Assembly (NCBI RefSeq): GCF_010994095.1
Contig: NZ_WJYO01000002.1
Span: 124,001-188,000, forward strand
Origin: Mumia xiangluensis
GTDB taxonomy: Bacteria; Actinomycetota; Actinomycetes; Propionibacteriales; Nocardioidaceae
Direction: 5' to 3'
DNA: 64,000 bases
The stretch's first letter is position 1. Each line of letters begins with the position of its first letter. The notes below the pieces were generated by a model that saw only the letters and a list, made by a program, of their open reading frames with translations, made no database searches and had not been told where the DNA came from. A program made the position numbers and the translations under genes. Below, in pieces: positions 1-64,000 of the stretch.

Positions 1-180
1 ACCGAGCTCCCGGCGTGGGATCCGCAGCGCCAGGTCGTCGCCGAGCCGTAGCACCTCGTTGTCCCAGCCGTGCGCGACGAGCTCCAGCGGGAGGTCGGCG
101 AGATCCGGGTGCTGCGACGCGAGCAGGCCGCGTACGAGGTCGATCGTCACGTCGACCTCAGCTGCAGGGATCGGGGCCAC
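1..180 (-). CDS. Aminoglycoside phosphotransferase (APH)-family kinase, N-terminal 60 residues (runs off the window)
   Basis: Reading the minus strand from a GTG at 180 gives 60 residues that run off the left edge. They include VAHGWDNEVLRLGDDLALRIPRR, shortened here to its key part GWDNEVLRLG; this is the nucleotide-binding first beta strands typical of APH-family small-molecule kinases (W-D-N, then a basic residue after LALR). An in-frame stop lies just upstream (TAG at 190-192), so GTG at 180 is the only reasonable start. A TAGCAT hexamer sits exactly six bases before it, suggesting a leaderless mRNA. The catalytic HxD loop lies outside the window, so the substrate cannot be judged and resistance should not be assumed; many actinobacterial members are uncharacterised. 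Confidence 0.7.
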   Translation of the reverse strand, partial: MAPIPAAEVDVTIDLVRGLLASQHPDLADLPLELVAHGWDNEVLRLGDDLALRIPRRELG

Positions 181-186
181 CGGTCG

Positions 187-192
187 ATGCTA
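187..192 (-). promoter_or_regulatory. Candidate -10 element TAGCAT, leaderless start of the APH gene
   Basis: TAGCAT reads on the minus strand and is followed by exactly six bases (CGACCG) and then the GTG start at 180. The TAnnnT hexamer and spacing match leaderless actinobacterial promoters. No clear -35 is visible. Confidence 0.5.
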
Positions 193-239
193 GTCCGACC
201 GCGCTGGTGCGGCCGTCGGCGAGCAGCGCCGCAAGCGGG

Positions 240-551
240 CTACGGCACCACCCGTGCGCCGAGCGCCTCGATCAGTCGTTGCAACCCACGACGCCCGCGC
301 CCCCAGTCGGTGATCGCGAACGACTCCGTCGTCATGAACGTCAGGAGCGTCTCGGTCGGCGACGGGCCGGGAGCGATCCCGACGGTCAGGTTCGAGCCCC
401 AGGAGAGCGCACTGGCGCCCTTCCTGAACGCCACCGCGCTCGGAGTCGTACGGCGAGGGTCGGGCATCCAGCCCTGCCGTGCCGCGGCCACCCGGAGCGC
501 CTGGACGGCTGTTGCCGGGGGCTGGTTCACCACTGCCTGCACCTGTGCCAT
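240..551 (-). CDS. Small conserved-looking hypothetical protein (103 aa)
   Basis: A 103-residue soluble protein with no signal peptide or membrane segment. The C-terminal part, with a LLTFMTTESFAITDWGRGRR-like stretch and then LQRLIEALG, looks like a compact mixed alpha/beta domain; I do not recognise a named family. It starts at ATG 551, with TAGCCT exactly six bases upstream, so the mRNA is probably leaderless. It lies 28 bp downstream of the GTP cyclohydrolase gene on the same strand, yet seems to have its own promoter, so membership of that operon is uncertain. Confidence 0.6.
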   Translation of the reverse strand: MAQVQAVVNQPPATAVQALRVAAARQGWMPDPRRTTPSAVAFRKGASALSWGSNLTVGIAPGPSPTETLLTFMTTESFAITDWGRGRRGLQRLIEALGARVVP

Positions 552-557
552 GTCAGG

Positions 558-563
558 AGGCTA
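558..563 (-). promoter_or_regulatory. Candidate -10 element TAGCCT before the 103-aa hypothetical
   Basis: TAGCCT on the minus strand is followed by six bases (CCTGAC) and the ATG at 551, the same geometry as other leaderless candidates in this window. Confidence 0.45.
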
Positions 564-579
564 CTGAACGGGCGGCCGC

Positions 580-1200
580 TCAGCCCGCGACCTCGATCGT
601 GTGCGCGGCGCGACGGACCTTGGCCTCGAGGTAGCGGACGTTCGCGTCTCGCCGGTGCACGCCTGTCGGGACGCACGCGACCACGTCGATGCCCAGGCGT
701 GCGAGCTGGCCCGCCTTGTCCGGGTTGTTGGTCAGTAGACGCACGGACGTACGTCCGAGTGCGGCGAGCATCTGCGCGGCGACGGTGTAGTCGCGCTCGT
801 CGGCCCCGAAGCCGAGTGCGACGTTCGCGTCGAACGTGTCGAGGCCGGTGTCCTGCAGGAGGTAGGCGTCGAGCTTCGCGTACAGCCCGATCCCTCTCCC
901 CTCCTGCCGCAGATAGAGCAGCACTCCCCCGGCCGAGGAGATCCGCGCGAGCGACTCCGCGAGCTGGGGACCGCAGTCGCACCGCTCGCTCCCGAGCACG
1001 TCACCGGTCAGGCACTCGCTGTGCACGCGTACGAGGGGCGGCTCGCGGCCGGGGTCTCCCAGCTCGACAGCGAGATGTTCGCGCCCGTCGACGAGGCCGT
1101 CGAACGTCACCACCTGCCCGAGCGCGGTCGCGCCGCCCGCGAGCGAGAGCGGGACCGGTACGCGCGCCCGTACGGTTGCGGGCGCAGCCGCGGTGCTCAC
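580..1200 (-). CDS. ribA: GTP cyclohydrolase II (RibA-type)
   Basis: The 206-residue protein would open the imidazole ring of GTP to give the 2,5-diaminopyrimidinone phosphate that starts riboflavin synthesis. It has the family signature RVHSECLTGD with zinc ligands near C63, C74 and C76 (SERCDCG), the RQEGRGIGL loop near 99-106 and LLTNNPDK. Tyr113 in KLDAYLLQD corresponds to E. coli Tyr105, the residue linked to loss of the formyl group. GTG at 1200 is chosen because it forms a GTGA overlap with the stop of the RibD-type gene; a longer frame upstream would only overlap that gene. No 3,4-dihydroxybutanone-phosphate synthase domain is fused, and no other rib gene lies nearby except the reductase. 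The operon suggests a role other than bulk riboflavin synthesis. Confidence 0.9.
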   Translation of the reverse strand: MSTAAAPATVRARVPVPLSLAGGATALGQVVTFDGLVDGREHLAVELGDPGREPPLVRVHSECLTGDVLGSERCDCGPQLAESLARISSAGGVLLYLRQEGRGIGLYAKLDAYLLQDTGLDTFDANVALGFGADERDYTVAAQMLAALGRTSVRLLTNNPDKAGQLARLGIDVVACVPTGVHRRDANVRYLEAKVRRAAHTIEVAG

Positions 1201-1889
1201 GCCGCCTCGCAGCGCTCGGACAACGCGTAGCGGACGAGCACGACGTCGTCGAGCGTCCTCGTCTCGACCGGTCGAGCACGGTGATCGTGGCACCACCGGT
1301 ACTGGCCGTCGTCCACCCACCGCCGCGCCCGTCGGTCACCGAGGAAGAACGGCGCGACGACCAGCTGGAGCTCGTCGGCGAGACCTTCGGTGAGGAACTG
1401 CGTGTGGACGGTCGCCCCGCCCTCGACCATCAGGCGCCGCACCCCCCGCCGGTAGAGGTCCTCGGCGACGCGGCGCATCGTGACCGGCTCGCCCCCGTCG
1501 ACGACCGTGGCGAGGTCACCGAACGCCAGCCGGCCCTCGTCGACGTGGGCGCTCGGGCAGTAGACGAGCTTCTCGACGTCCCCGGCGGTGAAGAACGCGC
1601 TGGCGCGGTCGATCGTGACGTGCTCGCTCACGGTGACCTTCACCGGCGAGTCGGTGGCCCCTCGCCGCCGCCGCCCCACGACCCTCGCAGGCGCGCGGAC
1701 GAGCAGTCGTGGGTCGTCGTTGCGCACGGTCGCCGCGCCGACGAGGATCGCGTCGCTGTCGGCTCTGACGCCGTCGACACGATCCAGGTCCGCTGGTCCC
1801 GAGAGGTGCAGCGGCCGGTCGCTGGTGTCGTCGAGATAGCCGTCGAGGGTGATGGCGCACGACAGGATCGTGTAGGGCAGGTCAGGCAT
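1197..1889 (-). CDS. RibD C-terminal / dihydrofolate-reductase-like pyrimidine reductase
   Basis: The 230-residue protein is a stand-alone RibD C-terminal domain, the NADPH-dependent reductase that acts on the ribosylamino side chain of the GTP cyclohydrolase II product. Visible signatures are SCAITLDGYLDD at the N-terminus, LSGPADLDRVDGVRA, the AILVGAATVRNDDPRL strand-helix, and LMVEGGATVHTQFL near 155-170. The cytidine-deaminase-like N-terminal half of bifunctional RibD is absent. It overlaps the next gene (ribA) by GTGA and the upstream UPF0104 gene by eight bases, so translation is probably coupled. Reduction of the RibA product is the obvious step; the final product is unknown. Confidence 0.85.
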   Translation of the reverse strand: MPDLPYTILSCAITLDGYLDDTSDRPLHLSGPADLDRVDGVRADSDAILVGAATVRNDDPRLLVRAPARVVGRRRRGATDSPVKVTVSEHVTIDRASAFFTAGDVEKLVYCPSAHVDEGRLAFGDLATVVDGGEPVTMRRVAEDLYRRGVRRLMVEGGATVHTQFLTEGLADELQLVVAPFFLGDRRARRWVDDGQYRWCHDHRARPVETRTLDDVVLVRYALSERCEAA

Positions 1890-2829
1890 CGGCGGCTCCC
1901 GTCATCGGAGATGGGGCGTGCGCGCGGATCCGCCCGCGCGCGTCGAGCAGGAGGACGGCCACTCCGGGTGCCGTGGCGAGGAGGGCCAGCAGCCCGTACA
2001 CCACGGAGACCTCGAGCCCCTGGTGCGCGCCCAGTCCGCCCGCCGCGAAGGCCCAGGCGGCCGCGCCCTCGCGCGGTCCCCAGCCCGCGATGCTCATCGG
2101 CACGGAGGCGGCGAGCAGAACGAGAAGGGCAGCCGGAAGCGCGGCGACGAGATCGAGGGCCGGAGCCGCGACCCGGACCGCGACGAGGAAGACGGCGACG
2201 TGTCCGCAGAACGCGAGGATCGACAGCCCGACGAGCTGCGCGGTGCACCACCGGCGCCGCAGGACCCGGCGTACGTCGCCGGTGAGGACGTCGCGCCAGG
2301 CAGCGGGCAGCGCGGCCCCGGCCGCGATCGCCACCACGAGCACCACCGCGACGGTGACGAGGAGGGACGTGAGGACGGCGCCGGTCGCGGACCGCAGCGG
2401 CGACGGGACGGAGAGGAGCACCCCTGCCGCGACGACGACGCACACGGTCTGACCCGCCAGTCGCTCCCAGGCGACCGTGCGCAGGCCGCGAGCGGTGTCG
2501 TCGGTGTCGCGCCCGTGGACCACCCCACGGTGCACGTCCCCCGCGACGCCGAGCGGGAGCGTGACGTTGAGGAGCTGCGAGCGGTAGTACGCGCGCACGG
2601 CGTCACCGAGCCCGATGGGGGCGCCGAGCTCGGCCGAGACGACCTGCCAGCGCCGGGCGGCGCACAGCGTGCTCAGCGCCGTGAGCACGAGCGCGGCAAC
2701 CACGCCGGCGGGTGCCCCGGACGACTGCGTCGTCGCGCGGAAGCCGTCGACCACGGGCTGCGTGCCCAGGGTGAGGACGAGGACGGCGAGAACACCGACC
2801 GGCGCGAGGATGCGCACCGCGCGCGTCAC
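1882..2829 (-). CDS. UPF0104 / LPG-synthase-TM-like integral membrane protein
   Basis: The 315-residue protein has about eight hydrophobic segments, starting with a leader helix (VRILAPVGVLAVLVLTLG). Hallmarks of the UPF0104 (lysylphosphatidylglycerol synthase TM, AglD-like) family are visible: YYRSQLLNVTLPLGVAGDV near 90, ARGLRTVAWERLAGQ, and a late SIAGWGPREGAAAWAFA motif. Members are proposed to flip or transfer lipid-linked groups, but few are characterised. GTG at 2829 overlaps the glycosyltransferase stop (GTGA). Placed between a glycosyltransferase and pyrimidine-forming enzymes, it probably moves or modifies a lipid-linked product of this operon; that role is inferred. Confidence 0.85.
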   Translation of the reverse strand: MTRAVRILAPVGVLAVLVLTLGTQPVVDGFRATTQSSGAPAGVVAALVLTALSTLCAARRWQVVSAELGAPIGLGDAVRAYYRSQLLNVTLPLGVAGDVHRGVVHGRDTDDTARGLRTVAWERLAGQTVCVVVAAGVLLSVPSPLRSATGAVLTSLLVTVAVVLVVAIAAGAALPAAWRDVLTGDVRRVLRRRWCTAQLVGLSILAFCGHVAVFLVAVRVAAPALDLVAALPAALLVLLAASVPMSIAGWGPREGAAAWAFAAGGLGAHQGLEVSVVYGLLALLATAPGVAVLLLDARGRIRAHAPSPMTGAADA

Positions 2830-3863
2830 GTCGCCACCGCCCTGTGGTGCCGTATGCCGTCGAGGACGCCGGCGACGGTCTCCGCGGTCGTGTCCCACCC
2901 GGAGAGCGTCGTGCGCCGTTCCCGTGCGCGCCTGCGCAGGACCGTACGCACCCCCGGGTCGGTGAGCCAGCGCCGCAGCGCCTGAGCGAGCGCGGCGGGG
3001 TCCGCCGTGCCGACGAGCAGCCCCGGAACGGCTCCGTCCGGCGTACGCCCGAGCGCCTCGGCGACACCGCCGACGGCGGACGCGACCACGGGGACGGCGT
3101 GCGCGAGAGCCTCCGTGACCACCATCCCGTACGTCTCGGCCAGCGAGGGGAGGACGAGCAGGTCGGCGGCGGCGTACTCGGCATCGAGCCGATCCCCCAC
3201 CAGCGGTCCGGTCCACGTCAGCCGGTCGCCGAGCCCCACGCGCCGGGCGTGGAGCATCGTGGCGCGGGCGTACGACGGCTCCACGTACCGGGAGCCGACG
3301 ACGCGGCAGTCCCACGTCAGGTCGGTCAGGCTCGCCAACGCCTCGACGAGCCGGCTCTGCCCCTTGGCCGGCGACACCACGCCGACGCACAGGAGGTGGC
3401 GACCTGCCTCGGTCCCCTCGTGCGCGGGCGACTCGTCGACTCCCGGGCGCGCCACGTGGAGGCGCCGTCGGTCGAGGCCGTACGAGCTGGCGACCCGGTC
3501 CGCCGTCCACCGGCTCGTCGTCACCACGGCAGCGGCGGCCTCGAGCACCGTGCGCTCGTCGGGGTCGGGCCCGACCGGCTCGTGCAGCAGGACGACCAGG
3601 TGCAGGCGCCCGGCATGGGCCTCGATCGCAACGCCTGCGCCACGCGTGAGGAGCCCGTCGACGACCACGAGGCTCCCGCGCACGAGCGGTGCGAGGACCT
3701 CGGTGAGCGAGTCCCGACCGACGTCGCCCCGTACGGCGTGCTCGTGCACGGTCCATCCACCGGCACGGAGCGCGTCCGCGACCCGACGGTCGTACACGCT
3801 CCCCCCGCTCGGCCGTCGGGGGTCGACGAGAGTGTCAGGGACGACGAGGTGGACGACGGTCAT
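2826..3863 (-). CDS. Glycosyltransferase family 4 (GT-B fold)
   Basis: The 345-residue enzyme begins [15 protein letters not shown] and has a glycine-rich acceptor-side loop ([13 protein letters not shown]). The donor-side half has the GT4 E-x7-E signature in [20 protein letters not shown] near residues 250-270, preceded by a [16 protein letters not shown] strand-loop and followed by a short ring of Arg-rich helices. It should transfer a sugar from an NDP-sugar on the cytoplasmic face with retention of configuration. ATG at 3863 overlaps the QueD-like stop (ATGA). The acceptor is unknown; the neighbours suggest a lipid or a pterin/pyrimidine-derived alcohol. Confidence 0.88.
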
Positions 3864-4267
3864 GACCCGTCCAGCCCTCGCTCGTACGACGCCCACGCCG
3901 TGGGCGACTCCCGCAACGTCACGACCAGCCCGTCGAGGTCGGCCTCGGGGCGGCCGAGCGCGCCGTCGGCGACACGTTCGGCGAGCCGGTCGGCGACCAG
4001 TCGCGCGAGCACTTCCGTCGTGGTGTTGGCGCCGGCCAGCGTCGGATCGTCGTCCAGGTTCCGGTAGTTCAGCGACTCGAGCTCGGCGTGCAGGACCTCG
4101 GCGGCGCGGCCGAGGTCCACGACCACCCCGTCGTCGTCGAGGGTCGCGGCGCGGAACGTCGCCTCGACGACGTAGGTCGCGCCGTGCAGCCGTTGCGCGG
4201 GACCGAAGAGCGTTCCGCGCAGGCTGTGGGCGACCATGACGTGATCGCTCACCGTCACGGCGAACAC
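3860..4267 (-). CDS. 6-pyruvoyl-tetrahydropterin synthase/QueD-like protein with altered active site
   Basis: The 135-residue protein has the T-fold layout of the PTPS/QueD family: an N-terminal strand with one histidine (MVAHSLRG), the [12 protein letters not shown] segment, and a C-terminal [22 protein letters not shown] helix. In canonical QueD/PTPS the second segment carries a catalytic Cys and the HGHNY pair of zinc ligands; here the Cys is absent and the second His of HGH is Ala. The catalysed step is therefore uncertain. GTG at 4267 is chosen: it overlaps the dehydrogenase stop by 13 bases and keeps the first beta strand (FAVTVSDH). Its place between an oxidoreductase and a glycosyltransferase argues against queuosine synthesis. 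Confidence 0.75.
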
Positions 4268-5268
4268 GGCGCACCACCGCTCGGCTGTCCGACGGGGCCG
4301 TAGTCGACCACGTGGCACAAGGGCGCGCCTGTCCCGGAGACCAGGCGCGCCATCGTCACCGGCAGGTCCTCGAACCGTGACCGACCGGTCAGCAGCACGT
4401 CGAACGCGTCGTCGTGCAGCAGCTCGAGGGCGAGGCGGAGCCGATCCCGCGTCGTACGCCGGTGGGCGCGCGCGGGTGAGAGCGTCCCGACCTGGCTCGA
4501 GCGGATGCTCAGCCGTCGGGAGTGGAAGGCGCCACCGAGGCGCAGCTCGACGGGCGTGTCGCCGTACCAGCTCAGGTCGACGACGGTGCCGTCGGTCGCG
4601 AGGAGGTCGAGGGCGTGCTGGAGCCCGGTGGCCGTTGCGCTCGCGTGGAGGACGAGGTCGCACGCGCCGACGGCCTCCTCGGGTGCGGCGAACCCGACGC
4701 CGAGCGCGGCCGCCGTCGTCGCCCGAGCAGCGACGGGGTCGACGAGCGTGACCTCCACCCCCGGGATGCGCGCCAGCAGCCGCGCGACGCAGCACCCGAC
4801 CATCCCGGCCCCCACGACAGCGACCCGGTCGCCGACGAGCGGCGCTGCGTCCCAGAGCGCGTTCACCGCCGTCTCGACCGTCCCGGCCAGCACCGCCCGC
4901 CGCGCCGGCACGCCCGCGGGAACCTCGACGACGGCCTCGGCGGGAGCGACGTACGCGGTCTGGTGCGGGTAGAGGCAGAAGACGGTCCTCCCCCGCAGGG
5001 CGTCGGGCCCGCGCTCGACGACGCCGACGTTCAGGTAGCCGTACTTGACCGGACCGGGCAGGTCGCCCTCCTGGAAGGGCGCGCGCATGGCTGCGTACTG
5101 GTCGGGCGGGACCCGGCCGCTGAAGACGAGCGCCTCGGTCCCCCTGCTGATCCCCGAGCTGAGCGTGCGCACCAGGACCTCGTCCGACCGTGGATCGCCC
5201 AGGCGGACGTCGCGGAGCTCCCCGACCCCGGGCTCCCGCACCCAGAACGCCTGCGCCTGCTCGACCAC
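4255..5268 (-). CDS. Medium-chain dehydrogenase/reductase, BchC-like zinc-free type
   Basis: The 337-residue oxidoreductase is the first gene of the minus-strand operon. An N-terminal GroES-like domain contains [18 protein letters not shown], in which the catalytic-zinc cysteine of alcohol dehydrogenases is replaced by Ser/Thr, as in BchC-like members. The Rossmann domain carries [19 protein letters not shown] near 145-165 and binds NAD(P). Start GTG 5268 is chosen because GGAGGA sits at 5278-5283, nine bases upstream; longer frames lack a ribosome site. It probably oxidises or reduces a hydroxyalkyl group on the operon's product; the substrate is unknown. Confidence 0.78.
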
Positions 5269-5290
5269 CCGACACGTCCTCCGGCCTGAT

Positions 5291-5318
5291 TGAACCGATC
5301 GGTCTCCGCGACCGTTTC
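5291..5318 (+). promoter_or_regulatory. Candidate ECF (SigL-type) promoter of the phosphotransferase-sulfatase fusion gene
   Basis: TGAACC at 5291-5296 is followed by exactly 16 bases and CGTTTC at 5313-5318, about 30 bp before the GTG start at 5349. The same TGAACC-N16-CGT arrangement precedes the ECF sigma gene at 9341-9368. M. tuberculosis SigL promoters are described with TGAACC and CGT-type boxes. A 10-bp perfect palindrome (ACCGATCGGT, 5294-5303) overlaps the -35 and could be a repressor site. Confidence 0.6.
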
Positions 5319-5348
5319 TGCACTCGTACCGAGGAACACGGAGGAGCC

Positions 5349-7724
5349 GTGCCGAAGGTTCAACGCTGGCCGGTCGCCGGCCTGATCGGATCGCTGCTGA
5401 TGCTCGTGCTGCTCGACCTGTGGGTCGGGCTCCGCGAGGTCGGCTGGGTCGTCGGCCTGCTGGTGTCGGCCGGGGTCGCAGCGCTGCTGAGCGGTGCGCT
5501 CGCGCGAGCAGGAGCACGGCGGTTCGGACCTGCGAACGCGGTCACGCTCTTCCGCTCGGCGCTCACCGTGGCGGTGGCGGCCCTCGCAGCCGGCACGAGC
5601 CTGGACGGTCCCGCCCTCGTCGTACTCGTCAGCCTCGCGTCCCTCGCACTCGCGCTCGATCTCGTCGACGGGTGGGTCGCACGCCGTACGGGCACGGTGA
5701 GCACCCTCGGCGCCCGGTTCGACATGGAGGTCGACGCGCTCCTCGTCCTCGTGCTGAGCGTGGTCGTGGTCCGGTCACTGGGGTGGGCCGCTGCCTGGGT
5801 CCTGCTGATCGGAGCCGCACGGTACCTGCTGCTCGTCGCGGCCGTCCTCGTCCCGTGGTTGCGCGAACCCACCCCTGTACGCCCGTGGGCGAAGGTCGTC
5901 GCAGCCGTCCAGGGCGTGGTCCTCACGGTCGTCGCCGCAGGAGTCCTGCCCCGGCCGGTGGAGCTCGTCGCGCTGGCGGGCGCACTGGCTCTTCTCATCG
6001 AGTCCTTCGCCTGGCAGGTGCGGTGGCTGTCCCGCCACCGCGACCACCGTCGTACTGCACGCTCACACCGGGTGCCAGCCGTCGCCCCCGCAGCCACGGC
6101 CGCCGCAGCCCTCGTGGTCTGGGTGGCGCTCGTCCTCCCCGACCGCGCGACCGACCTCTCCGCCGCCAGCGTGCTGAGCGTCCCGCTGGAGGGGGCGCTC
6201 CTGCTGGCGCTCGCCGTGCTGGCGCCGCCGCGGGCCGCTCGGGTCGCCGCGGTCGCTGCCGGCCTCGTGATCGCCGTCGTGGTCCTGCTCAAGGTCCTGG
6301 AGGCCGTGTTCCGAGGTGTGTTCGACCGCCCCTTCGACCTGCTCAACGACGGCTACTACCTGGGGCCGGGGTTCGGGGTGCTCGTCGACTCGGTGGGCAG
6401 GACCGCCGCGGTCGGCGCCGTCGTCGGGCTCGTGCTGATGGTCGCCGCGATCGCGGTCGCCCTGCCGTGGAGCCTCCTCCGGCTGACCCGCGCGGCTCGC
6501 GGACGGCGCGGGCTCGCGCTCGGGGTCGCCGGCGCCCTGACGCTGCTCTGGGCGGGCGCGGCCGCCACGGGTGCGCGAGTCCCGGGAGGTCCCGAGGTCG
6601 CCACCGCCTCGACGACCACCGCCGCGTACGGACAGGTGACGCGCCTGCGCGCCGACCTCGAGGACCGCAAGGCGTTCGGGCGTGAGATCCGCTGCGACCC
6701 GTACGCGGACGTCGCGCCGGCCGGGCTGCTGGGTGCGCTGCGGGGCAAGGACGTGCTGCTCGTCTTCATCGAGAGCTACGGCAGGGTCGCCGTCGAGGGC
6801 TCCAGCTTCTCGCCGGCGGTGGCAACGGCGCTGGACCAGGGCACGCGGAGCCTGACGGCATCCGGGTACGCGACGCGCAGCGCGTACCTGACCTCGCCGA
6901 CCTTCGGTGGTGCGAGCTGGCTCGCGCACGCCACCCTGCAGTCAGGGCTCTGGGTCGACAGCCAGCAACGCCACGACCAGCTGCTCAGCGCGCACCGTCT
7001 CACCCTGAGCTCAGCCTTCCGTCGCGCGGGGTGGCGCACCGTGCTCGACGTGCCGGCGAACACGCGGCCGTGGCCTCAGGGCACCCGCTTCTACGGCGTC
7101 GACCAGGCGTACGATGCCGGCGACGTGGGCTACCGCGGGCCGGAGTTCAGCTACGCGACGATGCCCGACCAGTACGTGCTCGCCGCGCTGCACCGCCTCG
7201 AGCTCGCCGACGCCGACCGGCGTCCGGTGATGGCCGAGGTCGACCTCGTCTCCAGCCACCACCCGTGGACGCCGCTCCCCCGTCTCGTCGACTGGGACGA
7301 CGTCGGCGACGGCTCGGTCTTCGACGACATGCCGGCGCAGGGGCTCTCCCCCGACGAGGCGTTCCGGGACCCCGACCGGATCCGGTCGCTGTACGGCCGA
7401 TCGATCGTCTACACCTGGCAGGCACTCGTGTCGTACCTGCAGCACTTCTCCGATCCCGATCTGGTCGTCGTTGCGCTCGGAGACCACCAGCCCCACCGCT
7501 ACGTGAGCGGTCGCGACGCCGGCCGCGACGTCCCGGTCTCGGTGATCGCGCAGGATCCTGCGGTGCTGCGCGCCGTCGCCGGGTGGGGTTGGCGTCCGGG
7601 CCTGCGCCCCGCTCCCGACGCGCCCGCGTGGCGGATGGACCGCTTCCGCGACACCTTCCTCGAGACCTTCAGCCTCGAGCCCTTCAAGAGATCCGCCCAC
7701 GAGGGAAGGAACCCGCCATGTTGA
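5349..7724 (+). CDS. CDP-alcohol phosphatidyltransferase fused to an LtaS-like sulfatase domain
   Basis: The 791-residue polytopic membrane protein starts at GTG 5349 behind a GGAGGAG ribosome site. Residues about 55-220 form a CDP-alcohol phosphotransferase: the full motif D104-x2-D107-G108-x2-A111-R112-x8-G121-x3-D125-x3-D129 is intact. More hydrophobic segments follow to about residue 430. The C-terminal third is an alkaline-phosphatase/sulfatase-superfamily domain: E475 in VFIESYG, a likely nucleophile Thr near 518 ([10 protein letters not shown]), H637/H638 and D712-H713 in LGDHQPH. LtaS-type enzymes use these residues to move phosphoglycerol-like groups outside the membrane. The fusion implies one protein making a phosphodiester lipid and then processing its headgroup. 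It is divergent from the GTP-derived operon. Substrates are unknown. Confidence 0.85.
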
Positions 7725-8119
7725 TTCGTATCGTCGCGGCACTCGCCGTGCTCGTCTCCGCCGTCGTCCATCTGTGGTTGTGGGTGGACGGCGTGAAGGA
7801 CCAGGGGGTGGTCGGCGGGGCGTTCCTCGTGAACGCGTTCGCCGGCGTAGTCATCGCGATCCTGCTCGTGACCTGGATGCACTGGATCCCGTTGTTCCTC
7901 ACAGCCGGGTTCGGCCTCTCGACCTTCGGCGCGTTCCTGATCTCTGCGACCGTCGGCCTGTTCGGCGTGAACACCGGATGGAGCTGGTACGCGTGGGTGG
8001 CCGCGATCGTCGAGGTCCTCGCCGTGGTCCTGGCCGTGGTCGCCGCGCTACGGGAGGGCTACCTCTCACGTCCCGGTTCTGAGCACGGGGGCTCCGTCGG
8101 CGTCGCGGACCTCCACTGA
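7718..8119 (+). CDS. Small four-helix membrane protein
   Basis: The 133-residue protein starts at ATG 7718, inside the last codons of the fusion gene (7-bp overlap), with GGGAAGGA just upstream. Four hydrophobic helices fill residues 1-115 (VAALAVLVSAVVHLWLW; AFAGVVIAILLVTW; GLSTFGAFLISATVGLF; WVAAIVEVLAVVLAVVAAL), followed by a short hydrophilic tail. I do not recognise a function; similar small proteins often accompany membrane enzymes. Translational coupling to the sulfatase fusion suggests it acts with it. Its last 54 bases overlap the convergent anti-sigma gene. Confidence 0.75.
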   Translation: MLIRIVAALAVLVSAVVHLWLWVDGVKDQGVVGGAFLVNAFAGVVIAILLVTWMHWIPLFLTAGFGLSTFGAFLISATVGLFGVNTGWSWYAWVAAIVEVLAVVLAVVAALREGYLSRPGSEHGGSVGVADLH

Positions 8120-8818
8120 CGCGATGTCGGCACGCGCCGTGGCGGTGGCCGCCGTGAGATGCATCGTCTTGCCCGCGACGCCACGCCACGTCGCCACGTG
8201 CTCCTCCTGCCCGTCGCGCGTGCGCACCACCAACGCGTACGTCGGCGTCCCGCCGTACTCGCCCGCGTACGGCCCGGAGGGCTGCGGATAGCTGCAGGTC
8301 AGGTCCAGCTTCGTCCCCCACGCGACGGTGCTCATGGCGAGGTTCGCCGTCATCGTGGTCTCCTCGGCCACCGGCACCATCGGCGTACCGGTGCTCGGGT
8401 TGCCCGTGCTCGGCGGGCTGGTGGGCGGGCTCGTCGGCTGGCTGGTCGTCGGGGTCTGCGCGGCAGGCTCGTCGCGCGTCGCCTCCCACCGCGCCCCGAC
8501 CGCGAACCCGGCAACGACCACCGCCACGGCTGCGGCTGCGGCAATGCCGCCCCTCACCCACTGGCGCCGGCGCTGCTCTCGCGCCGCGAGCGCGACGACG
8601 ATCGGCCGCAGGCTCTCCGGCACCGGCTCGTCCGAGGCCGGCGGGTCCCAGACGTCCGCCGGCACCTTGGCCAGCAGGCCGGGGATCCCCGCGAGCTCCT
8701 GCACGGCCTGCCGGCACGCGGCGCACCCGGCGAGGTGACTCTCGAACTCGAGGCGGTCGGCGGTCGACAGCGAGCCGAGGACGTACGCGCCGTCAAGGTG
8801 CTCGTAGGGGCAGCTCAT
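8066..8818 (-). CDS. Zinc-containing anti-sigma factor (RslA-like)
   Basis: The 250-residue protein begins at ATG 8818, overlapping the sigma-factor stop (ATGA). The N-terminal anti-sigma domain has the ZAS zinc motif H28-x3-C32-x2-C35 with C3 and H7 upstream (SCPYEHLDGAYVLGSLS). One transmembrane helix lies near 92-115 (GGIAAAAAVAVVVAGFAVGA). A Pro/Thr/Ser linker (about 120-145) leads to a C-terminal extracytoplasmic beta domain of about 100 residues. Zn-binding anti-sigma factors of this type hold their ECF sigma until redox or envelope signals release it. The layout resembles M. tuberculosis SigL-RslA. Its 3' end overlaps the convergent membrane gene by 54 bp. Confidence 0.88.
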   Translation of the reverse strand: MSCPYEHLDGAYVLGSLSTADRLEFESHLAGCAACRQAVQELAGIPGLLAKVPADVWDPPASDEPVPESLRPIVVALAAREQRRRQWVRGGIAAAAAVAVVVAGFAVGARWEATRDEPAAQTPTTSQPTSPPTSPPSTGNPSTGTPMVPVAEETTMTANLAMSTVAWGTKLDLTCSYPQPSGPYAGEYGGTPTYALVVRTRDGQEEHVATWRGVAGKTMHLTAATATARADIASVEVRDADGAPVLRTGT

Positions 8819-9324
8819 GCCGTCACCCCCCTCTCCTCGAGCGCGAGGCGCAGCGCCCGCAGAGCGTAGTGCGTCCGTGACTTCACGGTGCCGGGCGGAA
8901 CGCCGAGACGCACGGCGGCGTCGGCGACCGACGCTCCCCGGAAGTAGCACTCTACGAGCACGGCCCGGTGCTCGTCCGTCAGCTGTGACAGCGCGTCGGC
9001 GACCATCCACGAGGTGAGGAGCTGATCCGTACGGTCGGACTCGCCGGCGTCGGGCACGTCCGGCATCGGGATCTCACCCCGGACCTTCCGCGCGCGCCAG
9101 TCGTCGATGACGATGTTGCGGGCCACGGTGAACAACCACGCCCGCAGCGACCCTTCCGAGCGCTCGAGCGTCGGACCCGCCCGCCACGCCCGGAGCAGCG
9201 TCTCCTGCACGACGTCCTCGGCGCGCGCCCGGTCGTACCCCGTGAGGCGCAGGCAGAACCGCCACAGCGCCTCCGCATGAGCATCGTGGAGCCGCTGCAT
9301 CACGGCGTCGGGGCTCTCGGACAT
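8815..9324 (-). CDS. sigL: ECF RNA polymerase sigma factor, SigL-like
   Basis: The 169-residue protein has sigma-2 (LHDAHAEALWRFCLRLTG, then RAEDVVQETLLRAWR and LFTVARNIVIDDWRARK) and sigma-4 (LSQLTDEHRAVLVECYFRGASV, then RLGVPPGTVKSRTHYALRALR). The sequence closely follows what I recall of M. tuberculosis SigL (AEDVVQETLLRAW, LWRF, GTVKSR.HYA.RALRL). The start is ATG 9324 behind GGAGGTGCC. It is co-transcribed with its zinc anti-sigma factor and has an apparent self-recognising promoter at 9341-9368. A likely second target is the sulfatase fusion at 5349. The symbol is by similarity only. Confidence 0.88.
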   Translation of the reverse strand: MSESPDAVMQRLHDAHAEALWRFCLRLTGYDRARAEDVVQETLLRAWRAGPTLERSEGSLRAWLFTVARNIVIDDWRARKVRGEIPMPDVPDAGESDRTDQLLTSWMVADALSQLTDEHRAVLVECYFRGASVADAAVRLGVPPGTVKSRTHYALRALRLALEERGVTA

Positions 9325-9340
9325 GGCACCTCCGCCCTCT

Positions 9341-9368
9341 TCCACGTCCTGCCGGCCCGGATGGTTCA
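9341..9368 (-). promoter_or_regulatory. Candidate autoregulatory ECF (SigL-type) promoter
   Basis: On the minus strand TGAACC (9368-9363) is followed by exactly 16 bases and CGTGGA (9346-9341), 17 bp before the sigma-factor ATG. Box sequences and spacing match the candidate at 5291-5318. Confidence 0.65.
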
Positions 9369-9401
9369 CAGCAGACCACGAAGACGCCCGGAGGTCGAGC
9401 G

Positions 9402-11042
9402 ATGGGCAGGCGGAACTTGGGGTACCGGGTCCGCATGAAGAAGAGCTGGGCACTCCCGGCGGCGGCGCTCGGCGCCATTGCCGCCCACGACCTCGTGCAG
9501 CGACGGCACGCCATCCTGCGCAACTTCCCCGTGATCGGTCACGTCCGTTTCTGGCTGGAAGCGCTGGGACCTGAGCTGCGGCAGTACATCGTGGCCGGCA
9601 ACGACGAGGAGCGGCCGTTCAGCAGGGACCAGCGCCGTTGGGTGTACGCCTCGGCGAAGCTGCAGAACAACTACTTCGGCTTCGGCACGGACAACGACCT
9701 CGAGCACAGCGACGGGAACGTGATTGTCCACCACCGCACCTTCGGGCGTACCTATCCCACGCATGGTGCCGTCGGGCAGGAAGCCCGCCTTCCCGCTGCG
9801 AAGATCCTCGGCGGTCCACGGGGACGACGTCACGCGTTCCGACCCCAGTCGGTCGTCAACGTCTCCGGGATGAGCTTCGGATCGCTGTCCGGGAACGCGA
9901 TCGAGGCGATCAACCGCGGCGCGGCAGAGGCCGGGTGTCTGCACAACACCGGTGAAGGGGCTGTCTCGCCGTACCACCGCATGGGTGCCGATCTCGTCTT
10001 CCAGATCGGTACGGCCTACTTCGGGTGCCGTGACGACGACGGCCGGTTCAGCCTGAGCACGCTGAAGGAGCTCGTCGACTCGGCGCCGGTGAAAGCGCTC
10101 GAGATCAAGCTCAGCCAGGGTGCTAAACCGGGCCTCGGCGGTGTCCTGCCGGGGCCGAAGGTGTCGAGAGAGATCGCGGAGACCCGCGGCGTGACCGCCG
10201 GTGTCGACTGCCTCAGCCCGTCGCGCCACGCCGCGTTCGACGACGTCGACTCCATGCTCGACTTCGTGGAGCTGCTTGCGACCGAGACCGGGCTGCCGGT
10301 CGGGATCAAGTCCGCGGTCGGCGACATGACGTTCTGGGAGGACCTGGCCGACGCGATGGAGTCCGGTGAGCGGGGGGTCGATTTCGTCACCATCGATGGT
10401 GGGGAGGGCGGGACCGGTGCGTCACCGCTCACCTTCACCGACGCGGTCTCCCTGCCGTTCCGGCTCGGGTTCGCCCGCGTCTACGGCACCTTCGCCCGCC
10501 GTGGCCTCCACGAGAGCGTCACCTTCATCGGCTCCGGCAAGCTCGGCCTCCCCGACAACGCTGTCGTGGCGTTCGCCCTCGGTGCCGACCTGATCAACGT
10601 CGCGCGAGAGGCGATGCTCGCGGTCGGCTGCATCCAGGCGCAGAAGTGCCACACCGGTGAGTGCCCGACCGGCGTCGCCACCCAGAACCCCTGGTTGGCG
10701 CACGGTCTCGACCCGGCGGGAAAGGCGGAGCGAGTCACCAACTACGTGAAGACGCTGCGCCGCGATCTGCTCAAGGTGTCGGAGACGTGCGGCGTCGAGC
10801 ACCCGGCCCTGATCGGACCTCGCAGCGTCGAGATCATCGACACCCTCAGTCGCGGCCAGCTCCTCGACGCCGTCTACGGGTACGAGCCCGGCTGGGGCTT
10901 CCCCTCGGCTCGCGACCGCGACGACATCGTCGCCATCATGACGGCGACCGACGAGGAGGAAGCGGCGACCGTGGGCCCTCCGGAGACGGCCGAGGACGGT
11001 GTTCAGGAAGCAGAGATCGCCGGCGAGGGCGCCGTCGACTAG
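9402..11042 (+). CDS. FMN-binding glutamate-synthase-family protein
   Basis: The 546-residue protein starts at ATG 9402 behind GGAGGT (9390-9395). The N-terminus has a short hydrophobic stretch (KKSWALPAAALGAIAAHDL) that may anchor it. The rest is the GltS FMN domain: MSFGSLSGNAIEAINRGA near 155, GEGAVSPYH, a GIKSAVGDMTFWEDLA strand, TIDGGEGGTGASP near 330 and, near 420, CIQAQKCHTGECPTGVATQ, which carries the cysteines that bind a [3Fe-4S] cluster in glutamate synthase. It lacks the glutaminase and C-terminal GXGXG domains, so it is not a complete GOGAT. Stand-alone members are poorly characterised FMN/Fe-S oxidoreductases. It diverges from sigL. Confidence 0.85.
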   Translation: MGRRNLGYRVRMKKSWALPAAALGAIAAHDLVQRRHAILRNFPVIGHVRFWLEALGPELRQYIVAGNDEERPFSRDQRRWVYASAKLQNNYFGFGTDNDLEHSDGNVIVHHRTFGRTYPTHGAVGQEARLPAAKILGGPRGRRHAFRPQSVVNVSGMSFGSLSGNAIEAINRGAAEAGCLHNTGEGAVSPYHRMGADLVFQIGTAYFGCRDDDGRFSLSTLKELVDSAPVKALEIKLSQGAKPGLGGVLPGPKVSREIAETRGVTAGVDCLSPSRHAAFDDVDSMLDFVELLATETGLPVGIKSAVGDMTFWEDLADAMESGERGVDFVTIDGGEGGTGASPLTFTDAVSLPFRLGFARVYGTFARRGLHESVTFIGSGKLGLPDNAVVAFALGADLINVAREAMLAVGCIQAQKCHTGECPTGVATQNPWLAHGLDPAGKAERVTNYVKTLRRDLLKVSETCGVEHPALIGPRSVEIIDTLSRGQLLDAVYGYEPGWGFPSARDRDDIVAIMTATDEEEAATVGPPETAEDGVQEAEIAGEGAVD

Positions 11043-11075
11043 AGGCGTCGGTGGAGTGTCTCGTCCCGCGACGAG

Positions 11076-11178
11076 TCGATAAAACTCTGCAGGGCGCCGC
11101 GATGCCGACGTGTCACGATGCGGAAATGGACAGGGCGGCCCCATCGCCCCCAGCACCTCCAGTCCTCGTCGGACGCGA
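11076..11178 (+). repeat. 103-bp near-identical repeat, copy 1 (5' end of LuxR gene 1)
   Basis: Begins TCGATAAAACTCTGCAG and runs through the start region of the first LuxR gene. Aligned with 14028-14130 there are four mismatches in 103 positions. Copy spacing is 2952 bp, one gene length. Confidence 0.9.
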
Positions 11179-14011
11179 CGACGAGTGCCGGCGCCTCGAT
11201 GCGCTGCTGTCGTCGGCCGCGTCGGCGAGGGCCGGCATCATGCTCGTCAACGGCGACGCAGGTATCGGCAAGACCGCGCTCGTGCGCAGCGTTGTCGACA
11301 CCTTCGCGGCGCGCACGCGCGGGACGACGGTTCTCACCGGGACGGGGCTCCCGCTCGCCAGCATGAACGTCCCGCTTCTCGCCGTGCGTGGACTGGTCCG
11401 GTCCCGTCCGGCGCACCATCCTGGACTCGATCTGGGCACCGACCAGGACGTCTCGGAAGCGCCGGTCGCTTTCGACGAGTGGCTGGACACCCTGCTGAAA
11501 CACGGACCGGTCGTCCTCGTCCTGGACGACCTGCACTGGACGGACCAGAGCTCGCTCGACGTCCTCCACTACGTGGTGACGGGCCCGGAGAACCGGCCGC
11601 TGGCAATCCTCGCGACCGTACGAACGTCAGAGGTCGGCGACAGGCACCCGCTGTCGCGGTGGGTCGCCGACGTACGGCGCCTCCCCCGTGTCGAGGAGCT
11701 CCCACTTGGACCTCTGGGAAAGCCCGCAACCCTCGACCAGCTGGCCGCTCTCCTCGGTGGGACGCCGCACCTGTCCTTGGTCGACGACGTCTATGCCCAC
11801 ACCGCAGGCAACCCCTACTTCACGCGGCTCCTCGCCGCCGGACTCCCGCACGACGCCCGTGCACTACCGGACACGATGCCGTCCTCGCTTCGCAGTGCAC
11901 TGCTGCGAACCTGGTCGACCCTCTCGCCGACGGCGCGGCGAGGCACCCAGGTACTGGCCGTCGGCGGCCAAGCAGCGGGGTACGACGCGCTCGCCGACGT
12001 GGCCCCCGAGCTGCCCTGGAACCTCGCGCTTCCCGAGGCGGTGGCGTCCGGCGTTGTCGACGCCCTCCCGGGAGGTGCGTACTGGTTCCACCACCCCCTG
12101 ATCGCTGAGATTCTCGAGTCGGAGATGCCGGCGGGCGAGCGTCGGGCGCACCATCGCGCGTTCGCACGGTGGTGGCAGGTGCGGCCATCGTCCGGCGAGC
12201 CGGCGGCCGAGGCGGCGCGCGCAGCATTGGTCGCCGATCACTGGTTCCGTGCTGAGGACGTGGTCGCCGCGCGAACGTGGGCGGTGCGGGCTGCGGACGC
12301 ATCAGCGCGGGCGGGCGCCTGGTCCGAGACGTTGCGGCTGCTGCGCCGCGAGCTCGCACGAGAGGAGTCCGCCGGAGAGGTCCCTGACACCGACACGCGC
12401 GGTCTGCTCCACCAGGCACGGGCGGCTGCGGAAGCCTCGGGCGACATCGAGGCAGAGCTCGAGCTCATCGAGAAGCTGCTCGCCGTGATCGATCCCGCAG
12501 GGGACCCGCTGGCGGTGGCAGAACTGCTGATCCGGCGCGGGTTCGTCCGCTACCTGACCGGGCGTGAGTTCGATGACGGCGATGCCCTTGCTTACGCCGA
12601 GGAGCTCGCTCGAACGAGACCGCCCTCCGCGACCCTCGTCCGTTCGATGGCGTGGCGGGCGATGAACGGGCGCTGGGAGGCGAGCCGCAGCGCGCAGCTC
12701 AGCGAGGACGCGCTCGCACTCGCCCGTGAGAGCGACGACGCCGTCGGGATCGCGCTCGCCGCGAAGTCGGTGGTCGCGTTCTTCGGCGACGATGCCGCTT
12801 CGGCCATCTCCTACGCCTCCGAAGCCTTGACGCATGCCGTACGGGAAAAGGACTGGCTGACAGCCGCGATCAGCGCGGAGTTCAGTGCGACTGCCGGTGA
12901 CACCGCCTGGTCTCCGTGGTTCGCCGACGAGGTCGCCCGCCACCGCGCATTTCTCGAGACGGTCGGCGCACCGATACATCAGACCGTGTCGTTCGCCGTC
13001 GTCGAGGCGGACGCCCGTCTCAGCATCGGAGAGTGGGAGGCGTGCACGGCCCTTCTGCGTTCCTGCATGGCCGTGCGGATGCACCCCATGTGGGACGCGG
13101 GCGCGCGGTTGTCGCTCGCACGCCTCGCAGCAATGCAAGGTCGGCCCCCCGAGGCCGCCGGCCACCTCGCTCGCGCCGAGGAGCTGATCGCTGACGCTCC
13201 CCACTTCGCGGCGCTCGAGTTCGATGCCGTCCGCGCCATCGTTGCCCTTGCGGCTGGCGATCCGGAAGCCGCCTACGCGCACGCGGTCAACGGGACGACC
13301 TGGGACACACTGCCGCCGACGATGGCGGAGTGGCTCGTCCCGCTGGCGGCCCGCGCCTTGGCCGATCAGATGGAGAGGCACAGGGCCGTCGGAACCGATT
13401 CCGGCGGCGTGCTCGTCACACTCCGCGAGCTCACCGCCGCCTACTCGCACGTGATCGTCGAGCCCGGCGAGATGACGCCCTGGTGGATGCTCGATGTCGA
13501 AGCGCTGCAAGTGCTCTATCGCGCCGAGATCGCGCGTGCGCTGAACTCCGCCGACGCGGCACCACTCTGGCGCGTCGCGACGATCCGTGCGCGCCGAGCG
13601 CGCCTGCGCTGGGACGAGGCCTACGCCGGGTGGCGGTGGGTTGAGGCACTGTTGCGCTCCGGCCAGCGTGGCCTCGAGACGGCGACCGTCCTGCGGGACT
13701 CGTACCGGCTCGCGTCCAGACTTGGCGCGGCGCCGATCGTGTCGGCGCTCGAGCGGCTCGCCACGAGCTCGCACATCTCCCTGGCGGAGGTGCTGGATGA
13801 TCACGAGAATCCGGTCGACGACGACGTCCTCCCCGGGCTGACTCCGCGCGAGCGTGAGATCGTCGCCCACCTCGTCGCCGGACGGACCTACGCGGAGATC
13901 GCCTCCTCGCTCGTCATCAGCGAGAAGACGGTGAGCTCCCACGTCTCGAACATCCTGCGCAAGACCGGAGCGAAGAACCGCGTCGACCTGACCGTTCTCG
14001 TTGGCACGTAG
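11102..14011 (+). CDS. LAL-type LuxR-family transcriptional regulator (copy 1)
   Basis: The 969-residue protein is a large ATP-binding LuxR regulator. An N-terminal AAA-type ATPase has Walker A GDAGIGKTALV near 51-61 and Walker B VVLVLDDLHW near 137-146. The middle is a long TPR-like alpha-helical sensor region. The C-terminal ~60 residues are the LuxR HTH (LTPREREIVAHLVAGRTYAE, then ISEKTVSSHVSNILRKTG). ATG 11102 is used because the repeat shared with copy 2 includes it; ATG 11126 is an alternative with a better-placed GGAA. It sits 59 bp after the GltS-like gene and 42 bp before its paralogue. Target and inducer are unknown. Confidence 0.88.
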   Translation: MPTCHDAEMDRAAPSPPAPPVLVGRDDECRRLDALLSSAASARAGIMLVNGDAGIGKTALVRSVVDTFAARTRGTTVLTGTGLPLASMNVPLLAVRGLVRSRPAHHPGLDLGTDQDVSEAPVAFDEWLDTLLKHGPVVLVLDDLHWTDQSSLDVLHYVVTGPENRPLAILATVRTSEVGDRHPLSRWVADVRRLPRVEELPLGPLGKPATLDQLAALLGGTPHLSLVDDVYAHTAGNPYFTRLLAAGLPHDARALPDTMPSSLRSALLRTWSTLSPTARRGTQVLAVGGQAAGYDALADVAPELPWNLALPEAVASGVVDALPGGAYWFHHPLIAEILESEMPAGERRAHHRAFARWWQVRPSSGEPAAEAARAALVADHWFRAEDVVAARTWAVRAADASARAGAWSETLRLLRRELAREESAGEVPDTDTRGLLHQARAAAEASGDIEAELELIEKLLAVIDPAGDPLAVAELLIRRGFVRYLTGREFDDGDALAYAEELARTRPPSATLVRSMAWRAMNGRWEASRSAQLSEDALALARESDDAVGIALAAKSVVAFFGDDAASAISYASEALTHAVREKDWLTAAISAEFSATAGDTAWSPWFADEVARHRAFLETVGAPIHQTVSFAVVEADARLSIGEWEACTALLRSCMAVRMHPMWDAGARLSLARLAAMQGRPPEAAGHLARAEELIADAPHFAALEFDAVRAIVALAAGDPEAAYAHAVNGTTWDTLPPTMAEWLVPLAARALADQMERHRAVGTDSGGVLVTLRELTAAYSHVIVEPGEMTPWWMLDVEALQVLYRAEIARALNSADAAPLWRVATIRARRARLRWDEAYAGWRWVEALLRSGQRGLETATVLRDSYRLASRLGAAPIVSALERLATSSHISLAEVLDDHENPVDDDVLPGLTPREREIVAHLVAGRTYAEIASSLVISEKTVSSHVSNILRKTGAKNRVDLTVLVGT

Positions 14012-14027
14012 CCACGGCTCCGTTGAT

Positions 14028-14130
14028 TCGATAAAACTCTGCAGGTCGCCGCGATGCCGTCGTGTCACGATGCGGAAATGGACAGGGCGCCCCCATTGCC
14101 CCCAGCACCTCCAGTCCTCGTCGGACGCGA
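14028..14130 (+). repeat. 103-bp near-identical repeat, copy 2 (5' end of LuxR gene 2)
   Basis: Matches 11076-11178 with four substitutions and no gaps, covering about 26 bp of upstream DNA and the first ~77 bp of coding sequence. Similarity drops sharply just after the VLVGR codons. Confidence 0.9.
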
Positions 14131-16975
14131 ACGCGAACGGGAGCGGCTCGACGCCGTCCTCGACACGGCGGGATCCGGCCGTGCGAGCACGCTGATCGTC
14201 CACGGTGAGGCCGGGGTAGGCAAGACGGCGCTCGTCCGCGCCGCCGCGACCGCCCTTACTGATGGGCTCGCGCTGTACGGCGCCGGGCTCCCGCTGTCGA
14301 ACCTGACGGTGCCGCTGCTCGCGATCCGGTCCCTCGTCCGCGAGCTCCCCGACGGCGTCCCTCCCCTCGACCTGCCGACCGGCCACGACGTCGCCGACGC
14401 GCTGGTCGGCGTCGACGCATGGCTCGACGGGCTCGTGGAGGCGGGCCCGGTCGCGCTCGTGCTCGACGACCTCCACTGGGCTGACCAGACGTCGCTAGAC
14501 GTCCTCCAGTACGTCGTCGCCGGACCCGAGCATCGCCGACTCTCGATCGTGGCCACGGTGCGCTCCGGAGCGGTCACCGACGAGCACCCGCTCACACGCT
14601 GGCTCGCCGACGTACGACGGCTTCCCCGCGTCGACGAGATCACGCTCGCGCCGCTGGACAAGGCGTCGACGCTCGACCAGCTCACGAACCTCCTCGGGGA
14701 GACGCCCCACGGATCGCTGGTCGACGAGGTGTACGCCCGGACCGGCGGAAACCCCTACTTCACCCGCCTCATCGCGGCCGGACTCCCGAGCGATGCTCGG
14801 AGCCTGCCGGACGAGATGCCAGGGTCGCTGCACGACGCGCTCCTGCGGACATCGTCCTCGCTCTCGACGTCCACGCGGCGCGGAACCCAGGTGCTCGCGG
14901 TCGGCGGTCACCCGCTGACCTACGACGAGCTCGACGAGGTCGCTCCCGATCTCGGGTGGGACGGAATCATCCCCGAGGCGGTCGTCGCCGGGGTCGTCGA
15001 CGCGCTCCCCGGTAGACGGTTCTGGATCCACCACCCGCTGCTCGCGGAGACTCTCGAGGCTGAGCTCCCTGCGCGCGAGCGCCGTGCCCGCCACCGTGCG
15101 TTCGCGCAGTGGTGGGAGGCACGACCACCGTCGAGCGAAGTGTCCGCCGAGGCTGCTCGCGTCGCCTACGTGGCCGACCACTACTTCCACGCGCAGGACG
15201 CCGACGAGGCACGGATCTGGGCGTTGCGCGCGGCAGAGGCCGCAGAGTCGGCGGGCATGTGGTCGGAGGCGCAGCGCCTGCTCGAGCGGGAGCTCGCGCA
15301 CGAGCCGGCATCAGGAGCCGCCGTCGCACGGCTCGATCTCCTGCACCGCGCGCGTGCTGCCGCCGAGATGTCGGGCGACCTCGATACCGAGCTTGCGCTG
15401 GTCGATGAGCTGCTGGCTCATGTCGACGCGGAGACCCACCCATTGGCGGTGGCGGATCTCATTGTCCGGCGTGCCAGCGTCCGCCATCTCACGGGTCGCA
15501 CCTACCACGACGGCGACACTCTGGAGCATGCAGAGGCGCTTGCCCGCTCGCAGCCGCCGTCGGCGACGCTCGTTCGGACCCTGGCATGGAGTGCGATGCA
15601 CGGTGGCTGGAAGCCCGACAGGAGCGCCGCACTCAGCGAGGAGGCCGTCGCGATCGCCCACGAGATCGGAGCCGCGCTAGGGATGGCCCTCACGGCGAAG
15701 AGCGTCACCGCCTTCGTCGGTGGCGACGCGACGGCATCGATCGACTGCGCGGCCGAGGCAGTCGCGGCGAGCGTGCGCGAGGGCGACTGGGCGTCGGCGG
15801 CGAAGAGTGCCGAGTACCGGACCTGTGCGAGCGACGGCGCGTGGTCTCCCTGGTTCGCCGAGCAGATCACCCGTGACCGCGAGCACCTCGTCGCGGCGGG
15901 GGCCCCTCAGCACGAGATCGCACTCTTCGACATCCTCGAGGCCGATGCCCGCCTGTGGACCGGCGACTGGGAGAGGTGCGTGGCGATCTTGCGGTCCTGC
16001 ATGGCGACGCGGCTGCAACCGATGTGGGACGCCGGTGGGCGCCTCACGCTCGGGCACCTCGCCGCGCGGCAGGGACGTCCGGTCGAAGCAGCGTCGCACC
16101 TGGCGCGAGCCGAAGAGCTCGTCATCGACACGCAGAGCTTCTACGAGCTCGAGTTCGACGCACTCCGCGCGATCGTCGCGCTGGAGGCCGGTGATCCGGA
16201 CGCGGCGTACGCTCACGCCGTCGCGGGGATGGACTTCGACGGCCTCCCGCCGAACATGGTCGAGTACCTGCTGCCGCTCGCAGTGCGGGCACTCGCCGAC
16301 GGCATCGAGCGACGCCGAGCTGCCGGTGAGGACGTCGACGGCCTCCTCCGTAAGGTGACCGAGCTCGCCGCGACCCACCGGCACGTCGTTCTCGACATCG
16401 GGGAGATGCAGCCCTGGGTAGTGGCCGAGACGGAAGCGATCCAGGTCCTCTATCGCGCCGAGCTGGCGCGGGCCACGGCGAGCCCGGACGCGTGCCTGCT
16501 GTGGCGGGTCGCGACGATCCGCGCACGTCGAGCATGCCTGCGCTGGGACGAGGCCTACGCCGGCTGGCGGTGGGCCGAGGCGCTTCTGCGCTCCGGACAG
16601 CGTGGTGGCGAGACCACGGCCGTTCTGCGCGACGCGCACCGTCTCGCGCTGCGGCTCGCAGCCGTGCCGATCATCGAGGCTCTCGAGCGCCTCGCGGTGG
16701 GCGCGCACATCCCCCTCACCGAGGTGATGGGCCACCCAGACGGCGCGCCCGCCGAGGCCCCCTTCCCCGGGCTGACCGCCCGCGAACGGGAGATTGTGAC
16801 CTACCTCGTCGCAGGACGGACCTACGCCGAGATCGCAGACGCGCTCGTCATCAGCGAGAAGACGGTGAGCTCGCACGTCTCGAACATCCTCCGCAAGACA
16901 GGGGCCCGGAACCGCATCGAGCTCGCAGTCCTGGCGGAGAAGCGGCGGACGCCGGGTGCGGCGCCCGCTCGCTGA
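14054..16975 (+). CDS. LAL-type LuxR-family transcriptional regulator (copy 2)
   Basis: The 973-residue paralogue of the preceding gene has the same order: Walker A GEAGVGKTALV, Walker B VALVLDDLHW, a long helical repeat region, and a C-terminal HTH (LTAREREIVTYLVAGRTYAE, ISEKTVSSHVSNILRKTG) followed by a short Arg/Pro/Ala tail. Over the ATPase domain the two proteins appear roughly 60-65% identical by eye, yet their first ~26 codons and upstream DNA are almost the same. This is a tandem duplication. ATG 14054 matches the start used for copy 1; ATG 14078 is the alternative. The pair may respond to related signals or form heteromers. Confidence 0.88.
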   Translation: MPSCHDAEMDRAPPLPPAPPVLVGRERERERLDAVLDTAGSGRASTLIVHGEAGVGKTALVRAAATALTDGLALYGAGLPLSNLTVPLLAIRSLVRELPDGVPPLDLPTGHDVADALVGVDAWLDGLVEAGPVALVLDDLHWADQTSLDVLQYVVAGPEHRRLSIVATVRSGAVTDEHPLTRWLADVRRLPRVDEITLAPLDKASTLDQLTNLLGETPHGSLVDEVYARTGGNPYFTRLIAAGLPSDARSLPDEMPGSLHDALLRTSSSLSTSTRRGTQVLAVGGHPLTYDELDEVAPDLGWDGIIPEAVVAGVVDALPGRRFWIHHPLLAETLEAELPARERRARHRAFAQWWEARPPSSEVSAEAARVAYVADHYFHAQDADEARIWALRAAEAAESAGMWSEAQRLLERELAHEPASGAAVARLDLLHRARAAAEMSGDLDTELALVDELLAHVDAETHPLAVADLIVRRASVRHLTGRTYHDGDTLEHAEALARSQPPSATLVRTLAWSAMHGGWKPDRSAALSEEAVAIAHEIGAALGMALTAKSVTAFVGGDATASIDCAAEAVAASVREGDWASAAKSAEYRTCASDGAWSPWFAEQITRDREHLVAAGAPQHEIALFDILEADARLWTGDWERCVAILRSCMATRLQPMWDAGGRLTLGHLAARQGRPVEAASHLARAEELVIDTQSFYELEFDALRAIVALEAGDPDAAYAHAVAGMDFDGLPPNMVEYLLPLAVRALADGIERRRAAGEDVDGLLRKVTELAATHRHVVLDIGEMQPWVVAETEAIQVLYRAELARATASPDACLLWRVATIRARRACLRWDEAYAGWRWAEALLRSGQRGGETTAVLRDAHRLALRLAAVPIIEALERLAVGAHIPLTEVMGHPDGAPAEAPFPGLTAREREIVTYLVAGRTYAEIADALVISEKTVSSHVSNILRKTGARNRIELAVLAEKRRTPGAAPAR

Positions 16976-16986
16976 CGGTGACGGTC

Positions 16987-17268
16987 TCACTGCTCGGGCA
17001 GCCAGGGCGGAGCCTCGGCCGCACTGGCCACGTGGTCGCACTTGACCACACGCGTGCCGATTCGCCTGGCGTCACACGTGGAGTCGTTGAGCGACGGCGA
17101 CGCCGGGTATGCGCTCTCGGGATCGGGTTCGGTGGTGCCGGTCGTCGCAGCGTACGGGCCGTCGTCGGGCACGGGACGCGCCTGCGCGGTCGCCGCAGGG
17201 AGCGAGAACGCGAAGGCCAGGGCAGCAACGGCTGCGACGGTACGACGGTGGTGACGGGTGGTGTTCAT
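16987..17268 (-). CDS. Small secreted protein (93 aa)
   Basis: ATG 17268 is preceded by AAGGACACC. The first 30 residues are a classical Sec signal: basic start (MNTTRHHRR), hydrophobic core (TVAAVAALAFAFSLPAATA) and an AQA cleavage site. The mature ~63 residues are acidic and proline-rich with two cysteines (STCDARR and VVKCDHV) that could form a disulfide. I do not recognise a family. It converges on the second LuxR gene, 11 bp away, with no clear terminator between. Confidence 0.65.
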   Translation of the reverse strand: MNTTRHHRRTVAAVAALAFAFSLPAATAQARPVPDDGPYAATTGTTEPDPESAYPASPSLNDSTCDARRIGTRVVKCDHVASAAEAPPWLPEQ

Positions 17269-17446
17269 GATGGTGTCCTTCGTGGGTGGTGGATGGAACT
17301 TCTCCACGGTCGGACGCCACCCGCAGTGCAGGCATCGGGCACGACCCCTCAGATGTGCACCTCAGACCCCTCAGACCTTCGACACGCCACCTCACCGTGG
17401 ACATGCCGCTGGACCCGCGAACCCTGCGCACGCCATCCTGGACCGC

Positions 17447-17767
17447 ATGAGCGACGACCCCGCGAACGCGACCACCGGCGGGGTCACGTACGGCAAGCGC
17501 GCTGCTCCGCGTCCGGCCAGCCCGTCTGGCCCGGCCTGGCCGTACCCGACCTGCGTCCGCTTCTGCGCCATCCCCCACGAGACCGGCGAGCCGTGCCGGT
17601 CGTTCGGCGAGGAGGCGTTCCTGACCCTCCGCAGCGTCGACCCGGAGACCGGGGAGCCGGCGTTCGCACTGATCTTCCCCGAGCGACCCGACACCCCCGA
17701 CGTGACGCTGACGGCCTACCAGGCCTCCGTCCTCGCGGCCGAGCTCTCGCCCGAGAGCCTCCGCTGA
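17447..17767 (+). CDS. Hypothetical protein (106 aa)
   Basis: The chosen start ATG 17447 gives MSDDPANATTGGVTYGKRA; the frame stays open further upstream, but that part reads as Pro/His-rich non-coding sequence. The protein has three cysteines in a PTCVRFCAIPHETGEPC cluster and a C-terminal strand-helix (DVTLTAYQASVLAAELS). A metal site is possible but unproven. It converges on the DUF2182 gene with seven bases between the stops. No family recognised. Confidence 0.55.
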   Translation: MSDDPANATTGGVTYGKRAAPRPASPSGPAWPYPTCVRFCAIPHETGEPCRSFGEEAFLTLRSVDPETGEPAFALIFPERPDTPDVTLTAYQASVLAAELSPESLR

Positions 17768-17774
17768 CGCGGGC

Positions 17775-18536
17775 TCAGTGGGTGTGGCCGTCCAGCGGCA
17801 CCGCCGGTGACCCTGGTCCGGCGCCGGCCGAGACGCCGTACGAGAGAGCGAGCGCGAGCAGACCGAGCCCGACGATCACGAGAGCGCCCTCGGCCCTCGG
17901 GACGTCTCCGCCGCGGCGACGCTCGAGGAGCCCCAGCACCGTTGCGGTCGCCATGACGATCAGGCCGTGGCCGATCATCACCGCGGTCATGAGCACCCAG
18001 CACGTCGCGACGCACCGCCGCGCGGTCGCGACGCCGTACAGGGCGCAGTCACGGTCGGCCCGCCACCCTCGCGGAGACAGCGGCATCGTCATGGCGCACT
18101 GGCGGACGAGGCGACGCCGTCCCGGCGAGAGGTACGCGACGACGGCGACCCCGAAGCCGACCACGATCGCCGGACGCCACCCGATCGCCGACACGAGCAG
18201 ACCGCCCGCGACGATCGAGGCGGTCGCGACCAGGATCCACACGCCGAGGTAGCCGGCGAGGTACGCCAGCGGCGCCCGGTAGCGCCGCTGCCACAGGCTG
18301 TTGTGCGCGACGTGCGCGACCTGCGGCAGGACGAACGGCACCATCATCGCCACCGTCATCACCGCCGCGTGGCTCAGCGCGTGCGACGGAGGATGCACCT
18401 GCGCCGAGCCGAGGAGGTGCCCCGGCTCGACGAGCGCTGCCACGAGCAGCGCCACCCAGGCGCCCCCCGCGAGCGCCACCGCGAACCACTCGGGGTGGTA
18501 CCAGTGCGTCCGGACGACGAACGACGTGCTGGTCAT
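17775..18536 (-). CDS. DUF2182 family predicted metal-binding membrane protein
   Basis: The 253-residue integral membrane protein has about six hydrophobic helices. It carries the DUF2182 hallmark, a Met-rich helix after a His-containing loop (HALSHAAVMTVAMMVPFVLP near 50-70), then LAYLAGYLGVW. Two cysteines lie in RRCVATCWVLMTAVMIGHGL, and the tail ends DGHTH. Met/His/Cys-rich helices suggest copper handling, although the biochemistry of the family is, to my knowledge, not settled. ATG 18536 overlaps the tyrosinase stop (ATGA), so it is translationally coupled to a copper enzyme, which supports a copper-supply role. Confidence 0.78.
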   Translation of the reverse strand: MTSTSFVVRTHWYHPEWFAVALAGGAWVALLVAALVEPGHLLGSAQVHPPSHALSHAAVMTVAMMVPFVLPQVAHVAHNSLWQRRYRAPLAYLAGYLGVWILVATASIVAGGLLVSAIGWRPAIVVGFGVAVVAYLSPGRRRLVRQCAMTMPLSPRGWRADRDCALYGVATARRCVATCWVLMTAVMIGHGLIVMATATVLGLLERRRGGDVPRAEGALVIVGLGLLALALSYGVSAGAGPGSPAVPLDGHTH

Positions 18537-20677
18537 GCGTAGAAGAGGCTCACGCGCCCGACCGAGATGTCCCCCTCCGCCGTCCCGCCTGACGGGTCAG
18601 GCAGCGGGGTGAACGCCACGGTGAGCTTCTTCGGCTCCCACTGGCCGGCGGCAGCGAGGGCCTTGACGACCTTGGTGATCTCGAACGTCGCGTTCTTGCC
18701 GCTCCCGCTGTGGGTGTCGCTCTTGCGGGACGCCTCGATCACGCCGAACATCGGCAGCTGCCCGATCTCGCGGTCGGGGAACTCGGTTGCCTTGGCGCCG
18801 GCCGGCACGTTGATGTGGACGAGCACCGGGCCGGCACTGAGCTTGGTCGCCGTGATGTTCTCCAGCCGGAGGAACACGCGAGACCCCGGTGGCACGGTCC
18901 CCGACTCGTCGACGAGCCGGGCGAGCGGACCGCGGGGAGCACTGACGTCGATCGGCACCGAGGAGGGTCCGGACCGGATCGGCACCGGCCCCTTCGACGC
19001 GCCGACGAGCTCGGGTGGGCGTGTCTCCTCCTCGCCGATCTCCTCGGTCTCGCCGGTGGGTTCGCCGAAGGCCTCGCGCGCGCCACGCTCGGGCATGTCC
19101 GAATAGCGGTACCCCAGCGGTGGCCGGCGGGGGTCGATGACCTGCTCGGTCCTCAGCGTCGTCGTGGTCCCCCCTGCTCCGAACACCCAGTGGGCGTCGC
19201 GCCACTGCTTCTCGCGCGGGTTGTTCCGACGAGGCTGCCGCAACCAGACCTCCCACAGGCGGTCGATGTTGGCGTGGTGCAACCAGAACACCGGGTCCTG
19301 CGCCGCCGTCTCGAAGAGCGACATCAGGCCCAGCGGATTCCGCCCACCGACCGCCACGTGCACGAGACCGTGCGGGACCTCTTCCAGTGCGCCCCCACCG
19401 GGCCCGTTCTCGTGGGTCCCGACGGGCGCCGTCCGCCCCCCGAACGCGGGCAGGAAGCGGTCGGTGAACGAGGTCTGGTCCATCGCCCTGCTCACCGCGA
19501 CGTCCCGTGGCGCCATCGGGTCGCCCCGCTTGATCGCGTCGCTGCGCAGTGCGACCGCGAGCGGGTTGTCGACGTTGTCGGGCGTGCGCGCGGCGCGGAA
19601 CGCCGGCGGCAGCTTCGCGACGTCGGGCCGGCTCGCGTCGCTGTAGTTCCAGAACGGCAGTGCCCAGCCGCTCGGTCCACCGAGACGCACGATCTCGTCG
19701 CGGACGATCCGTTCGAAGTGGTGCAGGTAGATCCGGTGCCAGGGCAGGAAGTGCCAGCTCTCGTGCTCGCACGCGTTCCAGACCGCGCCCGAGGGCCACG
19801 AGCCCCGCGCGATGAAGGTCCCGTGAGCCTCAGCGAGGTGACGCCAGCCTCGGGGGTCGGCGAACGCCCCGGTGTCCCGGGCCTTCATCGCCGTGACCGC
19901 GCGGGCGTACCAGAGGATCGTCGGGTGCCAGACGTTCGTGGCGCTGAGCGTCCACACGTCCTCGCGGACCCGTACGGCGGGGGCCGGCGTGGGCGTGGGG
20001 GTCGGTGTGGGCGTCGGGGTCGGTGTGGGCGTCGGCGTCGGCGTCGGGGTCGGGGTCGGCGTCGGCGTCGGGGTCGGAGTCACCGCGAGCTTCTCCAGCT
20101 CCGGCCACGTCTTCGGACCGATCACCCCGTCGCGCACCAGTCCGCGGCAGGCCTGGAACATCTTGGTCGCGAGCTCCGTGCCTTGTCCGAAGCGGCAGTC
20201 GACGACCAGCGGGTCCTGCCCGAGGGCCTTGAGCTGCGGCTGCAACGAGGCGATGTACTGCCGCGTCCCCTGACTGGTGTCGGTGCACGACGGCGTGCTG
20301 GTGCGCCACGCCTCGAGGAAGCGGTTCAGCAGGTGCTGGGCGTAGCCCACCGCCGGGTTGCGCGAGCGCTTCGCGTCGGTGCTGCGGTGAAGCAGCGGCC
20401 GCGGACCGGTCGGCGCTGCCGGCGGGCCCTCACCCGGTGCGCACCGCGATGGACCCCAGGTCTCGCCCTCCGACCCCGTCTCGGGAACGGCCTCGGGCCA
20501 CGCCTCCGGCCACGCTTCCGGAACGGTCAGCGGTTGCTCCGTCTGGACGGGGTGCTCGTCGAACCACTCCCCCGTGACCGTGTCCAGATCCTCGGAGGCG
20601 AAGGGGCTCTCGTCGAACCACTCCCGCGTCCCGACGTCGGCCTCCGTCGTCCGCCACGGCGACTCGTCCTCGCGCAT
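18533..20677 (-). CDS. Multidomain tyrosinase with peptidoglycan-binding-like domain and C-terminal shield-like domain
   Basis: The 714-residue protein starts at ATG 20677 behind GGAGGTGC. Residues 1-90 are acidic and disordered with repeated E-x-P-F/W motifs (ESPW 5-8, ESPF 23-26). Residues about 95-195 resemble a peptidoglycan-binding fold (AVGYAQHLLNRFLEAW, then GQGTELATKMFQ, DGVIGPKTWPELEKL). A (Thr-Pro)16 linker spans 200-231. The type-3 copper domain follows: CuA H285 (or H280), H305, H314 in HESWHFLPWHR; CuB H436, H440 in PHGLVH and H467/H468 in FWLHHANIDRLW. Residues about 575-714 form a beta-rich domain like the C-terminal shield of polyphenol oxidases. No Sec, Tat or lipobox signal is present. 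It would oxidise phenols to quinones, probably from a latent form. Confidence 0.88.
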   Translation of the reverse strand: MREDESPWRTTEADVGTREWFDESPFASEDLDTVTGEWFDEHPVQTEQPLTVPEAWPEAWPEAVPETGSEGETWGPSRCAPGEGPPAAPTGPRPLLHRSTDAKRSRNPAVGYAQHLLNRFLEAWRTSTPSCTDTSQGTRQYIASLQPQLKALGQDPLVVDCRFGQGTELATKMFQACRGLVRDGVIGPKTWPELEKLAVTPTPTPTPTPTPTPTPTPTPTPTPTPTPTPTPAPAVRVREDVWTLSATNVWHPTILWYARAVTAMKARDTGAFADPRGWRHLAEAHGTFIARGSWPSGAVWNACEHESWHFLPWHRIYLHHFERIVRDEIVRLGGPSGWALPFWNYSDASRPDVAKLPPAFRAARTPDNVDNPLAVALRSDAIKRGDPMAPRDVAVSRAMDQTSFTDRFLPAFGGRTAPVGTHENGPGGGALEEVPHGLVHVAVGGRNPLGLMSLFETAAQDPVFWLHHANIDRLWEVWLRQPRRNNPREKQWRDAHWVFGAGGTTTTLRTEQVIDPRRPPLGYRYSDMPERGAREAFGEPTGETEEIGEEETRPPELVGASKGPVPIRSGPSSVPIDVSAPRGPLARLVDESGTVPPGSRVFLRLENITATKLSAGPVLVHINVPAGAKATEFPDREIGQLPMFGVIEASRKSDTHSGSGKNATFEITKVVKALAAAGQWEPKKLTVAFTPLPDPSGGTAEGDISVGRVSLFYA
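19985..20080. repeat. Hexanucleotide repeat encoding (Thr-Pro)16
   Basis: Sixteen consecutive 6-bp units (cggcgt, gggcgt, cggggt and variants on the + strand) encode Thr-Pro on the minus strand. It is a flexible linker in the tyrosinase and likely prone to length change. Confidence 0.9.
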
Positions 20678-20689
20678 GGTGCACCTCCG

Positions 20690-21811
20690 TCATCGCTTGG
20701 TCAGCGGTCGTGGAGCCGCGACGACCTGGACCGGTGTCGGACGCTCCTTGAGGTTGCGTCCCGACGCCGCAGCCCACTCGGTGATCACGCGTCGCACCTC
20801 CGTGCCGAGCGGCACCGCACCCGGTGGCAGCGGCGGGACGGTCGGCGGGGTGGTGCTCTGGTAGAGCAGCCACGCGCGCCCGCTGTCGGTGACCCAGCCC
20901 GCCTCGAGGGCGCGCAGCACCAACGACAGCTCCTGCGCCATCGCGAAGAAGGAGTTGGCGCGTGAGTGGGGTGGCATGCCGACACGCTCACCGATCACCC
21001 GAAGCCGGTCTGCAGCGCTGGTCGCCTGGGCCCGGAGGTCGACGACGAGGGGCGTGTTGGAGCCCAGGGTCAGCTCCACCCATCCCATCGCGGTCGTCGC
21101 AGCGAGCTCCTCGCGGCTCAGCAGCGCGTTCTGACGCCGCGAGCGCAGCATGAACCCGAGCTGCTCCGCGAGCCGGTAGATCCGGTCGTCGTCCGTGGTG
21201 TTCCCGGCGACGAGGTTCCGGACGTTCTCGATCGCCCGCCACAGCTCGTACAACAGCTCCTCGAGCAGGGCCACGAACGTGCGGTTGGAGGCCTCAGCCT
21301 TGTCGTACGGGTACGGCGCGTTGGCGTCCGTGCCGTGGGCGAGGTCCATCCCGAACATCCGGTAGTACGCGTTGCGACGGACGGCCTCGGCGTCGGGGCG
21401 GACCCCGCTTGTGGACAGCCAGGCGGCGACCGGGTTGTGGGCTCCGAACAGCAGCGTCTCGGTCGTGTCGAGCCACCGCTGCGTCGCCACCGACGGGATC
21501 CCGAGCCCTTCGCCACCCCGGAACGCCCGTACGACCCTCGCCAGGATCTGCGCGGCCCGGGTGTTCTCGATCGCGTACGCATAGATCAGGTGGTCCCAGG
21601 CCGGCTGGGACGGCATCGGCACCCCGCTGAAGGCGCCGTCGTTGAACAGCGCCACGCGTGCCGGGCCGGCCGGCGGCGGGTTCGGTGCCCACGGGTTGGC
21701 CGCGTCGAGCACCTGCTCCATCCGCCAGATCAGGTCCAGCGGGTCGGCCGTGATGACCTGTGCCTCGGCGACGGCACCGCCGCCGAGCTGTTGGACGAGC
21801 TGCGTGATCAT
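20690..21811 (-). CDS. Unknown protein of the tyrosinase module (373 aa)
   Basis: A soluble, mostly alpha-helical 373-residue protein without signal or membrane helices. N-terminal MITQLVQQLGGG leads to helices rich in Ala/Leu/Arg (AIENTRAAQILARVVRAF; RTFVALLEELLYELWRAIEN). The C-terminal ~50 residues are proline-rich (PPTVPPLPPGAVPLG) with a basic tail. No catalytic motif was recognised. ATG 21811 overlaps the 139-aa gene's stop (ATGA), and the gene ends 12 bp before the tyrosinase start, so it is a firm member of the operon. Confidence 0.7.
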   Translation of the reverse strand: MITQLVQQLGGGAVAEAQVITADPLDLIWRMEQVLDAANPWAPNPPPAGPARVALFNDGAFSGVPMPSQPAWDHLIYAYAIENTRAAQILARVVRAFRGGEGLGIPSVATQRWLDTTETLLFGAHNPVAAWLSTSGVRPDAEAVRRNAYYRMFGMDLAHGTDANAPYPYDKAEASNRTFVALLEELLYELWRAIENVRNLVAGNTTDDDRIYRLAEQLGFMLRSRRQNALLSREELAATTAMGWVELTLGSNTPLVVDLRAQATSAADRLRVIGERVGMPPHSRANSFFAMAQELSLVLRALEAGWVTDSGRAWLLYQSTTPPTVPPLPPGAVPLGTEVRRVITEWAAASGRNLKERPTPVQVVAAPRPLTKR

Positions 21812-22227
21812 GCCACCGACTCCTCGTAGTAGACGCCGTCGACGACCGGCCGGGCCTGCCCGATGAAGGAGACCGGCTCCTCGTACGCCGTCGCCAGCTG
21901 CTGGAAGTTGGAGTCGCGGTCCCCGCCGAGCGCGTTCCGGATGAGGGCAACCGCCTCCGCGACCCCGGGTTCGAGCTCGAGGGCGGTCGAGGGTGGGACG
22001 ATGCTGCGCAGCGGCCCCATCACCTCCGCGATCTCCGCGAGGCCGATCGCGAGGCCGTCGAGCCCGGCGATGCCGCCGAGCGTCGTCCAGACCTTCGCGA
22101 ACTCCTCCGACGACGTCTGCTGCATCGCCTCGATGACCTCGAGGAGCTCCTCCGTACGCTCCCCGATCGTCTCCATCGACGACGCGAGGGACTTCATCGT
22201 CAGGTTTCCGCTCGTCTTCTTGGCCAC
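21808..22227 (-). CDS. Unknown small helical protein of the tyrosinase module (139 aa)
   Basis: GTG 22227 is chosen because GGAGG (22236-22240) is eight bases upstream; an earlier GTG at 22236 would overlap that site. The N-terminal half is amphipathic helix with coiled-coil character (LASSMETIGERTEELLEVIEAM). A Gly/Ile/Leu-rich stretch (LGGIAGLDGLAIGLAEIAEV) could form a small hydrophobic hairpin. The end holds YEEPVSFIGQARPVVDGVYY. No known family. It lies between the metallopeptidase and the 373-aa gene in one operon. Confidence 0.65.
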   Translation of the reverse strand: MAKKTSGNLTMKSLASSMETIGERTEELLEVIEAMQQTSSEEFAKVWTTLGGIAGLDGLAIGLAEIAEVMGPLRSIVPPSTALELEPGVAEAVALIRNALGGDRDSNFQQLATAYEEPVSFIGQARPVVDGVYYEESVA

Positions 22228-22252
22228 GACTGCCACCTCCGCTAGGCGCCGC

Positions 22253-23503
22253 TCAGGCGGCGACGCTCCGTTGACCGGTCATCCACGTCCGTGCTCGCGA
22301 GATCCACTCGCCGGCTCGCTCCGGGTTCTCCGCCTCGCGCAGCCCGGCGAGCGCGATGAGGCGGATCCCTTCCGTCCCGCGCCAGTGCGGCGACGTCCAC
22401 AACGACGGCCCCGCGCTCCGCTCGAGCTCGGCGAGCGCGGTCGGCGACACCTTCTGGGGATCGACCAGAGCCGTGACAGGGCGGTCGCGGAAGCCCGGGA
22501 CCGGGGTGCCGAGACAGGTGGCCGCGATCGCCGGCATCCGCTGGTGCGACCGGAGCAGCAGCGGCACGGTCGTCGCCTCGGCGCGGCTCGGCGGGTACGA
22601 CGTCAGGATCGCGCGCTCCAGCCGGTCCCACGGACCAGGTCCGTAGGCGTGGCGGCACATCGCGCAGCCCAGGAGCGTCCGCAGCCAGCCGATCGGGTGA
22701 GGGTCGCCGAGCGGCCAGCGGAAGAGTGTCCGTTCGTCACCGACGACGTCGTGCAGAGCCGCCACCGATGCGAAGCCGGTGAGCACGAACGCGTACACGT
22801 CCGCTGCGATCTCGCTGCTCCACGGCTGCCACATCGCGCGCAGCGCCGGGTCGTCGGCGAGCGTCGTGCCGAGGGCGTCCGACAGCGCAGAGTTCCAGCC
22901 GGAGAGGTGCGCGACCTGGTGGCCGGTCTCGTGGAAGAGCGAGGTGGGCCGGTACAGGTTGTGCCGGACGATCTTGACCGCCGCCACCGGGTTGACCGCC
23001 CCTGGAGCCCACAGCCGGATCCCGACCCGGAGGATGCTGGCGCCCAGACCTTCCCCCAGGTAGGTCAGGACCGGCGGGACAGGGAGGCCCAGCGGGCGCA
23101 GGACCTGGTCGATGCTCTGGTAGGCGACGGAGTCGAGGAACTGCAGCGCCGTACGGAGGTGGGCGCTGGTGCGGGTGTTGACGGCCTGACCGAAGAAGTC
23201 GAGCGTCGTCTCCACCTGGACGTAGCGACGGCGGAACTGCTGCACCGCCGCGTGCGCGTCCGCCAGCGCAGCCGGGTCCAGGCGGCTCGCGCGGACCGCC
23301 GCCGTCGTGGTGCGCCCGTTCTCGAGGAGCTGCTCGACCGTTCGCGCCAGCTGTCTGCGCACCGGCACGCCGATCGACTGCTCGAGCGACTCCCACGCGT
23401 GACGCGACGCGAACTCCTCGGCGTCGATGAAGCACTGCGCAGCACCGACCCAGTGCCCGAGCTGGCGCTGGAGCTCCTCGGCGATCAGGCGGTGCTCGTT
23501 CAC
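22253..23503 (-). CDS. Putative zinc metallopeptidase (gluzincin-like, HETGH) of the tyrosinase module
   Basis: The 416-residue protein has an HExxH zinc site at H191-E192-T-G-H195 (SLFHETGHQVAHLSG) and, 36 residues after H195, SSEIAADVYAF, in which E231 and D235 fit the ExxxD third-ligand motif of gluzincins. Before the site are about 180 mostly helical residues, after it another 180 with a CAMCRHAYG cysteine pair. No signal peptide or membrane helix is seen. GTG 23503 overlaps the stop of the upstream 803-aa gene (GTGA). Family assignment rests on the motif alone. A role in clipping the tyrosinase C-terminal domain is attractive but inferred. Confidence 0.68.
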   Translation of the reverse strand: MNEHRLIAEELQRQLGHWVGAAQCFIDAEEFASRHAWESLEQSIGVPVRRQLARTVEQLLENGRTTTAAVRASRLDPAALADAHAAVQQFRRRYVQVETTLDFFGQAVNTRTSAHLRTALQFLDSVAYQSIDQVLRPLGLPVPPVLTYLGEGLGASILRVGIRLWAPGAVNPVAAVKIVRHNLYRPTSLFHETGHQVAHLSGWNSALSDALGTTLADDPALRAMWQPWSSEIAADVYAFVLTGFASVAALHDVVGDERTLFRWPLGDPHPIGWLRTLLGCAMCRHAYGPGPWDRLERAILTSYPPSRAEATTVPLLLRSHQRMPAIAATCLGTPVPGFRDRPVTALVDPQKVSPTALAELERSAGPSLWTSPHWRGTEGIRLIALAGLREAENPERAGEWISRARTWMTGQRSVAA

Positions 23504-25911
23504 GGCTTGGACCTCCCCGGTGTGACCGTGACGGTCACCGGCGCCGGCGCCGTCGTCGGCGGGGCCGCAGGAGCGGTCGTCGCAGGAGCGGTCGTCGCCG
23601 GTACGGCGGTGGCGGGCGCGGGCGCGTCGTCGTCCTCTGCCTCGGCGGAAGGTCCGGCCACTCCCCTGACGTGCACGTTCACCGTCACGCCGTTGGCCGG
23701 GTCCTGCGCGGCCCGGACGAACTCGTGGCCGCGGGTGCGGACGAACTCCGCCAGTGCCTTCGCGACGCTCGACCGCAGCCGGCGCCGGTTCCGCGACGGG
23801 GGACGCCGCCGTCCGCGTCCACGTCCGACCGGGGCACGCCGACGGCGACGACGCGGCCCTGGCATCGCCGCGAAGGCCGCCCGCAGCAGCGCCCTGAGCA
23901 AGGTCGTGCCGCCGGGTCCTGCGGACACCGACGCGGCGAGCCGCTGGGCGTCGGCCTCGGAGAAGTACAGCGACAGGCGCACCTCCCGGCGGTTCTCGTC
24001 GGTCCGGACCCGGCCGTCGCTCGGCTGCGCCACCTCTCCAGCGGACGCTGTGGTCGTCGCGGCAGGGGTCTCGACCTGCCCGATCGGCTCCAGGTAGAAG
24101 AACCGCTGCCCGACGGAGATGCGGTGGCGAGAGGCGAGGAACTGCGCGGGGGCGTCGACGCCGAGGCGCGGCTCACGCAGCAGCACTCCCGCGTTCGCGA
24201 CGGTGAGCGGATGCAGCTGACCGTGCGCCCCGCGCGGGAACGCTGCGCCTCCGATCTTCTCGAGGCGTGCCAGGCGGACCAGCGTGGTCCCAGGCCCGGA
24301 CTCGTACACGTGCACGCGGAACCGGCCCGGCAGCGCGATGCCGGCAGCCCGGAGCGCGGCGTCCAGCGTGGTTCCGCCGAACGTCGTCACGGTCGCAGCG
24401 ATCGCTGCGGTCACCTCGATCTCCGGGACCCGCGAGAACTTCTTGTACGCGATGGCGGTGCGGGCGCGTCGTACGACGAACGACCCGCCGAGCGACGGCG
24501 CGATCTGCAGGTCGGGCCGGACGAGCTGGGCGGGGAAGTTGGCGGCGACCGCCTCCTCGAAGGCCTCGGTCAGCGCAACCTGCAGCAGGTCCTCGTCCTC
24601 GAAGAACTCGCCCGGCTGCTCCGACAGCCTGCGGACGGTGTCCTCGACGGTCGCTGCGAGGGCGGCCGGTGCGGCCTCCTGCTCGAGCTGACCGGGGCGC
24701 CCCTGCTCGAGGCCGATGACCCTCAGACCGACGTCGACGATCGCCGACGAGAGCGGCCCCGAGAGCTTGGGCCCGACCCACTGACCGATGAGCTTGGCGA
24801 GGAACCCCGACAGGAACCCCACGACCTTCGGCCGACCCACGATGCGGATCCCGAGCCGCAGGGCCGGGAGGATCGCGGGGATGAACTGGTCGACCGCCGG
24901 TGTCAGGTCCTCCCCCTCCTGCGCCGAGGCGATCCGGTCGATGAACAGGCTCCGCGCCTCGGCGAGCGCCTCGAGCTCGTCGGAGGAGGGCGGCGCTGCG
25001 CCCCGCTCCTGGTCGTGGCCGAAGCTCTCGCCCTGCTCCAGCGCCTCGCCGCCGAGCACAGACTCGGCCAGCGCGGCGTCGAAGGACTCGGCGAGCGTCT
25101 CCGGATCTCCCGCAGCGACGGGCGTCGGCGCGAAGGACGTGACCAGGAACTCCTCCTCGGCCTCGCCCTCGACCAGCTCCTCGGTCTCCTTCTGGCCGAG
25201 GCCGAAGCGCCGCGCGAGCGCACGTGCGGGCTCGTGCAATGCAGCGGGCAGCTTGTTGATCGCGATCGCCAGCACGCGCTGGAGCAGCGGCCGGACTAGC
25301 GCCTTGAGCTTGTTGAGGATCGGGCCGAGGATCGGGAGCGCAGCCTTGGCGATCTTGCCGGCGGTGCTGACCACGGTCTTGACGACGCTCTTGGCCTTCT
25401 TGATGAGGCCGCCGATGAACTCCTCACCCGCGACGCTCACCCCGGCGGACCCGATCTCGAAGCGGTCGAGGAGCTCGTCGAGCTGGTCCGGCGCCATCCC
25501 CTCGAGGTCGAGGCTCTGCACGTGGTCGGCGAACCGTTGCACGCACCGCTCCGCCTCCGAACCGATCGGAGCCAGGTGGGCGTCGGCGAGCTGGCGGCGC
25601 TGCTCGGCGAGCTGCATCGGCTGCTCCCCTGCCAGCCCGGTCTCGGCGGCTTCCGCGGTCTCCGCGATCAGCTCGGCCAGCGCCTCGTCGAACTGCTCGT
25701 CCCGGATGCTCTCGAACGCCTCCGCGACGATCTCGCCGACCTCTCCCTCTCCGTCGAAGTCCTCGCTGAGCAGCTCCGCGAACGGAGTTGTCACCTCGGT
25801 CCACGGCAGGAACCCGAGCGTCGCCGGCGGCGTCTCCGTGCTGACGCTCTGCTCGGAGAACGGCGTCTCGACCTCGAGCGCGCCCCCTGCGGTTTCGTCG
25901 ATCACGGTCAT
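23500..25911 (-). CDS. Large acidic/amphipathic multidomain protein, first gene of the tyrosinase module (803 aa)
   Basis: ATG 25911 follows GGGAGGGCGCG. The N-terminus is acidic and unstructured with two P-F motifs (ETPFSE 15-20, TTPFAE 41-46). Residues about 168-222 form a long basic amphipathic, nearly hydrophobic helix region (FIGGLIKKAKSVVKTVVSTA, then AALPILGPILNKLKALV). A second such region lies near 340-395 (FLSGFLAKLIGQWVGPKLSG). A beta-rich middle and an Arg-rich patch (PRRRRRRAPVGRGRGRRR) follow, with a Thr/Pro/Ala-rich tail. No Sec signal is present. The layout (acidic ExPF head plus GG-[FL]-KK helices) resembles uncharacterised large proteins of soil bacteria; membrane insertion is plausible but unproven. 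Confidence 0.65.
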   Translation of the reverse strand: MTVIDETAGGALEVETPFSEQSVSTETPPATLGFLPWTEVTTPFAELLSEDFDGEGEVGEIVAEAFESIRDEQFDEALAELIAETAEAAETGLAGEQPMQLAEQRRQLADAHLAPIGSEAERCVQRFADHVQSLDLEGMAPDQLDELLDRFEIGSAGVSVAGEEFIGGLIKKAKSVVKTVVSTAGKIAKAALPILGPILNKLKALVRPLLQRVLAIAINKLPAALHEPARALARRFGLGQKETEELVEGEAEEEFLVTSFAPTPVAAGDPETLAESFDAALAESVLGGEALEQGESFGHDQERGAAPPSSDELEALAEARSLFIDRIASAQEGEDLTPAVDQFIPAILPALRLGIRIVGRPKVVGFLSGFLAKLIGQWVGPKLSGPLSSAIVDVGLRVIGLEQGRPGQLEQEAAPAALAATVEDTVRRLSEQPGEFFEDEDLLQVALTEAFEEAVAANFPAQLVRPDLQIAPSLGGSFVVRRARTAIAYKKFSRVPEIEVTAAIAATVTTFGGTTLDAALRAAGIALPGRFRVHVYESGPGTTLVRLARLEKIGGAAFPRGAHGQLHPLTVANAGVLLREPRLGVDAPAQFLASRHRISVGQRFFYLEPIGQVETPAATTTASAGEVAQPSDGRVRTDENRREVRLSLYFSEADAQRLAASVSAGPGGTTLLRALLRAAFAAMPGPRRRRRRAPVGRGRGRRRPPSRNRRRLRSSVAKALAEFVRTRGHEFVRAAQDPANGVTVNVHVRGVAGPSAEAEDDDAPAPATAVPATTAPATTAPAAPPTTAPAPVTVTVTPGRSKP

Positions 25912-26247
25912 CGCGCCCTCCCGGAGCTCGTCCCTTCCGGGCACCCAGGTGCCCGACACGCACCAGCCTGCAGGCCACCCGTACCCGTCACGGACTCGTG
26001 GATGCCCGCGCGACGACCCGTCCCGTGCCCCGTGGCGGCACCCCCGCGTCCGTCTCGCGTCCCCGCACCGTCGCCCTCGCGTCCCGACTGGCCAGGTCGG
26101 TCGACAATGCCGGGAGGCGCGACCTCAGAACACACCTATGCTCGTGAGGTCGAAGACATGTCGCGCAGACCCGCCCGCGCCCGTCTCCGCCGTCGCGTGC
26201 CCCCCTCCGCCTCGTCAGGACGTGCCGCGGACCTAGGAGCACAGACC
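25912..26247. promoter_or_regulatory. 336-bp divergent regulatory region between the tyrosinase module and the SARP-like gene
   Basis: This is the only gene-free stretch above 300 bp. It holds a phased direct-repeat array (26045-26084) and a possible -10 (TATGCT, 26137-26142) for the plus strand. An alternative ATG at 26158 for the regulator lies inside it. I see no stable terminator hairpin. Confidence 0.55.
26045..26084. promoter_or_regulatory. Helically phased direct repeats CGCGTCC, candidate SARP operator
   Basis: CGCGTCC occurs at 26045-26051, 26056-26062 and 26078-26084. Starts are 11 and 22 bp apart, and a degenerate copy (ACCGTCG) fills the 26067-26073 slot, giving four repeats on one face of the helix. 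SARP regulators such as ActII-ORF4 and DnrI bind direct heptamers with 11- or 22-bp phasing. Confidence 0.5.
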
Positions 26248-26934
26248 GTGGCCAGCTCGAACGGATCACGTCGCGTCGGCGTCCTCGGAGGGCTCGGGAC
26301 CCGGCCCTCGGAGCGGTTGTCGGGCGCGGGGCGCCGCCTGCTCGCCTATCTCGCCGTGAAGGGGCCCCGCGCGAACCGGTTCCTCGCCGGCACCGACCTG
26401 TGGCCGGAGGTCTCCGAGGCGCGTGCGCGAGCCAACCTCCGCCGCGCACTCTGGCAGCTCCCCCGTCGATGGGTGCAGCCCGACGGCCCCGACCTCCAGC
26501 TCGATGCCTCGGTCGACCTGCTCGATGCGCGTCGCGTCGCCGACCACGCACTGGCCGCCGACCCGGTCGCTGCCGACGAGGTGGAGCTGCTGAAGCACGA
26601 CCTGCTCCCCGGCTGGTACGAACCGTGGGTCCTGGACGAGCAGGACCAGTTCCACCTGCACCGGATCCAGGCCCTCGAGGCGGTCTGCCGGACGGCATCG
26701 GACGCCGGGGCGTACCCGCTGGCCACCGGGGCCGGGCTGGCGGCCGTCTGCGCAGAGCCGCTGCGCGAGTCCGCCGTGACGGCACTGGTCCAGGCGTTGG
26801 TGCTCGAGGGGAACCGCGTGGAGGCTGCCCGGCGCTACCGCGCGTACGCTCAGCGGTTGCGCCACGAGATCGGCGCCGCGCCCGGGGACGACCTCGTCGC
26901 GCTCGTCCGCCCGTACCTCCGCCGGCGGGGGTGA
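26248..26934 (+). CDS. SARP-like regulator (winged helix plus bacterial transcriptional activator domain)
   Basis: The 228-residue protein has a short N-terminal OmpR-like winged-helix segment (VGVLGGLGTRPSERLSG, then RRLLAYLAVKG and LWPEVSEARARANLRRALWQ) and a C-terminal BTAD helical domain (LLPGWYEPWVLDEQDQFHLH, then LREHEI-like helices ending VALVRPYLRRRG). It lacks the ATPase and TPR domains of AfsR, so it matches small SARPs. GTG 26248 is preferred: AGGAG at 26235-26239 is eight bases upstream. An ATG at 26158 is possible but adds an Arg-rich non-conserved leader. It diverges from the tyrosinase operon and is its likely activator. Confidence 0.78.
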   Translation: MASSNGSRRVGVLGGLGTRPSERLSGAGRRLLAYLAVKGPRANRFLAGTDLWPEVSEARARANLRRALWQLPRRWVQPDGPDLQLDASVDLLDARRVADHALAADPVAADEVELLKHDLLPGWYEPWVLDEQDQFHLHRIQALEAVCRTASDAGAYPLATGAGLAAVCAEPLRESAVTALVQALVLEGNRVEAARRYRAYAQRLRHEIGAAPGDDLVALVRPYLRRRG

Positions 26935-26961
26935 CGGTCGGCGAAACCAGCCCGCCGGAGT

Positions 26962-26967
26962 CAGACT
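26962..26967 (+). promoter_or_regulatory. Candidate -10 CAGACT, leaderless start of the sugar dehydrogenase
   Basis: CAGACT is followed by six bases (GGGGCG) and ATG 26974. The GGGG could alternatively serve as a weak, very close ribosome site. Confidence 0.45.
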
Positions 26968-26973
26968 GGGGCG

Positions 26974-28167
26974 ATGGCCACACGTCGAGCGACCGCTGCC
27001 GGTGCCGCCCTCCTCTGCTCCGCGCTCATGCTTCCGGACGGTGCCGCCGGAGCGAGCGCCTCCGTCACCGCCGCCACCGCGACCGCCCCCGCCGAGCGTG
27101 CCGCCCCCGCCAGCGTCGTACGGGCCGCCCCGCTGCGGTCCACCACCGTCCTCACCGACCTCGACCACCCGTGGGACATCGCATTCATCTCGTCGTCGCA
27201 GTTCCTCTTCACCCAGCGCGACCGCCGTACGATCTCGCTCGGCACCGTGACCGGCGGGAAGCGCGTGGTCGGGCGCGCGGCCGGCATCTGGGCCGGTGGC
27301 GAGACCGGGTTGATGGCGCTCGAGCTCGCCCCGGACTTCGCACGGACCCGAAACTTCTACACCTGCCACGGCTACCGCTCCGGTGCCACGAAGGACGTCC
27401 GCGTCGCCCGCTGGCGGCTCAACGCCGCGCGGACGAAGGCGCGCCTCGTCAAGACGATCGTGCGCGGACTGCCCTCGACCAGCGGACGCCACGGCGGCTG
27501 CGCGCTCGTGTTCGGCAGCAGCGGTGCACTCTTCATCGGCACCGGCGACGCAGCCGTCGGCCGCAACCCGCAGCGCCTGCGCTCCGGCGGCGGCAAGGTC
27601 CTCCGCGTGAACGCCCGTACCGGACGCGGCCTGAAGGCGAACCCGTACGCGGGCTCCCGGTACGCGATGAAGCGGCGCGTGTACACCTACGGGCACCGCA
27701 ACGTGCAAGGTCTCGCTCGGCGCGGCAGCCAGATCTGGTCGGTCGAGCAGGGCTCGTACCGCGATGACGAGGTCAACCTGCTGCGTCGCACGGGCAACTA
27801 CGGCTGGAACCCGGTGCCCGGCTACAACGAGTCGGTGCCGATGACCGACCACGGGCTCCCCGGCAAGCAGCGGGCGGCCCGCTGGCGCTCGGGCGACTCG
27901 ACGCTCGCGACGACCGGCGCAGCCTGGCTGCGCGGCTCGATCTGGGGCAAGCGGTCCGGCCGCGTGCTCGCGGTCACCACGTTGAAGGCCGAGCACCTCC
28001 GTCTGCTCCGGTTCACCAAGAAGGGACGGCTGACCGGACAGTCGGTGCAGCTGCAGGGCCGGTACGGCCGGCTGCGCGCGGTCACGGTCGCACCCGGTGG
28101 CGCGCTGTACGTGTCGACGTCCAACGGCGGCGGCACCGACCGCATCGTGCGGGTGCTGCCCGGCTGA
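26974..28167 (+). CDS. PQQ-dependent sugar dehydrogenase-like secreted protein (GSDH family)
   Basis: The 397-residue protein has an N-terminal signal (ATAAGAALLCSALMLPDGAA) and then a six-bladed beta-propeller of the glucose/sorbosone dehydrogenase type: LDHPWDIAFISSSQFLFTQR, GGETGLMALELAPDF, HGGCALVFGSSGALFIGTGD, YGHRNVQGLA, VEQGSYRDDEVNLL, NYGWNPVPGYNES, and TGAAWLRGSIW. The conserved H in GRHGG and R in YGHRNVQG are in the places that bind PQQ and substrate in homologues. It would oxidise an extracytoplasmic sugar using PQQ; many actinobacterial members lack a known substrate. The start is supported by a -10 six bases upstream. Confidence 0.83.
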   Translation: MATRRATAAGAALLCSALMLPDGAAGASASVTAATATAPAERAAPASVVRAAPLRSTTVLTDLDHPWDIAFISSSQFLFTQRDRRTISLGTVTGGKRVVGRAAGIWAGGETGLMALELAPDFARTRNFYTCHGYRSGATKDVRVARWRLNAARTKARLVKTIVRGLPSTSGRHGGCALVFGSSGALFIGTGDAAVGRNPQRLRSGGGKVLRVNARTGRGLKANPYAGSRYAMKRRVYTYGHRNVQGLARRGSQIWSVEQGSYRDDEVNLLRRTGNYGWNPVPGYNESVPMTDHGLPGKQRAARWRSGDSTLATTGAAWLRGSIWGKRSGRVLAVTTLKAEHLRLLRFTKKGRLTGQSVQLQGRYGRLRAVTVAPGGALYVSTSNGGGTDRIVRVLPG

Positions 28168-28179
28168 GCGCGCGCACGA

Positions 28180-29106
28180 TCACGGTCCGGGCCGGACCGC
28201 CCGCCTCAGGTCCGGCTCGAGGTAGATCACCTGTGCGATCGGCACGGCCGCTCTGATCCGTGCCTCGGCGCCGTCGATGGCGGCAGCGATCTCGGCGGCG
28301 CTCTCGGTCGCGTCGACCTCGATCTTCGCGGCGACGAGCAGCTCCTCCGGACCGAGGTGCAGCGTCCGCAGGTGGATGACCGACGGCACCCCCGGACCGA
28401 CGATCGCAGCCCGGATCGCGTCCACGTCCCTGCGGGTGGCCGACTCCCCCAGCAGCAGCGACTTCGTCTCGACGGCCAGCACCACGGCGATCGAGACGAG
28501 CAGCAGGCCGATCCCGGCGGTGCCGGCGGCGTCCCACCGGCCGTCGTCGGTGACCAGCGTCAGGCTGACCCCGAACAGCGCGAGCAGGAGGCCGATGAGC
28601 GCGCCGAAGTCCTCCAGCAGCACCACCGGGAGCTCCGGCGACTTCGCGTTCCGGACGAACGACACCCACGACTCCCCACCGCGTACGGCGTTCGACTCGT
28701 GGATCGCGGTCCGGAAGGAGTAGCCCTCCATCGCCATCGCGGCGAGCAGGACCGCGATCGGCACCCACTGCCAAGAGTCGATCGGCTCGGGGTGCTCCCA
28801 CTTGTGCCACGCCTCGTACAGCGCGAACAGACCACCCACGCTGAACAGGACGATCGACACGATGAAGGCGTAGATGTAGCGCTCCCGCCCGTACCCGAAC
28901 GGGTGCCGCTCGTCGGCCTCTCTCCGGGCCCGCCGGCCTCCGAGCAGCAGCAACGCCTGGTTCCCAGAGTCCGCCACCGAGTGCACCGCCTCGGCGAGCA
29001 TCGAGGACGCGCCGGTGAGGAGGAACGCGAGGAACTTCGTGAGCGCGATGCCGAGGTTCGCCGACAGCGCCGCGATGATCGCCCTGTTGCCGCCGTGTGC
29101 GGACAC
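28180..29106 (-). CDS. Cation diffusion facilitator (CDF) transporter, ZNT9-like branch
   Basis: The 308-residue protein has about six transmembrane helices and a cytoplasmic C-terminal domain. Metal-site motifs are MLAEAVHSVADSGNQ in TM2 (H-x3-D) and VVLLEDFGALIGLLLA in TM5, where the usual HxxxD is E-D-x-x-A as in SLC30A9-type members. A HPFGYGRERY loop follows TM2, as in the family. Such proteins export divalent metals by proton antiport; members with this altered TM5 have less certain specificity. GTG 29106 follows a GAGGAGG site. It converges on the sugar dehydrogenase with a small hairpin between. Confidence 0.87.
   Translation of the reverse strand: MSAHGGNRAIIAALSANLGIALTKFLAFLLTGASSMLAEAVHSVADSGNQALLLLGGRRARREADERHPFGYGRERYIYAFIVSIVLFSVGGLFALYEAWHKWEHPEPIDSWQWVPIAVLLAAMAMEGYSFRTAIHESNAVRGGESWVSFVRNAKSPELPVVLLEDFGALIGLLLALFGVSLTLVTDDGRWDAAGTAGIGLLLVSIAVVLAVETKSLLLGESATRRDVDAIRAAIVGPGVPSVIHLRTLHLGPEELLVAAKIEVDATESAAEIAAAIDGAEARIRAAVPIAQVIYLEPDLRRAVRPGP
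28183..28199. terminator. Short GC hairpin between convergent genes
   Basis: CGGTCC-(5)-GGACCG, a perfect 6-bp stem overlapping the 5' side of the CDF gene's 3' flank. There is no T-run; it is a weak candidate. Confidence 0.4.
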
Positions 29107-29216
29107 CCAGCCTCCTCACGTCCCCGTCGTCACTTCGTACGTCACCACCTCGCCGGGGCGCAACTCGCTGTTACGCTCCGGGATGACCCCGGACACACGC
29201 ACGACCAGGAGCAACC

Positions 29217-30626
29217 GTGTCGCACTCCGACCGCGTCCACGCCTTCCGTGACGACATTCTCGGCGACCTCGACGCAACCGGCATCGCGGAGCTGATCGCC
29301 ACCAAGCAGGTCAAGCCCCGGGAGGTGACCGAGGCGGCGCTCGCCCGCGTCGAGGCGGTCTCCGGCCTCGATGCGGTCGAGCACCTGGACGCGTCCCGAG
29401 CCCTCGAGGCGTCCGACCGCGACGCGACCGGCGCGTTCGCCGGCGTCCCGACGTTCGTCAAGGACAACGTCGACGTCACCGGCTGGCCGACCGGCAACGG
29501 CTCCGAGGCGTACACGCCTCGCCTGGCACGGACCGACAGCGACGTCGTCCGCATGTGGTCCGAGCAGGGGCTGACCTTCCTCGGCAAGTCGAGGCTCCCG
29601 GAGTTCGGCTTCAGCGCGGCGACCGAGTTCATGACCCGGCCACCGGTCCGCAACCCGTGGAACCCTGCCTACTCGCCGGGCGCGTCGTCCGGTGGGTCTG
29701 CGGCGCTGGTCGCGGCAGGCGCGGTCCCGATCGCGCACGCCAACGACGGCGGCGGGTCGATCCGCATCCCCGCCGCGGCCTGCGGCCTGGTCGGCCTCAA
29801 GCCGACACGGGGACGAGTCGTCCCCGACAAGCTCGACACCACGATGCCGGTGAAGATCATCGGCCAGGGCGTCGTCACCCGGTCCGTCCGCGACACCGCC
29901 CGCTTCTTCGCGGCCGCCGAGCAGACGTACCGCAACCCCCGGCTCCCGGCCGTCCGCCTCGTCGAGCGCGCCGGGTCCGCGCGTCTGCGCGTCGGCGTCC
30001 TGTACGACTCGGTCACCTCCGAGACCGACCGCGACACCCGCCTGGCGACCACGGCGACCGCCGAGCTCCTCGCCGACCTCGGCCACCGCGTCGAGGAGAT
30101 CCCGCTGCCGATCACCCAGCAGTTCGCCGACGACTTCTCGCTCTACTGGGGCTTCCTGGCCTGGTACCTCGCGACCACGGGCAAGCGCACGCTCGGTCCC
30201 GACTTCGACGTGGCCCGCGCCGACAACCTCACGCGTGGCCTCGCCGACGCGTTCCGGCGCGGGATGCACCGGTTCCCCGCGGCGCTCTACCGTCTGCGCC
30301 GTACGGAGCGCACCTACCGTGCGATGTTCACGACATACGACGTCGTGCTCTCGCCCGTGCTCACCCACACCACCCCGAAGCTCGGCTACCTCTCGCCGAC
30401 GCTCGACTACGACCGCCTGTTCGCACGCCTCCAGGCGTACGTCGGCTTCACACCTCTCAACAACGTGACCGGCGGTCCTGCGATCTCGTTGCCGCTCGGA
30501 CAGACCCGTACGGGGCTGCCGCTGGCGTCGCACCTGTCCGCCGACCACGGCGACGAGCGCACGCTGCTCGAGCTCGCGTACGAGCTGGAGGAAGCCCGCC
30601 CGTTCGCACGCATCCAGGACACGTGA
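29217..30626 (+). CDS. Amidase signature-family hydrolase
   Basis: The 469-residue enzyme carries the Ser-cisSer-Lys triad region: Lys in FAGVPTFVKDNVDVTG near 82, the cis-Ser in SPGASSGGSAALVAAG near 160 and the nucleophile in NDGGGSIRIPAAACGLVGLK near 180. The C-terminal substrate side contains PLNNVTGGPAISLPLG, typical of the family. It would hydrolyse an amide bond; the substrate is not predictable, and GatA is unlikely because gatB/C are absent. GTG 29217 has AGGAG at 29208-29212. The GTG lies 110 bp from the divergent CDF start. Confidence 0.88.
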   Translation: MSHSDRVHAFRDDILGDLDATGIAELIATKQVKPREVTEAALARVEAVSGLDAVEHLDASRALEASDRDATGAFAGVPTFVKDNVDVTGWPTGNGSEAYTPRLARTDSDVVRMWSEQGLTFLGKSRLPEFGFSAATEFMTRPPVRNPWNPAYSPGASSGGSAALVAAGAVPIAHANDGGGSIRIPAAACGLVGLKPTRGRVVPDKLDTTMPVKIIGQGVVTRSVRDTARFFAAAEQTYRNPRLPAVRLVERAGSARLRVGVLYDSVTSETDRDTRLATTATAELLADLGHRVEEIPLPITQQFADDFSLYWGFLAWYLATTGKRTLGPDFDVARADNLTRGLADAFRRGMHRFPAALYRLRRTERTYRAMFTTYDVVLSPVLTHTTPKLGYLSPTLDYDRLFARLQAYVGFTPLNNVTGGPAISLPLGQTRTGLPLASHLSADHGDERTLLELAYELEEARPFARIQDT

Positions 30627-30658
30627 GTCGCTGCCCTGACCCCGGGCCCGACTGGGCC

Positions 30659-30664
30659 TAGGTT
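30659..30664 (+). promoter_or_regulatory. Candidate -10 TAGGTT, leaderless start of the M15 peptidase
   Basis: TAGGTT, six bases (GGGGAG), then GTG 30671. A TGACCC at 30637-30642 is 16 bp upstream and could be a -35. Confidence 0.55.
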
Positions 30665-30670
30665 GGGGAG

Positions 30671-32020
30671 GTGACCCCTGGCCGCGTCCTCCTCTCCCTG
30701 CTCGGGCTCCTCCTCGTCGGCAGCCTGCTGGTCGCGTCACCCGCGTCGGCAGCGCCACCCGACCTCGTGGTGAGCGCCCCGGCAACCGCGTACGCCGGCA
30801 CGACCGTCACGATCTCAGGCACCACCTCCGACACCGGCGCGCCGATCCGGCTGGACCGTCGCGACCGGGTGGGCACCTGGGTCCAGGTCGCGACGACCGC
30901 ACCTGCTGCGGACGGGTCGTTCGCCCTGCGCGTCACGGCCGACCCCGGCACGCAGCGGTTCCGCGTCGTCCAGGCCACCGGCGGCGGCACCGCGGTCCGC
31001 GAGCTCGCGGTCACGGGGAACGCCGCACCGTCGCGGGTAGCCCTGGGTGGCGCCACCCGCGTCGCCGACGGGAACACCGCGACCCTGCAGGTCCGGTGGA
31101 CGACCAGCGACGGGCGACCGGTGACCGGCACCACGCAGCTGTGGGCGCGGCGACGCAGCTCGACGACGTGGGAGCACCGCTCGACGTTCACCGTCCGTGC
31201 CGGCGCTGCCGCCGTACGCGTCCGCCCGCGTGTGGACGTCGTCTACCGGGTCCGCGTCGGTGCGACGCCGTACGCCCGCACCGCTTGGTCGGCGACGCGC
31301 ACGATCGACAACATTCCGCCGGGCTACGTGTTCCGACGCCCCGCCAAGGCGCCCGCTCCGCGCATCAGGCTCCGCGCGCAGCCTCGCGCGACGAAGGCCG
31401 GGGCAGCAGTGACGGTCAGCCGCATCTCCGACTCGGTGTGGCGCTCGATGACCGGACGCACGTGGCACCGTGGCTGCCCGGTCGGCCGGTCGTCGCTGCG
31501 GCTCGTGCGCACGAACTACTACGCGTACGACGGCTACCGCCGTCGCGGCGAGATCGTCGTCCACAAGAGCGTCGCGAAGGCCACGAAGCGTGTCTTCCAG
31601 GACCTGCACGCGGCGAAGGCGCCGATCCGCTCGCTCTACCGGGTCGACCGGTTCGGCTGGTCCCGTCGGCTCCGCGGCGGCAACGACCTGAAGTCGATGG
31701 CCGCCGGCAACTCGTCCGGGTTCAACTGCCGCGGCGTCGTCGGGCGGCCGTCGACCCGCAGTCCGCACAGCACCGGCCGCAGCCTCGACATCAACCCGTG
31801 GGAGAACCCGTACCGGTCCGCCTGGGGCATCCTCCCCAACCGGACCTGGGACGCCCGGCGGTCCCCGTCACGCGTCGTCTACCGCAGCCGCAGCCACACG
31901 GTGGTGCGCATCATGGCGCGCCACGGGTTCTGGTGGATGGGTCGCTCCGACTGGCAGCACTTCCAGTACTCCGGCCGGGGAGCCCGGACGCTCCCGCCGC
32001 CGGCGACGTTCCTGGACTAG
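30671..32020 (+). CDS. Secreted M15-family peptidase with N-terminal Ig-like repeats
   Basis: The 449-residue protein has a Sec signal (LLSLLGLLLVGSLLVASPASA) followed by two beta-sandwich-like segments (about 30-115 and 118-215) resembling bacterial surface Ig domains. The C-terminal domain is a D-Ala-D-Ala carboxypeptidase/VanY-type (M15) peptidase: NCRGVVGRPSTRSPHSTGRS with LDINPWENP supplying the SxHxxGxAxD-like zinc ligands, and WWMGRSDWQHFQY supplying the last His. It should trim peptidoglycan peptides outside the cell. The start is a GTG with a -10 six bases upstream and no separate ribosome site. Confidence 0.86.
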   Translation: MTPGRVLLSLLGLLLVGSLLVASPASAAPPDLVVSAPATAYAGTTVTISGTTSDTGAPIRLDRRDRVGTWVQVATTAPAADGSFALRVTADPGTQRFRVVQATGGGTAVRELAVTGNAAPSRVALGGATRVADGNTATLQVRWTTSDGRPVTGTTQLWARRRSSTTWEHRSTFTVRAGAAAVRVRPRVDVVYRVRVGATPYARTAWSATRTIDNIPPGYVFRRPAKAPAPRIRLRAQPRATKAGAAVTVSRISDSVWRSMTGRTWHRGCPVGRSSLRLVRTNYYAYDGYRRRGEIVVHKSVAKATKRVFQDLHAAKAPIRSLYRVDRFGWSRRLRGGNDLKSMAAGNSSGFNCRGVVGRPSTRSPHSTGRSLDINPWENPYRSAWGILPNRTWDARRSPSRVVYRSRSHTVVRIMARHGFWWMGRSDWQHFQYSGRGARTLPPPATFLD

Positions 32021-32065
32021 TGGCCGCGGGCAGGGTTCACCAGCGATCGCCCTCCGATGGTGGAT

Positions 32066-32506
32066 TCATTGCGGTTCGGCCAGTGCGTCCCGCACGGCTG
32101 AGACTTCGCGCAGGTATTCGGCGTGCTCCGCTGCGGAGCGCCACAACGCCTTCTTACGCTTCCACCGCTGCTGTGCGTGCGGAAGGCAGACAAGCCTGAC
32201 GACCTCGCGCGCGGACGAGACGAGGTGCGGGTCGGCGTCTAGCAATGCCGGTTCCCAGTCTTGCGGCCCGTACACGTCCATCTCCGCCAGCTCGAGGTCC
32301 GTTCCGAGGGAGAGTGCGACAAGCGCCGCAGCCGCCACCGCGACGAGAACATCGCCCCGATCCGCCTTCGTGGGATCGTTGAGAACGGTGTCGATCGCCT
32401 GAGCGAGGACGCTTCGCACCTCGCGGGCCGTCTCCGCGTCATCGACCTCGAAGGCGAGGTCGGCGGCGTCGTCGTTCCCGAACACACCCATAGCCCAAAC
32501 ACCCAT
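32066..32506 (-). CDS. DUF4259 domain protein
   Basis: The 146-residue protein begins MGVWAMGVFGNDDAADLAFE, the DUF4259 signature (a GxWGxGxFxNDDAADW-like head), followed by a helical body with ALVALSLG and RWKRKKALWRSAAEHAEYLR. Function of the family is unknown; members are common in actinobacteria and some lie in polymorphic-toxin immunity contexts. ATG 32506 starts four bases after the stop of the upstream LRR-DUF4259 gene, so the two are co-transcribed. Codon use looks slightly less GC-biased than the neighbours. Confidence 0.8.
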   Translation of the reverse strand: MGVWAMGVFGNDDAADLAFEVDDAETAREVRSVLAQAIDTVLNDPTKADRGDVLVAVAAAALVALSLGTDLELAEMDVYGPQDWEPALLDADPHLVSSAREVVRLVCLPHAQQRWKRKKALWRSAAEHAEYLREVSAVRDALAEPQ

Positions 32507-32509
32507 GGC

Positions 32510-33751
32510 TCAGGACCCGCTTCCTGCCAGTGCACGCTCCAACGCGGTTCGCGACGACTCCAGCGCCTCGATCACGTCGAAGCAGTCGGTCGGGTCCTCT
32601 AGGAGGTTCGCCCACGCTTCGGGATCGCTGGCCTCGGCGACGTCCGCGATCACCCGGTGCGCGCGAGTGATCAGCTCGCGCGAGGGTGCCCACGAACCCG
32701 GCCCCCAACGCGACGGCCCCGTGTATGTCAGCTCTAGGGGCGTACCGAATGCGCCATTCAGCGTGGGCGGTTCCTCGAAGACTGCTCCGAGCGCCGCGGC
32801 CACGACCGCTGCCGCGGCGATGCTCGCCCGGACTGTGTCACGCTCGGCGCCGACGAGCTCGATTCGTGCCAGGGCCGGGTCCACGATGGCCGCCACGTCG
32901 CCTGGAGTGGCGGCCCGTTCGACCCGTTCGACCACCTCCATGGCGGCCGCACTACCGAACGGACCGAAGCTCCAGAAGCTCTCCAGCGGCTCACCGTCGA
33001 ACCAGTCGTCGGGCAGCGGGAAGGCGCGATCCACCGCCTCACGATCAATGTTCGTTCGACCCATGACGAGGAACCGGTCGGCGTCGACCTGCGTCGCCAG
33101 CTCCGGCTCGTCCACCTGCGGGCAGTCGTCGAAGGACACCATCTCGAGGCGATGAGCGCGATCAACCAGGTGACGGAGCCCACGCAGGTGCCCGACTCGC
33201 CACACCTCGAGCGTCTTCAGATCGACAGCCCGTTCGATCCACCCGAAGTCGAACTCCGGCATGCGGTAGAGCTGGATCGCCGTCAGCGAACCGAGCGGCA
33301 TCGACGCCGGCATGCCGGCGATGCCCTTCGACGCGCGCCAGATGTGCAGTCGCTCCAGCGGAGCCCGGACGAGGTCGAGGTCGTGCTCGGTCGCGTGCTG
33401 CAGTTCGAGCGTTCGAAGGTGGGGATTCGCCAGCGCCGAGACGACGTGGTGACCGCTTTGCCGCGGTGACGGCAGCACGAAACGCTGGAGCCTGTGCAAC
33501 CCCGCGAGGTCAAGCTCCGCGGTGGGAACCGCGCCCGCGAGATCCAGCACCTCCAAATGGTCGGCGGCCTCCAGTACCGAGAAGTCGGCCCGCACCTTGC
33601 TGCCCTCGGGAACCTCGATCACCTCAAGCTGCCTAATGACCGGAGCCAGGAAGTCCAGCGAGCGCACGCCTCGGGGCAGTGTCAGAACCTCCACCCCGCG
33701 GACCTCGCTCAAGTCCTCCGCGGAGGGCAACTCACCACGGATGGTCAGCAT
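32510..33751 (-). CDS. Leucine-rich-repeat-like protein fused to a DUF4259-like C-terminus
   Basis: From ATG 33751 the protein is 413 residues; AAGGCG six bases upstream supports this start, but ATG 33766 and GTG 33775 are in frame. Residues about 10-240 contain irregular leucine-rich repeats (LEVIEVPEGSKV, LEVLDLAGAV, LQRFVLPSP, LRTLELQHA, LERLHIWRAS, LKTLEVWRVG, LEMVSFDDCP) spaced by about 20-27 residues. The C-terminal ~170 residues start FWSFGPFGSAAAMEVVE and align in outline with the neighbouring DUF4259 protein (head, Ala-rich helix, final A-helices). It may recognise a partner through the LRR face. Function unknown. Confidence 0.65.
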   Translation of the reverse strand: MLTIRGELPSAEDLSEVRGVEVLTLPRGVRSLDFLAPVIRQLEVIEVPEGSKVRADFSVLEAADHLEVLDLAGAVPTAELDLAGLHRLQRFVLPSPRQSGHHVVSALANPHLRTLELQHATEHDLDLVRAPLERLHIWRASKGIAGMPASMPLGSLTAIQLYRMPEFDFGWIERAVDLKTLEVWRVGHLRGLRHLVDRAHRLEMVSFDDCPQVDEPELATQVDADRFLVMGRTNIDREAVDRAFPLPDDWFDGEPLESFWSFGPFGSAAAMEVVERVERAATPGDVAAIVDPALARIELVGAERDTVRASIAAAAVVAAALGAVFEEPPTLNGAFGTPLELTYTGPSRWGPGSWAPSRELITRAHRVIADVAEASDPEAWANLLEDPTDCFDVIEALESSRTALERALAGSGS

Positions 33752-33906
33752 CGCATCGCCTTGCATCGAAACCACGTCCGATCCTCCCCATCACGCCTTC
33801 GGTGCTCGCTACGCGGGTAGGCGCCTGTACGTCACGTCAACCTGGCGTTGATCGTATTGTCGGGCCTCTGCGTAACCACCGGGAGATCTGAGCCCCTACG
33901 GCGCGC

Positions 33907-34911
33907 TCAGTGGCCGCGGGCGCGCCTGAACCGGCGCTGCTCGCGCGTCGTACGCCGCACCTGCCGGTTCTGCTCGGCGGCGAGACGTGCGTCGGTGCGA
34001 CGCTCCAGCCACTCCGCCTCGCGCTGCAGCGCGCGCCAGCTCTCGTACCGGCGCAGCGTCAGCGTGCCTCCGTCGAGCGCTCCACGTACGGCGCATCCCG
34101 GCTCGACCTGGTGCGTGCAGTCACCGAACCGGCACGACCGCGCGAGCTCCTCGACGTCGGCGAACGCGTGGGACAGGCCCGCGGAATCCGTCACGCCGAC
34201 GCCGCGCAGCCCCGGTGTGTCGACGATCCATCCACCGCCGGGGAGGGCGACGAGCTCTCGCCGCACCGTCGTGTGGCGGCCACGCCCGTCGGACCGGATC
34301 GCCGACGTCGCCACCACCTCGTCGCCGACGAGGGCGTTCACCAGCGATGACTTGCCGGCACCCGAAGACCCGACGAGGGCCAGGGTCCCACCGGTCGACG
34401 CCAGCGCGGCGACCTCGGCGACCCCCACCCCCGTCCGCGCGCTGCACACGATCGTCTCCGCGCCCAGCTGGGTCGTGATGTCGTGGGCCACGTCGTCGGC
34501 ATCAGGGGCGACGTCGGCCTTGGTGAGCACGACGTGCACGGCAGCGCCGCTGGACCATGCCACGACCAGGAGCCGCTCGACCTTCTCGAGGGACGGCATC
34601 TGGTCCAGGCCGACGACGACGGCGACCACGTCGACGTTCGCCGCCAGCGGCTGGTGACGGGACGAACCGCCCGGCTCGGCGCGCTCCAGGAGCGTCCGCC
34701 GCGGGGCGACGTCGGTGACCGCGACGTCGTCGCCCGTCCGCACCAGGACCACCCAGTCGCCGACGCACGGCGCGTCCAGCGGGTCGGACACGGGGACGGC
34801 GACGCGTGCCGTCGTCACGCCACCCTCGGCGTCGACGACGCGGACGCTCCCGCGGTCGCCGCGCACGACTCGTCCTGTCCAGGCGTCCGCCTGCCCGTTG
34901 CTCGACTCCAC
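33907..34911 (-). CDS. rsgA: Ribosome small-subunit-dependent GTPase A
   Basis: The 334-residue protein shows the circularly permuted GTPase of RsgA: an OB-fold N-terminus, then G4 (LTKAD near 145), G1 (VGSSGAGKSSLVNAL near 195), switch RHTTVRRELVALPGGGWI and G3 (DTPGL), followed by the zinc domain CRFGDCTHQVEPGCAV. It assists late 30S subunit maturation. The C-terminus carries an Arg-rich helix (RQVRRTTREQRRFRRARGH). GTG 34911 is chosen because it opens VESSNGQADAW and has TACGGT exactly six bases upstream. It is divergent from the AidB-like gene. Confidence 0.92.
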   Translation of the reverse strand: MESSNGQADAWTGRVVRGDRGSVRVVDAEGGVTTARVAVPVSDPLDAPCVGDWVVLVRTGDDVAVTDVAPRRTLLERAEPGGSSRHQPLAANVDVVAVVVGLDQMPSLEKVERLLVVAWSSGAAVHVVLTKADVAPDADDVAHDITTQLGAETIVCSARTGVGVAEVAALASTGGTLALVGSSGAGKSSLVNALVGDEVVATSAIRSDGRGRHTTVRRELVALPGGGWIVDTPGLRGVGVTDSAGLSHAFADVEELARSCRFGDCTHQVEPGCAVRGALDGGTLTLRRYESWRALQREAEWLERRTDARLAAEQNRQVRRTTREQRRFRRARGH

Positions 34912-34917
34912 CCGCCG

Positions 34918-34923
34918 ACCGTA
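34918..34923 (-). promoter_or_regulatory. Candidate -10 TACGGT, leaderless start of rsgA
   Basis: Minus-strand TACGGT, six bases (CGGCGG), then GTG 34911. Confidence 0.5.
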
Positions 34924-34995
34924 CGTACGCGGAGGGCCCGGCGCGACTGATTTTGACGGTGGCGGCACGGCGTCCCGTCCGAGTGAGCGACCGCT

Positions 34996-35001
34996 TACCC
35001 T
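34996..35001 (+). promoter_or_regulatory. Candidate -10 TACCCT, leaderless start of the AidB-like gene
   Basis: TACCCT, six bases (GGTGCC), then ATG 35008. It is divergent from the rsgA element 73 bp away. Confidence 0.55.
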
Positions 35002-35007
35002 GGTGCC

Positions 35008-36654
35008 ATGGACCCGTTGCAGCGCACTCCGCACAACCAGGCCGCACCCCTCGTGGGGTACAACACCGTGCGCGCCGACGCCGCGCTCGTCGGTGCCGTG
35101 CGGGCGTTCGCCGGCAAGGACGCCGACGTGGTCCTCAAGTCGTTGATGCCGGTCGGACGGCTCGCCGGCTCTGCCGAGGCGCGCGAGCACGGCATGCTCG
35201 CCAACCAGAACGAGCCCGTGCTGCGCCCGGTCGACCGGTACGGCCAGCGGGTCGACGAGGTCGAGTTCCACCCCTCGTGGCACTGGATGATGAAGAGGGG
35301 CACGCAGTTCGGCCTGCACGCGACCCCGTGGGTCAGCGAGGAGCCGAAGCCGCACCTGCGCCGCGCCGCCGCGTACATCGCCTGGACGCACAACGAGCCC
35401 GGTCACGGGTGCCCGCTGACGATGACCTACGCGGCCGTCCCCGCGCTGCGCGCCGACGACGCCCAGTCGAAGCAGTGGACGCCGCTGCTCGCGTCGACCG
35501 AGTACGACTTCGGCCTGCGCAACCCGGCCGAGAAGCGGGGCATCCTCGCCGGCATGGGGATGACGGAGAAGCAGGGCGGCTCCGACGTCCGGACCAACGT
35601 GACGACCGCGACCCCGACCGACGTCGACGGCGAGTACGTCCTGCACGGGCACAAGTGGTTCACCAGCGCCCCGATGAACGACCTGTTCCTCGTGCTCGCC
35701 CAGGCGCCCGGCGGCGTGACCTGCTTCGTGGTGCCCCGTGTGCTCCCCGACGGGACCCGCAACCCGCTGCAGGTCGTACGCCTCAAGGAGAAGCTCGGCA
35801 ACCGCTCCAACGCGTCCAGCGAGCTCGAGTTCGCCGGGACCTGGGCGGTCCGACTCGGTGACGAGGGTCGCGGTGTCAGGACGATCATCGAGATGGTCGC
35901 CTCCACACGGCTCGACTGCGTCCTCGGCTCGGCGTCGCTGATGCGCCGCTCGGTGGCCGAGGCGACCTGGCACGCCTCGCAGCGCAGCGCGTTCGGCGGG
36001 CTGCTGTCGGAGAAGCCGGCGATGCAGAACGTCCTCGCCGACCTGGCCGTCGAGTCAGAGGCCGCGACGTTGCTCGCCCTGCGGATGGCTTCGAGCGTCG
36101 AGCGACCCGACGACGAGCACGAGCGGGCGCTGCGCCGGATCGCACTGCCCATCGCGAAGTTCTGGGTGTGCAAGCGCACCCCGTTCCACGTCGCGGAGGC
36201 GCTGGAGGTGCTCGGCGGCAACGGGTACGTCGAGGAGTCGGGCATGCCGCTGCTCTTCCGCGAGTCGCCGCTCAACTCGATCTGGGAGGGCAGCGGGAAC
36301 GTCAACGCCCTCGACGTCCTGCGCGCGCTCCAGCGGGAGCCCGAGGCGCTCGAGGCGTGGCTCAACGAGGTCGGGACGGTGCGCGGCCGCTACACAGCGC
36401 TCGATGCCGCGATCACCGACGTTCTCGACGAGCTGAGCGACCTCACGGAGCTCGAGTTCCGCGCCCGGCGCATCGCGGGCCGGATGGCAGCCGTCCTGCA
36501 GGCGTCGCTGCTGATCCGCTTCGGCGACCCCGCCGTGGCGGACGCCTTCGTGGCCTCACGCATCGCGGGCGACTGGGCGGGCACCTTCGGGACGCTCCCC
36601 CGCGGTGTCGACGCGGCCCACATCGCGCGGCGGGCGACCCCGAGGGTCTCCTGA
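35008..36654 (+). CDS. AidB-like acyl-CoA dehydrogenase
   Basis: The 548-residue flavoprotein resembles E. coli AidB more than beta-oxidation dehydrogenases: the long N-terminal region (HNQAAPLVGYNTVRADAALV, then HPSWHWMMKRGTQFGLH), the flavin-binding GMGMTEKQGGSDVRTN near 190, HGHKWFTSAPMNDLFLVLAQ, and EALEVLGGNGYVEESGMPLLFRES near 405-430, plus PLNSIWEGSGNV. AidB protects against alkylating agents and has weak isovaleryl-CoA dehydrogenase activity. The C-terminal extension (about residues 450-548) is helical. A -10 sits six bases before the ATG. Confidence 0.87.
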   Translation: MDPLQRTPHNQAAPLVGYNTVRADAALVGAVRAFAGKDADVVLKSLMPVGRLAGSAEAREHGMLANQNEPVLRPVDRYGQRVDEVEFHPSWHWMMKRGTQFGLHATPWVSEEPKPHLRRAAAYIAWTHNEPGHGCPLTMTYAAVPALRADDAQSKQWTPLLASTEYDFGLRNPAEKRGILAGMGMTEKQGGSDVRTNVTTATPTDVDGEYVLHGHKWFTSAPMNDLFLVLAQAPGGVTCFVVPRVLPDGTRNPLQVVRLKEKLGNRSNASSELEFAGTWAVRLGDEGRGVRTIIEMVASTRLDCVLGSASLMRRSVAEATWHASQRSAFGGLLSEKPAMQNVLADLAVESEAATLLALRMASSVERPDDEHERALRRIALPIAKFWVCKRTPFHVAEALEVLGGNGYVEESGMPLLFRESPLNSIWEGSGNVNALDVLRALQREPEALEAWLNEVGTVRGRYTALDAAITDVLDELSDLTELEFRARRIAGRMAAVLQASLLIRFGDPAVADAFVASRIAGDWAGTFGTLPRGVDAAHIARRATPRVS

Positions 36655-36684
36655 CACTCGCTCAGAGCGGGCAGGAGGCGGTCG

Positions 36685-37119
36685 TCACAGCGCGTCGAGC
36701 GTGCCGCGCATCGTCCGGACCGTCTTCTCCGCGAGGCGTTCGAGCGGAATGCGGAGGACTGCGTCGGGGATCTTGCCGACGACACCGTGGAAGGCGAAGT
36801 CGGCGGTGTAGCTGACCTGCGTCCCCTCGCCCACCGCGGCGAACACCATGTGGTCCTGCGTGGTGACGGAGTCGTTGCGTCCGGTGACCTCGAAAACCGC
36901 CTGCGGCTCGAGTCGCGTGGTCTCGTACGTCAGCTCGACGGACTTGCCCAGGAACTTCGACACGTTGCGGTAGCGCGTACCGACGCCGCCGTCGCCTGAG
37001 AGGCGGGTCGTCTCGACCGTGCCCGGGTCCCACTGCTCGGTGGTCGTGAAGTCGCTCAGGTACGCGAAGACGATCGGGAGCGGCGTGTCGACGGTGAACG
37101 TGCGGGAGACTGCGACCAT
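36685..37119 (-). CDS. SRPBCC-family protein (polyketide cyclase/CoxG-like)
   Basis: The 144-residue protein has the START/SRPBCC outline: an N-terminal strand (VSRTFTVDTPLPIVFAYLSD), helix, FTTTEQWDPGTVET, a series of strands and a long C-terminal helix (PLERLAEKTVRTMRGTLDAL). Such domains bind hydrophobic ligands in a deep cavity. ATG 37119 is preceded by TAGCGT six bases upstream. It converges on the AidB-like gene; substrate unknown. Confidence 0.8.
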   Translation of the reverse strand: MVAVSRTFTVDTPLPIVFAYLSDFTTTEQWDPGTVETTRLSGDGGVGTRYRNVSKFLGKSVELTYETTRLEPQAVFEVTGRNDSVTTQDHMVFAAVGEGTQVSYTADFAFHGVVGKIPDAVLRIPLERLAEKTVRTMRGTLDAL

Positions 37120-37125
37120 GCCGAA

Positions 37126-37131
37126 ACGCTA
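37126..37131 (-). promoter_or_regulatory. Candidate -10 TAGCGT, leaderless start of the SRPBCC gene
   Basis: Minus-strand TAGCGT, six bases (TTCGGC), then ATG 37119. Confidence 0.5.
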
Positions 37132-37267
37132 GGCGCGCGGGGCTCCCGCGTCCGATCGCCGCCGGTCGAGGTTTCGATCAGCCGTTGCGTTAACACGACC
37201 GACTTTGTGGCTGCGGTCACATCGACCCCTCAAGATCGCTGGAACGACGGGGACCGACCCGAACGTC

Positions 37268-37304
37268 GTCTCACGATGTGGCGCAATGTCTCACATCGCG
37301 AGAC
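37268..37304. promoter_or_regulatory. 13-bp inverted repeat (12/13 match) upstream of the sulfur operon promoter
   Basis: GTCTCACGATGTG (37268-37280) and CACATCGCGAGAC (37292-37304) are inverted copies separated by 11 bases, with one mismatch. The dyad lies just upstream of the candidate -35 (TTGCCC, 37311-37316), suiting an activator or repressor of sulfate assimilation. Confidence 0.6.
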
Positions 37305-37310
37305 CTACCG

Positions 37311-37340
37311 TTGCCCTCGGGCCGGTCCGCACCACAGACT
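37311..37340 (+). promoter_or_regulatory. Candidate promoter of the leader peptide and sulfur operon
   Basis: TTGCCC (37311-37316), 18-bp spacer, CAGACT (37335-37340), then seven bases to the leader ATG at 37348. A TSS near the ATG would make the leader mRNA leaderless. Confidence 0.5.
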
Positions 37341-37347
37341 TACGACC

Positions 37348-37434
37348 ATGCTCACAGCGCAGACCACACACCTGGCGGCCCGTCGCCACGTGGACTTCGG
37401 TCGTATGCGCAGCATGATGTGTCGTTGCGCCTGA
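37348..37434 (+). CDS. Cysteine-containing leader peptide of the sulfate assimilation operon (28 aa)
   Basis: The small frame reads MLTAQTTHLAARRHVDFGRM and ends RSMMCRCA. The RRHVDxGRM core with cysteines just before the stop matches what I recall of the short 'putative leader peptides' upstream of actinobacterial sulfur genes. In mycobacteria, leaderless Cys-rich short ORFs act as cysteine-responsive attenuators of the following operon. The peptide ends 78 bp before sirA. A short stem, CCGGC (37445-37449) with GCCGG (37458-37462), lies between them and could pair differently when ribosomes stall at the Cys codons. The stem is weak, so the mechanism is open. Confidence 0.75.
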   Translation: MLTAQTTHLAARRHVDFGRMRSMMCRCA

Positions 37435-37512
37435 TCCCCCGGCCCCGGCCTCTGAGTGCCGGACACGACCATCAGCCTCCCCCTCCTCGAGCATTCTTCG
37501 ACAGGACGTCTC

Positions 37513-39195
37513 ATGACTGCGACCACCGACGCCCCCGTACGCGCTGCGCGCCCTCGCCGTAAGAAGGGTGAGGGCCAGTGGGCTCTCGGATACCGCGAGC
37601 CCCTGAACGCCAACGAGCAGTCCAAGAAGGACGACAACCCGCTCAACGTCCGGGCGCGCATCGAGAACATCTACGCCCACGGGGGCTTCGACTCGATCGA
37701 CAAGGCCGACCTGCGTGGCCGCTTCCGCTGGTGGGGGCTCTACACCCAGCGCAAGCCCGGGATCGACGGCGGCAAGACCGCGACCCTGGAGCCGGAGGAG
37801 CTCGAGGACTCCTACTTCATGCTGCGGGTCCGCATCGACGGCGGCCAGCTCGACCTCGCACAACTGCGGACGGTCGCCGGCATCTCGACCGAGTTCGGTC
37901 GCGACACCGCTGACCTGACCGACCGCCAGAACGTCCAGTACCACTGGATCCGCGTCGAGGACATGCCCGAGATCTGGGACCGCCTCGAGTCCGTCGGCCT
38001 GTCGACGCAGGAGGCCTGCGGCGACTGCCCGCGCGTGATCCTCGGGTCCCCCGTCGCCGGCATCGCCTCCGACGAGATCATCGACGGCACGTGGGCGGTG
38101 GAGGAGATCGAGCGCCGCTACATCGGCGACCCCGAGTTCTCCAACCTGCCGCGCAAGTTCAAGACCGCGATCAGCGGCCACCCGAGCCACGACGTCGTCC
38201 CGCAGATCAACGACGTCGCGTTCACCGGCGTGGTCCACCCCGACCACGGCCCCGGCTTCGACCTCCTGGTCGGCGGCGGCCTCTCGACCAACCCGATGCT
38301 CGCCCAGCGTCTCGGCGCATGGGTGCCCCTCGAGGAGATCCCCGAGGTCTGGAAGGGCATCGTGTCGGTCTTCCGCGACTACGGCTACCGCCGCCTGCGG
38401 ACCCGCGCACGCATCAAGTTCCTGATCGCGGACTGGGGGCCGGAGAAGTTCCGCGACGTCCTCGAGAACGAGTACCTCAAGCGCAAGCTGGTCGACGGCC
38501 CCGAGGCACCCGCGCCCCAGACTCCCGGCGACCACGTCGGCGTCCACCAGCAGAAGGACGGCAACTTCTACGTCGGCGTCGCCCCGAAGGTCGGCCGGGT
38601 CACCGGCACGGTCCTCTCGCAGCTCGCTGACGTCGTCGAGGCCCACGGCAGCAACCGCATCCGTACGACCGCCCAGCAGAAGCTGCTCGTCCTCGACGTC
38701 GCGCCCGACAAGGTCGACTCGCTCGTCGCCGCACTCGACGAGATCGGCCTCGAGGCGAACCCGTCGGCGTGGCGCCGCAACACGATGGCCTGCACCGGCA
38801 TCGAGTTCTGCAAGCTCGCGATCGTCGACACCAAGAACCGCGCCGAGCTGCTGATCGAGGAGATGCAGCACCGCATCCCCGAGCTCGACGAGCCGATCAC
38901 GATCAACGTCAACGGCTGCCCCAACTCGTGCGCCCGGATCCAGACCGCCGACATCGGCCTGAAGGGCCAGCTGGTGCTCGACGAGGGCCAGCAGGTCGAA
39001 GGCTTCCAGGTGCACCTCGGCGGCGCGCTCGGCCTCACCCCCGGCTTCGGCCGCAAGCTGCGCGCCCACAAGGTGACCGCGGCCGGGCTCCCCGACTACG
39101 TCGAGGGCGTCGTACGCGGCTACCTCAAGGAGCGCGAGGCGGGCGAGTCGTTCGCGCAGTGGGTCGCTCGCGCCGAGGAGGACGCGCTGCGATGA
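37513..39195 (+). CDS. sirA: Ferredoxin-dependent sulfite reductase
   Basis: The 560-residue enzyme reduces sulfite to sulfide with six electrons from ferredoxin. It has two ferrodoxin/nitrite-sulfite reductase repeats: N-terminal GRFRWWGLYTQRKPGIDGGK, ACGDCPRVILGSPVAG near 175, and the C-terminal cluster site NTMACTGIEFCKLAIVDT plus NVNGCPNSCARIQTADIG, whose C-x5-C...C-x3-C cysteines bind the [4Fe-4S]-sirohaem centre. Sulfite rather than nitrite is favoured because cysH and a sirohydrochlorin chelatase follow. ATG 37513 opens MTATTDAPVRAARPRRKKGE. The gene overlaps the zinc-ribbon gene by ATGA. Confidence 0.9.
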   Translation: MTATTDAPVRAARPRRKKGEGQWALGYREPLNANEQSKKDDNPLNVRARIENIYAHGGFDSIDKADLRGRFRWWGLYTQRKPGIDGGKTATLEPEELEDSYFMLRVRIDGGQLDLAQLRTVAGISTEFGRDTADLTDRQNVQYHWIRVEDMPEIWDRLESVGLSTQEACGDCPRVILGSPVAGIASDEIIDGTWAVEEIERRYIGDPEFSNLPRKFKTAISGHPSHDVVPQINDVAFTGVVHPDHGPGFDLLVGGGLSTNPMLAQRLGAWVPLEEIPEVWKGIVSVFRDYGYRRLRTRARIKFLIADWGPEKFRDVLENEYLKRKLVDGPEAPAPQTPGDHVGVHQQKDGNFYVGVAPKVGRVTGTVLSQLADVVEAHGSNRIRTTAQQKLLVLDVAPDKVDSLVAALDEIGLEANPSAWRRNTMACTGIEFCKLAIVDTKNRAELLIEEMQHRIPELDEPITINVNGCPNSCARIQTADIGLKGQLVLDEGQQVEGFQVHLGGALGLTPGFGRKLRAHKVTAAGLPDYVEGVVRGYLKEREAGESFAQWVARAEEDALR

Positions 39196-39350
39196 GCAAC
39201 CGCGCGGTTCCGTTCCACTGCCCGTACTGCGGCGACGAGGACCTCCGTCCTCACGGCACGCAGCACGGAGCCTGGGAGTGCCGCGCCTGCCTTCGAGCCT
39301 TCTCGCTCTCGTTCATCGGACTGATCAAACCTGGAGGTGACAACGCATGA
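39192..39350 (+). CDS. Small zinc-ribbon protein in the sulfur operon (52 aa)
   Basis: The 52-residue protein MSNRAVPFHCPYCGDEDLRP... has two CxxC knuckles, HCPYCGDE near 9-16 and ECRACLRAF near 32-40, forming a rubredoxin-like zinc ribbon. It starts by ATGA overlap with sirA and ends by ATGA overlap with cysH, so all three are translationally coupled. Its position between sulfite reductase and APS reductase suggests an electron carrier or assembly partner; no activity is known to me. Confidence 0.82.
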   Translation: MSNRAVPFHCPYCGDEDLRPHGTQHGAWECRACLRAFSLSFIGLIKPGGDNA

Positions 39351-40072
39351 CCACGATCTCAGTACGCGACGACGTGCCCGCCCGCTCCGCCGAGGAGCTG
39401 GAGGAGCTCGCCCGCATCGCCGGACCGGAGCTCGAGCTCGCCCCGGCCGAGCTCATCGTGCAGTGGGCAGTCCAGCAGTTCGGTGAGCGCTTCTGTGTGA
39501 CCTCGTCGATGGGTGATGCGGTGCTCGCCGACATCGCCGGCAAGGTCGCTCCGGGTCTCGACGTCGTGTTCCTGGACACCGGCTACCACTTCGCCGAGAC
39601 CATCGGCACTCGCGACGCGGTCGAGGCGACGATGCCCGTCAACCTCCTCACGATCACGCCGGTGCAGAGCGTCGCCGAGCAGGACGCCACCCACGGCAAG
39701 GACCTGTTCCGCACGAACCCCGACCTGTGCTGCGCGCTGCGCAAGGTGCAGCCGCTGCAGGACGCCCTCTCCGGCTACGACGCGTGGGCGACCGGCCTGC
39801 GCCGCGACGAGACCCACAGCCGGGTCATCGCGCCGGTCGTCGGCTGGGACGCCCGCAAGGGCAAGGTCAAGGTCTCACCGCTCGCGCGGTGGACCGCCGA
39901 CGACGTCGACCGCTACATCGCCGAGAACGGCGTGCTGGTGAACCCCCTCCAGTACGACGGCTACCCGTCGATCGGCTGCTGGCCCTGCACTCAACGGGTC
40001 GCACCGGGCGAGGACGCCCGCAGCGGCCGCTGGGCCGGCACCGGCAAGAACGAGTGCGGCATCCACCTCTAA
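39347..40072 (+). CDS. cysH: Adenylyl-sulfate (APS) reductase
   Basis: The 241-residue enzyme reduces activated sulfate to sulfite using thioredoxin. It has the PP-loop-type motif near 55 (CVTSSMGDAVLADIAGKVAP) and, importantly, both cysteine pairs of the Fe-S type: PDLCCALRKVQPL near 125 and IGCWPCTQRV near 210. These four cysteines bind a [4Fe-4S] cluster and mark the APS-specific class rather than the PAPS-only class. The C-terminal ECGIHL carries the redox Cys. It is coupled to the zinc-ribbon gene. Confidence 0.92.
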   Translation: MTTISVRDDVPARSAEELEELARIAGPELELAPAELIVQWAVQQFGERFCVTSSMGDAVLADIAGKVAPGLDVVFLDTGYHFAETIGTRDAVEATMPVNLLTITPVQSVAEQDATHGKDLFRTNPDLCCALRKVQPLQDALSGYDAWATGLRRDETHSRVIAPVVGWDARKGKVKVSPLARWTADDVDRYIAENGVLVNPLQYDGYPSIGCWPCTQRVAPGEDARSGRWAGTGKNECGIHL

Positions 40073-40147
40073 GACCGAACCAACCGCTGGTCGAGGCGCC
40101 AGGCGACCGAGACCACCCCCACACCCTCCCGGAAGGAGGAATGCACC

Positions 40148-40897
40148 ATGACCGCCCCGGCACTCATCACGCTCGCTCACGGAAGCCGTGATCCTCGCTC
40201 GGCCGCAACCATCGCATCACTGACGGAGTTGGTCCGGTGCATGCGTCCGGACCTGCGTGTCGAGGAGTCGTTCCTGGAGCTCTCCGACCCGTCCCCGCTG
40301 ACGGTCGCCGACCGGCTCGTGGCCGAGGGCTTCGACGAGATCGTCGTCATCCCGCTCCTGCTGACGCAGGCGTACCACGCGAACGTCGACGTGCCGCAGG
40401 TGCTCGAGGCGATCCGCCAGCGCCACCCGCACGTCAGCGTCATCGCGACCGACGTGCTCGGCATCCACAAGAGCTTCCTCGGCGTGCTGGATCTTCGTCT
40501 GCGTGCCGCGCTGCGCGAGGCACGGGCCACCGAGCTCGACGCGCTGGTGCTGGCGTCGGCCGGGTCCTCCGACCCGCTCGCCAACGCCCACGTCGCCCGG
40601 GTCGCCCGGGCGTGGGGTGCGCGCCACAAGCTGCCGGTGCTCGCGGCGTTCGCGTCGACGGCTCCGCCGGCGACCGGCGAGGCGGTGCGGCAGCTGCGCA
40701 ACGACGGCAAGCGCCACATCGCCGTCGGGTCGCTGTTCCTCGCACCGGGCTTCCTCCCCGACCGGGCGGCCGAGCTCGCGCTCGAGGCCGGCGCCGTCGC
40801 CGTGTCCGACCCGCTCGGAGCGTCGCCGGAGCTGGCGCACGTGATCCTGGCGCGCTACGCGGTGGGCGCCGTCGACCTGGTGCCCATTCCAGTCTGA
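40148..40897 (+). CDS. Sirohydrochlorin chelatase (CbiX/SirB-like)
   Basis: The 249-residue protein has the class II chelatase doublet: LITLAHGSRDPRSAATIASL near 7-26 with the metal-binding His, and VIPLLLTQAYHANVDVPQVL near 75 with the second His, then a second half (LVLASAGSSDPLANAHVARV; VGSLFLAPGFLPDRAAELAL) that mirrors the first. It inserts iron into sirohydrochlorin to make the sirohaem needed by SirA. ATG 40148 has a strong GGAAGGAGGA site. It ends at a strong bidirectional terminator. Confidence 0.88.
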   Translation: MTAPALITLAHGSRDPRSAATIASLTELVRCMRPDLRVEESFLELSDPSPLTVADRLVAEGFDEIVVIPLLLTQAYHANVDVPQVLEAIRQRHPHVSVIATDVLGIHKSFLGVLDLRLRAALREARATELDALVLASAGSSDPLANAHVARVARAWGARHKLPVLAAFASTAPPATGEAVRQLRNDGKRHIAVGSLFLAPGFLPDRAAELALEAGAVAVSDPLGASPELAHVILARYAVGAVDLVPIPV

Positions 40898-40929
40898 GGA
40901 GCAGCCCGGCCTGAGTCGCCGTCGCACCG

Positions 40930-40978
40930 TGTGAGCTGGTGCGGGTCTCCCCCGACGGAGAACCCGCACCAGCTCACA
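40930..40978. terminator. Strong bidirectional hairpin between chelatase and ppk2
   Basis: A perfect 17-bp inverted repeat (TGTGAGCTGGTGCGGGT with its complement) encloses an inner CTCC/GGAG stem. It lies between convergent genes and should terminate both. Confidence 0.85.
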
Positions 40979-40984
40979 GCGCGG

Positions 40985-41845
40985 TCACGAGCCGACGTCG
41001 GCCGTGGCGTCGAGGCGCTCGCGCTCCACATCGACGTCGAAGTCCGCCTTCGGCCAGGCCGGCGCGACGTCGGCGAGGTGCTCGGCGAGCAGCTGCGCGA
41101 CCGCCCAGTTGCGATACCACTTGCGACCGCTCGGGACGACGAACCAGGGCGCCGCGTCCGTCGAGCACCGCTCGAGCGCCGTCTCGTACGCCTGCTGGTA
41201 GCGCGGCCAGAGCATGCGCTCGTCCACGTCGGCGGCGTTGTACTTCCAGTGCTTCGTCGGGTCGTCGAGCCGGGCGCGCAGCCGTTCGAGCTGGTCGTCG
41301 GGCGAGATGTGGAGGAAGCACTTCACGACGGTGCAGCCCGAGTCGGCGAGCTCCTGCTCGAACGCGTTGATCGCGTCGTAGCGCCGCTCGATCTCACTGG
41401 GCTCGGCCAGCGCGCGCACCCGCGCGATCAGCACGTCCTCGTAGTGCGAGCGGTCGAAGATCCCGACCTCGCCGGACTTCGGGAGCGCCCGCTCGATCCG
41501 CCACAGGAAGTCGTGCTCGAGCTCCTCGGCGGTCGGCGCCTTGAACGAGGTCAGGCGTACGCCCTGCGGGTCGAGCAGACCGACCGCGTGGCGTACGGTC
41601 CCGCCCTTGCCCGAGGTGTCCATCCCCTGCAGCACGAGCAGCACCCGGCCGTCGCCCGTGCCGGTGAGGCCACCGGCGTACAGGCGCTCCTGGTGGTCCG
41701 ACAGGCCGCCCGCGATCGCCTCCATCGCCGCCGGCTGGTCCTTCTTGCCTCCGTGGAAGCCCGGGGTCGCCCGCGAGTCGTACGTCGTGAGGTCCACCGG
41801 CCCTCCGGGGAGCCTCAGGGTCTCGGTCAGACTCGTCGTCGTCAT
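40985..41845 (-). CDS. ppk2: Polyphosphate kinase 2 family protein
   Basis: The 286-residue enzyme has the PPK2 Walker A (LQGMDTSGKGGTVRH near 75), a FKAPTAEELEHDFLWR lid loop, and Walker B (GIFDRSHYEDVLIARV near 130), then DDPTKHWKYNAADVDERMLW and PWFVVPSGRKWYRNW. It transfers phosphate between polyphosphate and nucleotides; the single-domain type usually forms NTP from NDP or NDP from NMP. ATG 41845 is preceded by CATACT seven bases upstream. It converges on the chelatase gene. Confidence 0.9.
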   Translation of the reverse strand: MTTTSLTETLRLPGGPVDLTTYDSRATPGFHGGKKDQPAAMEAIAGGLSDHQERLYAGGLTGTGDGRVLLVLQGMDTSGKGGTVRHAVGLLDPQGVRLTSFKAPTAEELEHDFLWRIERALPKSGEVGIFDRSHYEDVLIARVRALAEPSEIERRYDAINAFEQELADSGCTVVKCFLHISPDDQLERLRARLDDPTKHWKYNAADVDERMLWPRYQQAYETALERCSTDAAPWFVVPSGRKWYRNWAVAQLLAEHLADVAPAWPKADFDVDVERERLDATADVGS

Positions 41846-41904
41846 GCGTCGCAGTATGCCCCGCATCCACCCGCCCGGACAGCCCACGAGGGGCCGCGCG
41901 GCGG

Positions 41905-41910
41905 TAGGCT
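41905..41910 (+). promoter_or_regulatory. Candidate -10 TAGGCT upstream of the 185-aa hypothetical
   Basis: TAGGCT lies 50 bp before ATG 41961, giving a leader of about 40-45 nt with a purine-rich GAAAGG site, unlike the leaderless starts nearby. Confidence 0.45.
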
Positions 41911-41960
41911 GAGAACGTTCCGCCGTGAGTCCACGGACTCGTGACGAAAGGCAGCAGCTG

Positions 41961-42518
41961 ATGACCGAGCCCACCCCGGACACCCGCACCCCGTACGACG
42001 TGGCGGTGCTGTTCGAGCAGGAGCTCTCCGCGCTCGACGCACAGCAGCTCACGTCCTTGCACGAGGGCCTCGACGACCCTGTCGTCTACCACCTGCTGCT
42101 GCCCATCGAGGACGCTGCCGCCACCATGGCGACGTCGCTCGGCGTGCTCGGCGGCGCCGATCTGGCGATGCCGGACGCGCGCTCGATCGGCGACATCGAC
42201 AAGGCGGTCACCGAGGCCGGCGAGGACTCGCTTCGGCGCTCGATCGACCTCGTCGTGGCCGCCGGCAACGCCGACACCTCCGCCCGCGGCACCCTGACCC
42301 GTGACGACCCGGTCAACGCCCTCGCCGACCTGGTGACCGAGGTGGGCGCCGAGGAGGCCATCATCCTCACCACGTCGCACGTCTTCTCGTCGTTCTTCCA
42401 CGTCGACTGGGCCTCCCGTGCCGAGCGCAAGCTCGACGTCCCGACGCTGCACCTCATCGAGCACGAGTCGTTCGACGCGCAGTCGTCCGGCGCCGGCGAG
42501 GGCGCGTCCCTGATCTGA
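41961..42518 (+). CDS. Conserved-looking hypothetical protein (185 aa)
   Basis: ATG 41961 follows GAAAGGCAGCAGCTG. A helical N-terminal half (PYDVAVLFEQELSALDAQQL; IEDAAATMATSLGVLGGADL) precedes an alpha/beta C-terminal half with a strand-loop (EEAIILTTSHVFSSFFHVDW, then ASRAERKLDVPTLHLIEH). The latter resembles the layout of universal-stress-like or flavodoxin-like folds, but the known ATP-binding GxxGxG is absent. No function assigned. It lies just upstream of msrB on the same strand. Confidence 0.6.
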   Translation: MTEPTPDTRTPYDVAVLFEQELSALDAQQLTSLHEGLDDPVVYHLLLPIEDAAATMATSLGVLGGADLAMPDARSIGDIDKAVTEAGEDSLRRSIDLVVAAGNADTSARGTLTRDDPVNALADLVTEVGAEEAIILTTSHVFSSFFHVDWASRAERKLDVPTLHLIEHESFDAQSSGAGEGASLI

Positions 42519-42570
42519 CCGCGCGCACGCCACGGGACGCCTCTCGCGCTCCGTGGCGTGCGCTCGTCCG

Positions 42571-42576
42571 TACGAT
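42571..42576 (+). promoter_or_regulatory. Candidate -10 TACGAT, leaderless start of msrB
   Basis: TACGAT, six bases (GGAGAC), then ATG 42583. Confidence 0.5.
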
Positions 42577-42582
42577 GGAGAC

Positions 42583-42990
42583 ATGGCGTACGAGGTCGAG
42601 AAGACGGATGACGAGTGGCGTGTCGAGCTCACGCCCCAGGAGTTCCACGTGCTGCGCGAGGCCGGCACCGAGCGGCCCTTCAGCAGCTCCTACGAGACCG
42701 ATGAGACGGCCGGCGTGTACGAGTGCCGGGCGTGTGGGGCCGAGCTGTTCCGCAGCGACACCAAGTTCGACGCGCACTGCGGCTGGCCTGCGTTCTTCTC
42801 CCCGCTGGCGGGCGACCGCGTCGAGCTGATCGAGGACGTCTCGCTCGGCATGCGCCGCGTCGAGGTCCGTTGCGCGCGGTGCGGCTCGCACCTCGGGCAC
42901 GTGTTCGAGGGCGAGGGCTTCCCGACCCCGACGGACCAGCGCTACTGCATCAACGGCGTGAGCCTCAAGCTGGTCCCCGACGCGAGCTGA
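42583..42990 (+). CDS. msrB: Peptide-methionine (R)-S-oxide reductase MsrB
   Basis: The 135-residue enzyme repairs oxidised methionine (R-sulfoxide). It shows GTERPFSSSYETDETAGVYE, the two zinc CxxC pairs (YECRACGAELF and CARCGSHLGHVF) and the catalytic Cys in TDQRYCINGVSLKL near 125, with HCGWPAFFSPL in the substrate pocket. It is a stand-alone gene; MsrA is not nearby. The short distance of the -10 suggests a leaderless message. Confidence 0.93.
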   Translation: MAYEVEKTDDEWRVELTPQEFHVLREAGTERPFSSSYETDETAGVYECRACGAELFRSDTKFDAHCGWPAFFSPLAGDRVELIEDVSLGMRRVEVRCARCGSHLGHVFEGEGFPTPTDQRYCINGVSLKLVPDAS

Positions 42991-43002
42991 CCCGCGCGAG
43001 GG

Positions 43003-43704
43003 TCAGGGCAGCGTGTCGACGATCTCGGCGACCGTCCGCAGGCGACCCGTGTAGAACGGGATCTCCTCGCGGACGTGCAGCCGAGCCTTCGACGCACGGA
43101 GGTCGCGCATGAGGTCGACGATGCGGTGCAGCTCGTCGGCCTCGAACGCGAGGAGCCACTCGTAGTCGCCCAGCGCGAACGCCGAGACCGTGTTGGCGCG
43201 CACGTCCTCGTACCCGGCGGCCATCATGCCGTGCTCGCGCAGCATCTCGCGGCGCTCGGCGTCGGGCAGGACGTACCAGTCGTAGGAGCGGACGAACGGG
43301 TAGACGCACAGGTACGCCTTGCCGCCGGGCTCGGACAGGAACGCCGGGGTGTGCGAGCGGTTGAACTCGGCCGGACGGTGCAGGCCCATCTGCGACCAGA
43401 CCGGGGCCAGGCGCTCGCCCAGCGCCGTACGCCGGAACGCGTGGTAGGCGTCCTGCACGGCGTCAGCCGTCGGCGCGTGCCACCAGATCATGAGGTCGGC
43501 GTCGGCACGCAGCGCCGAGACGTCGTACAGACCACGCACCACGAGATCGGTGTCCGCGAGCTCGGCGAACAGCTCCTCGACCTCGGCGATCGCCTTCGAC
43601 CGGTCAGCGACGTCACCGAACGGCGTCTCGAGCCGGAACACCGACCACGCCGTGTAGCGGATCGTCGCGTTCAGGGCCTCGTGGTCAACCTCGTGCGTGG
43701 TCAT
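43003..43704 (-). CDS. hemQ: Coproheme decarboxylase (chlorite-dismutase family)
   Basis: The 233-residue protein is the last step of the coproporphyrin-dependent haem pathway, converting coproheme to haem b with peroxide. Visible features are [15 protein letters not shown] near 16, the catalytic Tyr in [15 protein letters not shown] near 145-160, the proximal His in [15 protein letters not shown], and [14 protein letters not shown]. The start is ATG 43704, four bases after the hemY stop. CAGAAT lies six bases before the ATG inside the end of hemY, but an operon message is simpler. Confidence 0.92.
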
Positions 43705-43708
43705 GTCC

Positions 43709-45121
43709 TCATTCTGCCTCTCGTCGCCGCGAGCTCTCGAGGTGGTCGATGATCTGCAGGGCGGCGGCCCGACCCGACGCGATGACGGCAGGGATCCCGA
43801 CCCCGCCGTACGCGGCGCCGCACACCGCCAGCCCCGGCGTCCCCGCGACCGCCTCGTCGATCTGGGCGACGCGCGCGAGGTGCCCGACCGTGTACTGCGG
43901 GAGCCCGCCACCCCATCGCTGCACGTGCGCGTCGACGAGCGGGCCGCTGAGACCGATCGCGTCGCCCAGGTCGGCGACGGCCGTCGCGACGAGCTCGGAG
44001 TCGTCGCGCTGGAGCACGTGCTCCTCCCCCGCGCGTCCCAGCGACGCCCGCATCACGACGAGGTCGCCGGCGCGGCTGCCGAGCCACCCCCACTTGTTCG
44101 ACGAGAACGTCGCGGCCTTGATGGAGCGGCCTTCGACCGGGGGGACGAGGAAACCTGACCCGCTCAGGTCCGACGCGATCTGGTCGCGGCGCACCGCCAG
44201 GGTCACGATCGCCATCGACGCGTAGTCGATCTCCCGCAGGACCCTGGCGGCGATCGGCACCGACGGGGCGAGCAGCCGTGCGGTCGGCGCTGCCGGCGTG
44301 GCGAGGACGACGGCATCGGCGTCGACCCTCTCCGCGGCGTTCGCAGGTCCGACGACGAGCCGCCACCGCCCGTCGGCACCTGCAGCGATCTCGCGAACGG
44401 TGGAACGCGTGCGTACGACGATGCTCGGGTGGCTGAGCACCTCGCGCGGCAGCTGCCACAGGCCGCCGTCGAGACCCGCGAAGACGGGCGGCAGGCCGGG
44501 TGACGCCGCAGCCGTCTGCTCCGCCGCCGCGTGCGCGATCCGGCTGCCGCGCTTGTGCAGGGCCCAGATCGCGGGTGCGGCCGCCTGGACGGAGAGCTCG
44601 TTCGCATGGCCCGCGTAGACGCCGCCGAGCAGCGGCTCCACGAGGACGTCGACGACCTCGCGGCCGAGTCGGCGCCCCACGTAGGAAGCGACCGACACGT
44701 CGTCCGACGGGGTCGGCACGGGCAGGTCGGCCCGGGCACGGACCAGCCCCGCGCGGCTCAGCACCCGGCTGTCGGCCAGGGCCGCCATGCTGCTCGGGAC
44801 CCCCATCACCGACGGCGGCAGCGAACGCAACGCGCTGCGTGTCCAGAGCGCGGCGCTGACCGGTTCGGGATGGACGAGGCGCTCGCCCAGCCCCACCTCC
44901 CGGGCGAGCGCGACCGCTTCGGGCCGCCGGTTCAGCATCGACTCGGCTCCGACGTCGACCGTGACGCCGCCGACCTCCGCGCCGGCGAGCTTGCCGCCGG
45001 CGTGGTCCGTCGACTCGTACACGGTGACGACCGCGTCGGGCAACCGCGTGGCGACCTCGCGGGCAGCCGTGGCGCCGGCGAGACCGCCACCGACGACCGC
45101 GACGTGCACGGAGGAGCTCAT
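43709..45121 (-). CDS. hemY: Coproporphyrinogen III oxidase (HemY/CgoX type)
   Basis: The 470-residue FAD enzyme has the N-terminal dinucleotide fold [20 protein letters not shown], the second FAD segment [20 protein letters not shown], and a C-terminal FAD contact near [20 protein letters not shown]. With HemE and HemQ adjacent, it should oxidise coproporphyrinogen to coproporphyrin, as in Gram-positive bacteria, rather than protoporphyrinogen. It follows hemE by 11 bp and precedes hemQ by 4 bp, one operon. Confidence 0.9.
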
Positions 45122-45132
45122 GCGCCGTCCCT

Positions 45133-46350
45133 TCAGCGAACCTCGTACGCGTGGACGTGGTCGACCAGGCGTGCCAACGCGTCAGGGTCGGTCGCCGGGA
45201 GGACGCCGTGGCCGAGGTTGAACACGTGGCCCCGCGCCTTGCTCCCCGCCTTGAGGACAGCGTCCGCCTTGGCCTTAATGATGTCGTCCGGAGCGAAGAG
45301 GACCGTCGGGTCCAGGTTGCCCTGGACGGCGCGCTTCGAGCCGACGCGCTTGATGCCGTCGGCGAGATCGACGCGCCAGTCGACACCGACGACGTCGGCA
45401 CCCGCGTCCGCCATCTCGCCGAGGAGCTCGCCCGTGCCCACGCCGAAGTGGATCCGCGGCACCTCGAGGTCGGCTACGGCGTCGAGCACCTCGGCGGCGT
45501 ACGGCTTCACGTAGCGCTCGTAGTCGTCGCGCGACAGGGAGCCGGCCCACGAGTCGAACAGCTGGACGGCCTGCGCACCGGCTTGAACCTGGACGCGCAG
45601 GAAGGCCGCCGCGATCTTCGCGAGCCGGCCGAGGAGGGCGTCCCAGGTGTCGGGGTCGCGGTACATCAGCTCCTTGGTGAGCCGGTGGTCGCGCGACGGG
45701 CCGCCCTCGATCAGGTACGACGCCAGCGTGAACGGCGCTCCGGAGAACCCGATGAGTGGCGTGCCCTTGAGCTCACCGACGAGTCCGCGGACGGCTTCGG
45801 TGACGTACGAGACGTCGTCCGGCTCGAGGTCACGGAGCTGCGACTCGACGTCCTTGACGGAGCGGATCGGGTTCTCGACGACCGGCCCGGTGCCCGGAAC
45901 GATGTCGAGGTCGACCCCGATGGCCTTGAGGGGCACCACGATGTCGGAGTAGAAGATCGCCGCGTCGACGCCGTAGCGGCGCACCGGCTGCATCGTGATC
46001 TCCACGACCATCTCGGGGCGCGTGCACGACTCGAGCATCGGCACACCCTGGCGTACCTTCCGGTACTCCGGGAGCGACCGGCCCGCCTGGCGCATGAACC
46101 ATACGGGGACGTGGCTGGGCTTCTCGCCCCGGCAGGCCGCGAGGAAGGCGCTGGCGGGTGCCCCCTCCGGCTTCGCGTCAGGTGCCTTCGGCTTGGCTGC
46201 CGTCTCCGACTTCGCTGCCTTCTCCGGCTTCGCTGCCTTCTCTGGCTTCGCGTCGGGTGCCTTCGGCTTGGTCGCCTTCTCTGGCTTCGCGGCGTCAGGC
46301 TTCACAGGTGTCGGCTCAGCGGACTTGTCGTCCTTCTGCGGGGCGCTCAC
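45133..46350 (-). CDS. hemE: Uroporphyrinogen decarboxylase with a Lys/Ala/Pro-rich N-terminal extension
   Basis: The 405-residue protein decarboxylates uroporphyrinogen III to coproporphyrinogen III. The HemE barrel begins at about residue 66 ([20 protein letters not shown], then [10 protein letters not shown]) and includes [39 protein letters not shown] and [16 protein letters not shown]. Before it lie about 60 unusual residues rich in repeated A-K-P-E-K units. Start GTG 46350 has GAGGA eight bases upstream; the next internal starts would be inside the conserved barrel, so the extension is probably translated. It is the first gene of hemE-hemY-hemQ. Confidence 0.9.
46162..46308. repeat. Low-complexity repeat encoding A-K-P-E-K units in HemE
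   Basis: Imperfect 18-30 bp units of ggcttcgctgccttctc type encode about 48 residues of Lys/Pro/Ala/Glu. Several units are near-identical, as if recently expanded. Confidence 0.75.
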
Positions 46351-46409
46351 ACGTCGATCCTCGCAGGTCGCACGGCGCGTCGCTGCTCCAGGTCTGCGCC
46401 AGGGCGATC

Positions 46410-46415
46410 TAAGGT
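46410..46415 (+). promoter_or_regulatory. Candidate -10 TAAGGT, leaderless start of the DUF3000 gene
   Basis: TAAGGT, six bases (GGGGGA), then ATG 46422. Divergent from hemE. Confidence 0.55.
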
Positions 46416-46421
46416 GGGGGA

Positions 46422-47024
46422 ATGGCAGCACGGAGCGAGCTCGACGGTCAGCCGTCCGAGTTCATCGATGCTGTCGCCGCGCTGCGCGACGCCGAGCTGC
46501 GACCTGAGGTGGTGTGCGAGGAGCTTCCGGCTCCCCGACGGATCGCCCCGTACTCGTACGCGCAGAGCGGCGACGTCCACGCTGGTGGCGAGGAGATCGG
46601 CACCGGCCGCCTCGTCCTGCTCCACGACCCGGGCGGCAACGACGCCTGGCAGGGCACCTTCCGCCTGGTGACGTTCACGCGTGCCGACGTCGACGCGGAG
46701 ATGGCGGCGGACCCGGTCCTGCCGGAGGTCGGCTGGAGCTGGCTGGTCGAGTCCCTCTACTCCCGCAGCGCTGCGTACGTCGCGCCGAGCGGCAGCGTCA
46801 CGACCGTCCGCACCGAGGGGTTCGGTGGGATGGAGGAGGACGGCTCGCGCGCACAGCTGGAGATCCGTGCCTCGTGGACGCCGCTCTTCGGATCGGGCGA
46901 GGACCTGGCGCGACACGCCTCCGCGTGGAGCGAGCTGCTCTGCAACGTCGCCGGGCTCCCGCCGCTGGCCCCCGGTGTGCTGACCCTGCCCCGCCGTGGG
47001 CGCGAGGGACGGCCGCGGCGGTGA
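46422..47024 (+). CDS. DUF3000 family protein
   Basis: The 200-residue actinobacterial protein has the DUF3000 outline: [20 protein letters not shown], then [49 protein letters not shown], and a C-terminal [20 protein letters not shown]. No function is known to me, though in many actinobacteria it is linked to the RNase D and hemE genes as here. It overlaps the RNase D start by GTGA. Confidence 0.87.
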
Positions 47025-48286
47025 CCGACACCATCGAGCCCCCCGCCGAGGATCCGGCGGAGGCGGCCGCCGAGGAGCCGCCCGAACCGGTGGTGCTGCC
47101 GCCGTTGGAGCTGCACGAGCCGCTGCCTGGTGTTGTCGACGACCCCGACATGCTCGCCGCTGTGCTCGATCAGCTGCGGGCAGGCACCGGGCCGGTCGCG
47201 ATCGACGCCGAGCGGGCGTCGGGCTACCGCTACTCCCAGCGCGCCTACCTCATCCAGCTGCGCCGAGAAGGCGCCGGCACGTCGCTGATCGACCCGGTGG
47301 CGTTCGACGACCTCAGAGCGCTCGACGAGGTGCTGGCGCCGACGGAGTGGATCCTGCACGCCGCGACGCAGGACCTGCCGTCGCTCGCCGAGGTGGGGCT
47401 GCGCCCGCGCACGCTGTTCGACACGGAGCTGGCAGGCCGGCTGCTCAACCTTCCCCGGGTCGGCCTCGCGGCGCTCGTGCAGGAGGTCTTCGGGATGAGC
47501 CTCGCCAAGGAGCACTCTGCCGCCGACTGGTCCACCCGTCCGCTGCCCGAGCCGTGGCTCCTGTACGCGGCGCTCGACGTCGAGCCCCTCGTCGGGCTGC
47601 GCGACGAGCTCGAGCGGCGGCTCGACGAGGCCGGCAAGCTGGAGTGGGCGCAAGAGGAGTTCTCGGCCCTGCTGTCGTTCACCGGTCCCCCGCCGCGAGC
47701 CGAGCCCTGGCGCCGTACGTCCGGCATCCACAAGGTCCGTGGTGCCCGCCGGCTCGCCCTCGTCCGCTCCCTGTGGGAGGCGCGCGACGCCATCGCCCGC
47801 GAGCGCGACATCACCCCCGGCCGGGTGCTCAACGACGCCGTGATCGTGGCGATCGCCCGTGCGAACCCCGCCAGCCGTCAGGAGCTCCGCGACCTCGACG
47901 TGATGCGCAGTCGCGGGGCGCGCCGCTACCTCGACACGTGGGACACCGCGGTGACGCAAGCACGTGAGGTGCTCGAGCGCGACCTGCCGTCGGCGGCGTC
48001 GAGCGATGCCGACGGCCCACCACCGGCTCGCGCGTGGCCCGATCGCAACCCGGAGGCCGCCGCGCGGCTCGCCGCGTACCGCACCGCGCTGACCGCGATC
48101 GCCGAGCGCCACGACCTCCCCTCGGAGAACCTCCTCACGCCGGAGATCGTCCGACGCCTCGCCTGGGACGACCCCGCAGGCGGCGACCAGGACGCGGTGG
48201 CGGAGTTCCTCACCAGCCGCGGCGCACGTCCCTGGCAGGTGGCCCTCACGGCGGCGGCGCTCGCCGCCGCCCGCAGCAGCCGCTGA
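47021..48286 (+). CDS. rnd: Ribonuclease D-like 3'-5' exonuclease with HRDC domains
   Basis: The 421-residue protein has a DEDDy exonuclease domain (VAIDAERASGYRYSQRAYLI near 55, ILHAATQDLPSLAEVGLR near 115, and YAALDVEPLVGLRDELE with the late Tyr/Asp) followed by HRDC repeats (VRGARRLALVRSLWEARDA near 240; RNPEAAARLAAYRTALTAIA near 350). RNase D-type enzymes trim tRNA and other stable RNA 3' ends. The first ~30 residues are acidic, Pro-rich. GTG 47021 overlaps the DUF3000 stop. Confidence 0.9.
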   Translation: MTDTIEPPAEDPAEAAAEEPPEPVVLPPLELHEPLPGVVDDPDMLAAVLDQLRAGTGPVAIDAERASGYRYSQRAYLIQLRREGAGTSLIDPVAFDDLRALDEVLAPTEWILHAATQDLPSLAEVGLRPRTLFDTELAGRLLNLPRVGLAALVQEVFGMSLAKEHSAADWSTRPLPEPWLLYAALDVEPLVGLRDELERRLDEAGKLEWAQEEFSALLSFTGPPPRAEPWRRTSGIHKVRGARRLALVRSLWEARDAIARERDITPGRVLNDAVIVAIARANPASRQELRDLDVMRSRGARRYLDTWDTAVTQAREVLERDLPSAASSDADGPPPARAWPDRNPEAAARLAAYRTALTAIAERHDLPSENLLTPEIVRRLAWDDPAGGDQDAVAEFLTSRGARPWQVALTAAALAAARSSR

Positions 48287-48287
48287 C

Positions 48288-48312
48288 CCCGTCGTACGGC
48301 GGTCTCTGACCG
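48288..48312. repeat. 25-bp direct repeat, copy 1
   Basis: cccgtcgtacggcggtctct plus gaccg, identical to 48334-48358, with a 46-bp period, in the gap after the RNase D stop. Confidence 0.9.
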
Positions 48313-48333
48313 GGTCGCGCGGCCGTCTCAGAA

Positions 48334-48358
48334 CCCGTCGTACGGCGGTCTCTGACCG
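48334..48358. repeat. 25-bp direct repeat, copy 2
   Basis: Exact copy of 48288-48312, 17 bp before the -10 of the next gene. Its TCTGA and the TCAGA between copies can pair weakly. Confidence 0.9.
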
Positions 48359-48374
48359 CGTCCGGGCAGCCCAC

Positions 48375-48380
48375 TAGGCT
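48375..48380 (+). promoter_or_regulatory. Candidate -10 TAGGCT, leaderless start of the 199-aa hypothetical
   Basis: TAGGCT, six bases (GGGCCG), then GTG 48387. Confidence 0.55.
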
Positions 48381-48386
48381 GGGCCG

Positions 48387-48986
48387 GTGGCCGAGTTCAA
48401 GAAGCCGCTCGTCGCGGGTCCGGACCTGTTCGCGTCGCTTCCCGGCGACGACGACCCGCTGACGCGCGCCGAGGCGGGAGCCCGAGTCGCGCACCTCCTG
48501 GTGCGCGGTGCCCGGGATGCCTCCGACCGTGAGACAACCGACCGGGTTCTCGCGCTGGCCGACGAGCACGGGCTCGACCTCCTGGCCGAGCTGTGGGCGA
48601 CCGCGCCGGCCGACTCCCTCGCGGGGGCCTTGTGGCGTCTGTACGTCCTGAGGACCTGGGTGCGTCGCGACCCGGTGCGCGCGGCACGCGAGTTCGACGC
48701 CGGCAAACGCCACGCGCCGGTCGACGAGGTCGTCGCGGGCGTGGTCGACCCGCCCGGGCCGCAGGAGGTCGTCGCTCTGGTCGACGCGGTGGTGCGCGGC
48801 GTCGTGACGAACGACCTGGCCGACACGCTGGACCGCGCGGCGGCGTTTGCCCGGATCGTCGGGATCGGGCGGGCTGCACTCGACGAGGACGAGGGCGACG
48901 ACGCCCTCAGCGCCCTCCGCCTCGTCGACACCGCGGCAGCCCTTCAGCGAGCCGCAGCCCATGAGCGCCAGGGCGACCTCGGCTAG
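48387..48986 (+). CDS. Conserved-looking actinobacterial hypothetical (199 aa)
   Basis: A soluble, all-helical 199-residue protein: VAEFKKPLVAGPDLFASLPG, then ARVAHLLVRGARDASDRETT, LWRLYVLRTWVRRDPVRAAR, and a long C-terminal helix ending AAAHERQGDLG. No signal, metal motif or catalytic site is apparent. It sits after RNase D in an arrangement common near hemE in actinobacteria, but I do not recognise a named family. GTG 48387 is supported by the -10 geometry. Confidence 0.6.
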   Translation: MAEFKKPLVAGPDLFASLPGDDDPLTRAEAGARVAHLLVRGARDASDRETTDRVLALADEHGLDLLAELWATAPADSLAGALWRLYVLRTWVRRDPVRAAREFDAGKRHAPVDEVVAGVVDPPGPQEVVALVDAVVRGVVTNDLADTLDRAAAFARIVGIGRAALDEDEGDDALSALRLVDTAAALQRAAAHERQGDLG

Positions 48987-49019
48987 CAGCGACCGGACGC
49001 GGGTTTGGGAGGCGTGCCC

Positions 49020-49025
49020 TAGGCT
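49020..49025 (+). promoter_or_regulatory. Candidate -10 TAGGCT for the structured leader and oxidoreductase gene
   Basis: TAGGCT, followed about 6 nt later by the potential structured leader at 49031-49116; the start codon is about 190 bp away, so this message has a long 5' UTR. Confidence 0.4.
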
Positions 49026-49030
49026 GGTGC

Positions 49031-49116
49031 GTGCGCCGGGCTGCGGTAGCCCCGGGTCCCACAGTTAGCCGCTACGAGCGGCCATGCGCCGTGAGGCGCT
49101 TCCCAGCCCGGCGCAC
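49031..49116 (+). ncRNA. Candidate structured 5' leader RNA (86 nt, multi-hairpin)
   Basis: A perfect 13-bp closing stem (GTGCGCCGGGCTG, 49031-49043, with CAGCCCGGCGCAC, 49104-49116) encloses at least two further hairpins: GCCGC-TACGA-GCGGC (49068-49082) and GCGCC-GTGA-GGCGC (49086-49099), the latter with a GNRA-type GTGA tetraloop. It starts just after the -10 and ends 96 nt before the start of the disulfide oxidoreductase gene. It fits no riboswitch class I recall and lacks tRNA, SRP and cobalamin hallmarks. It could be a cis-regulatory element or a terminator-like structure. Confidence 0.45.
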
Positions 49117-49212
49117 AGCTTCCGCCCCGAGCCGTCCGCCGCTTGCCCTCGACTTCCCTGCGGCCTCCCCCGTGCACTGCGCGATTCCTCTGCGTACGCC
49201 ATGCTCGGCGTC

Positions 49213-50607
49213 ATGGATGCTGCTCAGGCCGAGACTGTCGACGTCATCGTGATCGGGACCGGGCCGGGCGGAGAGTACGCGACGGGCGAGCTCGCCCGCG
49301 CCGGACTCTCGGTGGTGGCCGTCGAGGCTGCTCTGGTCGGCGGCGAGTGCCCGTACTACGGCTGCATCCCCTCCAAGACCCTCATCCGCTCGGCCGACCT
49401 CCTCTCCGGCGCCCGCGTGGCCGACGGTGTCGCCGGCGCGGTCACCGTCAAACCCGACTTCGCCGACGCGTACGCCCGGGTGGTCGAGGTCACGGCCGAC
49501 TGGGACGACACCGCTGCGGTGGAGCGGCTGGAACGCGCGGGCGCGCGGCTGGTGAGGGGTACGGGCACCCTCTCGGGCCCCCGTACGGTCACGGTCGACG
49601 GTCGCTCGTGGACGGCACGGCGCGGGATCCTGCTCGACGTCGGGACCCGGCCCGCCGCACCGCCGATCGACGGCCTCGCGGCCACGCCGTACTGGACGAA
49701 CCGCGACATCCTCCGCAGCGCCGAGCCCCCGACGTCGTTGCTGGTGCTCGGCGGGGGCGCGATCGGGGTGGAGCTCGCGCAGGCGTACGCGCGGTACGGC
49801 GTCGCGGTGACCGTCGTCGAGGCGGGCCCACGCCTCCTTGCCCACGAGGAGCCCGAGTCGAGCGACCTCGTTGCGCAGGCGCTCGAGGCCGACGGCGTCA
49901 CGATCCGCGCCTCGAGCACGGTCGTCGGCGTCACGCACGACGGCGAGCGCTTCAGCCTCGACCTCGAGGACGGCACGACGCTCGACACGCAGCGGCTCCT
50001 CGTTGCGTCGGGACGTACGCCCAACACCGACCGCCTCGGCCTCGAAAGCGTCGGCGTACGCACGCAGCGCGGGTTCGTCGCCACGGACCCGCACCAGCGG
50101 GTGCTGGCGGACCAGGACTCCGGCGAGGTCGTCGACGGACTGTGGGCGATCGGGGACGCGACCGGCAAGGGAGGGTTCACCCACGTGTCGATGTATCAGG
50201 CGGAGATCGCCGTCGCCACGATCCTCGACCGCTCCGGCCCGGCTGCTTCGTACCACGCGCTCCCGCGGGTGACCTTCACCGATCCCGAGGTTGGCGCGGT
50301 CGGTCTCACCGAGGAGCAGGCGCGTGACGCCGGCCTGGCCGTGCTCACCGGCACCGCCGACCTCGCGGCATCCTCGCGCGGCGCCACGTACGGGCCGGGC
50401 GCCGCCGGGTTCGTCAAGGTGGTGGCGGACTCCGACCGTCAGGTCCTCGTGGGAGCCACGTCGGCGGGCCCGGCAGGCGGTGAGATCCTCGGAGCCCTGA
50501 CCGTCGCCATCCAGGCCGAGGTGCCTGTCGACGAGCTCCGGCAGACGATCTGGGCGTACCCGACGTTCCACCGGGCCATCGGCACCGCGATCGCCGACCT
50601 CTCCTGA
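49213..50607 (+). CDS. Pyridine nucleotide-disulfide oxidoreductase (class I)
   Basis: The 464-residue flavoprotein has the FAD fold VDVIVIGTGPGGEYATGELA, the redox disulfide GGECPYYGCIPSKTL (C-x4-C) near 40, the NAD(P) fold SLLVLGGGAIGVELAQAYAR near 175, FAD contact GLWAIGDATGKGGFTHVSMY near 310, and the C-terminal dimer interface with the catalytic HR of YPTFHRAIG. It resembles dihydrolipoamide dehydrogenase/mercuric-reductase-like enzymes, but no partner complex genes are near, so the substrate is unknown. ATG 49213 is chosen over ATG 49201 and 49084, which would be inside or near the structured leader. Confidence 0.87.
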   Translation: MDAAQAETVDVIVIGTGPGGEYATGELARAGLSVVAVEAALVGGECPYYGCIPSKTLIRSADLLSGARVADGVAGAVTVKPDFADAYARVVEVTADWDDTAAVERLERAGARLVRGTGTLSGPRTVTVDGRSWTARRGILLDVGTRPAAPPIDGLAATPYWTNRDILRSAEPPTSLLVLGGGAIGVELAQAYARYGVAVTVVEAGPRLLAHEEPESSDLVAQALEADGVTIRASSTVVGVTHDGERFSLDLEDGTTLDTQRLLVASGRTPNTDRLGLESVGVRTQRGFVATDPHQRVLADQDSGEVVDGLWAIGDATGKGGFTHVSMYQAEIAVATILDRSGPAASYHALPRVTFTDPEVGAVGLTEEQARDAGLAVLTGTADLAASSRGATYGPGAAGFVKVVADSDRQVLVGATSAGPAGGEILGALTVAIQAEVPVDELRQTIWAYPTFHRAIGTAIADLS

Positions 50608-50632
50608 CCGACACGGCCCCGGCCTGGTCCGA

Positions 50633-50648
50633 GGTGACGGATGTCACC
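50633..50648. terminator. Hairpin after the disulfide oxidoreductase gene
   Basis: GGTGAC-GGAT-GTCACC, a perfect 6-bp stem 26 bp after the stop and 31 bp before the next -10. No T-run; a modest candidate. Confidence 0.45.
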
Positions 50649-50678
50649 GCGCGCACCGGCGGCCTGGGAGTGTCCGGT

Positions 50679-50684
50679 TAGACT
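50679..50684 (+). promoter_or_regulatory. Candidate -10 TAGACT, leaderless start of the small secreted protein
   Basis: TAGACT, six bases (GCTCCG), then GTG 50691. Confidence 0.55.
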
Positions 50685-50690
50685 GCTCCG

Positions 50691-51050
50691 GTGCTGAGGA
50701 ACGTCTCCCGATGGGCTGCTGCGACGCTCGCGGCTGCCCTCGCGGCGCTCCTTCTGACGATCGGCGGCACTGCTGCCTCAGCCAGCGTGACCGCTAAGGC
50801 GCCCGCCGGAGCCGATGCGGGGTCCTCTCCGACCCGGATCGACGTCCATACCAAGGGCACGCTGCACAAGGTGGACGTCGGCGCTCGCACCCAGTCCGAC
50901 CAGCACGCCCTGGGGCCCGACCTCGGCACCGTCCCGCCACGGGCCGACGTTCGCGGCCTCATCCTGGTCACCGACGCGATCTCCGCGGACCACGACCCCG
51001 CGCAGGGTCGCGCACCGCCCCCCAGGCAGACGCGGGCTCCCCCTCGCTGA
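50691..51050 (+). CDS. Small secreted protein (119 aa)
   Basis: The 119-residue protein has a Sec-type signal: basic start (MLRNVSRW), hydrophobic core (AAATLAAALAALLLTIGGTA) and an ASA cleavage site near 31. The mature part is Pro/Arg/Asp-rich and probably disordered, with no cysteine. No family recognised. A hairpin overlaps its stop codon. Confidence 0.6.
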   Translation: MLRNVSRWAAATLAAALAALLLTIGGTAASASVTAKAPAGADAGSSPTRIDVHTKGTLHKVDVGARTQSDQHALGPDLGTVPPRADVRGLILVTDAISADHDPAQGRAPPPRQTRAPPR

Positions 51051-51067
51051 CGGATCTACCCCGTCAG
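51047..51067 (+). terminator. Hairpin overlapping the stop of the small secreted protein gene
   Basis: CTGACGG (51047-51053), loop of 7, CCGTCAG (51061-51067), a perfect 7-bp stem followed by TCCTCC. It could end that transcript before secDF. Confidence 0.5.
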
Positions 51068-51116
51068 TCCTCCGCACCCCGTGCGGTCATCATCGTCAGA
51101 AGCCCGGAGCCTTCCC

Positions 51117-53420
51117 GTGTCAGGTACCAAGTCCCGCGCGCCGCTGTGGCGCGCCGTGGCAGCACTCGCCGTCCTCGTCCTCTCGGCGATCATCGCCCTG
51201 AACTTCTCACCCCGTCTCGGCCTCGATCTCAAGGGCGGGACGCAGATCGTCCTCGAGACCCAGTCCACCGACCGCGTCAAGGCCGACAGCGAGTCGACCG
51301 ACCGTGCGCTCGAGGTCATCCGAGGTCGCGTCGACTCCCTGGGAGTCTCTGAGCCGACGCTCGCCCGCGCAGGCGACACCCGCATCATCGTCGAGCTCCC
51401 CGGTGTCCAGGACCCCCGCGAGGCCGCGAAGGTCATCGGGCAGACGGCGCAGCTGTCGTTCCACAACGTCGTCGGCCCCGCCGACGAGACCACCAAGCCT
51501 GCCGAGGGCCAGACGGTCGTCGAGGACGAGGACGGCAACTCGATCGTCGTCGGCCCGGTCGCCCTCGACGGCAACGGTGTGAGCAGTGCCGACGCCGAGC
51601 AGGAGACGCAGTCCCTCCAGTGGGTGGTCAACGTCAAGTTCAACGGCGAGGGCACGCCGGGGTGGCAGGGCCTCGTCCAGGAGGCTTGCGCGAACACCGC
51701 GGGCGGCCAGCGCATCGCGATCATGCTCGACCAGCGCGTGATCTCCTCGCCGCAGGTCCAGCCGAGCCTCTGCTCCGGTGCCGGCTCGACGACCAGCATC
51801 ACCGGTAACTTCACCGCCGACTCCTCCAAGGACCTCGCCGTCCTGATCGAGGGCGGCGCCCTTCCGGTGCCCGTCGAGGTCATCGAGCAGCGCACGGTCG
51901 GTGCGACGCTCGGCGACGCCGCGATCGAGGCGTCGGTCGAGGCCGCTCTCCTCGGTGTGGCGCTGACCGCGGTGTTCATCGTCATCGTCTACCGCCTGAT
52001 GGGCTTCCTCGCCAGCATCGCGCTCGGCACCTATGCCCTCCTCTCGTACGCGATGCTCGTCTGGCTCGGGGCGACGCTGACCCTCCCGGGCCTGGCCGGA
52101 TTCGTGCTGGCGATCGGTCTCGCGATCGACGCGAACGTGCTCGTCTTCGAACGAGCGCGAGAGGAATACACCCGGAGAACCGGTGAGGGCTTGTCGCGAG
52201 CGCTCGACACCGGCTACCAGAAGGCCTGGTCGGCGATCCTCGACTCCAACGTCACCACCGTCATCGCCGCGGGCCTGCTGTTCATCTTCGCGAGCGGCCC
52301 CGTCAAGGGCTTCGGCGTCACGCTGACCATCGGCACGATCGCCTCCATGGTCTCGGCACTGGTCATCGCGCGTGTGCTGACCGACTGGGCGGTGCGTCGC
52401 TCGTTCGTGAAGAAGCGCCCGGGGATCACGGGCCTCTCGGGCACGGGCAAGTTCCGCGAGTGGCTGGTCACCAAGGGGCCGTTCGTGATGGGCAAGGCCG
52501 GCACGCTGATCATCGGCACGATCGTCGCGATCGTGATCGCGGTGACTGGTGTGGTCACGCAAGGCCTGAACCTCGGCGTGGAGTTCACCGGTGGGCGTGT
52601 CCTCGACTACCAGGTCGGCAAGGCGATCTCGGCCGACGAGGCTCGCGAGGTGGTCGCTGACGCTGGCTTCCCGAACGCGGTGGTCCAGGAGTCGAGCGGC
52701 GAGTCCGGCGACCAGACCAACATCACGGTCCGGACCGACCAGATCACCGACGACGAGGCCGCCCAGATCGAGGCGGCGCTCAGCGACGCGGCCGGAGGGG
52801 CGACGAAGGAGCGCGACGAGCTGATCGGCCCGAGCCTCGGCGACGAGCTGCGCAACAAGGCGATCATCGCCTTCATCATCGCGCTCGGTGCACAGATGAT
52901 CTATCTCGCGATCCGGTTCCGGTGGACCTTCGCCGGAGCGGCCGTCCTTGCGCTCGCCACGACGGTGACGCTGGTGGTCGGCATCTTCGCCTGGGTCGGC
53001 GAACCGGTGGACGGCGTGTTCCTCGCAGCGATCCTGTCGATCATCGGCCTGGACGTGAACGACACCATCGTCGTGTTCGACCGCGTCCGTGAGAATCTCC
53101 GAGAACGCGGGAGCAAGAGCCTCCGCAGGGTCTTCAACGACGCGATCATGCAGACGATCCCCCGCACGATCAACACGGGCCTGGGTGCGATCTTCATCCT
53201 GGCCGCGCTGGCGATCTTCGGTGGTTCCTCGCTGCAGCCGTTCGCGATCGCGCTGCTGCTCGGCCTGATCCTCGGCACGGTCGGCACCGTGCTCGTGGCC
53301 TCGCCGATCGCGGTCCTGCTGGAGGAGAAGTTCCCGGTGCGCTCGAAGGAGGATCGCGTCGCTGCGGCCGACCCGTACGCCACGGTCCCCGCGAGCGGAC
53401 GCGAGGCAGGCACGCTCTGA
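51117..53420 (+). CDS. secDF: Fused SecD-SecF protein translocase subunit
   Basis: The 767-residue protein combines SecD and SecF in one chain and should use the proton gradient to help Sec export outside the membrane. The SecD half has LGLDLKGGTQIVLETQ near 37 (D1 motif), a P1 head (LDGNGVSSADAEQETQSLQW), and five helices including GLAIDANVLVFERAREE. The SecF half starts near residue 480 with LNLGVEFTGGRVLDYQVGK (GIDFxGG-like), then IIGLDVNDTIVVFDRVRENL. GTG 51117 has GGAG eight bases upstream. Actinobacteria usually encode secD and secF separately beside yajC; this fused copy has neither neighbour and may be a second system. Confidence 0.92.
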   Translation: MSGTKSRAPLWRAVAALAVLVLSAIIALNFSPRLGLDLKGGTQIVLETQSTDRVKADSESTDRALEVIRGRVDSLGVSEPTLARAGDTRIIVELPGVQDPREAAKVIGQTAQLSFHNVVGPADETTKPAEGQTVVEDEDGNSIVVGPVALDGNGVSSADAEQETQSLQWVVNVKFNGEGTPGWQGLVQEACANTAGGQRIAIMLDQRVISSPQVQPSLCSGAGSTTSITGNFTADSSKDLAVLIEGGALPVPVEVIEQRTVGATLGDAAIEASVEAALLGVALTAVFIVIVYRLMGFLASIALGTYALLSYAMLVWLGATLTLPGLAGFVLAIGLAIDANVLVFERAREEYTRRTGEGLSRALDTGYQKAWSAILDSNVTTVIAAGLLFIFASGPVKGFGVTLTIGTIASMVSALVIARVLTDWAVRRSFVKKRPGITGLSGTGKFREWLVTKGPFVMGKAGTLIIGTIVAIVIAVTGVVTQGLNLGVEFTGGRVLDYQVGKAISADEAREVVADAGFPNAVVQESSGESGDQTNITVRTDQITDDEAAQIEAALSDAAGGATKERDELIGPSLGDELRNKAIIAFIIALGAQMIYLAIRFRWTFAGAAVLALATTVTLVVGIFAWVGEPVDGVFLAAILSIIGLDVNDTIVVFDRVRENLRERGSKSLRRVFNDAIMQTIPRTINTGLGAIFILAALAIFGGSSLQPFAIALLLGLILGTVGTVLVASPIAVLLEEKFPVRSKEDRVAAADPYATVPASGREAGTL

Positions 53421-53445
53421 CCTGAGCCTGCTGTCCCGAACGACA

Positions 53446-53482
53446 GTCACCCGGCCGAGATCCTGGATCTCGGCCGGGTGAC
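53446..53482. terminator. Strong hairpin between secDF and the lipoprotein gene
   Basis: A perfect 17-bp stem (GTCACCCGGCCGAGATC with its complement) around a 3-nt CTG loop, between convergent genes. It should terminate both directions. Confidence 0.88.
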
Positions 53483-53530
53483 GTCGTCTGCGGGTTCCGT
53501 CGCCCCGGACGGGGTGCTTGCCTGCGCTGA

Positions 53531-54061
53531 CTAGAACGTGCCGGTCTTGGTGCGCGACACCATGAACCCGTGCCCCGATCCCGTGTGGACGCAGACCACG
53601 CCGGTGCGCTGGCTGGTGCAGCCGTAGTCACCGATGACCGTGGAGCTGCCGTACTCGAGCTCGGGCGAGTTGCCGGACATCTCCGGCACGGCGCAGGCGA
53701 AGTAGCCACCGGACTCGTCCAGGACGAGCTCCCCGCCCCAGCTGCCCTCGCACCCGTCAGGTCGGTCTGGCGGCGTGAACGAGTAGTCGGTGATCGCGCA
53801 CCGTGCCCCGTCGGACGCGACCCGGCACACGATGTTGCCGGTCGGGCTGCGGAACGCCGGCATCTCCTCCCCCACCTTGGGAAGGTCGGTGTCGACCTTC
53901 TTGAGCGGGAGCGTCGCCGTACGCGAGGGCGAGGCCGGCTCCGGTGCCTCCGTCGAGCCCGCGGAGGCGGTGACGACGTCGGAGGCGGAGCCGCATCCGG
54001 CGAGCGTCAGGGCGAGCAGGGCGACTCCGGCAAGCATCGAGCCTGCGTGTGTGCGGTGCAC
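53531..54061 (-). CDS. DUF6636-like lipoprotein
   Basis: The 176-residue protein has a lipobox (LLALTLAGCGSAS, Cys near 23) after a basic start, so it is anchored to the outer face of the membrane. A linker rich in Ala/Pro/Ser/Thr leads to a Cys-containing beta domain with FRSPTGNIVCRVASDGARC, then SFTPPDRPDGCEGSWGGEL, YGSSTVIGDYGCTSQRTGVV and GHGFMVSRTKTGTF, the pattern of the actinobacterial DUF6636 family, whose role is unknown to me. ATG 54061 is the only start in the frame with a signal. It converges on secDF. Confidence 0.8.
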   Translation of the reverse strand: MHRTHAGSMLAGVALLALTLAGCGSASDVVTASAGSTEAPEPASPSRTATLPLKKVDTDLPKVGEEMPAFRSPTGNIVCRVASDGARCAITDYSFTPPDRPDGCEGSWGGELVLDESGGYFACAVPEMSGNSPELEYGSSTVIGDYGCTSQRTGVVCVHTGSGHGFMVSRTKTGTF

Positions 54062-54117
54062 AGTGGTCCTTCCGTCGTGGAGCGGGCCTCGCGGGCCACT
54101 CTAGGTCGACGGTCTCG

Positions 54118-54567
54118 TCAGGCGAACGCGAGGTGACGTGCCAGGCCGGCCTGACCCCGTCGCATCATCGCCCGATGGTTGAGTCGGAAGGCAGGGGCGA
54201 GCAGGTGCCCGGCAGCGTTCATCCACGGCTCGGTGGTGACGACCTCCTGGGAGTAGCGGAGGGTCGTGGCGCCGTCCGCCGCAGCGGTCAGCCGCCAGCT
54301 CGCCCAGCCCTCGAGGTCGCCGGCGATCTCGGCCAGCAGGTGTCGGGCTCCGGCGTCGACGCGGGTGCGGTGGAGGGTGAGATGGAGGGTGTACGGGAGC
54401 GAGGACCTGATCGCCACGCGGGCAGTGTCGTCGTCGATGCCGACGACGTGGCGGACGTCGGGCCACCAGCGGGCGTAGTGCTCGAGGTCGGCGACCGTGT
54501 CGAACGCCCGCTCCACCGGTGCAGGCACGTGCCACAGGCTCGCGAACGAGTAGTGCCGCGGTGTCAC
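54118..54567 (-). CDS. SRPBCC-family polyketide cyclase/dehydratase-like protein
   Basis: The 149-residue protein shows the SRPBCC order: HYSFASLWHVPAPVERAFDT near 4, ADLEHYARWWPDVRHVVGID, several strands (LHLTLHRTRVDAGARHLLAE; TTLRYSQEVVTTEPWMN), and a C-terminal helix HRAMMRRGQAGLARHLAF. GTG 54567 overlaps the stop of the SbcC-like gene (GTGA). Its place after a DNA-repair ATPase gene is probably incidental; ligand unknown. Confidence 0.8.
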   Translation of the reverse strand: MTPRHYSFASLWHVPAPVERAFDTVADLEHYARWWPDVRHVVGIDDDTARVAIRSSLPYTLHLTLHRTRVDAGARHLLAEIAGDLEGWASWRLTAAADGATTLRYSQEVVTTEPWMNAAGHLLAPAFRLNHRAMMRRGQAGLARHLAFA

Positions 54568-57320
54568 GAGGCCACCAGCCGGGCCGTGCGAGCGTTGCCG
54601 ACGCTCGCGAAGCGGGTCGGTTGGCAGGTGAGGAGCACGACCTGCGCCGTCCGTCCGACGTCGTTGAGGACGACGGCGAGCTGCTCGAGCCGATCGGGGT
54701 CGGCGAACCCCATGGTGTCGTCGAGGATCACCGGCGCCCCCTTGTCGGCGGCGACGAGCTGCGCGCACGCGAGACGACCGAGGACTCCGAGCTGCTCGCG
54801 CGCACCGCCGGACAGCGACCCGAACGGAACCGTCCTGCCGCCGAGGGTCCGCGACTCGATGGCGAGGTCGGTCCCGACCGTCACCTGGAAGTCTGCTCCG
54901 AAGACCACCTGCCCCATGCGGTCGATGCGCTCCTTGAACGGGGCGACGTACTGGCGCTGCGCCTCGTCGCGGTGGCTCCGGAGGGTCGCACGCAAAAGGT
55001 GGACCGCCTGGGCGGAGCGGTGCGTACGGGCGTACGTCGTCTGGGCGCGCTCGAGTGCGGCCTCGACCTCGATCAGCGCGTCGTGGATGCCTTCCGTGGC
55101 GCGGTCCTCGAGCAGGGTCGCGAGCTCGACCCGGCGGGCAGCAGCGGTGTCGAGCTCGGCGTCGACGCGTACGACGAGGGCGCGAGCGTTGTCGAGCTCC
55201 ATGGCAAGAGTCTCCGGCGAGGCGGCCTCCCACGCTGCTCGCGCCGCCTGGCGGGCGGTCTGCGAGGCCTCACGGGAGGCGGAAGCCACGGCGACGGCTT
55301 CCTCCAGGCTGTCGTCGCTGCGCTCGTCTCGGGCTGCGCCGAGCCGTGCGGTCGCGCCCTCGAGCTCGTGCGCGGCGCCGTCCAGGGCCTGCTGCGCACG
55401 CACCACAGTCTCAGCGGCGGTCGCCAACGTGTCGCGGGCGACCTCGTGGGCGGTGCGGGCCCGCTCTGCGGCGGCGTCGGCTTCGGCGGCGGCCTCGCGG
55501 GCGACGGCGTAGGTGAGGTCGAGGTCCTCGCGAGACGGCACCGCACCCGGCCTCGGATCAGCCGTGGCCGCCGCCTCCGGCCCTGGATCACCCGCAGCAG
55601 CCGCCGCAACCGCCGCCTCCGGCCCTGGATCACCCGCAACCGCCGGGGAGGCCTCGGGCTGGTGCTCACGGGCACTGAGCCGCTGCTCGAGGCTCGCGAG
55701 TCGGACCTCGAGGCTCGCGAGTCGGACCTCGAGGCTCGCGAGTCGGACCTCGAGCTCGTCGAGCGTCGCACCATCGAGCGCGTCGGCGAGGGTGGTCTGT
55801 GCGGCGTCTCGGCGGGCCGCTGCCGCACGGCGGCGTTCGTGGGCGACCCGAGCGGACTCGAGCGACTCCGTGCCGGACGTGCGCAGCGCAGCCTCGAACG
55901 CCTCGCGGGCGTCGTCGACGCGGCGATCGAGGTCGGCCGGCGGGGTCCCAGGGCTCACCACGACGTCGATCACTCCCTCGACGACGACGCGTGTCTCGCC
56001 GAGCACCGCCGCGACGTAGGGCTGTTCGGAGAGCACCTCGTCACCGACCCGGACCTGCTGCGGGCCGAGCGCACGGATGCTCAGCCGGGTAGCTGCGGCA
56101 TCACGCGCGCCCTCGGCGACCCGCAAGGTCGTCGCCAGCTCGGTCAACGACGCCAGCACCGCGTCGTCGACGGGGATCGACGCGCACTCGGCGTGAGCGC
56201 GTGCCTGCGCGGTGCCGGCGTCGCGGGCACGGCGCACCCGATGGGCGAGCGCGTCGCGCTCGGCGAGGTCGCGGTGACGGGCGACGCGCTCAGCAGCGTC
56301 GTCCTTCGCACGTCTGGCCTCGGTCGCCCGGTCGGCGGCAGTGGCCGCGGCGGAACGTGCCTCCTCGGCAGCGCGCCCTGCGGCATCGTGCGCCGTGGTG
56401 GCCGCCTCGAGCCGCACGTGGGCCTTCTCCACCGCCTCCGAACGACCACGGAGATCGTCTGCCAGGGACTGGCGCGCGGAGAGGTCCCGCACAGCCTGCA
56501 GGTGTCCGGTCTCCGCGGTGTGGACGGCATCCTCCGTCCGGGTCAGCTCGCTGCGCAACGAGTCCAGAGCCCGGACGGCCTTCTCGGAACGCTCGAGCCG
56601 CGCCTGCGTCTCGACCTCGAGGGCGGACAGACGGGAGAACTCCTGCTCGTTGGTGTGGTGCTCGTCGACGTAGCGGTCCATCTCGGCGCTCCGGGCGCGG
56701 AGCGCCGCTGCCCGCGCCTGGAGCTCGGCGATCGTCGCCGCCGCGGTCGCATAGTCGCCGCGGGGCTTGCCCCCGGGGGTGAAGTAGTGCTCGTACTCGG
56801 TGTCGACGGCCGCCATCAGTGCATCGTGGTCGCCGGTCGCGCCGGCCGAGTCGTCGAGGGCCTGCTGCAGGGCGGAGATGTGCGCCAGCGACGGCTGGTC
56901 GAGCGCCTGACCCTGGATGACCTCGAGCGCGTTCCAGAGATCGACGTCGACCGTCTCGGCGAGGATCGCGTCGAAGCGCTGGTGAGCGTCGTCGCCGCTG
57001 AGCTGCTGCGGGACCGGGGCGCGGACGTCGAGCTCGGCGATCGGTCGGCTCAGCCAGCGCTTGCGGTAGACGAGGTCGTACGGACCGGTCTGCAGCTCGA
57101 TCTCGGCCTCGGGCCCGACGTCGCGCCCGACCGGTTGGACGTTGCGGACCGCCTGGCTCCGTGCGCTCGACTTGGTCGTGCGGAGCAGTCGGATCGCCTC
57201 GGCGATCGACGACTTGCCCGTCTCGTTGGGGCCGACGACGACCGTGACGCCCTCGGCGAACGTGACGGTCGCCTCCTCCACGCCGCGGAAGTTGCGCAGC
57301 GTCACGCGGACGAGCCTCAT
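54564..57320 (-). CDS. SbcC/RAD50-like SMC ATPase without a zinc hook
   Basis: The 918-residue protein has an N-terminal head with Walker A VVVGPNETGKSSIAEAIRLL near 29 and a C-terminal head with the ABC signature FGSLSGGAREQLGVLGRLAC near 820 and Walker B APVILDDTMGFADPDRLEQL. Between them are two long coiled coils. Instead of the CxxC zinc hook of Rad50/SbcC, the middle holds a beta-rich insert (LSIRALGPQQVRVGDEVL, GETRVVVEGVIDVVVS) near 370-420, and tandem repeats near 523-575. No CxxC occurs anywhere. ATG 57320 overlaps the SbcD-like stop (ATGA); the two should form a DNA-end-processing complex. Confidence 0.82.
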   Translation of the reverse strand: MRLVRVTLRNFRGVEEATVTFAEGVTVVVGPNETGKSSIAEAIRLLRTTKSSARSQAVRNVQPVGRDVGPEAEIELQTGPYDLVYRKRWLSRPIAELDVRAPVPQQLSGDDAHQRFDAILAETVDVDLWNALEVIQGQALDQPSLAHISALQQALDDSAGATGDHDALMAAVDTEYEHYFTPGGKPRGDYATAAATIAELQARAAALRARSAEMDRYVDEHHTNEQEFSRLSALEVETQARLERSEKAVRALDSLRSELTRTEDAVHTAETGHLQAVRDLSARQSLADDLRGRSEAVEKAHVRLEAATTAHDAAGRAAEEARSAAATAADRATEARRAKDDAAERVARHRDLAERDALAHRVRRARDAGTAQARAHAECASIPVDDAVLASLTELATTLRVAEGARDAAATRLSIRALGPQQVRVGDEVLSEQPYVAAVLGETRVVVEGVIDVVVSPGTPPADLDRRVDDAREAFEAALRTSGTESLESARVAHERRRAAAARRDAAQTTLADALDGATLDELEVRLASLEVRLASLEVRLASLEQRLSAREHQPEASPAVAGDPGPEAAVAAAAAGDPGPEAAATADPRPGAVPSREDLDLTYAVAREAAAEADAAAERARTAHEVARDTLATAAETVVRAQQALDGAAHELEGATARLGAARDERSDDSLEEAVAVASASREASQTARQAARAAWEAASPETLAMELDNARALVVRVDAELDTAAARRVELATLLEDRATEGIHDALIEVEAALERAQTTYARTHRSAQAVHLLRATLRSHRDEAQRQYVAPFKERIDRMGQVVFGADFQVTVGTDLAIESRTLGGRTVPFGSLSGGAREQLGVLGRLACAQLVAADKGAPVILDDTMGFADPDRLEQLAVVLNDVGRTAQVVLLTCQPTRFASVGNARTARLVAS
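55570..55638. repeat. Two 27-bp identical units in the SbcC-like gene
   Basis: gccgcctccggccctggatc plus acccgca occurs at 55570-55596 and 55612-55638 (period 42 bp) and encodes A-G-D-P-G-P-E-A-A twice. Confidence 0.9.
55689..55751. repeat. Three perfect 21-bp tandem repeats in the SbcC-like coiled coil
   Basis: gaggctcgcgagtcggacct plus c occurs three times in a row without a mismatch and encodes the heptad E-V-R-L-A-S-L three times. A multiple of seven residues keeps coiled-coil register. Confidence 0.95.
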
Positions 57321-58477
57321 CGCCGTGCCCCTGCAAGGCGGTAGAGGAGGCTCAGCGCATCCTGGGCGACCGTCTCCGGCCCGGCCTCGCCCGAGACCTC
57401 GTGCGCCGCGGCCTCCGACCGTGCCTGGGCCGTCAGCTCGTCGAGCGCTGCCTGGGCGAAGCCGCTGAGCCCGAGGTCGGCGAAGTCGTGGTCGTCGGGC
57501 AGCACGGCGAGGTCGGTGTGGCGCTCCCACAGGTCGAGGTGGGCGAAGAGGTCACCGGCGTCGTCGAGCGCGGAGTCGAGCGACGCCTTGGAGGAGGTCG
57601 AGAGGGTGCCGACCAGCGCGAGCCAGATCGCGTGGCGCTCCTTGTCAGGGATCGCGCGCAACCGGTCGGCGAGGCGGTGGACGTCCTCGAGGGAGTCGAG
57701 CCGCTCCTCGACGACGTCGAAGCTCCAGCGACCGACCCGCCTCCGGACCACCGACACGTCACGACTGCCGGGGTCGACGTCGACCACGAGCACGTTGCCC
57801 GGATCGTCCTCGACCCTCGCCGTCACCTCGGGTGCACCGGCGTACCAGATGCGCGGCTCGATCTCGGTCGTCGAGTGCCGGTCGCCGAGGACGGCGACGT
57901 GCGCGCAGCCGCCGTCGAGGACCTTCGTCAACGTCGGGACGTCGATGGCAGCGAGCGCGTCGCGGTCGGGGTTGAGCGTGCTGGCGACGCCGTGGCCGGC
58001 GATGACGCGCACCACCCCGTCGGGCGTCGGGAGGAGGCCTGAGCAGGCGTCCGCCACGAGGTCGCGCGTCGGATGCTTGCCGAACCAGGGTGCCCCCACG
58101 ATCTCGGCGCCTTCGACCACGGTGAACGGAGCGGCGTCGCGCAGCACGTGCACGTGATCCGGCACGCGATCGAGGAACGCCCGCGCATCGTAGATCGATG
58201 CGGCGTCGAGCGGGTCGTGGTTGCCGGGGAGCAGCACCACGGGCACCGGGAACGCCCGCAGCGCCTCGAACGTCTTGGCGATGATCGCCCGGTCGAGCTG
58301 GTTGGACTCGAAGACGTCGCCGCACACGACCACGAACGACGCCTCGGTCTCGACCGCGACCTCGCCGATCCGCCGGACCGCGTCGAGCCTGGCCTGGTGG
58401 AACCGCGCGCGTGCCTCGTCGCCGAGGAACCGGGCGGTCATGCCGAGCTGCCAGTCGGCGGTCGCGATGAAGCGCAT
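57317..58477 (-). CDS. SbcD/Mre11-like metallophosphoesterase
   Basis: The 386-residue nuclease has the calcineurin-like order: FIATADWQLGMTARFLGDEA near 3, VVCGDVFESNQ near 55, LPGNHDPLD near 85, VRVIAGHGVAS near 165 and HVAVLGDRHSTTEI near 195. The first motif is D-W-Q where Mre11/SbcD normally has D-x-H, so one metal-ligand His is Gln. The C-terminal half is helical with WERHTDLAVLPDDHDFADLG and may bind the SbcC-like coiled coil. ATG 58477 follows GGAGG. Coupled to the SbcC-like gene. Confidence 0.87.
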   Translation of the reverse strand: MRFIATADWQLGMTARFLGDEARARFHQARLDAVRRIGEVAVETEASFVVVCGDVFESNQLDRAIIAKTFEALRAFPVPVVLLPGNHDPLDAASIYDARAFLDRVPDHVHVLRDAAPFTVVEGAEIVGAPWFGKHPTRDLVADACSGLLPTPDGVVRVIAGHGVASTLNPDRDALAAIDVPTLTKVLDGGCAHVAVLGDRHSTTEIEPRIWYAGAPEVTARVEDDPGNVLVVDVDPGSRDVSVVRRRVGRWSFDVVEERLDSLEDVHRLADRLRAIPDKERHAIWLALVGTLSTSSKASLDSALDDAGDLFAHLDLWERHTDLAVLPDDHDFADLGLSGFAQAALDELTAQARSEAAAHEVSGEAGPETVAQDALSLLYRLAGARR

Positions 58478-58596
58478 GCACACCTCCGGGGTCGGGACGA
58501 GCCTCCGAGCAGGCTCGATCTCGACCCTAGTCAGCGCGAGGGACACTCTGCGGGACGCGCGCCGAGCCTGGGGACGAGCAGTCGCTGTGGACGTCG

Positions 58597-59511
58597 TCAC
58601 CCTCCGGAGGTCTGCTGCGCGCCCTCCCACAGCGTCGCCGCCGCGCCGGCGGCCACCGCCGAGGTGAGCGCCGCCTCGCGCCCGAGCCCCGCAGCCAGCG
58701 CCGCGGCGAGCGCGCCGGCGAAGGCATCCCCAGCTCCTGTGGTGTCGACAGGAGAGACGGACGGGGGCGCGGCCGACGCACTGCCCCACTGGGCGCCTCG
58801 ACTCCCGAGCGTGACGCAGACGCGCTCTGCAGAGCCAGCCTCCGGCGACCCGTCCGCCTCCGGCGACCCGCCAGCCTCCGGCGACCCGTCCGCCTCCGGC
58901 GACTCGTCCGCCGCGTACGCCTCCGCCTCGTGCTCGTTCACCAGCAGCGGATCCGCCAGCATGCGCAGCGACGCCGGCAACGGGCGTACGGGAGAGGCGT
59001 TCAGCACCAGCCGAGTGCCTGCCGCGCGGGCGATGTCTGCGGCGGCGTCGACGGCGTCCTGCCCGATCTCCAGCTGGACCAGCAGCACGTCCGCGTCCGT
59101 GATCGCGCCCGCCGCGGCGCGTACGTCGGCCGCGCTGAGGCGCGCGTTGGCGCCGGGGGCGACGACGATCGTGTTCTCCCCGGCGGCGTCGACGACGATC
59201 AGCGCCGTGCCTGTCGGCACCCCAGGCGTCTCCACCAGGTGGGTCACGTCGATCCCGGCCGCTGCGAGGTGCTGCCGGTACGCGCGACCGTCCTCGTCGT
59301 CGCCGACCCTGCCGATGATCGTGACCTCGGCCCCGGCGCGTACGGCGGCGAGCGCCTGGTTGGCTCCCTTGCCGCCGCGCAGGCGTACGAGGTCGTCCCC
59401 CAGCACCGTCTCCCCCGGCGCGGGGTGCCGGTGCACACCCGTCACGAGGTCGACGTTGAGCGAGCCGACCACCGCCACGCGTCCGGCGACGACCTCCTCG
59501 CCCACCGTCAC
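58597..59511 (-). CDS. rbsK: Ribokinase-like PfkB-family sugar kinase
   Basis: The 304-residue kinase has VVGSLNVDLV near 14, the substrate loop RGGKGANQALAAV near 44, IIGRVGDDEDGRAYRQHLA, and the catalytic GAGD in VSPVDTTGAGDAFAGALAAA near 260 with the general-base Asp. An insertion of four S-P-E-A-D/G-G units near 202-225 interrupts the region just before VCVTLGSRGAQW. GTG 59511 overlaps the nucleoside hydrolase stop (GTGA). With the hydrolase it would recover ribose from nucleosides: hydrolase releases ribose, kinase makes ribose 5-phosphate. Confidence 0.88.
   Translation of the reverse strand: MTVGEEVVAGRVAVVGSLNVDLVTGVHRHPAPGETVLGDDLVRLRGGKGANQALAAVRAGAEVTIIGRVGDDEDGRAYRQHLAAAGIDVTHLVETPGVPTGTALIVVDAAGENTIVVAPGANARLSAADVRAAAGAITDADVLLVQLEIGQDAVDAAADIARAAGTRLVLNASPVRPLPASLRMLADPLLVNEHEAEAYAADESPEADGSPEAGGSPEADGSPEAGSAERVCVTLGSRGAQWGSASAAPPSVSPVDTTGAGDAFAGALAAALAAGLGREAALTSAVAAGAAATLWEGAQQTSGG
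58838..58909. repeat. Four 18-bp tandem repeats in the ribokinase gene
   Basis: Four units of gcctccggcgacccgtcc (two exact, two with one or more changes) run without gaps and encode S-P-E-A-x-G four times. Confidence 0.92.
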
Positions 59512-60545
59512 CGCTCGACCGTCCGGGCGGCGCCTTCGGTGTGCGACACCTGCGGCCGGGCCCCGATCGTCGTGAGGAACAGGTCTCGCGTCCCCTCGGC
59601 GTCCACGTCGAGCGCCACGTCGACCAGGTGCCCGAGCGAGTCGACCCCGTGGACGCTGTCCTCGCCGAGGACGTAGCGGCGGTCGACGACGGTCTGCCCG
59701 CGCGTCAGGCCAGGTGCCAGCGCCACGTGCACGGGCCAGCGGTGTGTCGTGAGCAGCTCCGGTCGCGCGACGGCGCACACGGCCCCCGCGTCGCCGATCA
59801 GCCCGCCGTGGCCGACGGCCGGGTCGGAGCGGATCACGCCGTGCGAGTGGGCGAGGAGGCGCCCGGCCAGCGCAACGGCGGGATCGGGGTCGTCGCGCAG
59901 CACCTCGTACGTCGCCTGCTCCACCACGACCTGCGAGAACACGTCCAGGCCGTACATCGTCACCGGCAGGCCGGCCCCGAGGACGATCGCGGCCGCCTCC
60001 GGGTCGTGCCACACGTTGAACTCCGCGGACGCCGTCGCGTTGCCGCCCGTGACGGCCCCGCCCATCGCGACGATTCCGGCGATGTTCTGCTTGACCTCCG
60101 GGTACGCCCTCAGCAGCAGCGCGACGTTCGTCATCGGCGCCAGCGGGACCAGCGTCACCGGCTCGGGCGAGTCCAGGACCGCCATCCGCATCATCTCGAG
60201 CGCCCCGCCGCCGAACGTCGCGCGAGACGACGCCGGCAGGCCCTGGTCGCCGAGCCCGTCCGCACCGTGCACGTGACGGGCGTCGCGCGCGGTCTCCAGG
60301 AGCGGCTGCTCCGCCCCGCGGGCGACCGGGATCTCCGGGGCGTCCAGCGCGTCGAGCACTGCCAGCGTGTTGGCGACGACCTGGTCGACGTCGGCGTTGC
60401 CGGCCACACAGCTGATGCCGCGCACGTCGAGACCGGGGTGCCGCACCGCGAACATCAGCGCGAGAGCGTCGTCGACCCCGGTGTCGACGTCCAGCACGAC
60501 AGGTTGAGCCTGCGTCGTGCTGGGTTCGAGTGGAGCATGGGTCAT
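59508..60545 (-). CDS. Nucleoside hydrolase (inosine/uridine-preferring type)
   Basis: The 345-residue enzyme has the calcium-binding cluster VVLDVDTGVDDALALMFAVR near 16-35 (D-x-D-x4-D-D), a VTLVPLAPMTNVALLLRAYP segment near 130, GIVAMGGAVTGGNATASAEF near 160, and NVWHDPEAAAIVLGAGLPVT. These hydrolases cleave the N-glycosidic bond of ribonucleosides; purine or pyrimidine preference cannot be read from this. ATG 60545 has TACGGT exactly six bases upstream. It is coupled to the ribokinase gene for ribose salvage. Confidence 0.9.
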   Translation of the reverse strand: MTHAPLEPSTTQAQPVVLDVDTGVDDALALMFAVRHPGLDVRGISCVAGNADVDQVVANTLAVLDALDAPEIPVARGAEQPLLETARDARHVHGADGLGDQGLPASSRATFGGGALEMMRMAVLDSPEPVTLVPLAPMTNVALLLRAYPEVKQNIAGIVAMGGAVTGGNATASAEFNVWHDPEAAAIVLGAGLPVTMYGLDVFSQVVVEQATYEVLRDDPDPAVALAGRLLAHSHGVIRSDPAVGHGGLIGDAGAVCAVARPELLTTHRWPVHVALAPGLTRGQTVVDRRYVLGEDSVHGVDSLGHLVDVALDVDAEGTRDLFLTTIGARPQVSHTEGAARTVER

Positions 60546-60551
60546 GGGGTC

Positions 60552-60557
60552 ACCGTA
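60552..60557 (-). promoter_or_regulatory. Candidate -10 TACGGT, leaderless start of the nucleoside hydrolase
   Basis: Minus-strand TACGGT, six bases (GACCCC), then ATG 60545. Confidence 0.5.
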
Positions 60558-60714
60558 GTCGGATCGGCGTGTGCCGGACCTCACTTGGCCGGTCAGGCCG
60601 ACTTGGCTACCGTCGAAGTTTGGCGTTCTCCGCACGGAGTCCGCTCTCGAGCTCCTCCGACCGGCACGACGACGTCGAGGAAACACATCACGCGGGCACC
60701 GCGGGAAGGGACGC

Positions 60715-62843
<2,129 letters not shown>

Positions 62844-62848
62844 GGCCG

Positions 62849-62920
62849 CGTCCCCGATTCGTGGGATTGCGCACGGTTTAAGGGCGCAGATTCCTTGCCC
62901 TTTCCCACAAATCGGGGACG
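62849..62920. terminator. Forked palindrome between tgt and yhhQ
   Basis: An 18-bp inverted repeat with 17 matches (62849-62866 with 62903-62920) encloses AAGGGC (62880-62885) and GCCCTT (62897-62902), a second perfect stem. It separates convergent genes and should be a bidirectional terminator; its size and internal stem resemble dispersed palindromic repeats. Confidence 0.75.
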
Positions 62921-62939
62921 AGGCGCGTGGTCGCGTGCG

Positions 62940-63674
62940 TCAGTACGTCGGTTCGCGCGACTTCAGCCAGCCGATCACGAGCATCGTCACCGGCATCACG
63001 AGCAGCTCGACGCCGACCTTGTACACGAAGCCGACGATCGCGTAGTTCCAGAACTGCCCCATCGTCGTGATGCCGATGACCGAGGCGGCGATCGCACAGA
63101 AGATCAGGGTGTCCGCGAGCTCGCCGACGCCCGTGGACGTGATCAGACGCAGGAACAGCCCGCGCTCCGCCGTACGGGCCTTCATCCGCACCAGCACGAC
63201 ACTGTTGAGGAGCTGACCGACGACGTATCCGGCCAGGCTCGCGAGCACGATCTGCGGCACGAAGCCGAGGACCGCCTCGTACGCCGCCTGGTTCTCGTAG
63301 AACGACGCGCCCGGCGCCTCCTGCACGACGAGGAACGTCACCGACGCGAGGATCGCCATCGCGAAGCCGGTGATGATCGCGCGTCGCGCGGCCGCGAAGC
63401 CGTACACCTCGGAGATCACGTCGCCCAGGATGTAGGCGAGGGGGAACAGGAACGCCCCGCCGTCGGTGATGACGGGCCAGACCTGGAGGCTGCCGATCGA
63501 CCAGCTGCCCGATCCGAACTCGATGCCCTTGGTGGCGACGATGTTGGAGACGACCAGCACGACGCAGAACATCGCGAGGATGATGTCGAAGTGCGTCGAT
63601 CCTCGCGACGCGTAGCGTACGGCGCCCTCCGGCGCGGCGACCCCGCCCGCACCCTTGCGTGCACCCTCGCTCAT
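62940..63674 (-). CDS. yhhQ: Queuosine precursor transporter (YhhQ/QPTR family)
   Basis: The 244-residue VUT-family protein has about six transmembrane helices: HFDIILAMFCVVLVVSNIVA near 29, the WPVITDGGAFLFPLAYILGD near 67 typical of the family, VYGFAAARRAIITGFAMAIL, PQIVLASLAGYVVGQLLNSV and a late YKVGVELLVMPVTMLVIGWL. YhhQ imports queuine or preQ bases. ATG 63674 overlaps the stop of the next gene (ATGA). It converges on tgt. The N-terminal ~25 residues (EGARKGAGGVAAPEGAVRYA) are a soluble tail. Confidence 0.9.
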   Translation of the reverse strand: MSEGARKGAGGVAAPEGAVRYASRGSTHFDIILAMFCVVLVVSNIVATKGIEFGSGSWSIGSLQVWPVITDGGAFLFPLAYILGDVISEVYGFAAARRAIITGFAMAILASVTFLVVQEAPGASFYENQAAYEAVLGFVPQIVLASLAGYVVGQLLNSVVLVRMKARTAERGLFLRLITSTGVGELADTLIFCAIAASVIGITTMGQFWNYAIVGFVYKVGVELLVMPVTMLVIGWLKSREPTY

Positions 63675-64000
63675 GCGAACGGCCGGCGCTGGTCGAGCCG
63701 CAAGGACATCCGGCCGGCCCATCGCCACAGGCGCGCGACGGCGTCGCGGTCCTCGTCGGTCACGAGGTTCCCCATCAGGCGCAGGGCGATCGTCATCAGC
63801 GCGTACGACCTCATGCCGACAGGGCCTGCGGTGGTGACGACTCCCGGCACGGTCAGGATGCCGGCAAGGCGCCGCGCGATCGAGAACGCCTCGCCGTAGT
63901 GGTCGCGCAGCACCGCCGGCCACGCAGTGCCGAGGTCCGCGCCGGCAGCGAGCTCCTCCGCGACCAGACGTCCGGTCTCGAGCCCGTAGTCGATGCCTTC
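63671..64000 (-). CDS. Geranylgeranyl reductase-family flavoprotein, C-terminal 109 residues (5' end outside the window)
   Basis: The minus-strand frame is open to the right edge. It begins EGIDYGLETGRLVAEELAAG, which matches the late FAD-contact region of the geranylgeranyl/menaquinone reductase family (a G-E-G-I-x-Y-A-x-x-T/S-G-R pattern), followed by helices (YGEAFSIARRLAGILTVPGV; LMTIALRLMGNLVTDEDRDA) and a basic end. Such enzymes saturate isoprenoid double bonds, for example in menaquinone. The FAD fold and catalytic region are outside the window, so the substrate is not decidable here. It overlaps yhhQ by ATGA. Confidence 0.7.
   Translation of the reverse strand, partial: EGIDYGLETGRLVAEELAAGADLGTAWPAVLRDHYGEAFSIARRLAGILTVPGVVTTAGPVGMRSYALMTIALRLMGNLVTDEDRDAVARLWRWAGRMSLRLDQRRPFA

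What the first reader, a model, noticed from the sequence alone, without database searches (positions are those of the whole stretch)
26045..26084. SARP-type operator: CGCGTCC repeats at 11- and 22-bp phasing beside a SARP-like gene
Three exact heptamers start at 26045, 26056 and 26078 with a degenerate one at 26067, all on one helix face. SARPs bind such arrays. The array lies between the SARP-like gene and the tyrosinase module, predicting direct control of one or both.
Basis: partly seen in the sequence, partly recalled or inferred. Interest (0 to 1): 0.66.

Follow-up and report, generated by a model that had tools for sequence, protein, structure and literature searches.

The report
Self-control switch of a tyrosinase gene cluster
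A row of four DNA repeats, one per helix turn, sits between a small activator gene and a tyrosinase gene cluster and is kept in related bacteria, so it is very probably the docking site of that activator; the kind of site is known, this one is new.

Summary
The repeats are real and not chance. CGCGTCC starts at 26045, 26056 and 26078; one base further on, all four units carry CGTC (26047, 26058, 26069, 26080), so the "degenerate" unit is a proper one. CGTC-N7 x4 occurs once in the 4.62-Mb genome. The neighbouring gene (GTG 26248) is a compact SARP. All five Mumia genomes found with the locus keep four CGTNS cores at -89 to -91, -78 to -80, -67/68 and -56/57 from a conserved -10-like TATGCT. 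Gordonia, another order, has the same divergent module and an 11-bp CGTCC array in an otherwise unalignable intergenic. Of 67 more distant SARP homologues, 26 have an 11-bp-phased heptamer triple upstream of their gene, against 0-3 at nine other spacings and 8 at 12 bp, and 0-2 in control stretches. Best reading: an upstream, PimR-like SARP operator, most likely autoregulatory, probably also serving the divergent tyrosinase operon. The classical 8-bp-from--10 rule is not met directly (gap 52 bp, 8 plus 44). Binding and target are inferred, not shown.

The parts
26045..26084 (+). four-unit direct-repeat array, 11-bp period: CGCGTCC 26045, CGCGTCC 26056, ACCGTCG 26067 (CCGTCGC in register 26068), CGCGTCC 26078
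26102..26106 (+). CGACA, present in 4 of 5 Mumia; possible extra weak unit in phase (unit position 26100, 22 bp after unit 4)
   Evidence: seen; not tested
26137..26142 (+). TATGCT, -10-like element of the SARP gene, the only TANNNT hexamer common to all five Mumia intergenics
26135..26157 (+). strongly conserved intergenic block (19 of 23 columns invariant in five species)
26248..26934 (+). compact SARP regulator, 228 aa (OmpR-type DNA-binding region plus BTAD), GTG start, AGGAG at 26235-26239
26974..28167 (+). glucose/sorbosone dehydrogenase family protein, 40 bp after the SARP gene; kept in 4 of 4 other Mumia loci, no match in Gordonia L009
23500..25911 (-). 803-aa protein without Pfam family above cut-off, first gene of the divergent module, ATG at 25911
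22253..23503 (-). 416-aa module protein with an HETGH (HExxH) motif, no Pfam family
21808..22236 (-). 142-aa module protein, no Pfam family above its cut-off
20690..21811 (-). 373-aa module protein, no Pfam family; in the same 5 of 6 genomes of the genus as the SARP
18533..20677 (-). tyrosinase with peptidoglycan-binding domain and DUF7868
17775..18536 (-). PpoB2-family copper chaperone

Best explanation
The array is the operator of the compact SARP encoded at 26248-26934. SARP monomers would bind the CGTCC-type units side by side on one helix face, one unit per 11-bp turn, and recruit RNA polymerase to the poor promoter around TATGCT (26137), where no -35 is recognisable in the window; this is an upstream (PimR-like, class I) version of SARP activation, with the array 44 bp, four 11-bp units, upstream of the classical place. 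The first consequence is positive autoregulation; since the same 336-bp region must also carry the promoter of the divergent tyrosinase module, the array probably switches that operon too. Shown: array, phasing, conservation, regulator family, linkage. Inferred: binding, activation, and which promoter responds.
For: (1) Not chance, unique in the genome as a four-unit array. (2) 5 of 5 Mumia genomes with the locus keep four CGTNS cores within 1 bp of the same distances from the -10, at most 1 of 5000 shuffles each; slid from -110 to +30, no comb beyond the 1-bp tolerance reaches more than 2 of 5. In a four-species alignment the CGTCC cores of units 1 and 2 are 10 of 10 invariant, spacers 2 of 8, flanks 25 of 95. 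(3) Gordonia: 56% identical SARP, same module, units CTCGTTC/TGCGTCC/TGCGTCC/GGCGTCG at 11 bp score 22 of 28 with the window's motif, 0 of 1000 shuffles, followed in phase by ACCGTTG; the intergenic as a whole aligns no better than five shuffles (43.5% against 42.6-47.8%). (4) 67 homologues: a motif-free test finds triples of at least 17/21 at 11 bp in 26 of 67, against 0-3 at nine other spacings and 8 at 12 bp; at 11 bp, stretches inside, after and far upstream of the gene give 0/67, 2/65, 0/63, 2/67. In the largest clade the motif SCGTCAC at 11 bp reaches 22/28 in 16 of 30 on the sense strand, 1 of 30 antisense, 0 at 9, 10, 12, 13 bp. (5) Profile match to AfsR over the whole SARP region, E 2e-19. 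(6) The unit follows the SARP more than the species: Gordonia shares Mumia's GCGTCC unit and the stretch ARANLRRA in the presumed recognition helix, whereas many same-family homologues have GCGTCAC. (7) The 11/22-bp rule for SARP sites is in print (PMC10936776, passages; 11-bp units and PimR, PMC5930380, passages).
Against: No binding or expression data. The 3' unit is 52 bp, not 8 bp, before the -10 and does not overlap a -35. With strict 11-bp spacing G004 and G003 score no better than shuffles (597 and 693 of 1000); their retention rests on the CGTNS comb, chosen after looking, and in the alignment G004's units 1 and 2 are those at -102 and -91, so the homology of single units is unsure. 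With the family motif SCGTCAC and 11-bp spacing, G002, G005, G004 and G003 reach only 66, 72, 44 and 277 of 1000. That motif was read off the same 67 loci; the held-out rest gives 7 of 37 sense hits, and at score 21 there 8 of 37 lie antisense against 3 sense. Homologues and species are related, so counts are not independent. 41 of 67 homologues do not reach the triple threshold. Array-to--10 distance differs in Gordonia (48 or 37 bp after the last unit). The DNA-binding half is poorly modelled and Pfam does not name it in the window protein.
Confidence: 0.74

Rival explanations
1. The array is a site for another OmpR-fold regulator that also uses 11-bp direct repeats, above all PhoP (PHO box), encoded elsewhere in the genome.
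For: PHO boxes are 11-nt direct repeat units with seven conserved bases, GTTCACC in S. coelicolor (PMC4415409 passages); the homologues' unit CGTCACC resembles it. One PHO-like triple on the minus strand of the window intergenic scores 16/21, 5 of 300 shuffles.
Against: The best plus-strand triple, which lies in the array, scores 14/21 as a PHO box, 163 of 300 shuffles; all ten strand tests in the five relatives are unremarkable (53 to 297 of 300). The unit sequence follows the SARP clade across orders more than the species, and SARP and module occur in the same 5 of 6 genomes of the genus.
Confidence: 0.1
2. The array serves only the divergent tyrosinase module, not the SARP gene, as PimR controls pimM and not itself.
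For: PimR binds a three-heptamer array between divergent genes and is not autoregulated (PMC3367932 passages). SARP and module are linked in all five Mumia loci, Gordonia and two Nocardioidaceae relatives.
Against: The only conserved -10-like hexamer points to the SARP gene; no TANNNT on the minus strand in six intergenics, although such hexamers are rare at 74% GC. Homologues outside this module also carry arrays. Spacing from the last unit to the SARP -10 is kept to 1 bp in five Mumia.
Confidence: 0.15
3. The repeats are a chance or slippage product of C-rich intergenic DNA.
For: Composition is C-rich (149 of 335 bases); CGTNC-like words are scattered through the region.
Against: Shuffles, unique occurrence, conservation and Gordonia; spacers are not repeated (GTCT, CCGC, CCCT), and in 28 homologue arrays spacers 1 and 2 agree at only 38 of 112 positions.
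Confidence: 0.03

Closest known systems
PimR operator between pimR and pimM (Streptomyces natalensis)
   Same: three heptamers with 4-bp spacers in a divergent intergenic, upstream of and not overlapping the -35; SARP encoded next to it (PMC3367932, PMC5930380 passages)
   Different: heptamer CGGCAAG; large SARP-LAL; target is a PAS-LuxR regulator gene; not autoregulated. Here CGTCC-type units, a 228-aa SARP, and probable own-gene control
AfsR box of afsS and classical small-SARP promoters (ActII-ORF4, DnrI)
   Same: direct repeats spaced 11 or 22 bp, SARP domain protein (PMC10936776 passages)
   Different: classical 3' repeat lies 8 bp from the -10; here 52 bp, which is 8 plus 44
PHO box (PhoP)
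   Same: 11-nt direct repeat units with 7 conserved bases (PMC4415409 passages)
   Different: GTTCACC unit not met by the window array

Membership tests
SARP-type operator (general) | heptameric direct repeats spaced 11 or 22 bp on one strand | tested here: met
SARP-type operator (general) | bound by a SARP | not testable with these tools
   only linkage and conservation
Classical SARP promoter (ActII-ORF4/DnrI/AfsR layout) | 3' repeat 8 bp from the -10, array overlapping the -35 | tested here: not met
   gap 52 bp to TATGCT; homologues L020, L080, L095 do place a unit 9 bp before a YATGG that I read as a -10
Upstream, PimR-like SARP operator | array upstream of the -35 in a divergent intergenic beside the SARP gene | tested here: met
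   resting on TATGCT being the -10, which is not mapped; layout in PMC5930380 and PMC3367932
SARP protein family | C-terminal BTAD | tested here: met
   PF03704 E 1.4e-12, 32 of 32 aligned homologues
[quoted passage not shown]
   by sequence profile: 32 homologues' profile, positions 5-238 of 244, aligns with AfsR SARP, E 2e-19; Pfam Trans_reg_C not found in the window protein and only in 1 of 32 members at E 0.087; VIA rows cover mostly residues 86-228, so the fold of this half is inconclusive
PHO box | GTTCACC-type units at 11 bp | tested here: not met
   array 14/21, 163 of 300 shuffles

The most novel reading that the evidence does not exclude
Compact SARPs of this kind form a subfamily that autoregulates through own-promoter arrays whose 7-bp unit diverges by clade with the recognition helix, and here the SARP runs not an antibiotic cluster but a module with exchangeable peptidoglycan-binding cargo enzymes (tyrosinase in Mumia and Gordonia, an M23/PLD protein in a Nocardioidaceae relative).
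Probability: 0.35. Interest if true: 0.62.

Novelty: new member of a known kind. Interest (0 to 1): 0.45.

Why it matters
It names a regulator, its probable operator and the gene module it controls in a group where my open-access searches found next to nothing on SARPs (Mumia with SARP: one paper with one mention of each, listing only; Nocardioides with SARP: two papers, one mention each, listing only; Gordonia with SARP and direct repeat: none). The homologue set gives natural variation of unit against recognition helix, from which a SARP DNA-recognition code could be tested, and each array predicts a binding site at base resolution.

Tried and rejected
Alignment alone suggested that two Mumia species had lost the array; one search had three loci in the wrong orientation, and the alignment put unlike units side by side. 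Anchoring on the -10 changed this view.

A consensus sigma-70 promoter or terminator in the window intergenic: none found; with a relaxed scan G003 has GCGGCA-N17-TATGCT and Gordonia TTGCGG-N17-GATACT, the other four nothing. Gordonia has two overlapping terminator-like stems at 8833-8850, 2 found against 0.2 expected, not followed. A structured 5' leader: folds worse than shuffles (z 2.28, 200 of 200 shuffles at least as stable). A 53-bp distance from unit to YATGG at 9 of 22 sites in the largest clade: with a shorter range, shows four of them (L020, L083, L084, L092); not resolved and not used. The two distant relatives with a different cargo (L052, L053) have no CGCGTCC array; with the family motif L052 reaches 2 of 100, and L053 has CGAGGAC/CGTTGAC/CGTTGAC at 11 bp, 1 of 200. 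The family motif is at or below 1 of 100 shuffles in 32 of 67 homologues, but it was read off these same loci, so I rely on the motif-free test. In the control stretches other spacings do rise (12 bp: 15 of 65 after +370; 9 bp: 10 of 67 far upstream), probably codon periodicity. No plasmid record has a relative. phmmer with the single protein found no solved structure. VIA-align rows cover mostly the BTAD half, where EmbR and AfsR (Z 11.8, 11.3) tie with TPR proteins.

Row handling: one search listed 73 matches, 5 of them in this genus. Of the other 68, 67 were used; one (G243) was left out because its contig has 147 bases upstream. L033 and L034 have identical proteins and both count among the 67; searches used 29 of the 30 clade rows (L034 left out). 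A3 used 32 sequences: of 54 homologues with a complete reading frame of at most 330 aa I printed every second one (27) and aligned 26 of them, plus window, L008, L009, L010, L011, L013.

Full report
What is there. The window lies in a 4.62-Mb genome. Between a minus-strand gene starting at 25911 and a plus-strand gene starting at GTG 26248 lies a 336-bp intergenic. Three exact CGCGTCC heptamers start at 26045, 26056 and 26078, and ACCGTCG at 26067. Shifted by one base, all four units contain CGTC, 11 bp apart.

Chance. The heptamer is not enriched as such (49 seen, 81 expected in the window). The phasing is the unusual part: 5 of 20,000 order-1 simulations of the intergenic give any heptamer triple at multiples of 11; four units score 25 of 28 with 0 of 1000 shuffles. 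In the genome the three-unit pattern and CGTC-N7 x4 each occur once, here, with controls 0. The close pair CGCGTCC-N4-CGCGTCC also occurs once, but its reversed control does too, and the looser pair GCGTCC-N5-GCGTCC occurs 12 times against 1 for the reversed pattern, so pairs alone say little.

Regulator. The gene has a BTAD domain. A profile of 32 homologues matches the AfsR SARP region at profile positions 5-238 of 244, E 2e-19. The AlphaFold model (mean pLDDT 75) has AfsR and EmbR as its six best Foldseek hits, but with low TM-scores (0.42-0.47 by query length); confidence in roughly the first 88 residues is low to middling, and the second aligner covered mostly residues 86-228. The start at GTG 26248 is the one shared by five species.

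Conservation. SARP and module protein 20690-21811 are in the same 5 of 6 genomes. Relative to TATGCT, CGTNS cores stand at -90, -79, -68, -57 (window); -90, -79, -68, -56 (G002); -89, -78, -67, -56 (G005); -91, -80, -68, -56 (G004 and G003, with a further one at -102); other CGTNS words lie among them. All four within 1 bp: 0, 1, 0, 0, 0 of 5000 shuffles (window, G002, G005, G004, G003). The comb was defined from the window after looking, and these species are related, so the figures overstate the case. With the window's heptamer and strict 11-bp spacing the results are 0, 4, 0, 597 and 693 of 1000. Column counts: units 1-2 cores 10 of 10 invariant in four species, flanks 25 of 95; with the fifth species 8 of 10 against 12 of 95; in that alignment G004's first two units are those at -102 and -91, so they are not independent of unit choice.

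Gordonia. Gordonia sp. ABSL1-1 (L009; Mycobacteriales), the only one of 59 genomes searched in its genus with a match at E 1e-30, has the six module proteins in the same order, divergent from the SARP. Its intergenic carries CTCGTTC, TGCGTCC, TGCGTCC, GGCGTCG, ACCGTTG at 11-bp steps. Scored with the window's own heptamer the first four reach 22 of 28, 0 of 1000 shuffles, while overall identity is that of shuffled DNA.

Wider homologues. 63 of 341 genomes of the family have a SARP match at 1e-20. Upstream of 67 homologues outside the genus, self-similar heptamer triples of at least 17/21 occur at 11-bp spacing in 26, at 12 bp in 8, at nine other spacings in 0-3; at 11 bp, four other stretches of the same loci give 0/67, 2/65, 0/63, 2/67. 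24 of 67 are at or below 2 of 200 shuffles. Phased units in the largest clade read SCGTCAC with weakly conserved spacers (100 units). Arrays are found in several clades of the tree, often in sister rows. A second clade has GCGTGAC-type units 195-200 bp upstream. I did not annotate the homologues' neighbours beyond looking for divergent reading frames; tblastn with module proteins was run only on the loci.

Mechanism. In print, SARP sites are direct repeats spaced 11 or 22 bp, the 3' repeat 8 bp from the -10 (PMC10936776, passages); PimR uses three heptamers upstream of the -35, in agreement with class I activation (PMC5930380, PMC3367932, passages). Here the last unit ends 52 bp before TATGCT, which is 8 plus four 11-bp units. 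No -35 is visible in the window. I therefore infer upstream activation of the SARP gene. Array sense orientation in the largest clade (16 of 30 against 1 of 30) and the fixed distance to the SARP -10 favour autoregulation; the divergent module is a likely second target, by linkage only. Outside that clade antisense arrays are as common or commoner (8 against 3 of 37), so orientation is not a general rule.

Rivals. A PHO box is not supported by the array (163 of 300 shuffles), though one minus-strand PHO-like triple in the window (5 of 300) was seen and is not repeated in relatives. Control of the module alone, as in PimR, is not excluded. Chance or slippage is unlikely.

Novelty. Operator kind and regulator family are known. 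New here, as far as I can see: this operator, its module, and the recurrence of own-promoter arrays in compact SARPs. My literature searches (open-access library only) returned listings; of five papers (PMC5930380, PMC10972967, PMC10936776, PMC4415409, PMC3367932) I saw passages, none in full, so absence from print is not established.

Noticed in passing
window 17775-25911 (-), L009 504-8680, L052, L053: A module of unnamed proteins (803, 416, 142, 373 aa) with a SARP and a cargo enzyme carrying a peptidoglycan-binding domain: tyrosinase in Mumia and Gordonia, an M23 peptidase/PLD protein in L053; no tyrosinase match in L052. It looks like a system with exchangeable cargo.
   Followed up: partly
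window 23500-25911 (-), L009 6236-8680: The 803-aa protein has two N-terminal TPFSE/TPFAE motifs, similar in Gordonia; the tyrosinase has a similar SPFAS (window) or SPFAD (Gordonia) stretch near its N-terminus.
   Followed up: no
window 22253-23503 (-): The 416-aa protein carries HETGH (HExxH) in a stretch shared with Gordonia, possibly a metallopeptidase without a Pfam model.
   Followed up: no
window 10661-14011 and 14054-16975 (+): Two large LuxR-type ATPase regulators beside the module; relatives also lie beside it in L056 and, cut off, L054; none seen within L055, L057 and L009.
   Followed up: partly
L019, L024, L028, L066, upstream of the SARP homologue: Exact heptamer triples at 12-bp spacing (CGTGGCC, CGTGGTC, TGTGGGC, CGTGCCC), a second repeat class of unknown meaning.
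   Followed up: no
window 26135-26157: CCTATGCTCGTGAGGTCGAAGAC is strongly conserved and extends well past the -10; in the window and G002 an SD-like GAGG and an ATG follow (TTG in G004 and G003), perhaps a short leader reading frame.
   Followed up: partly
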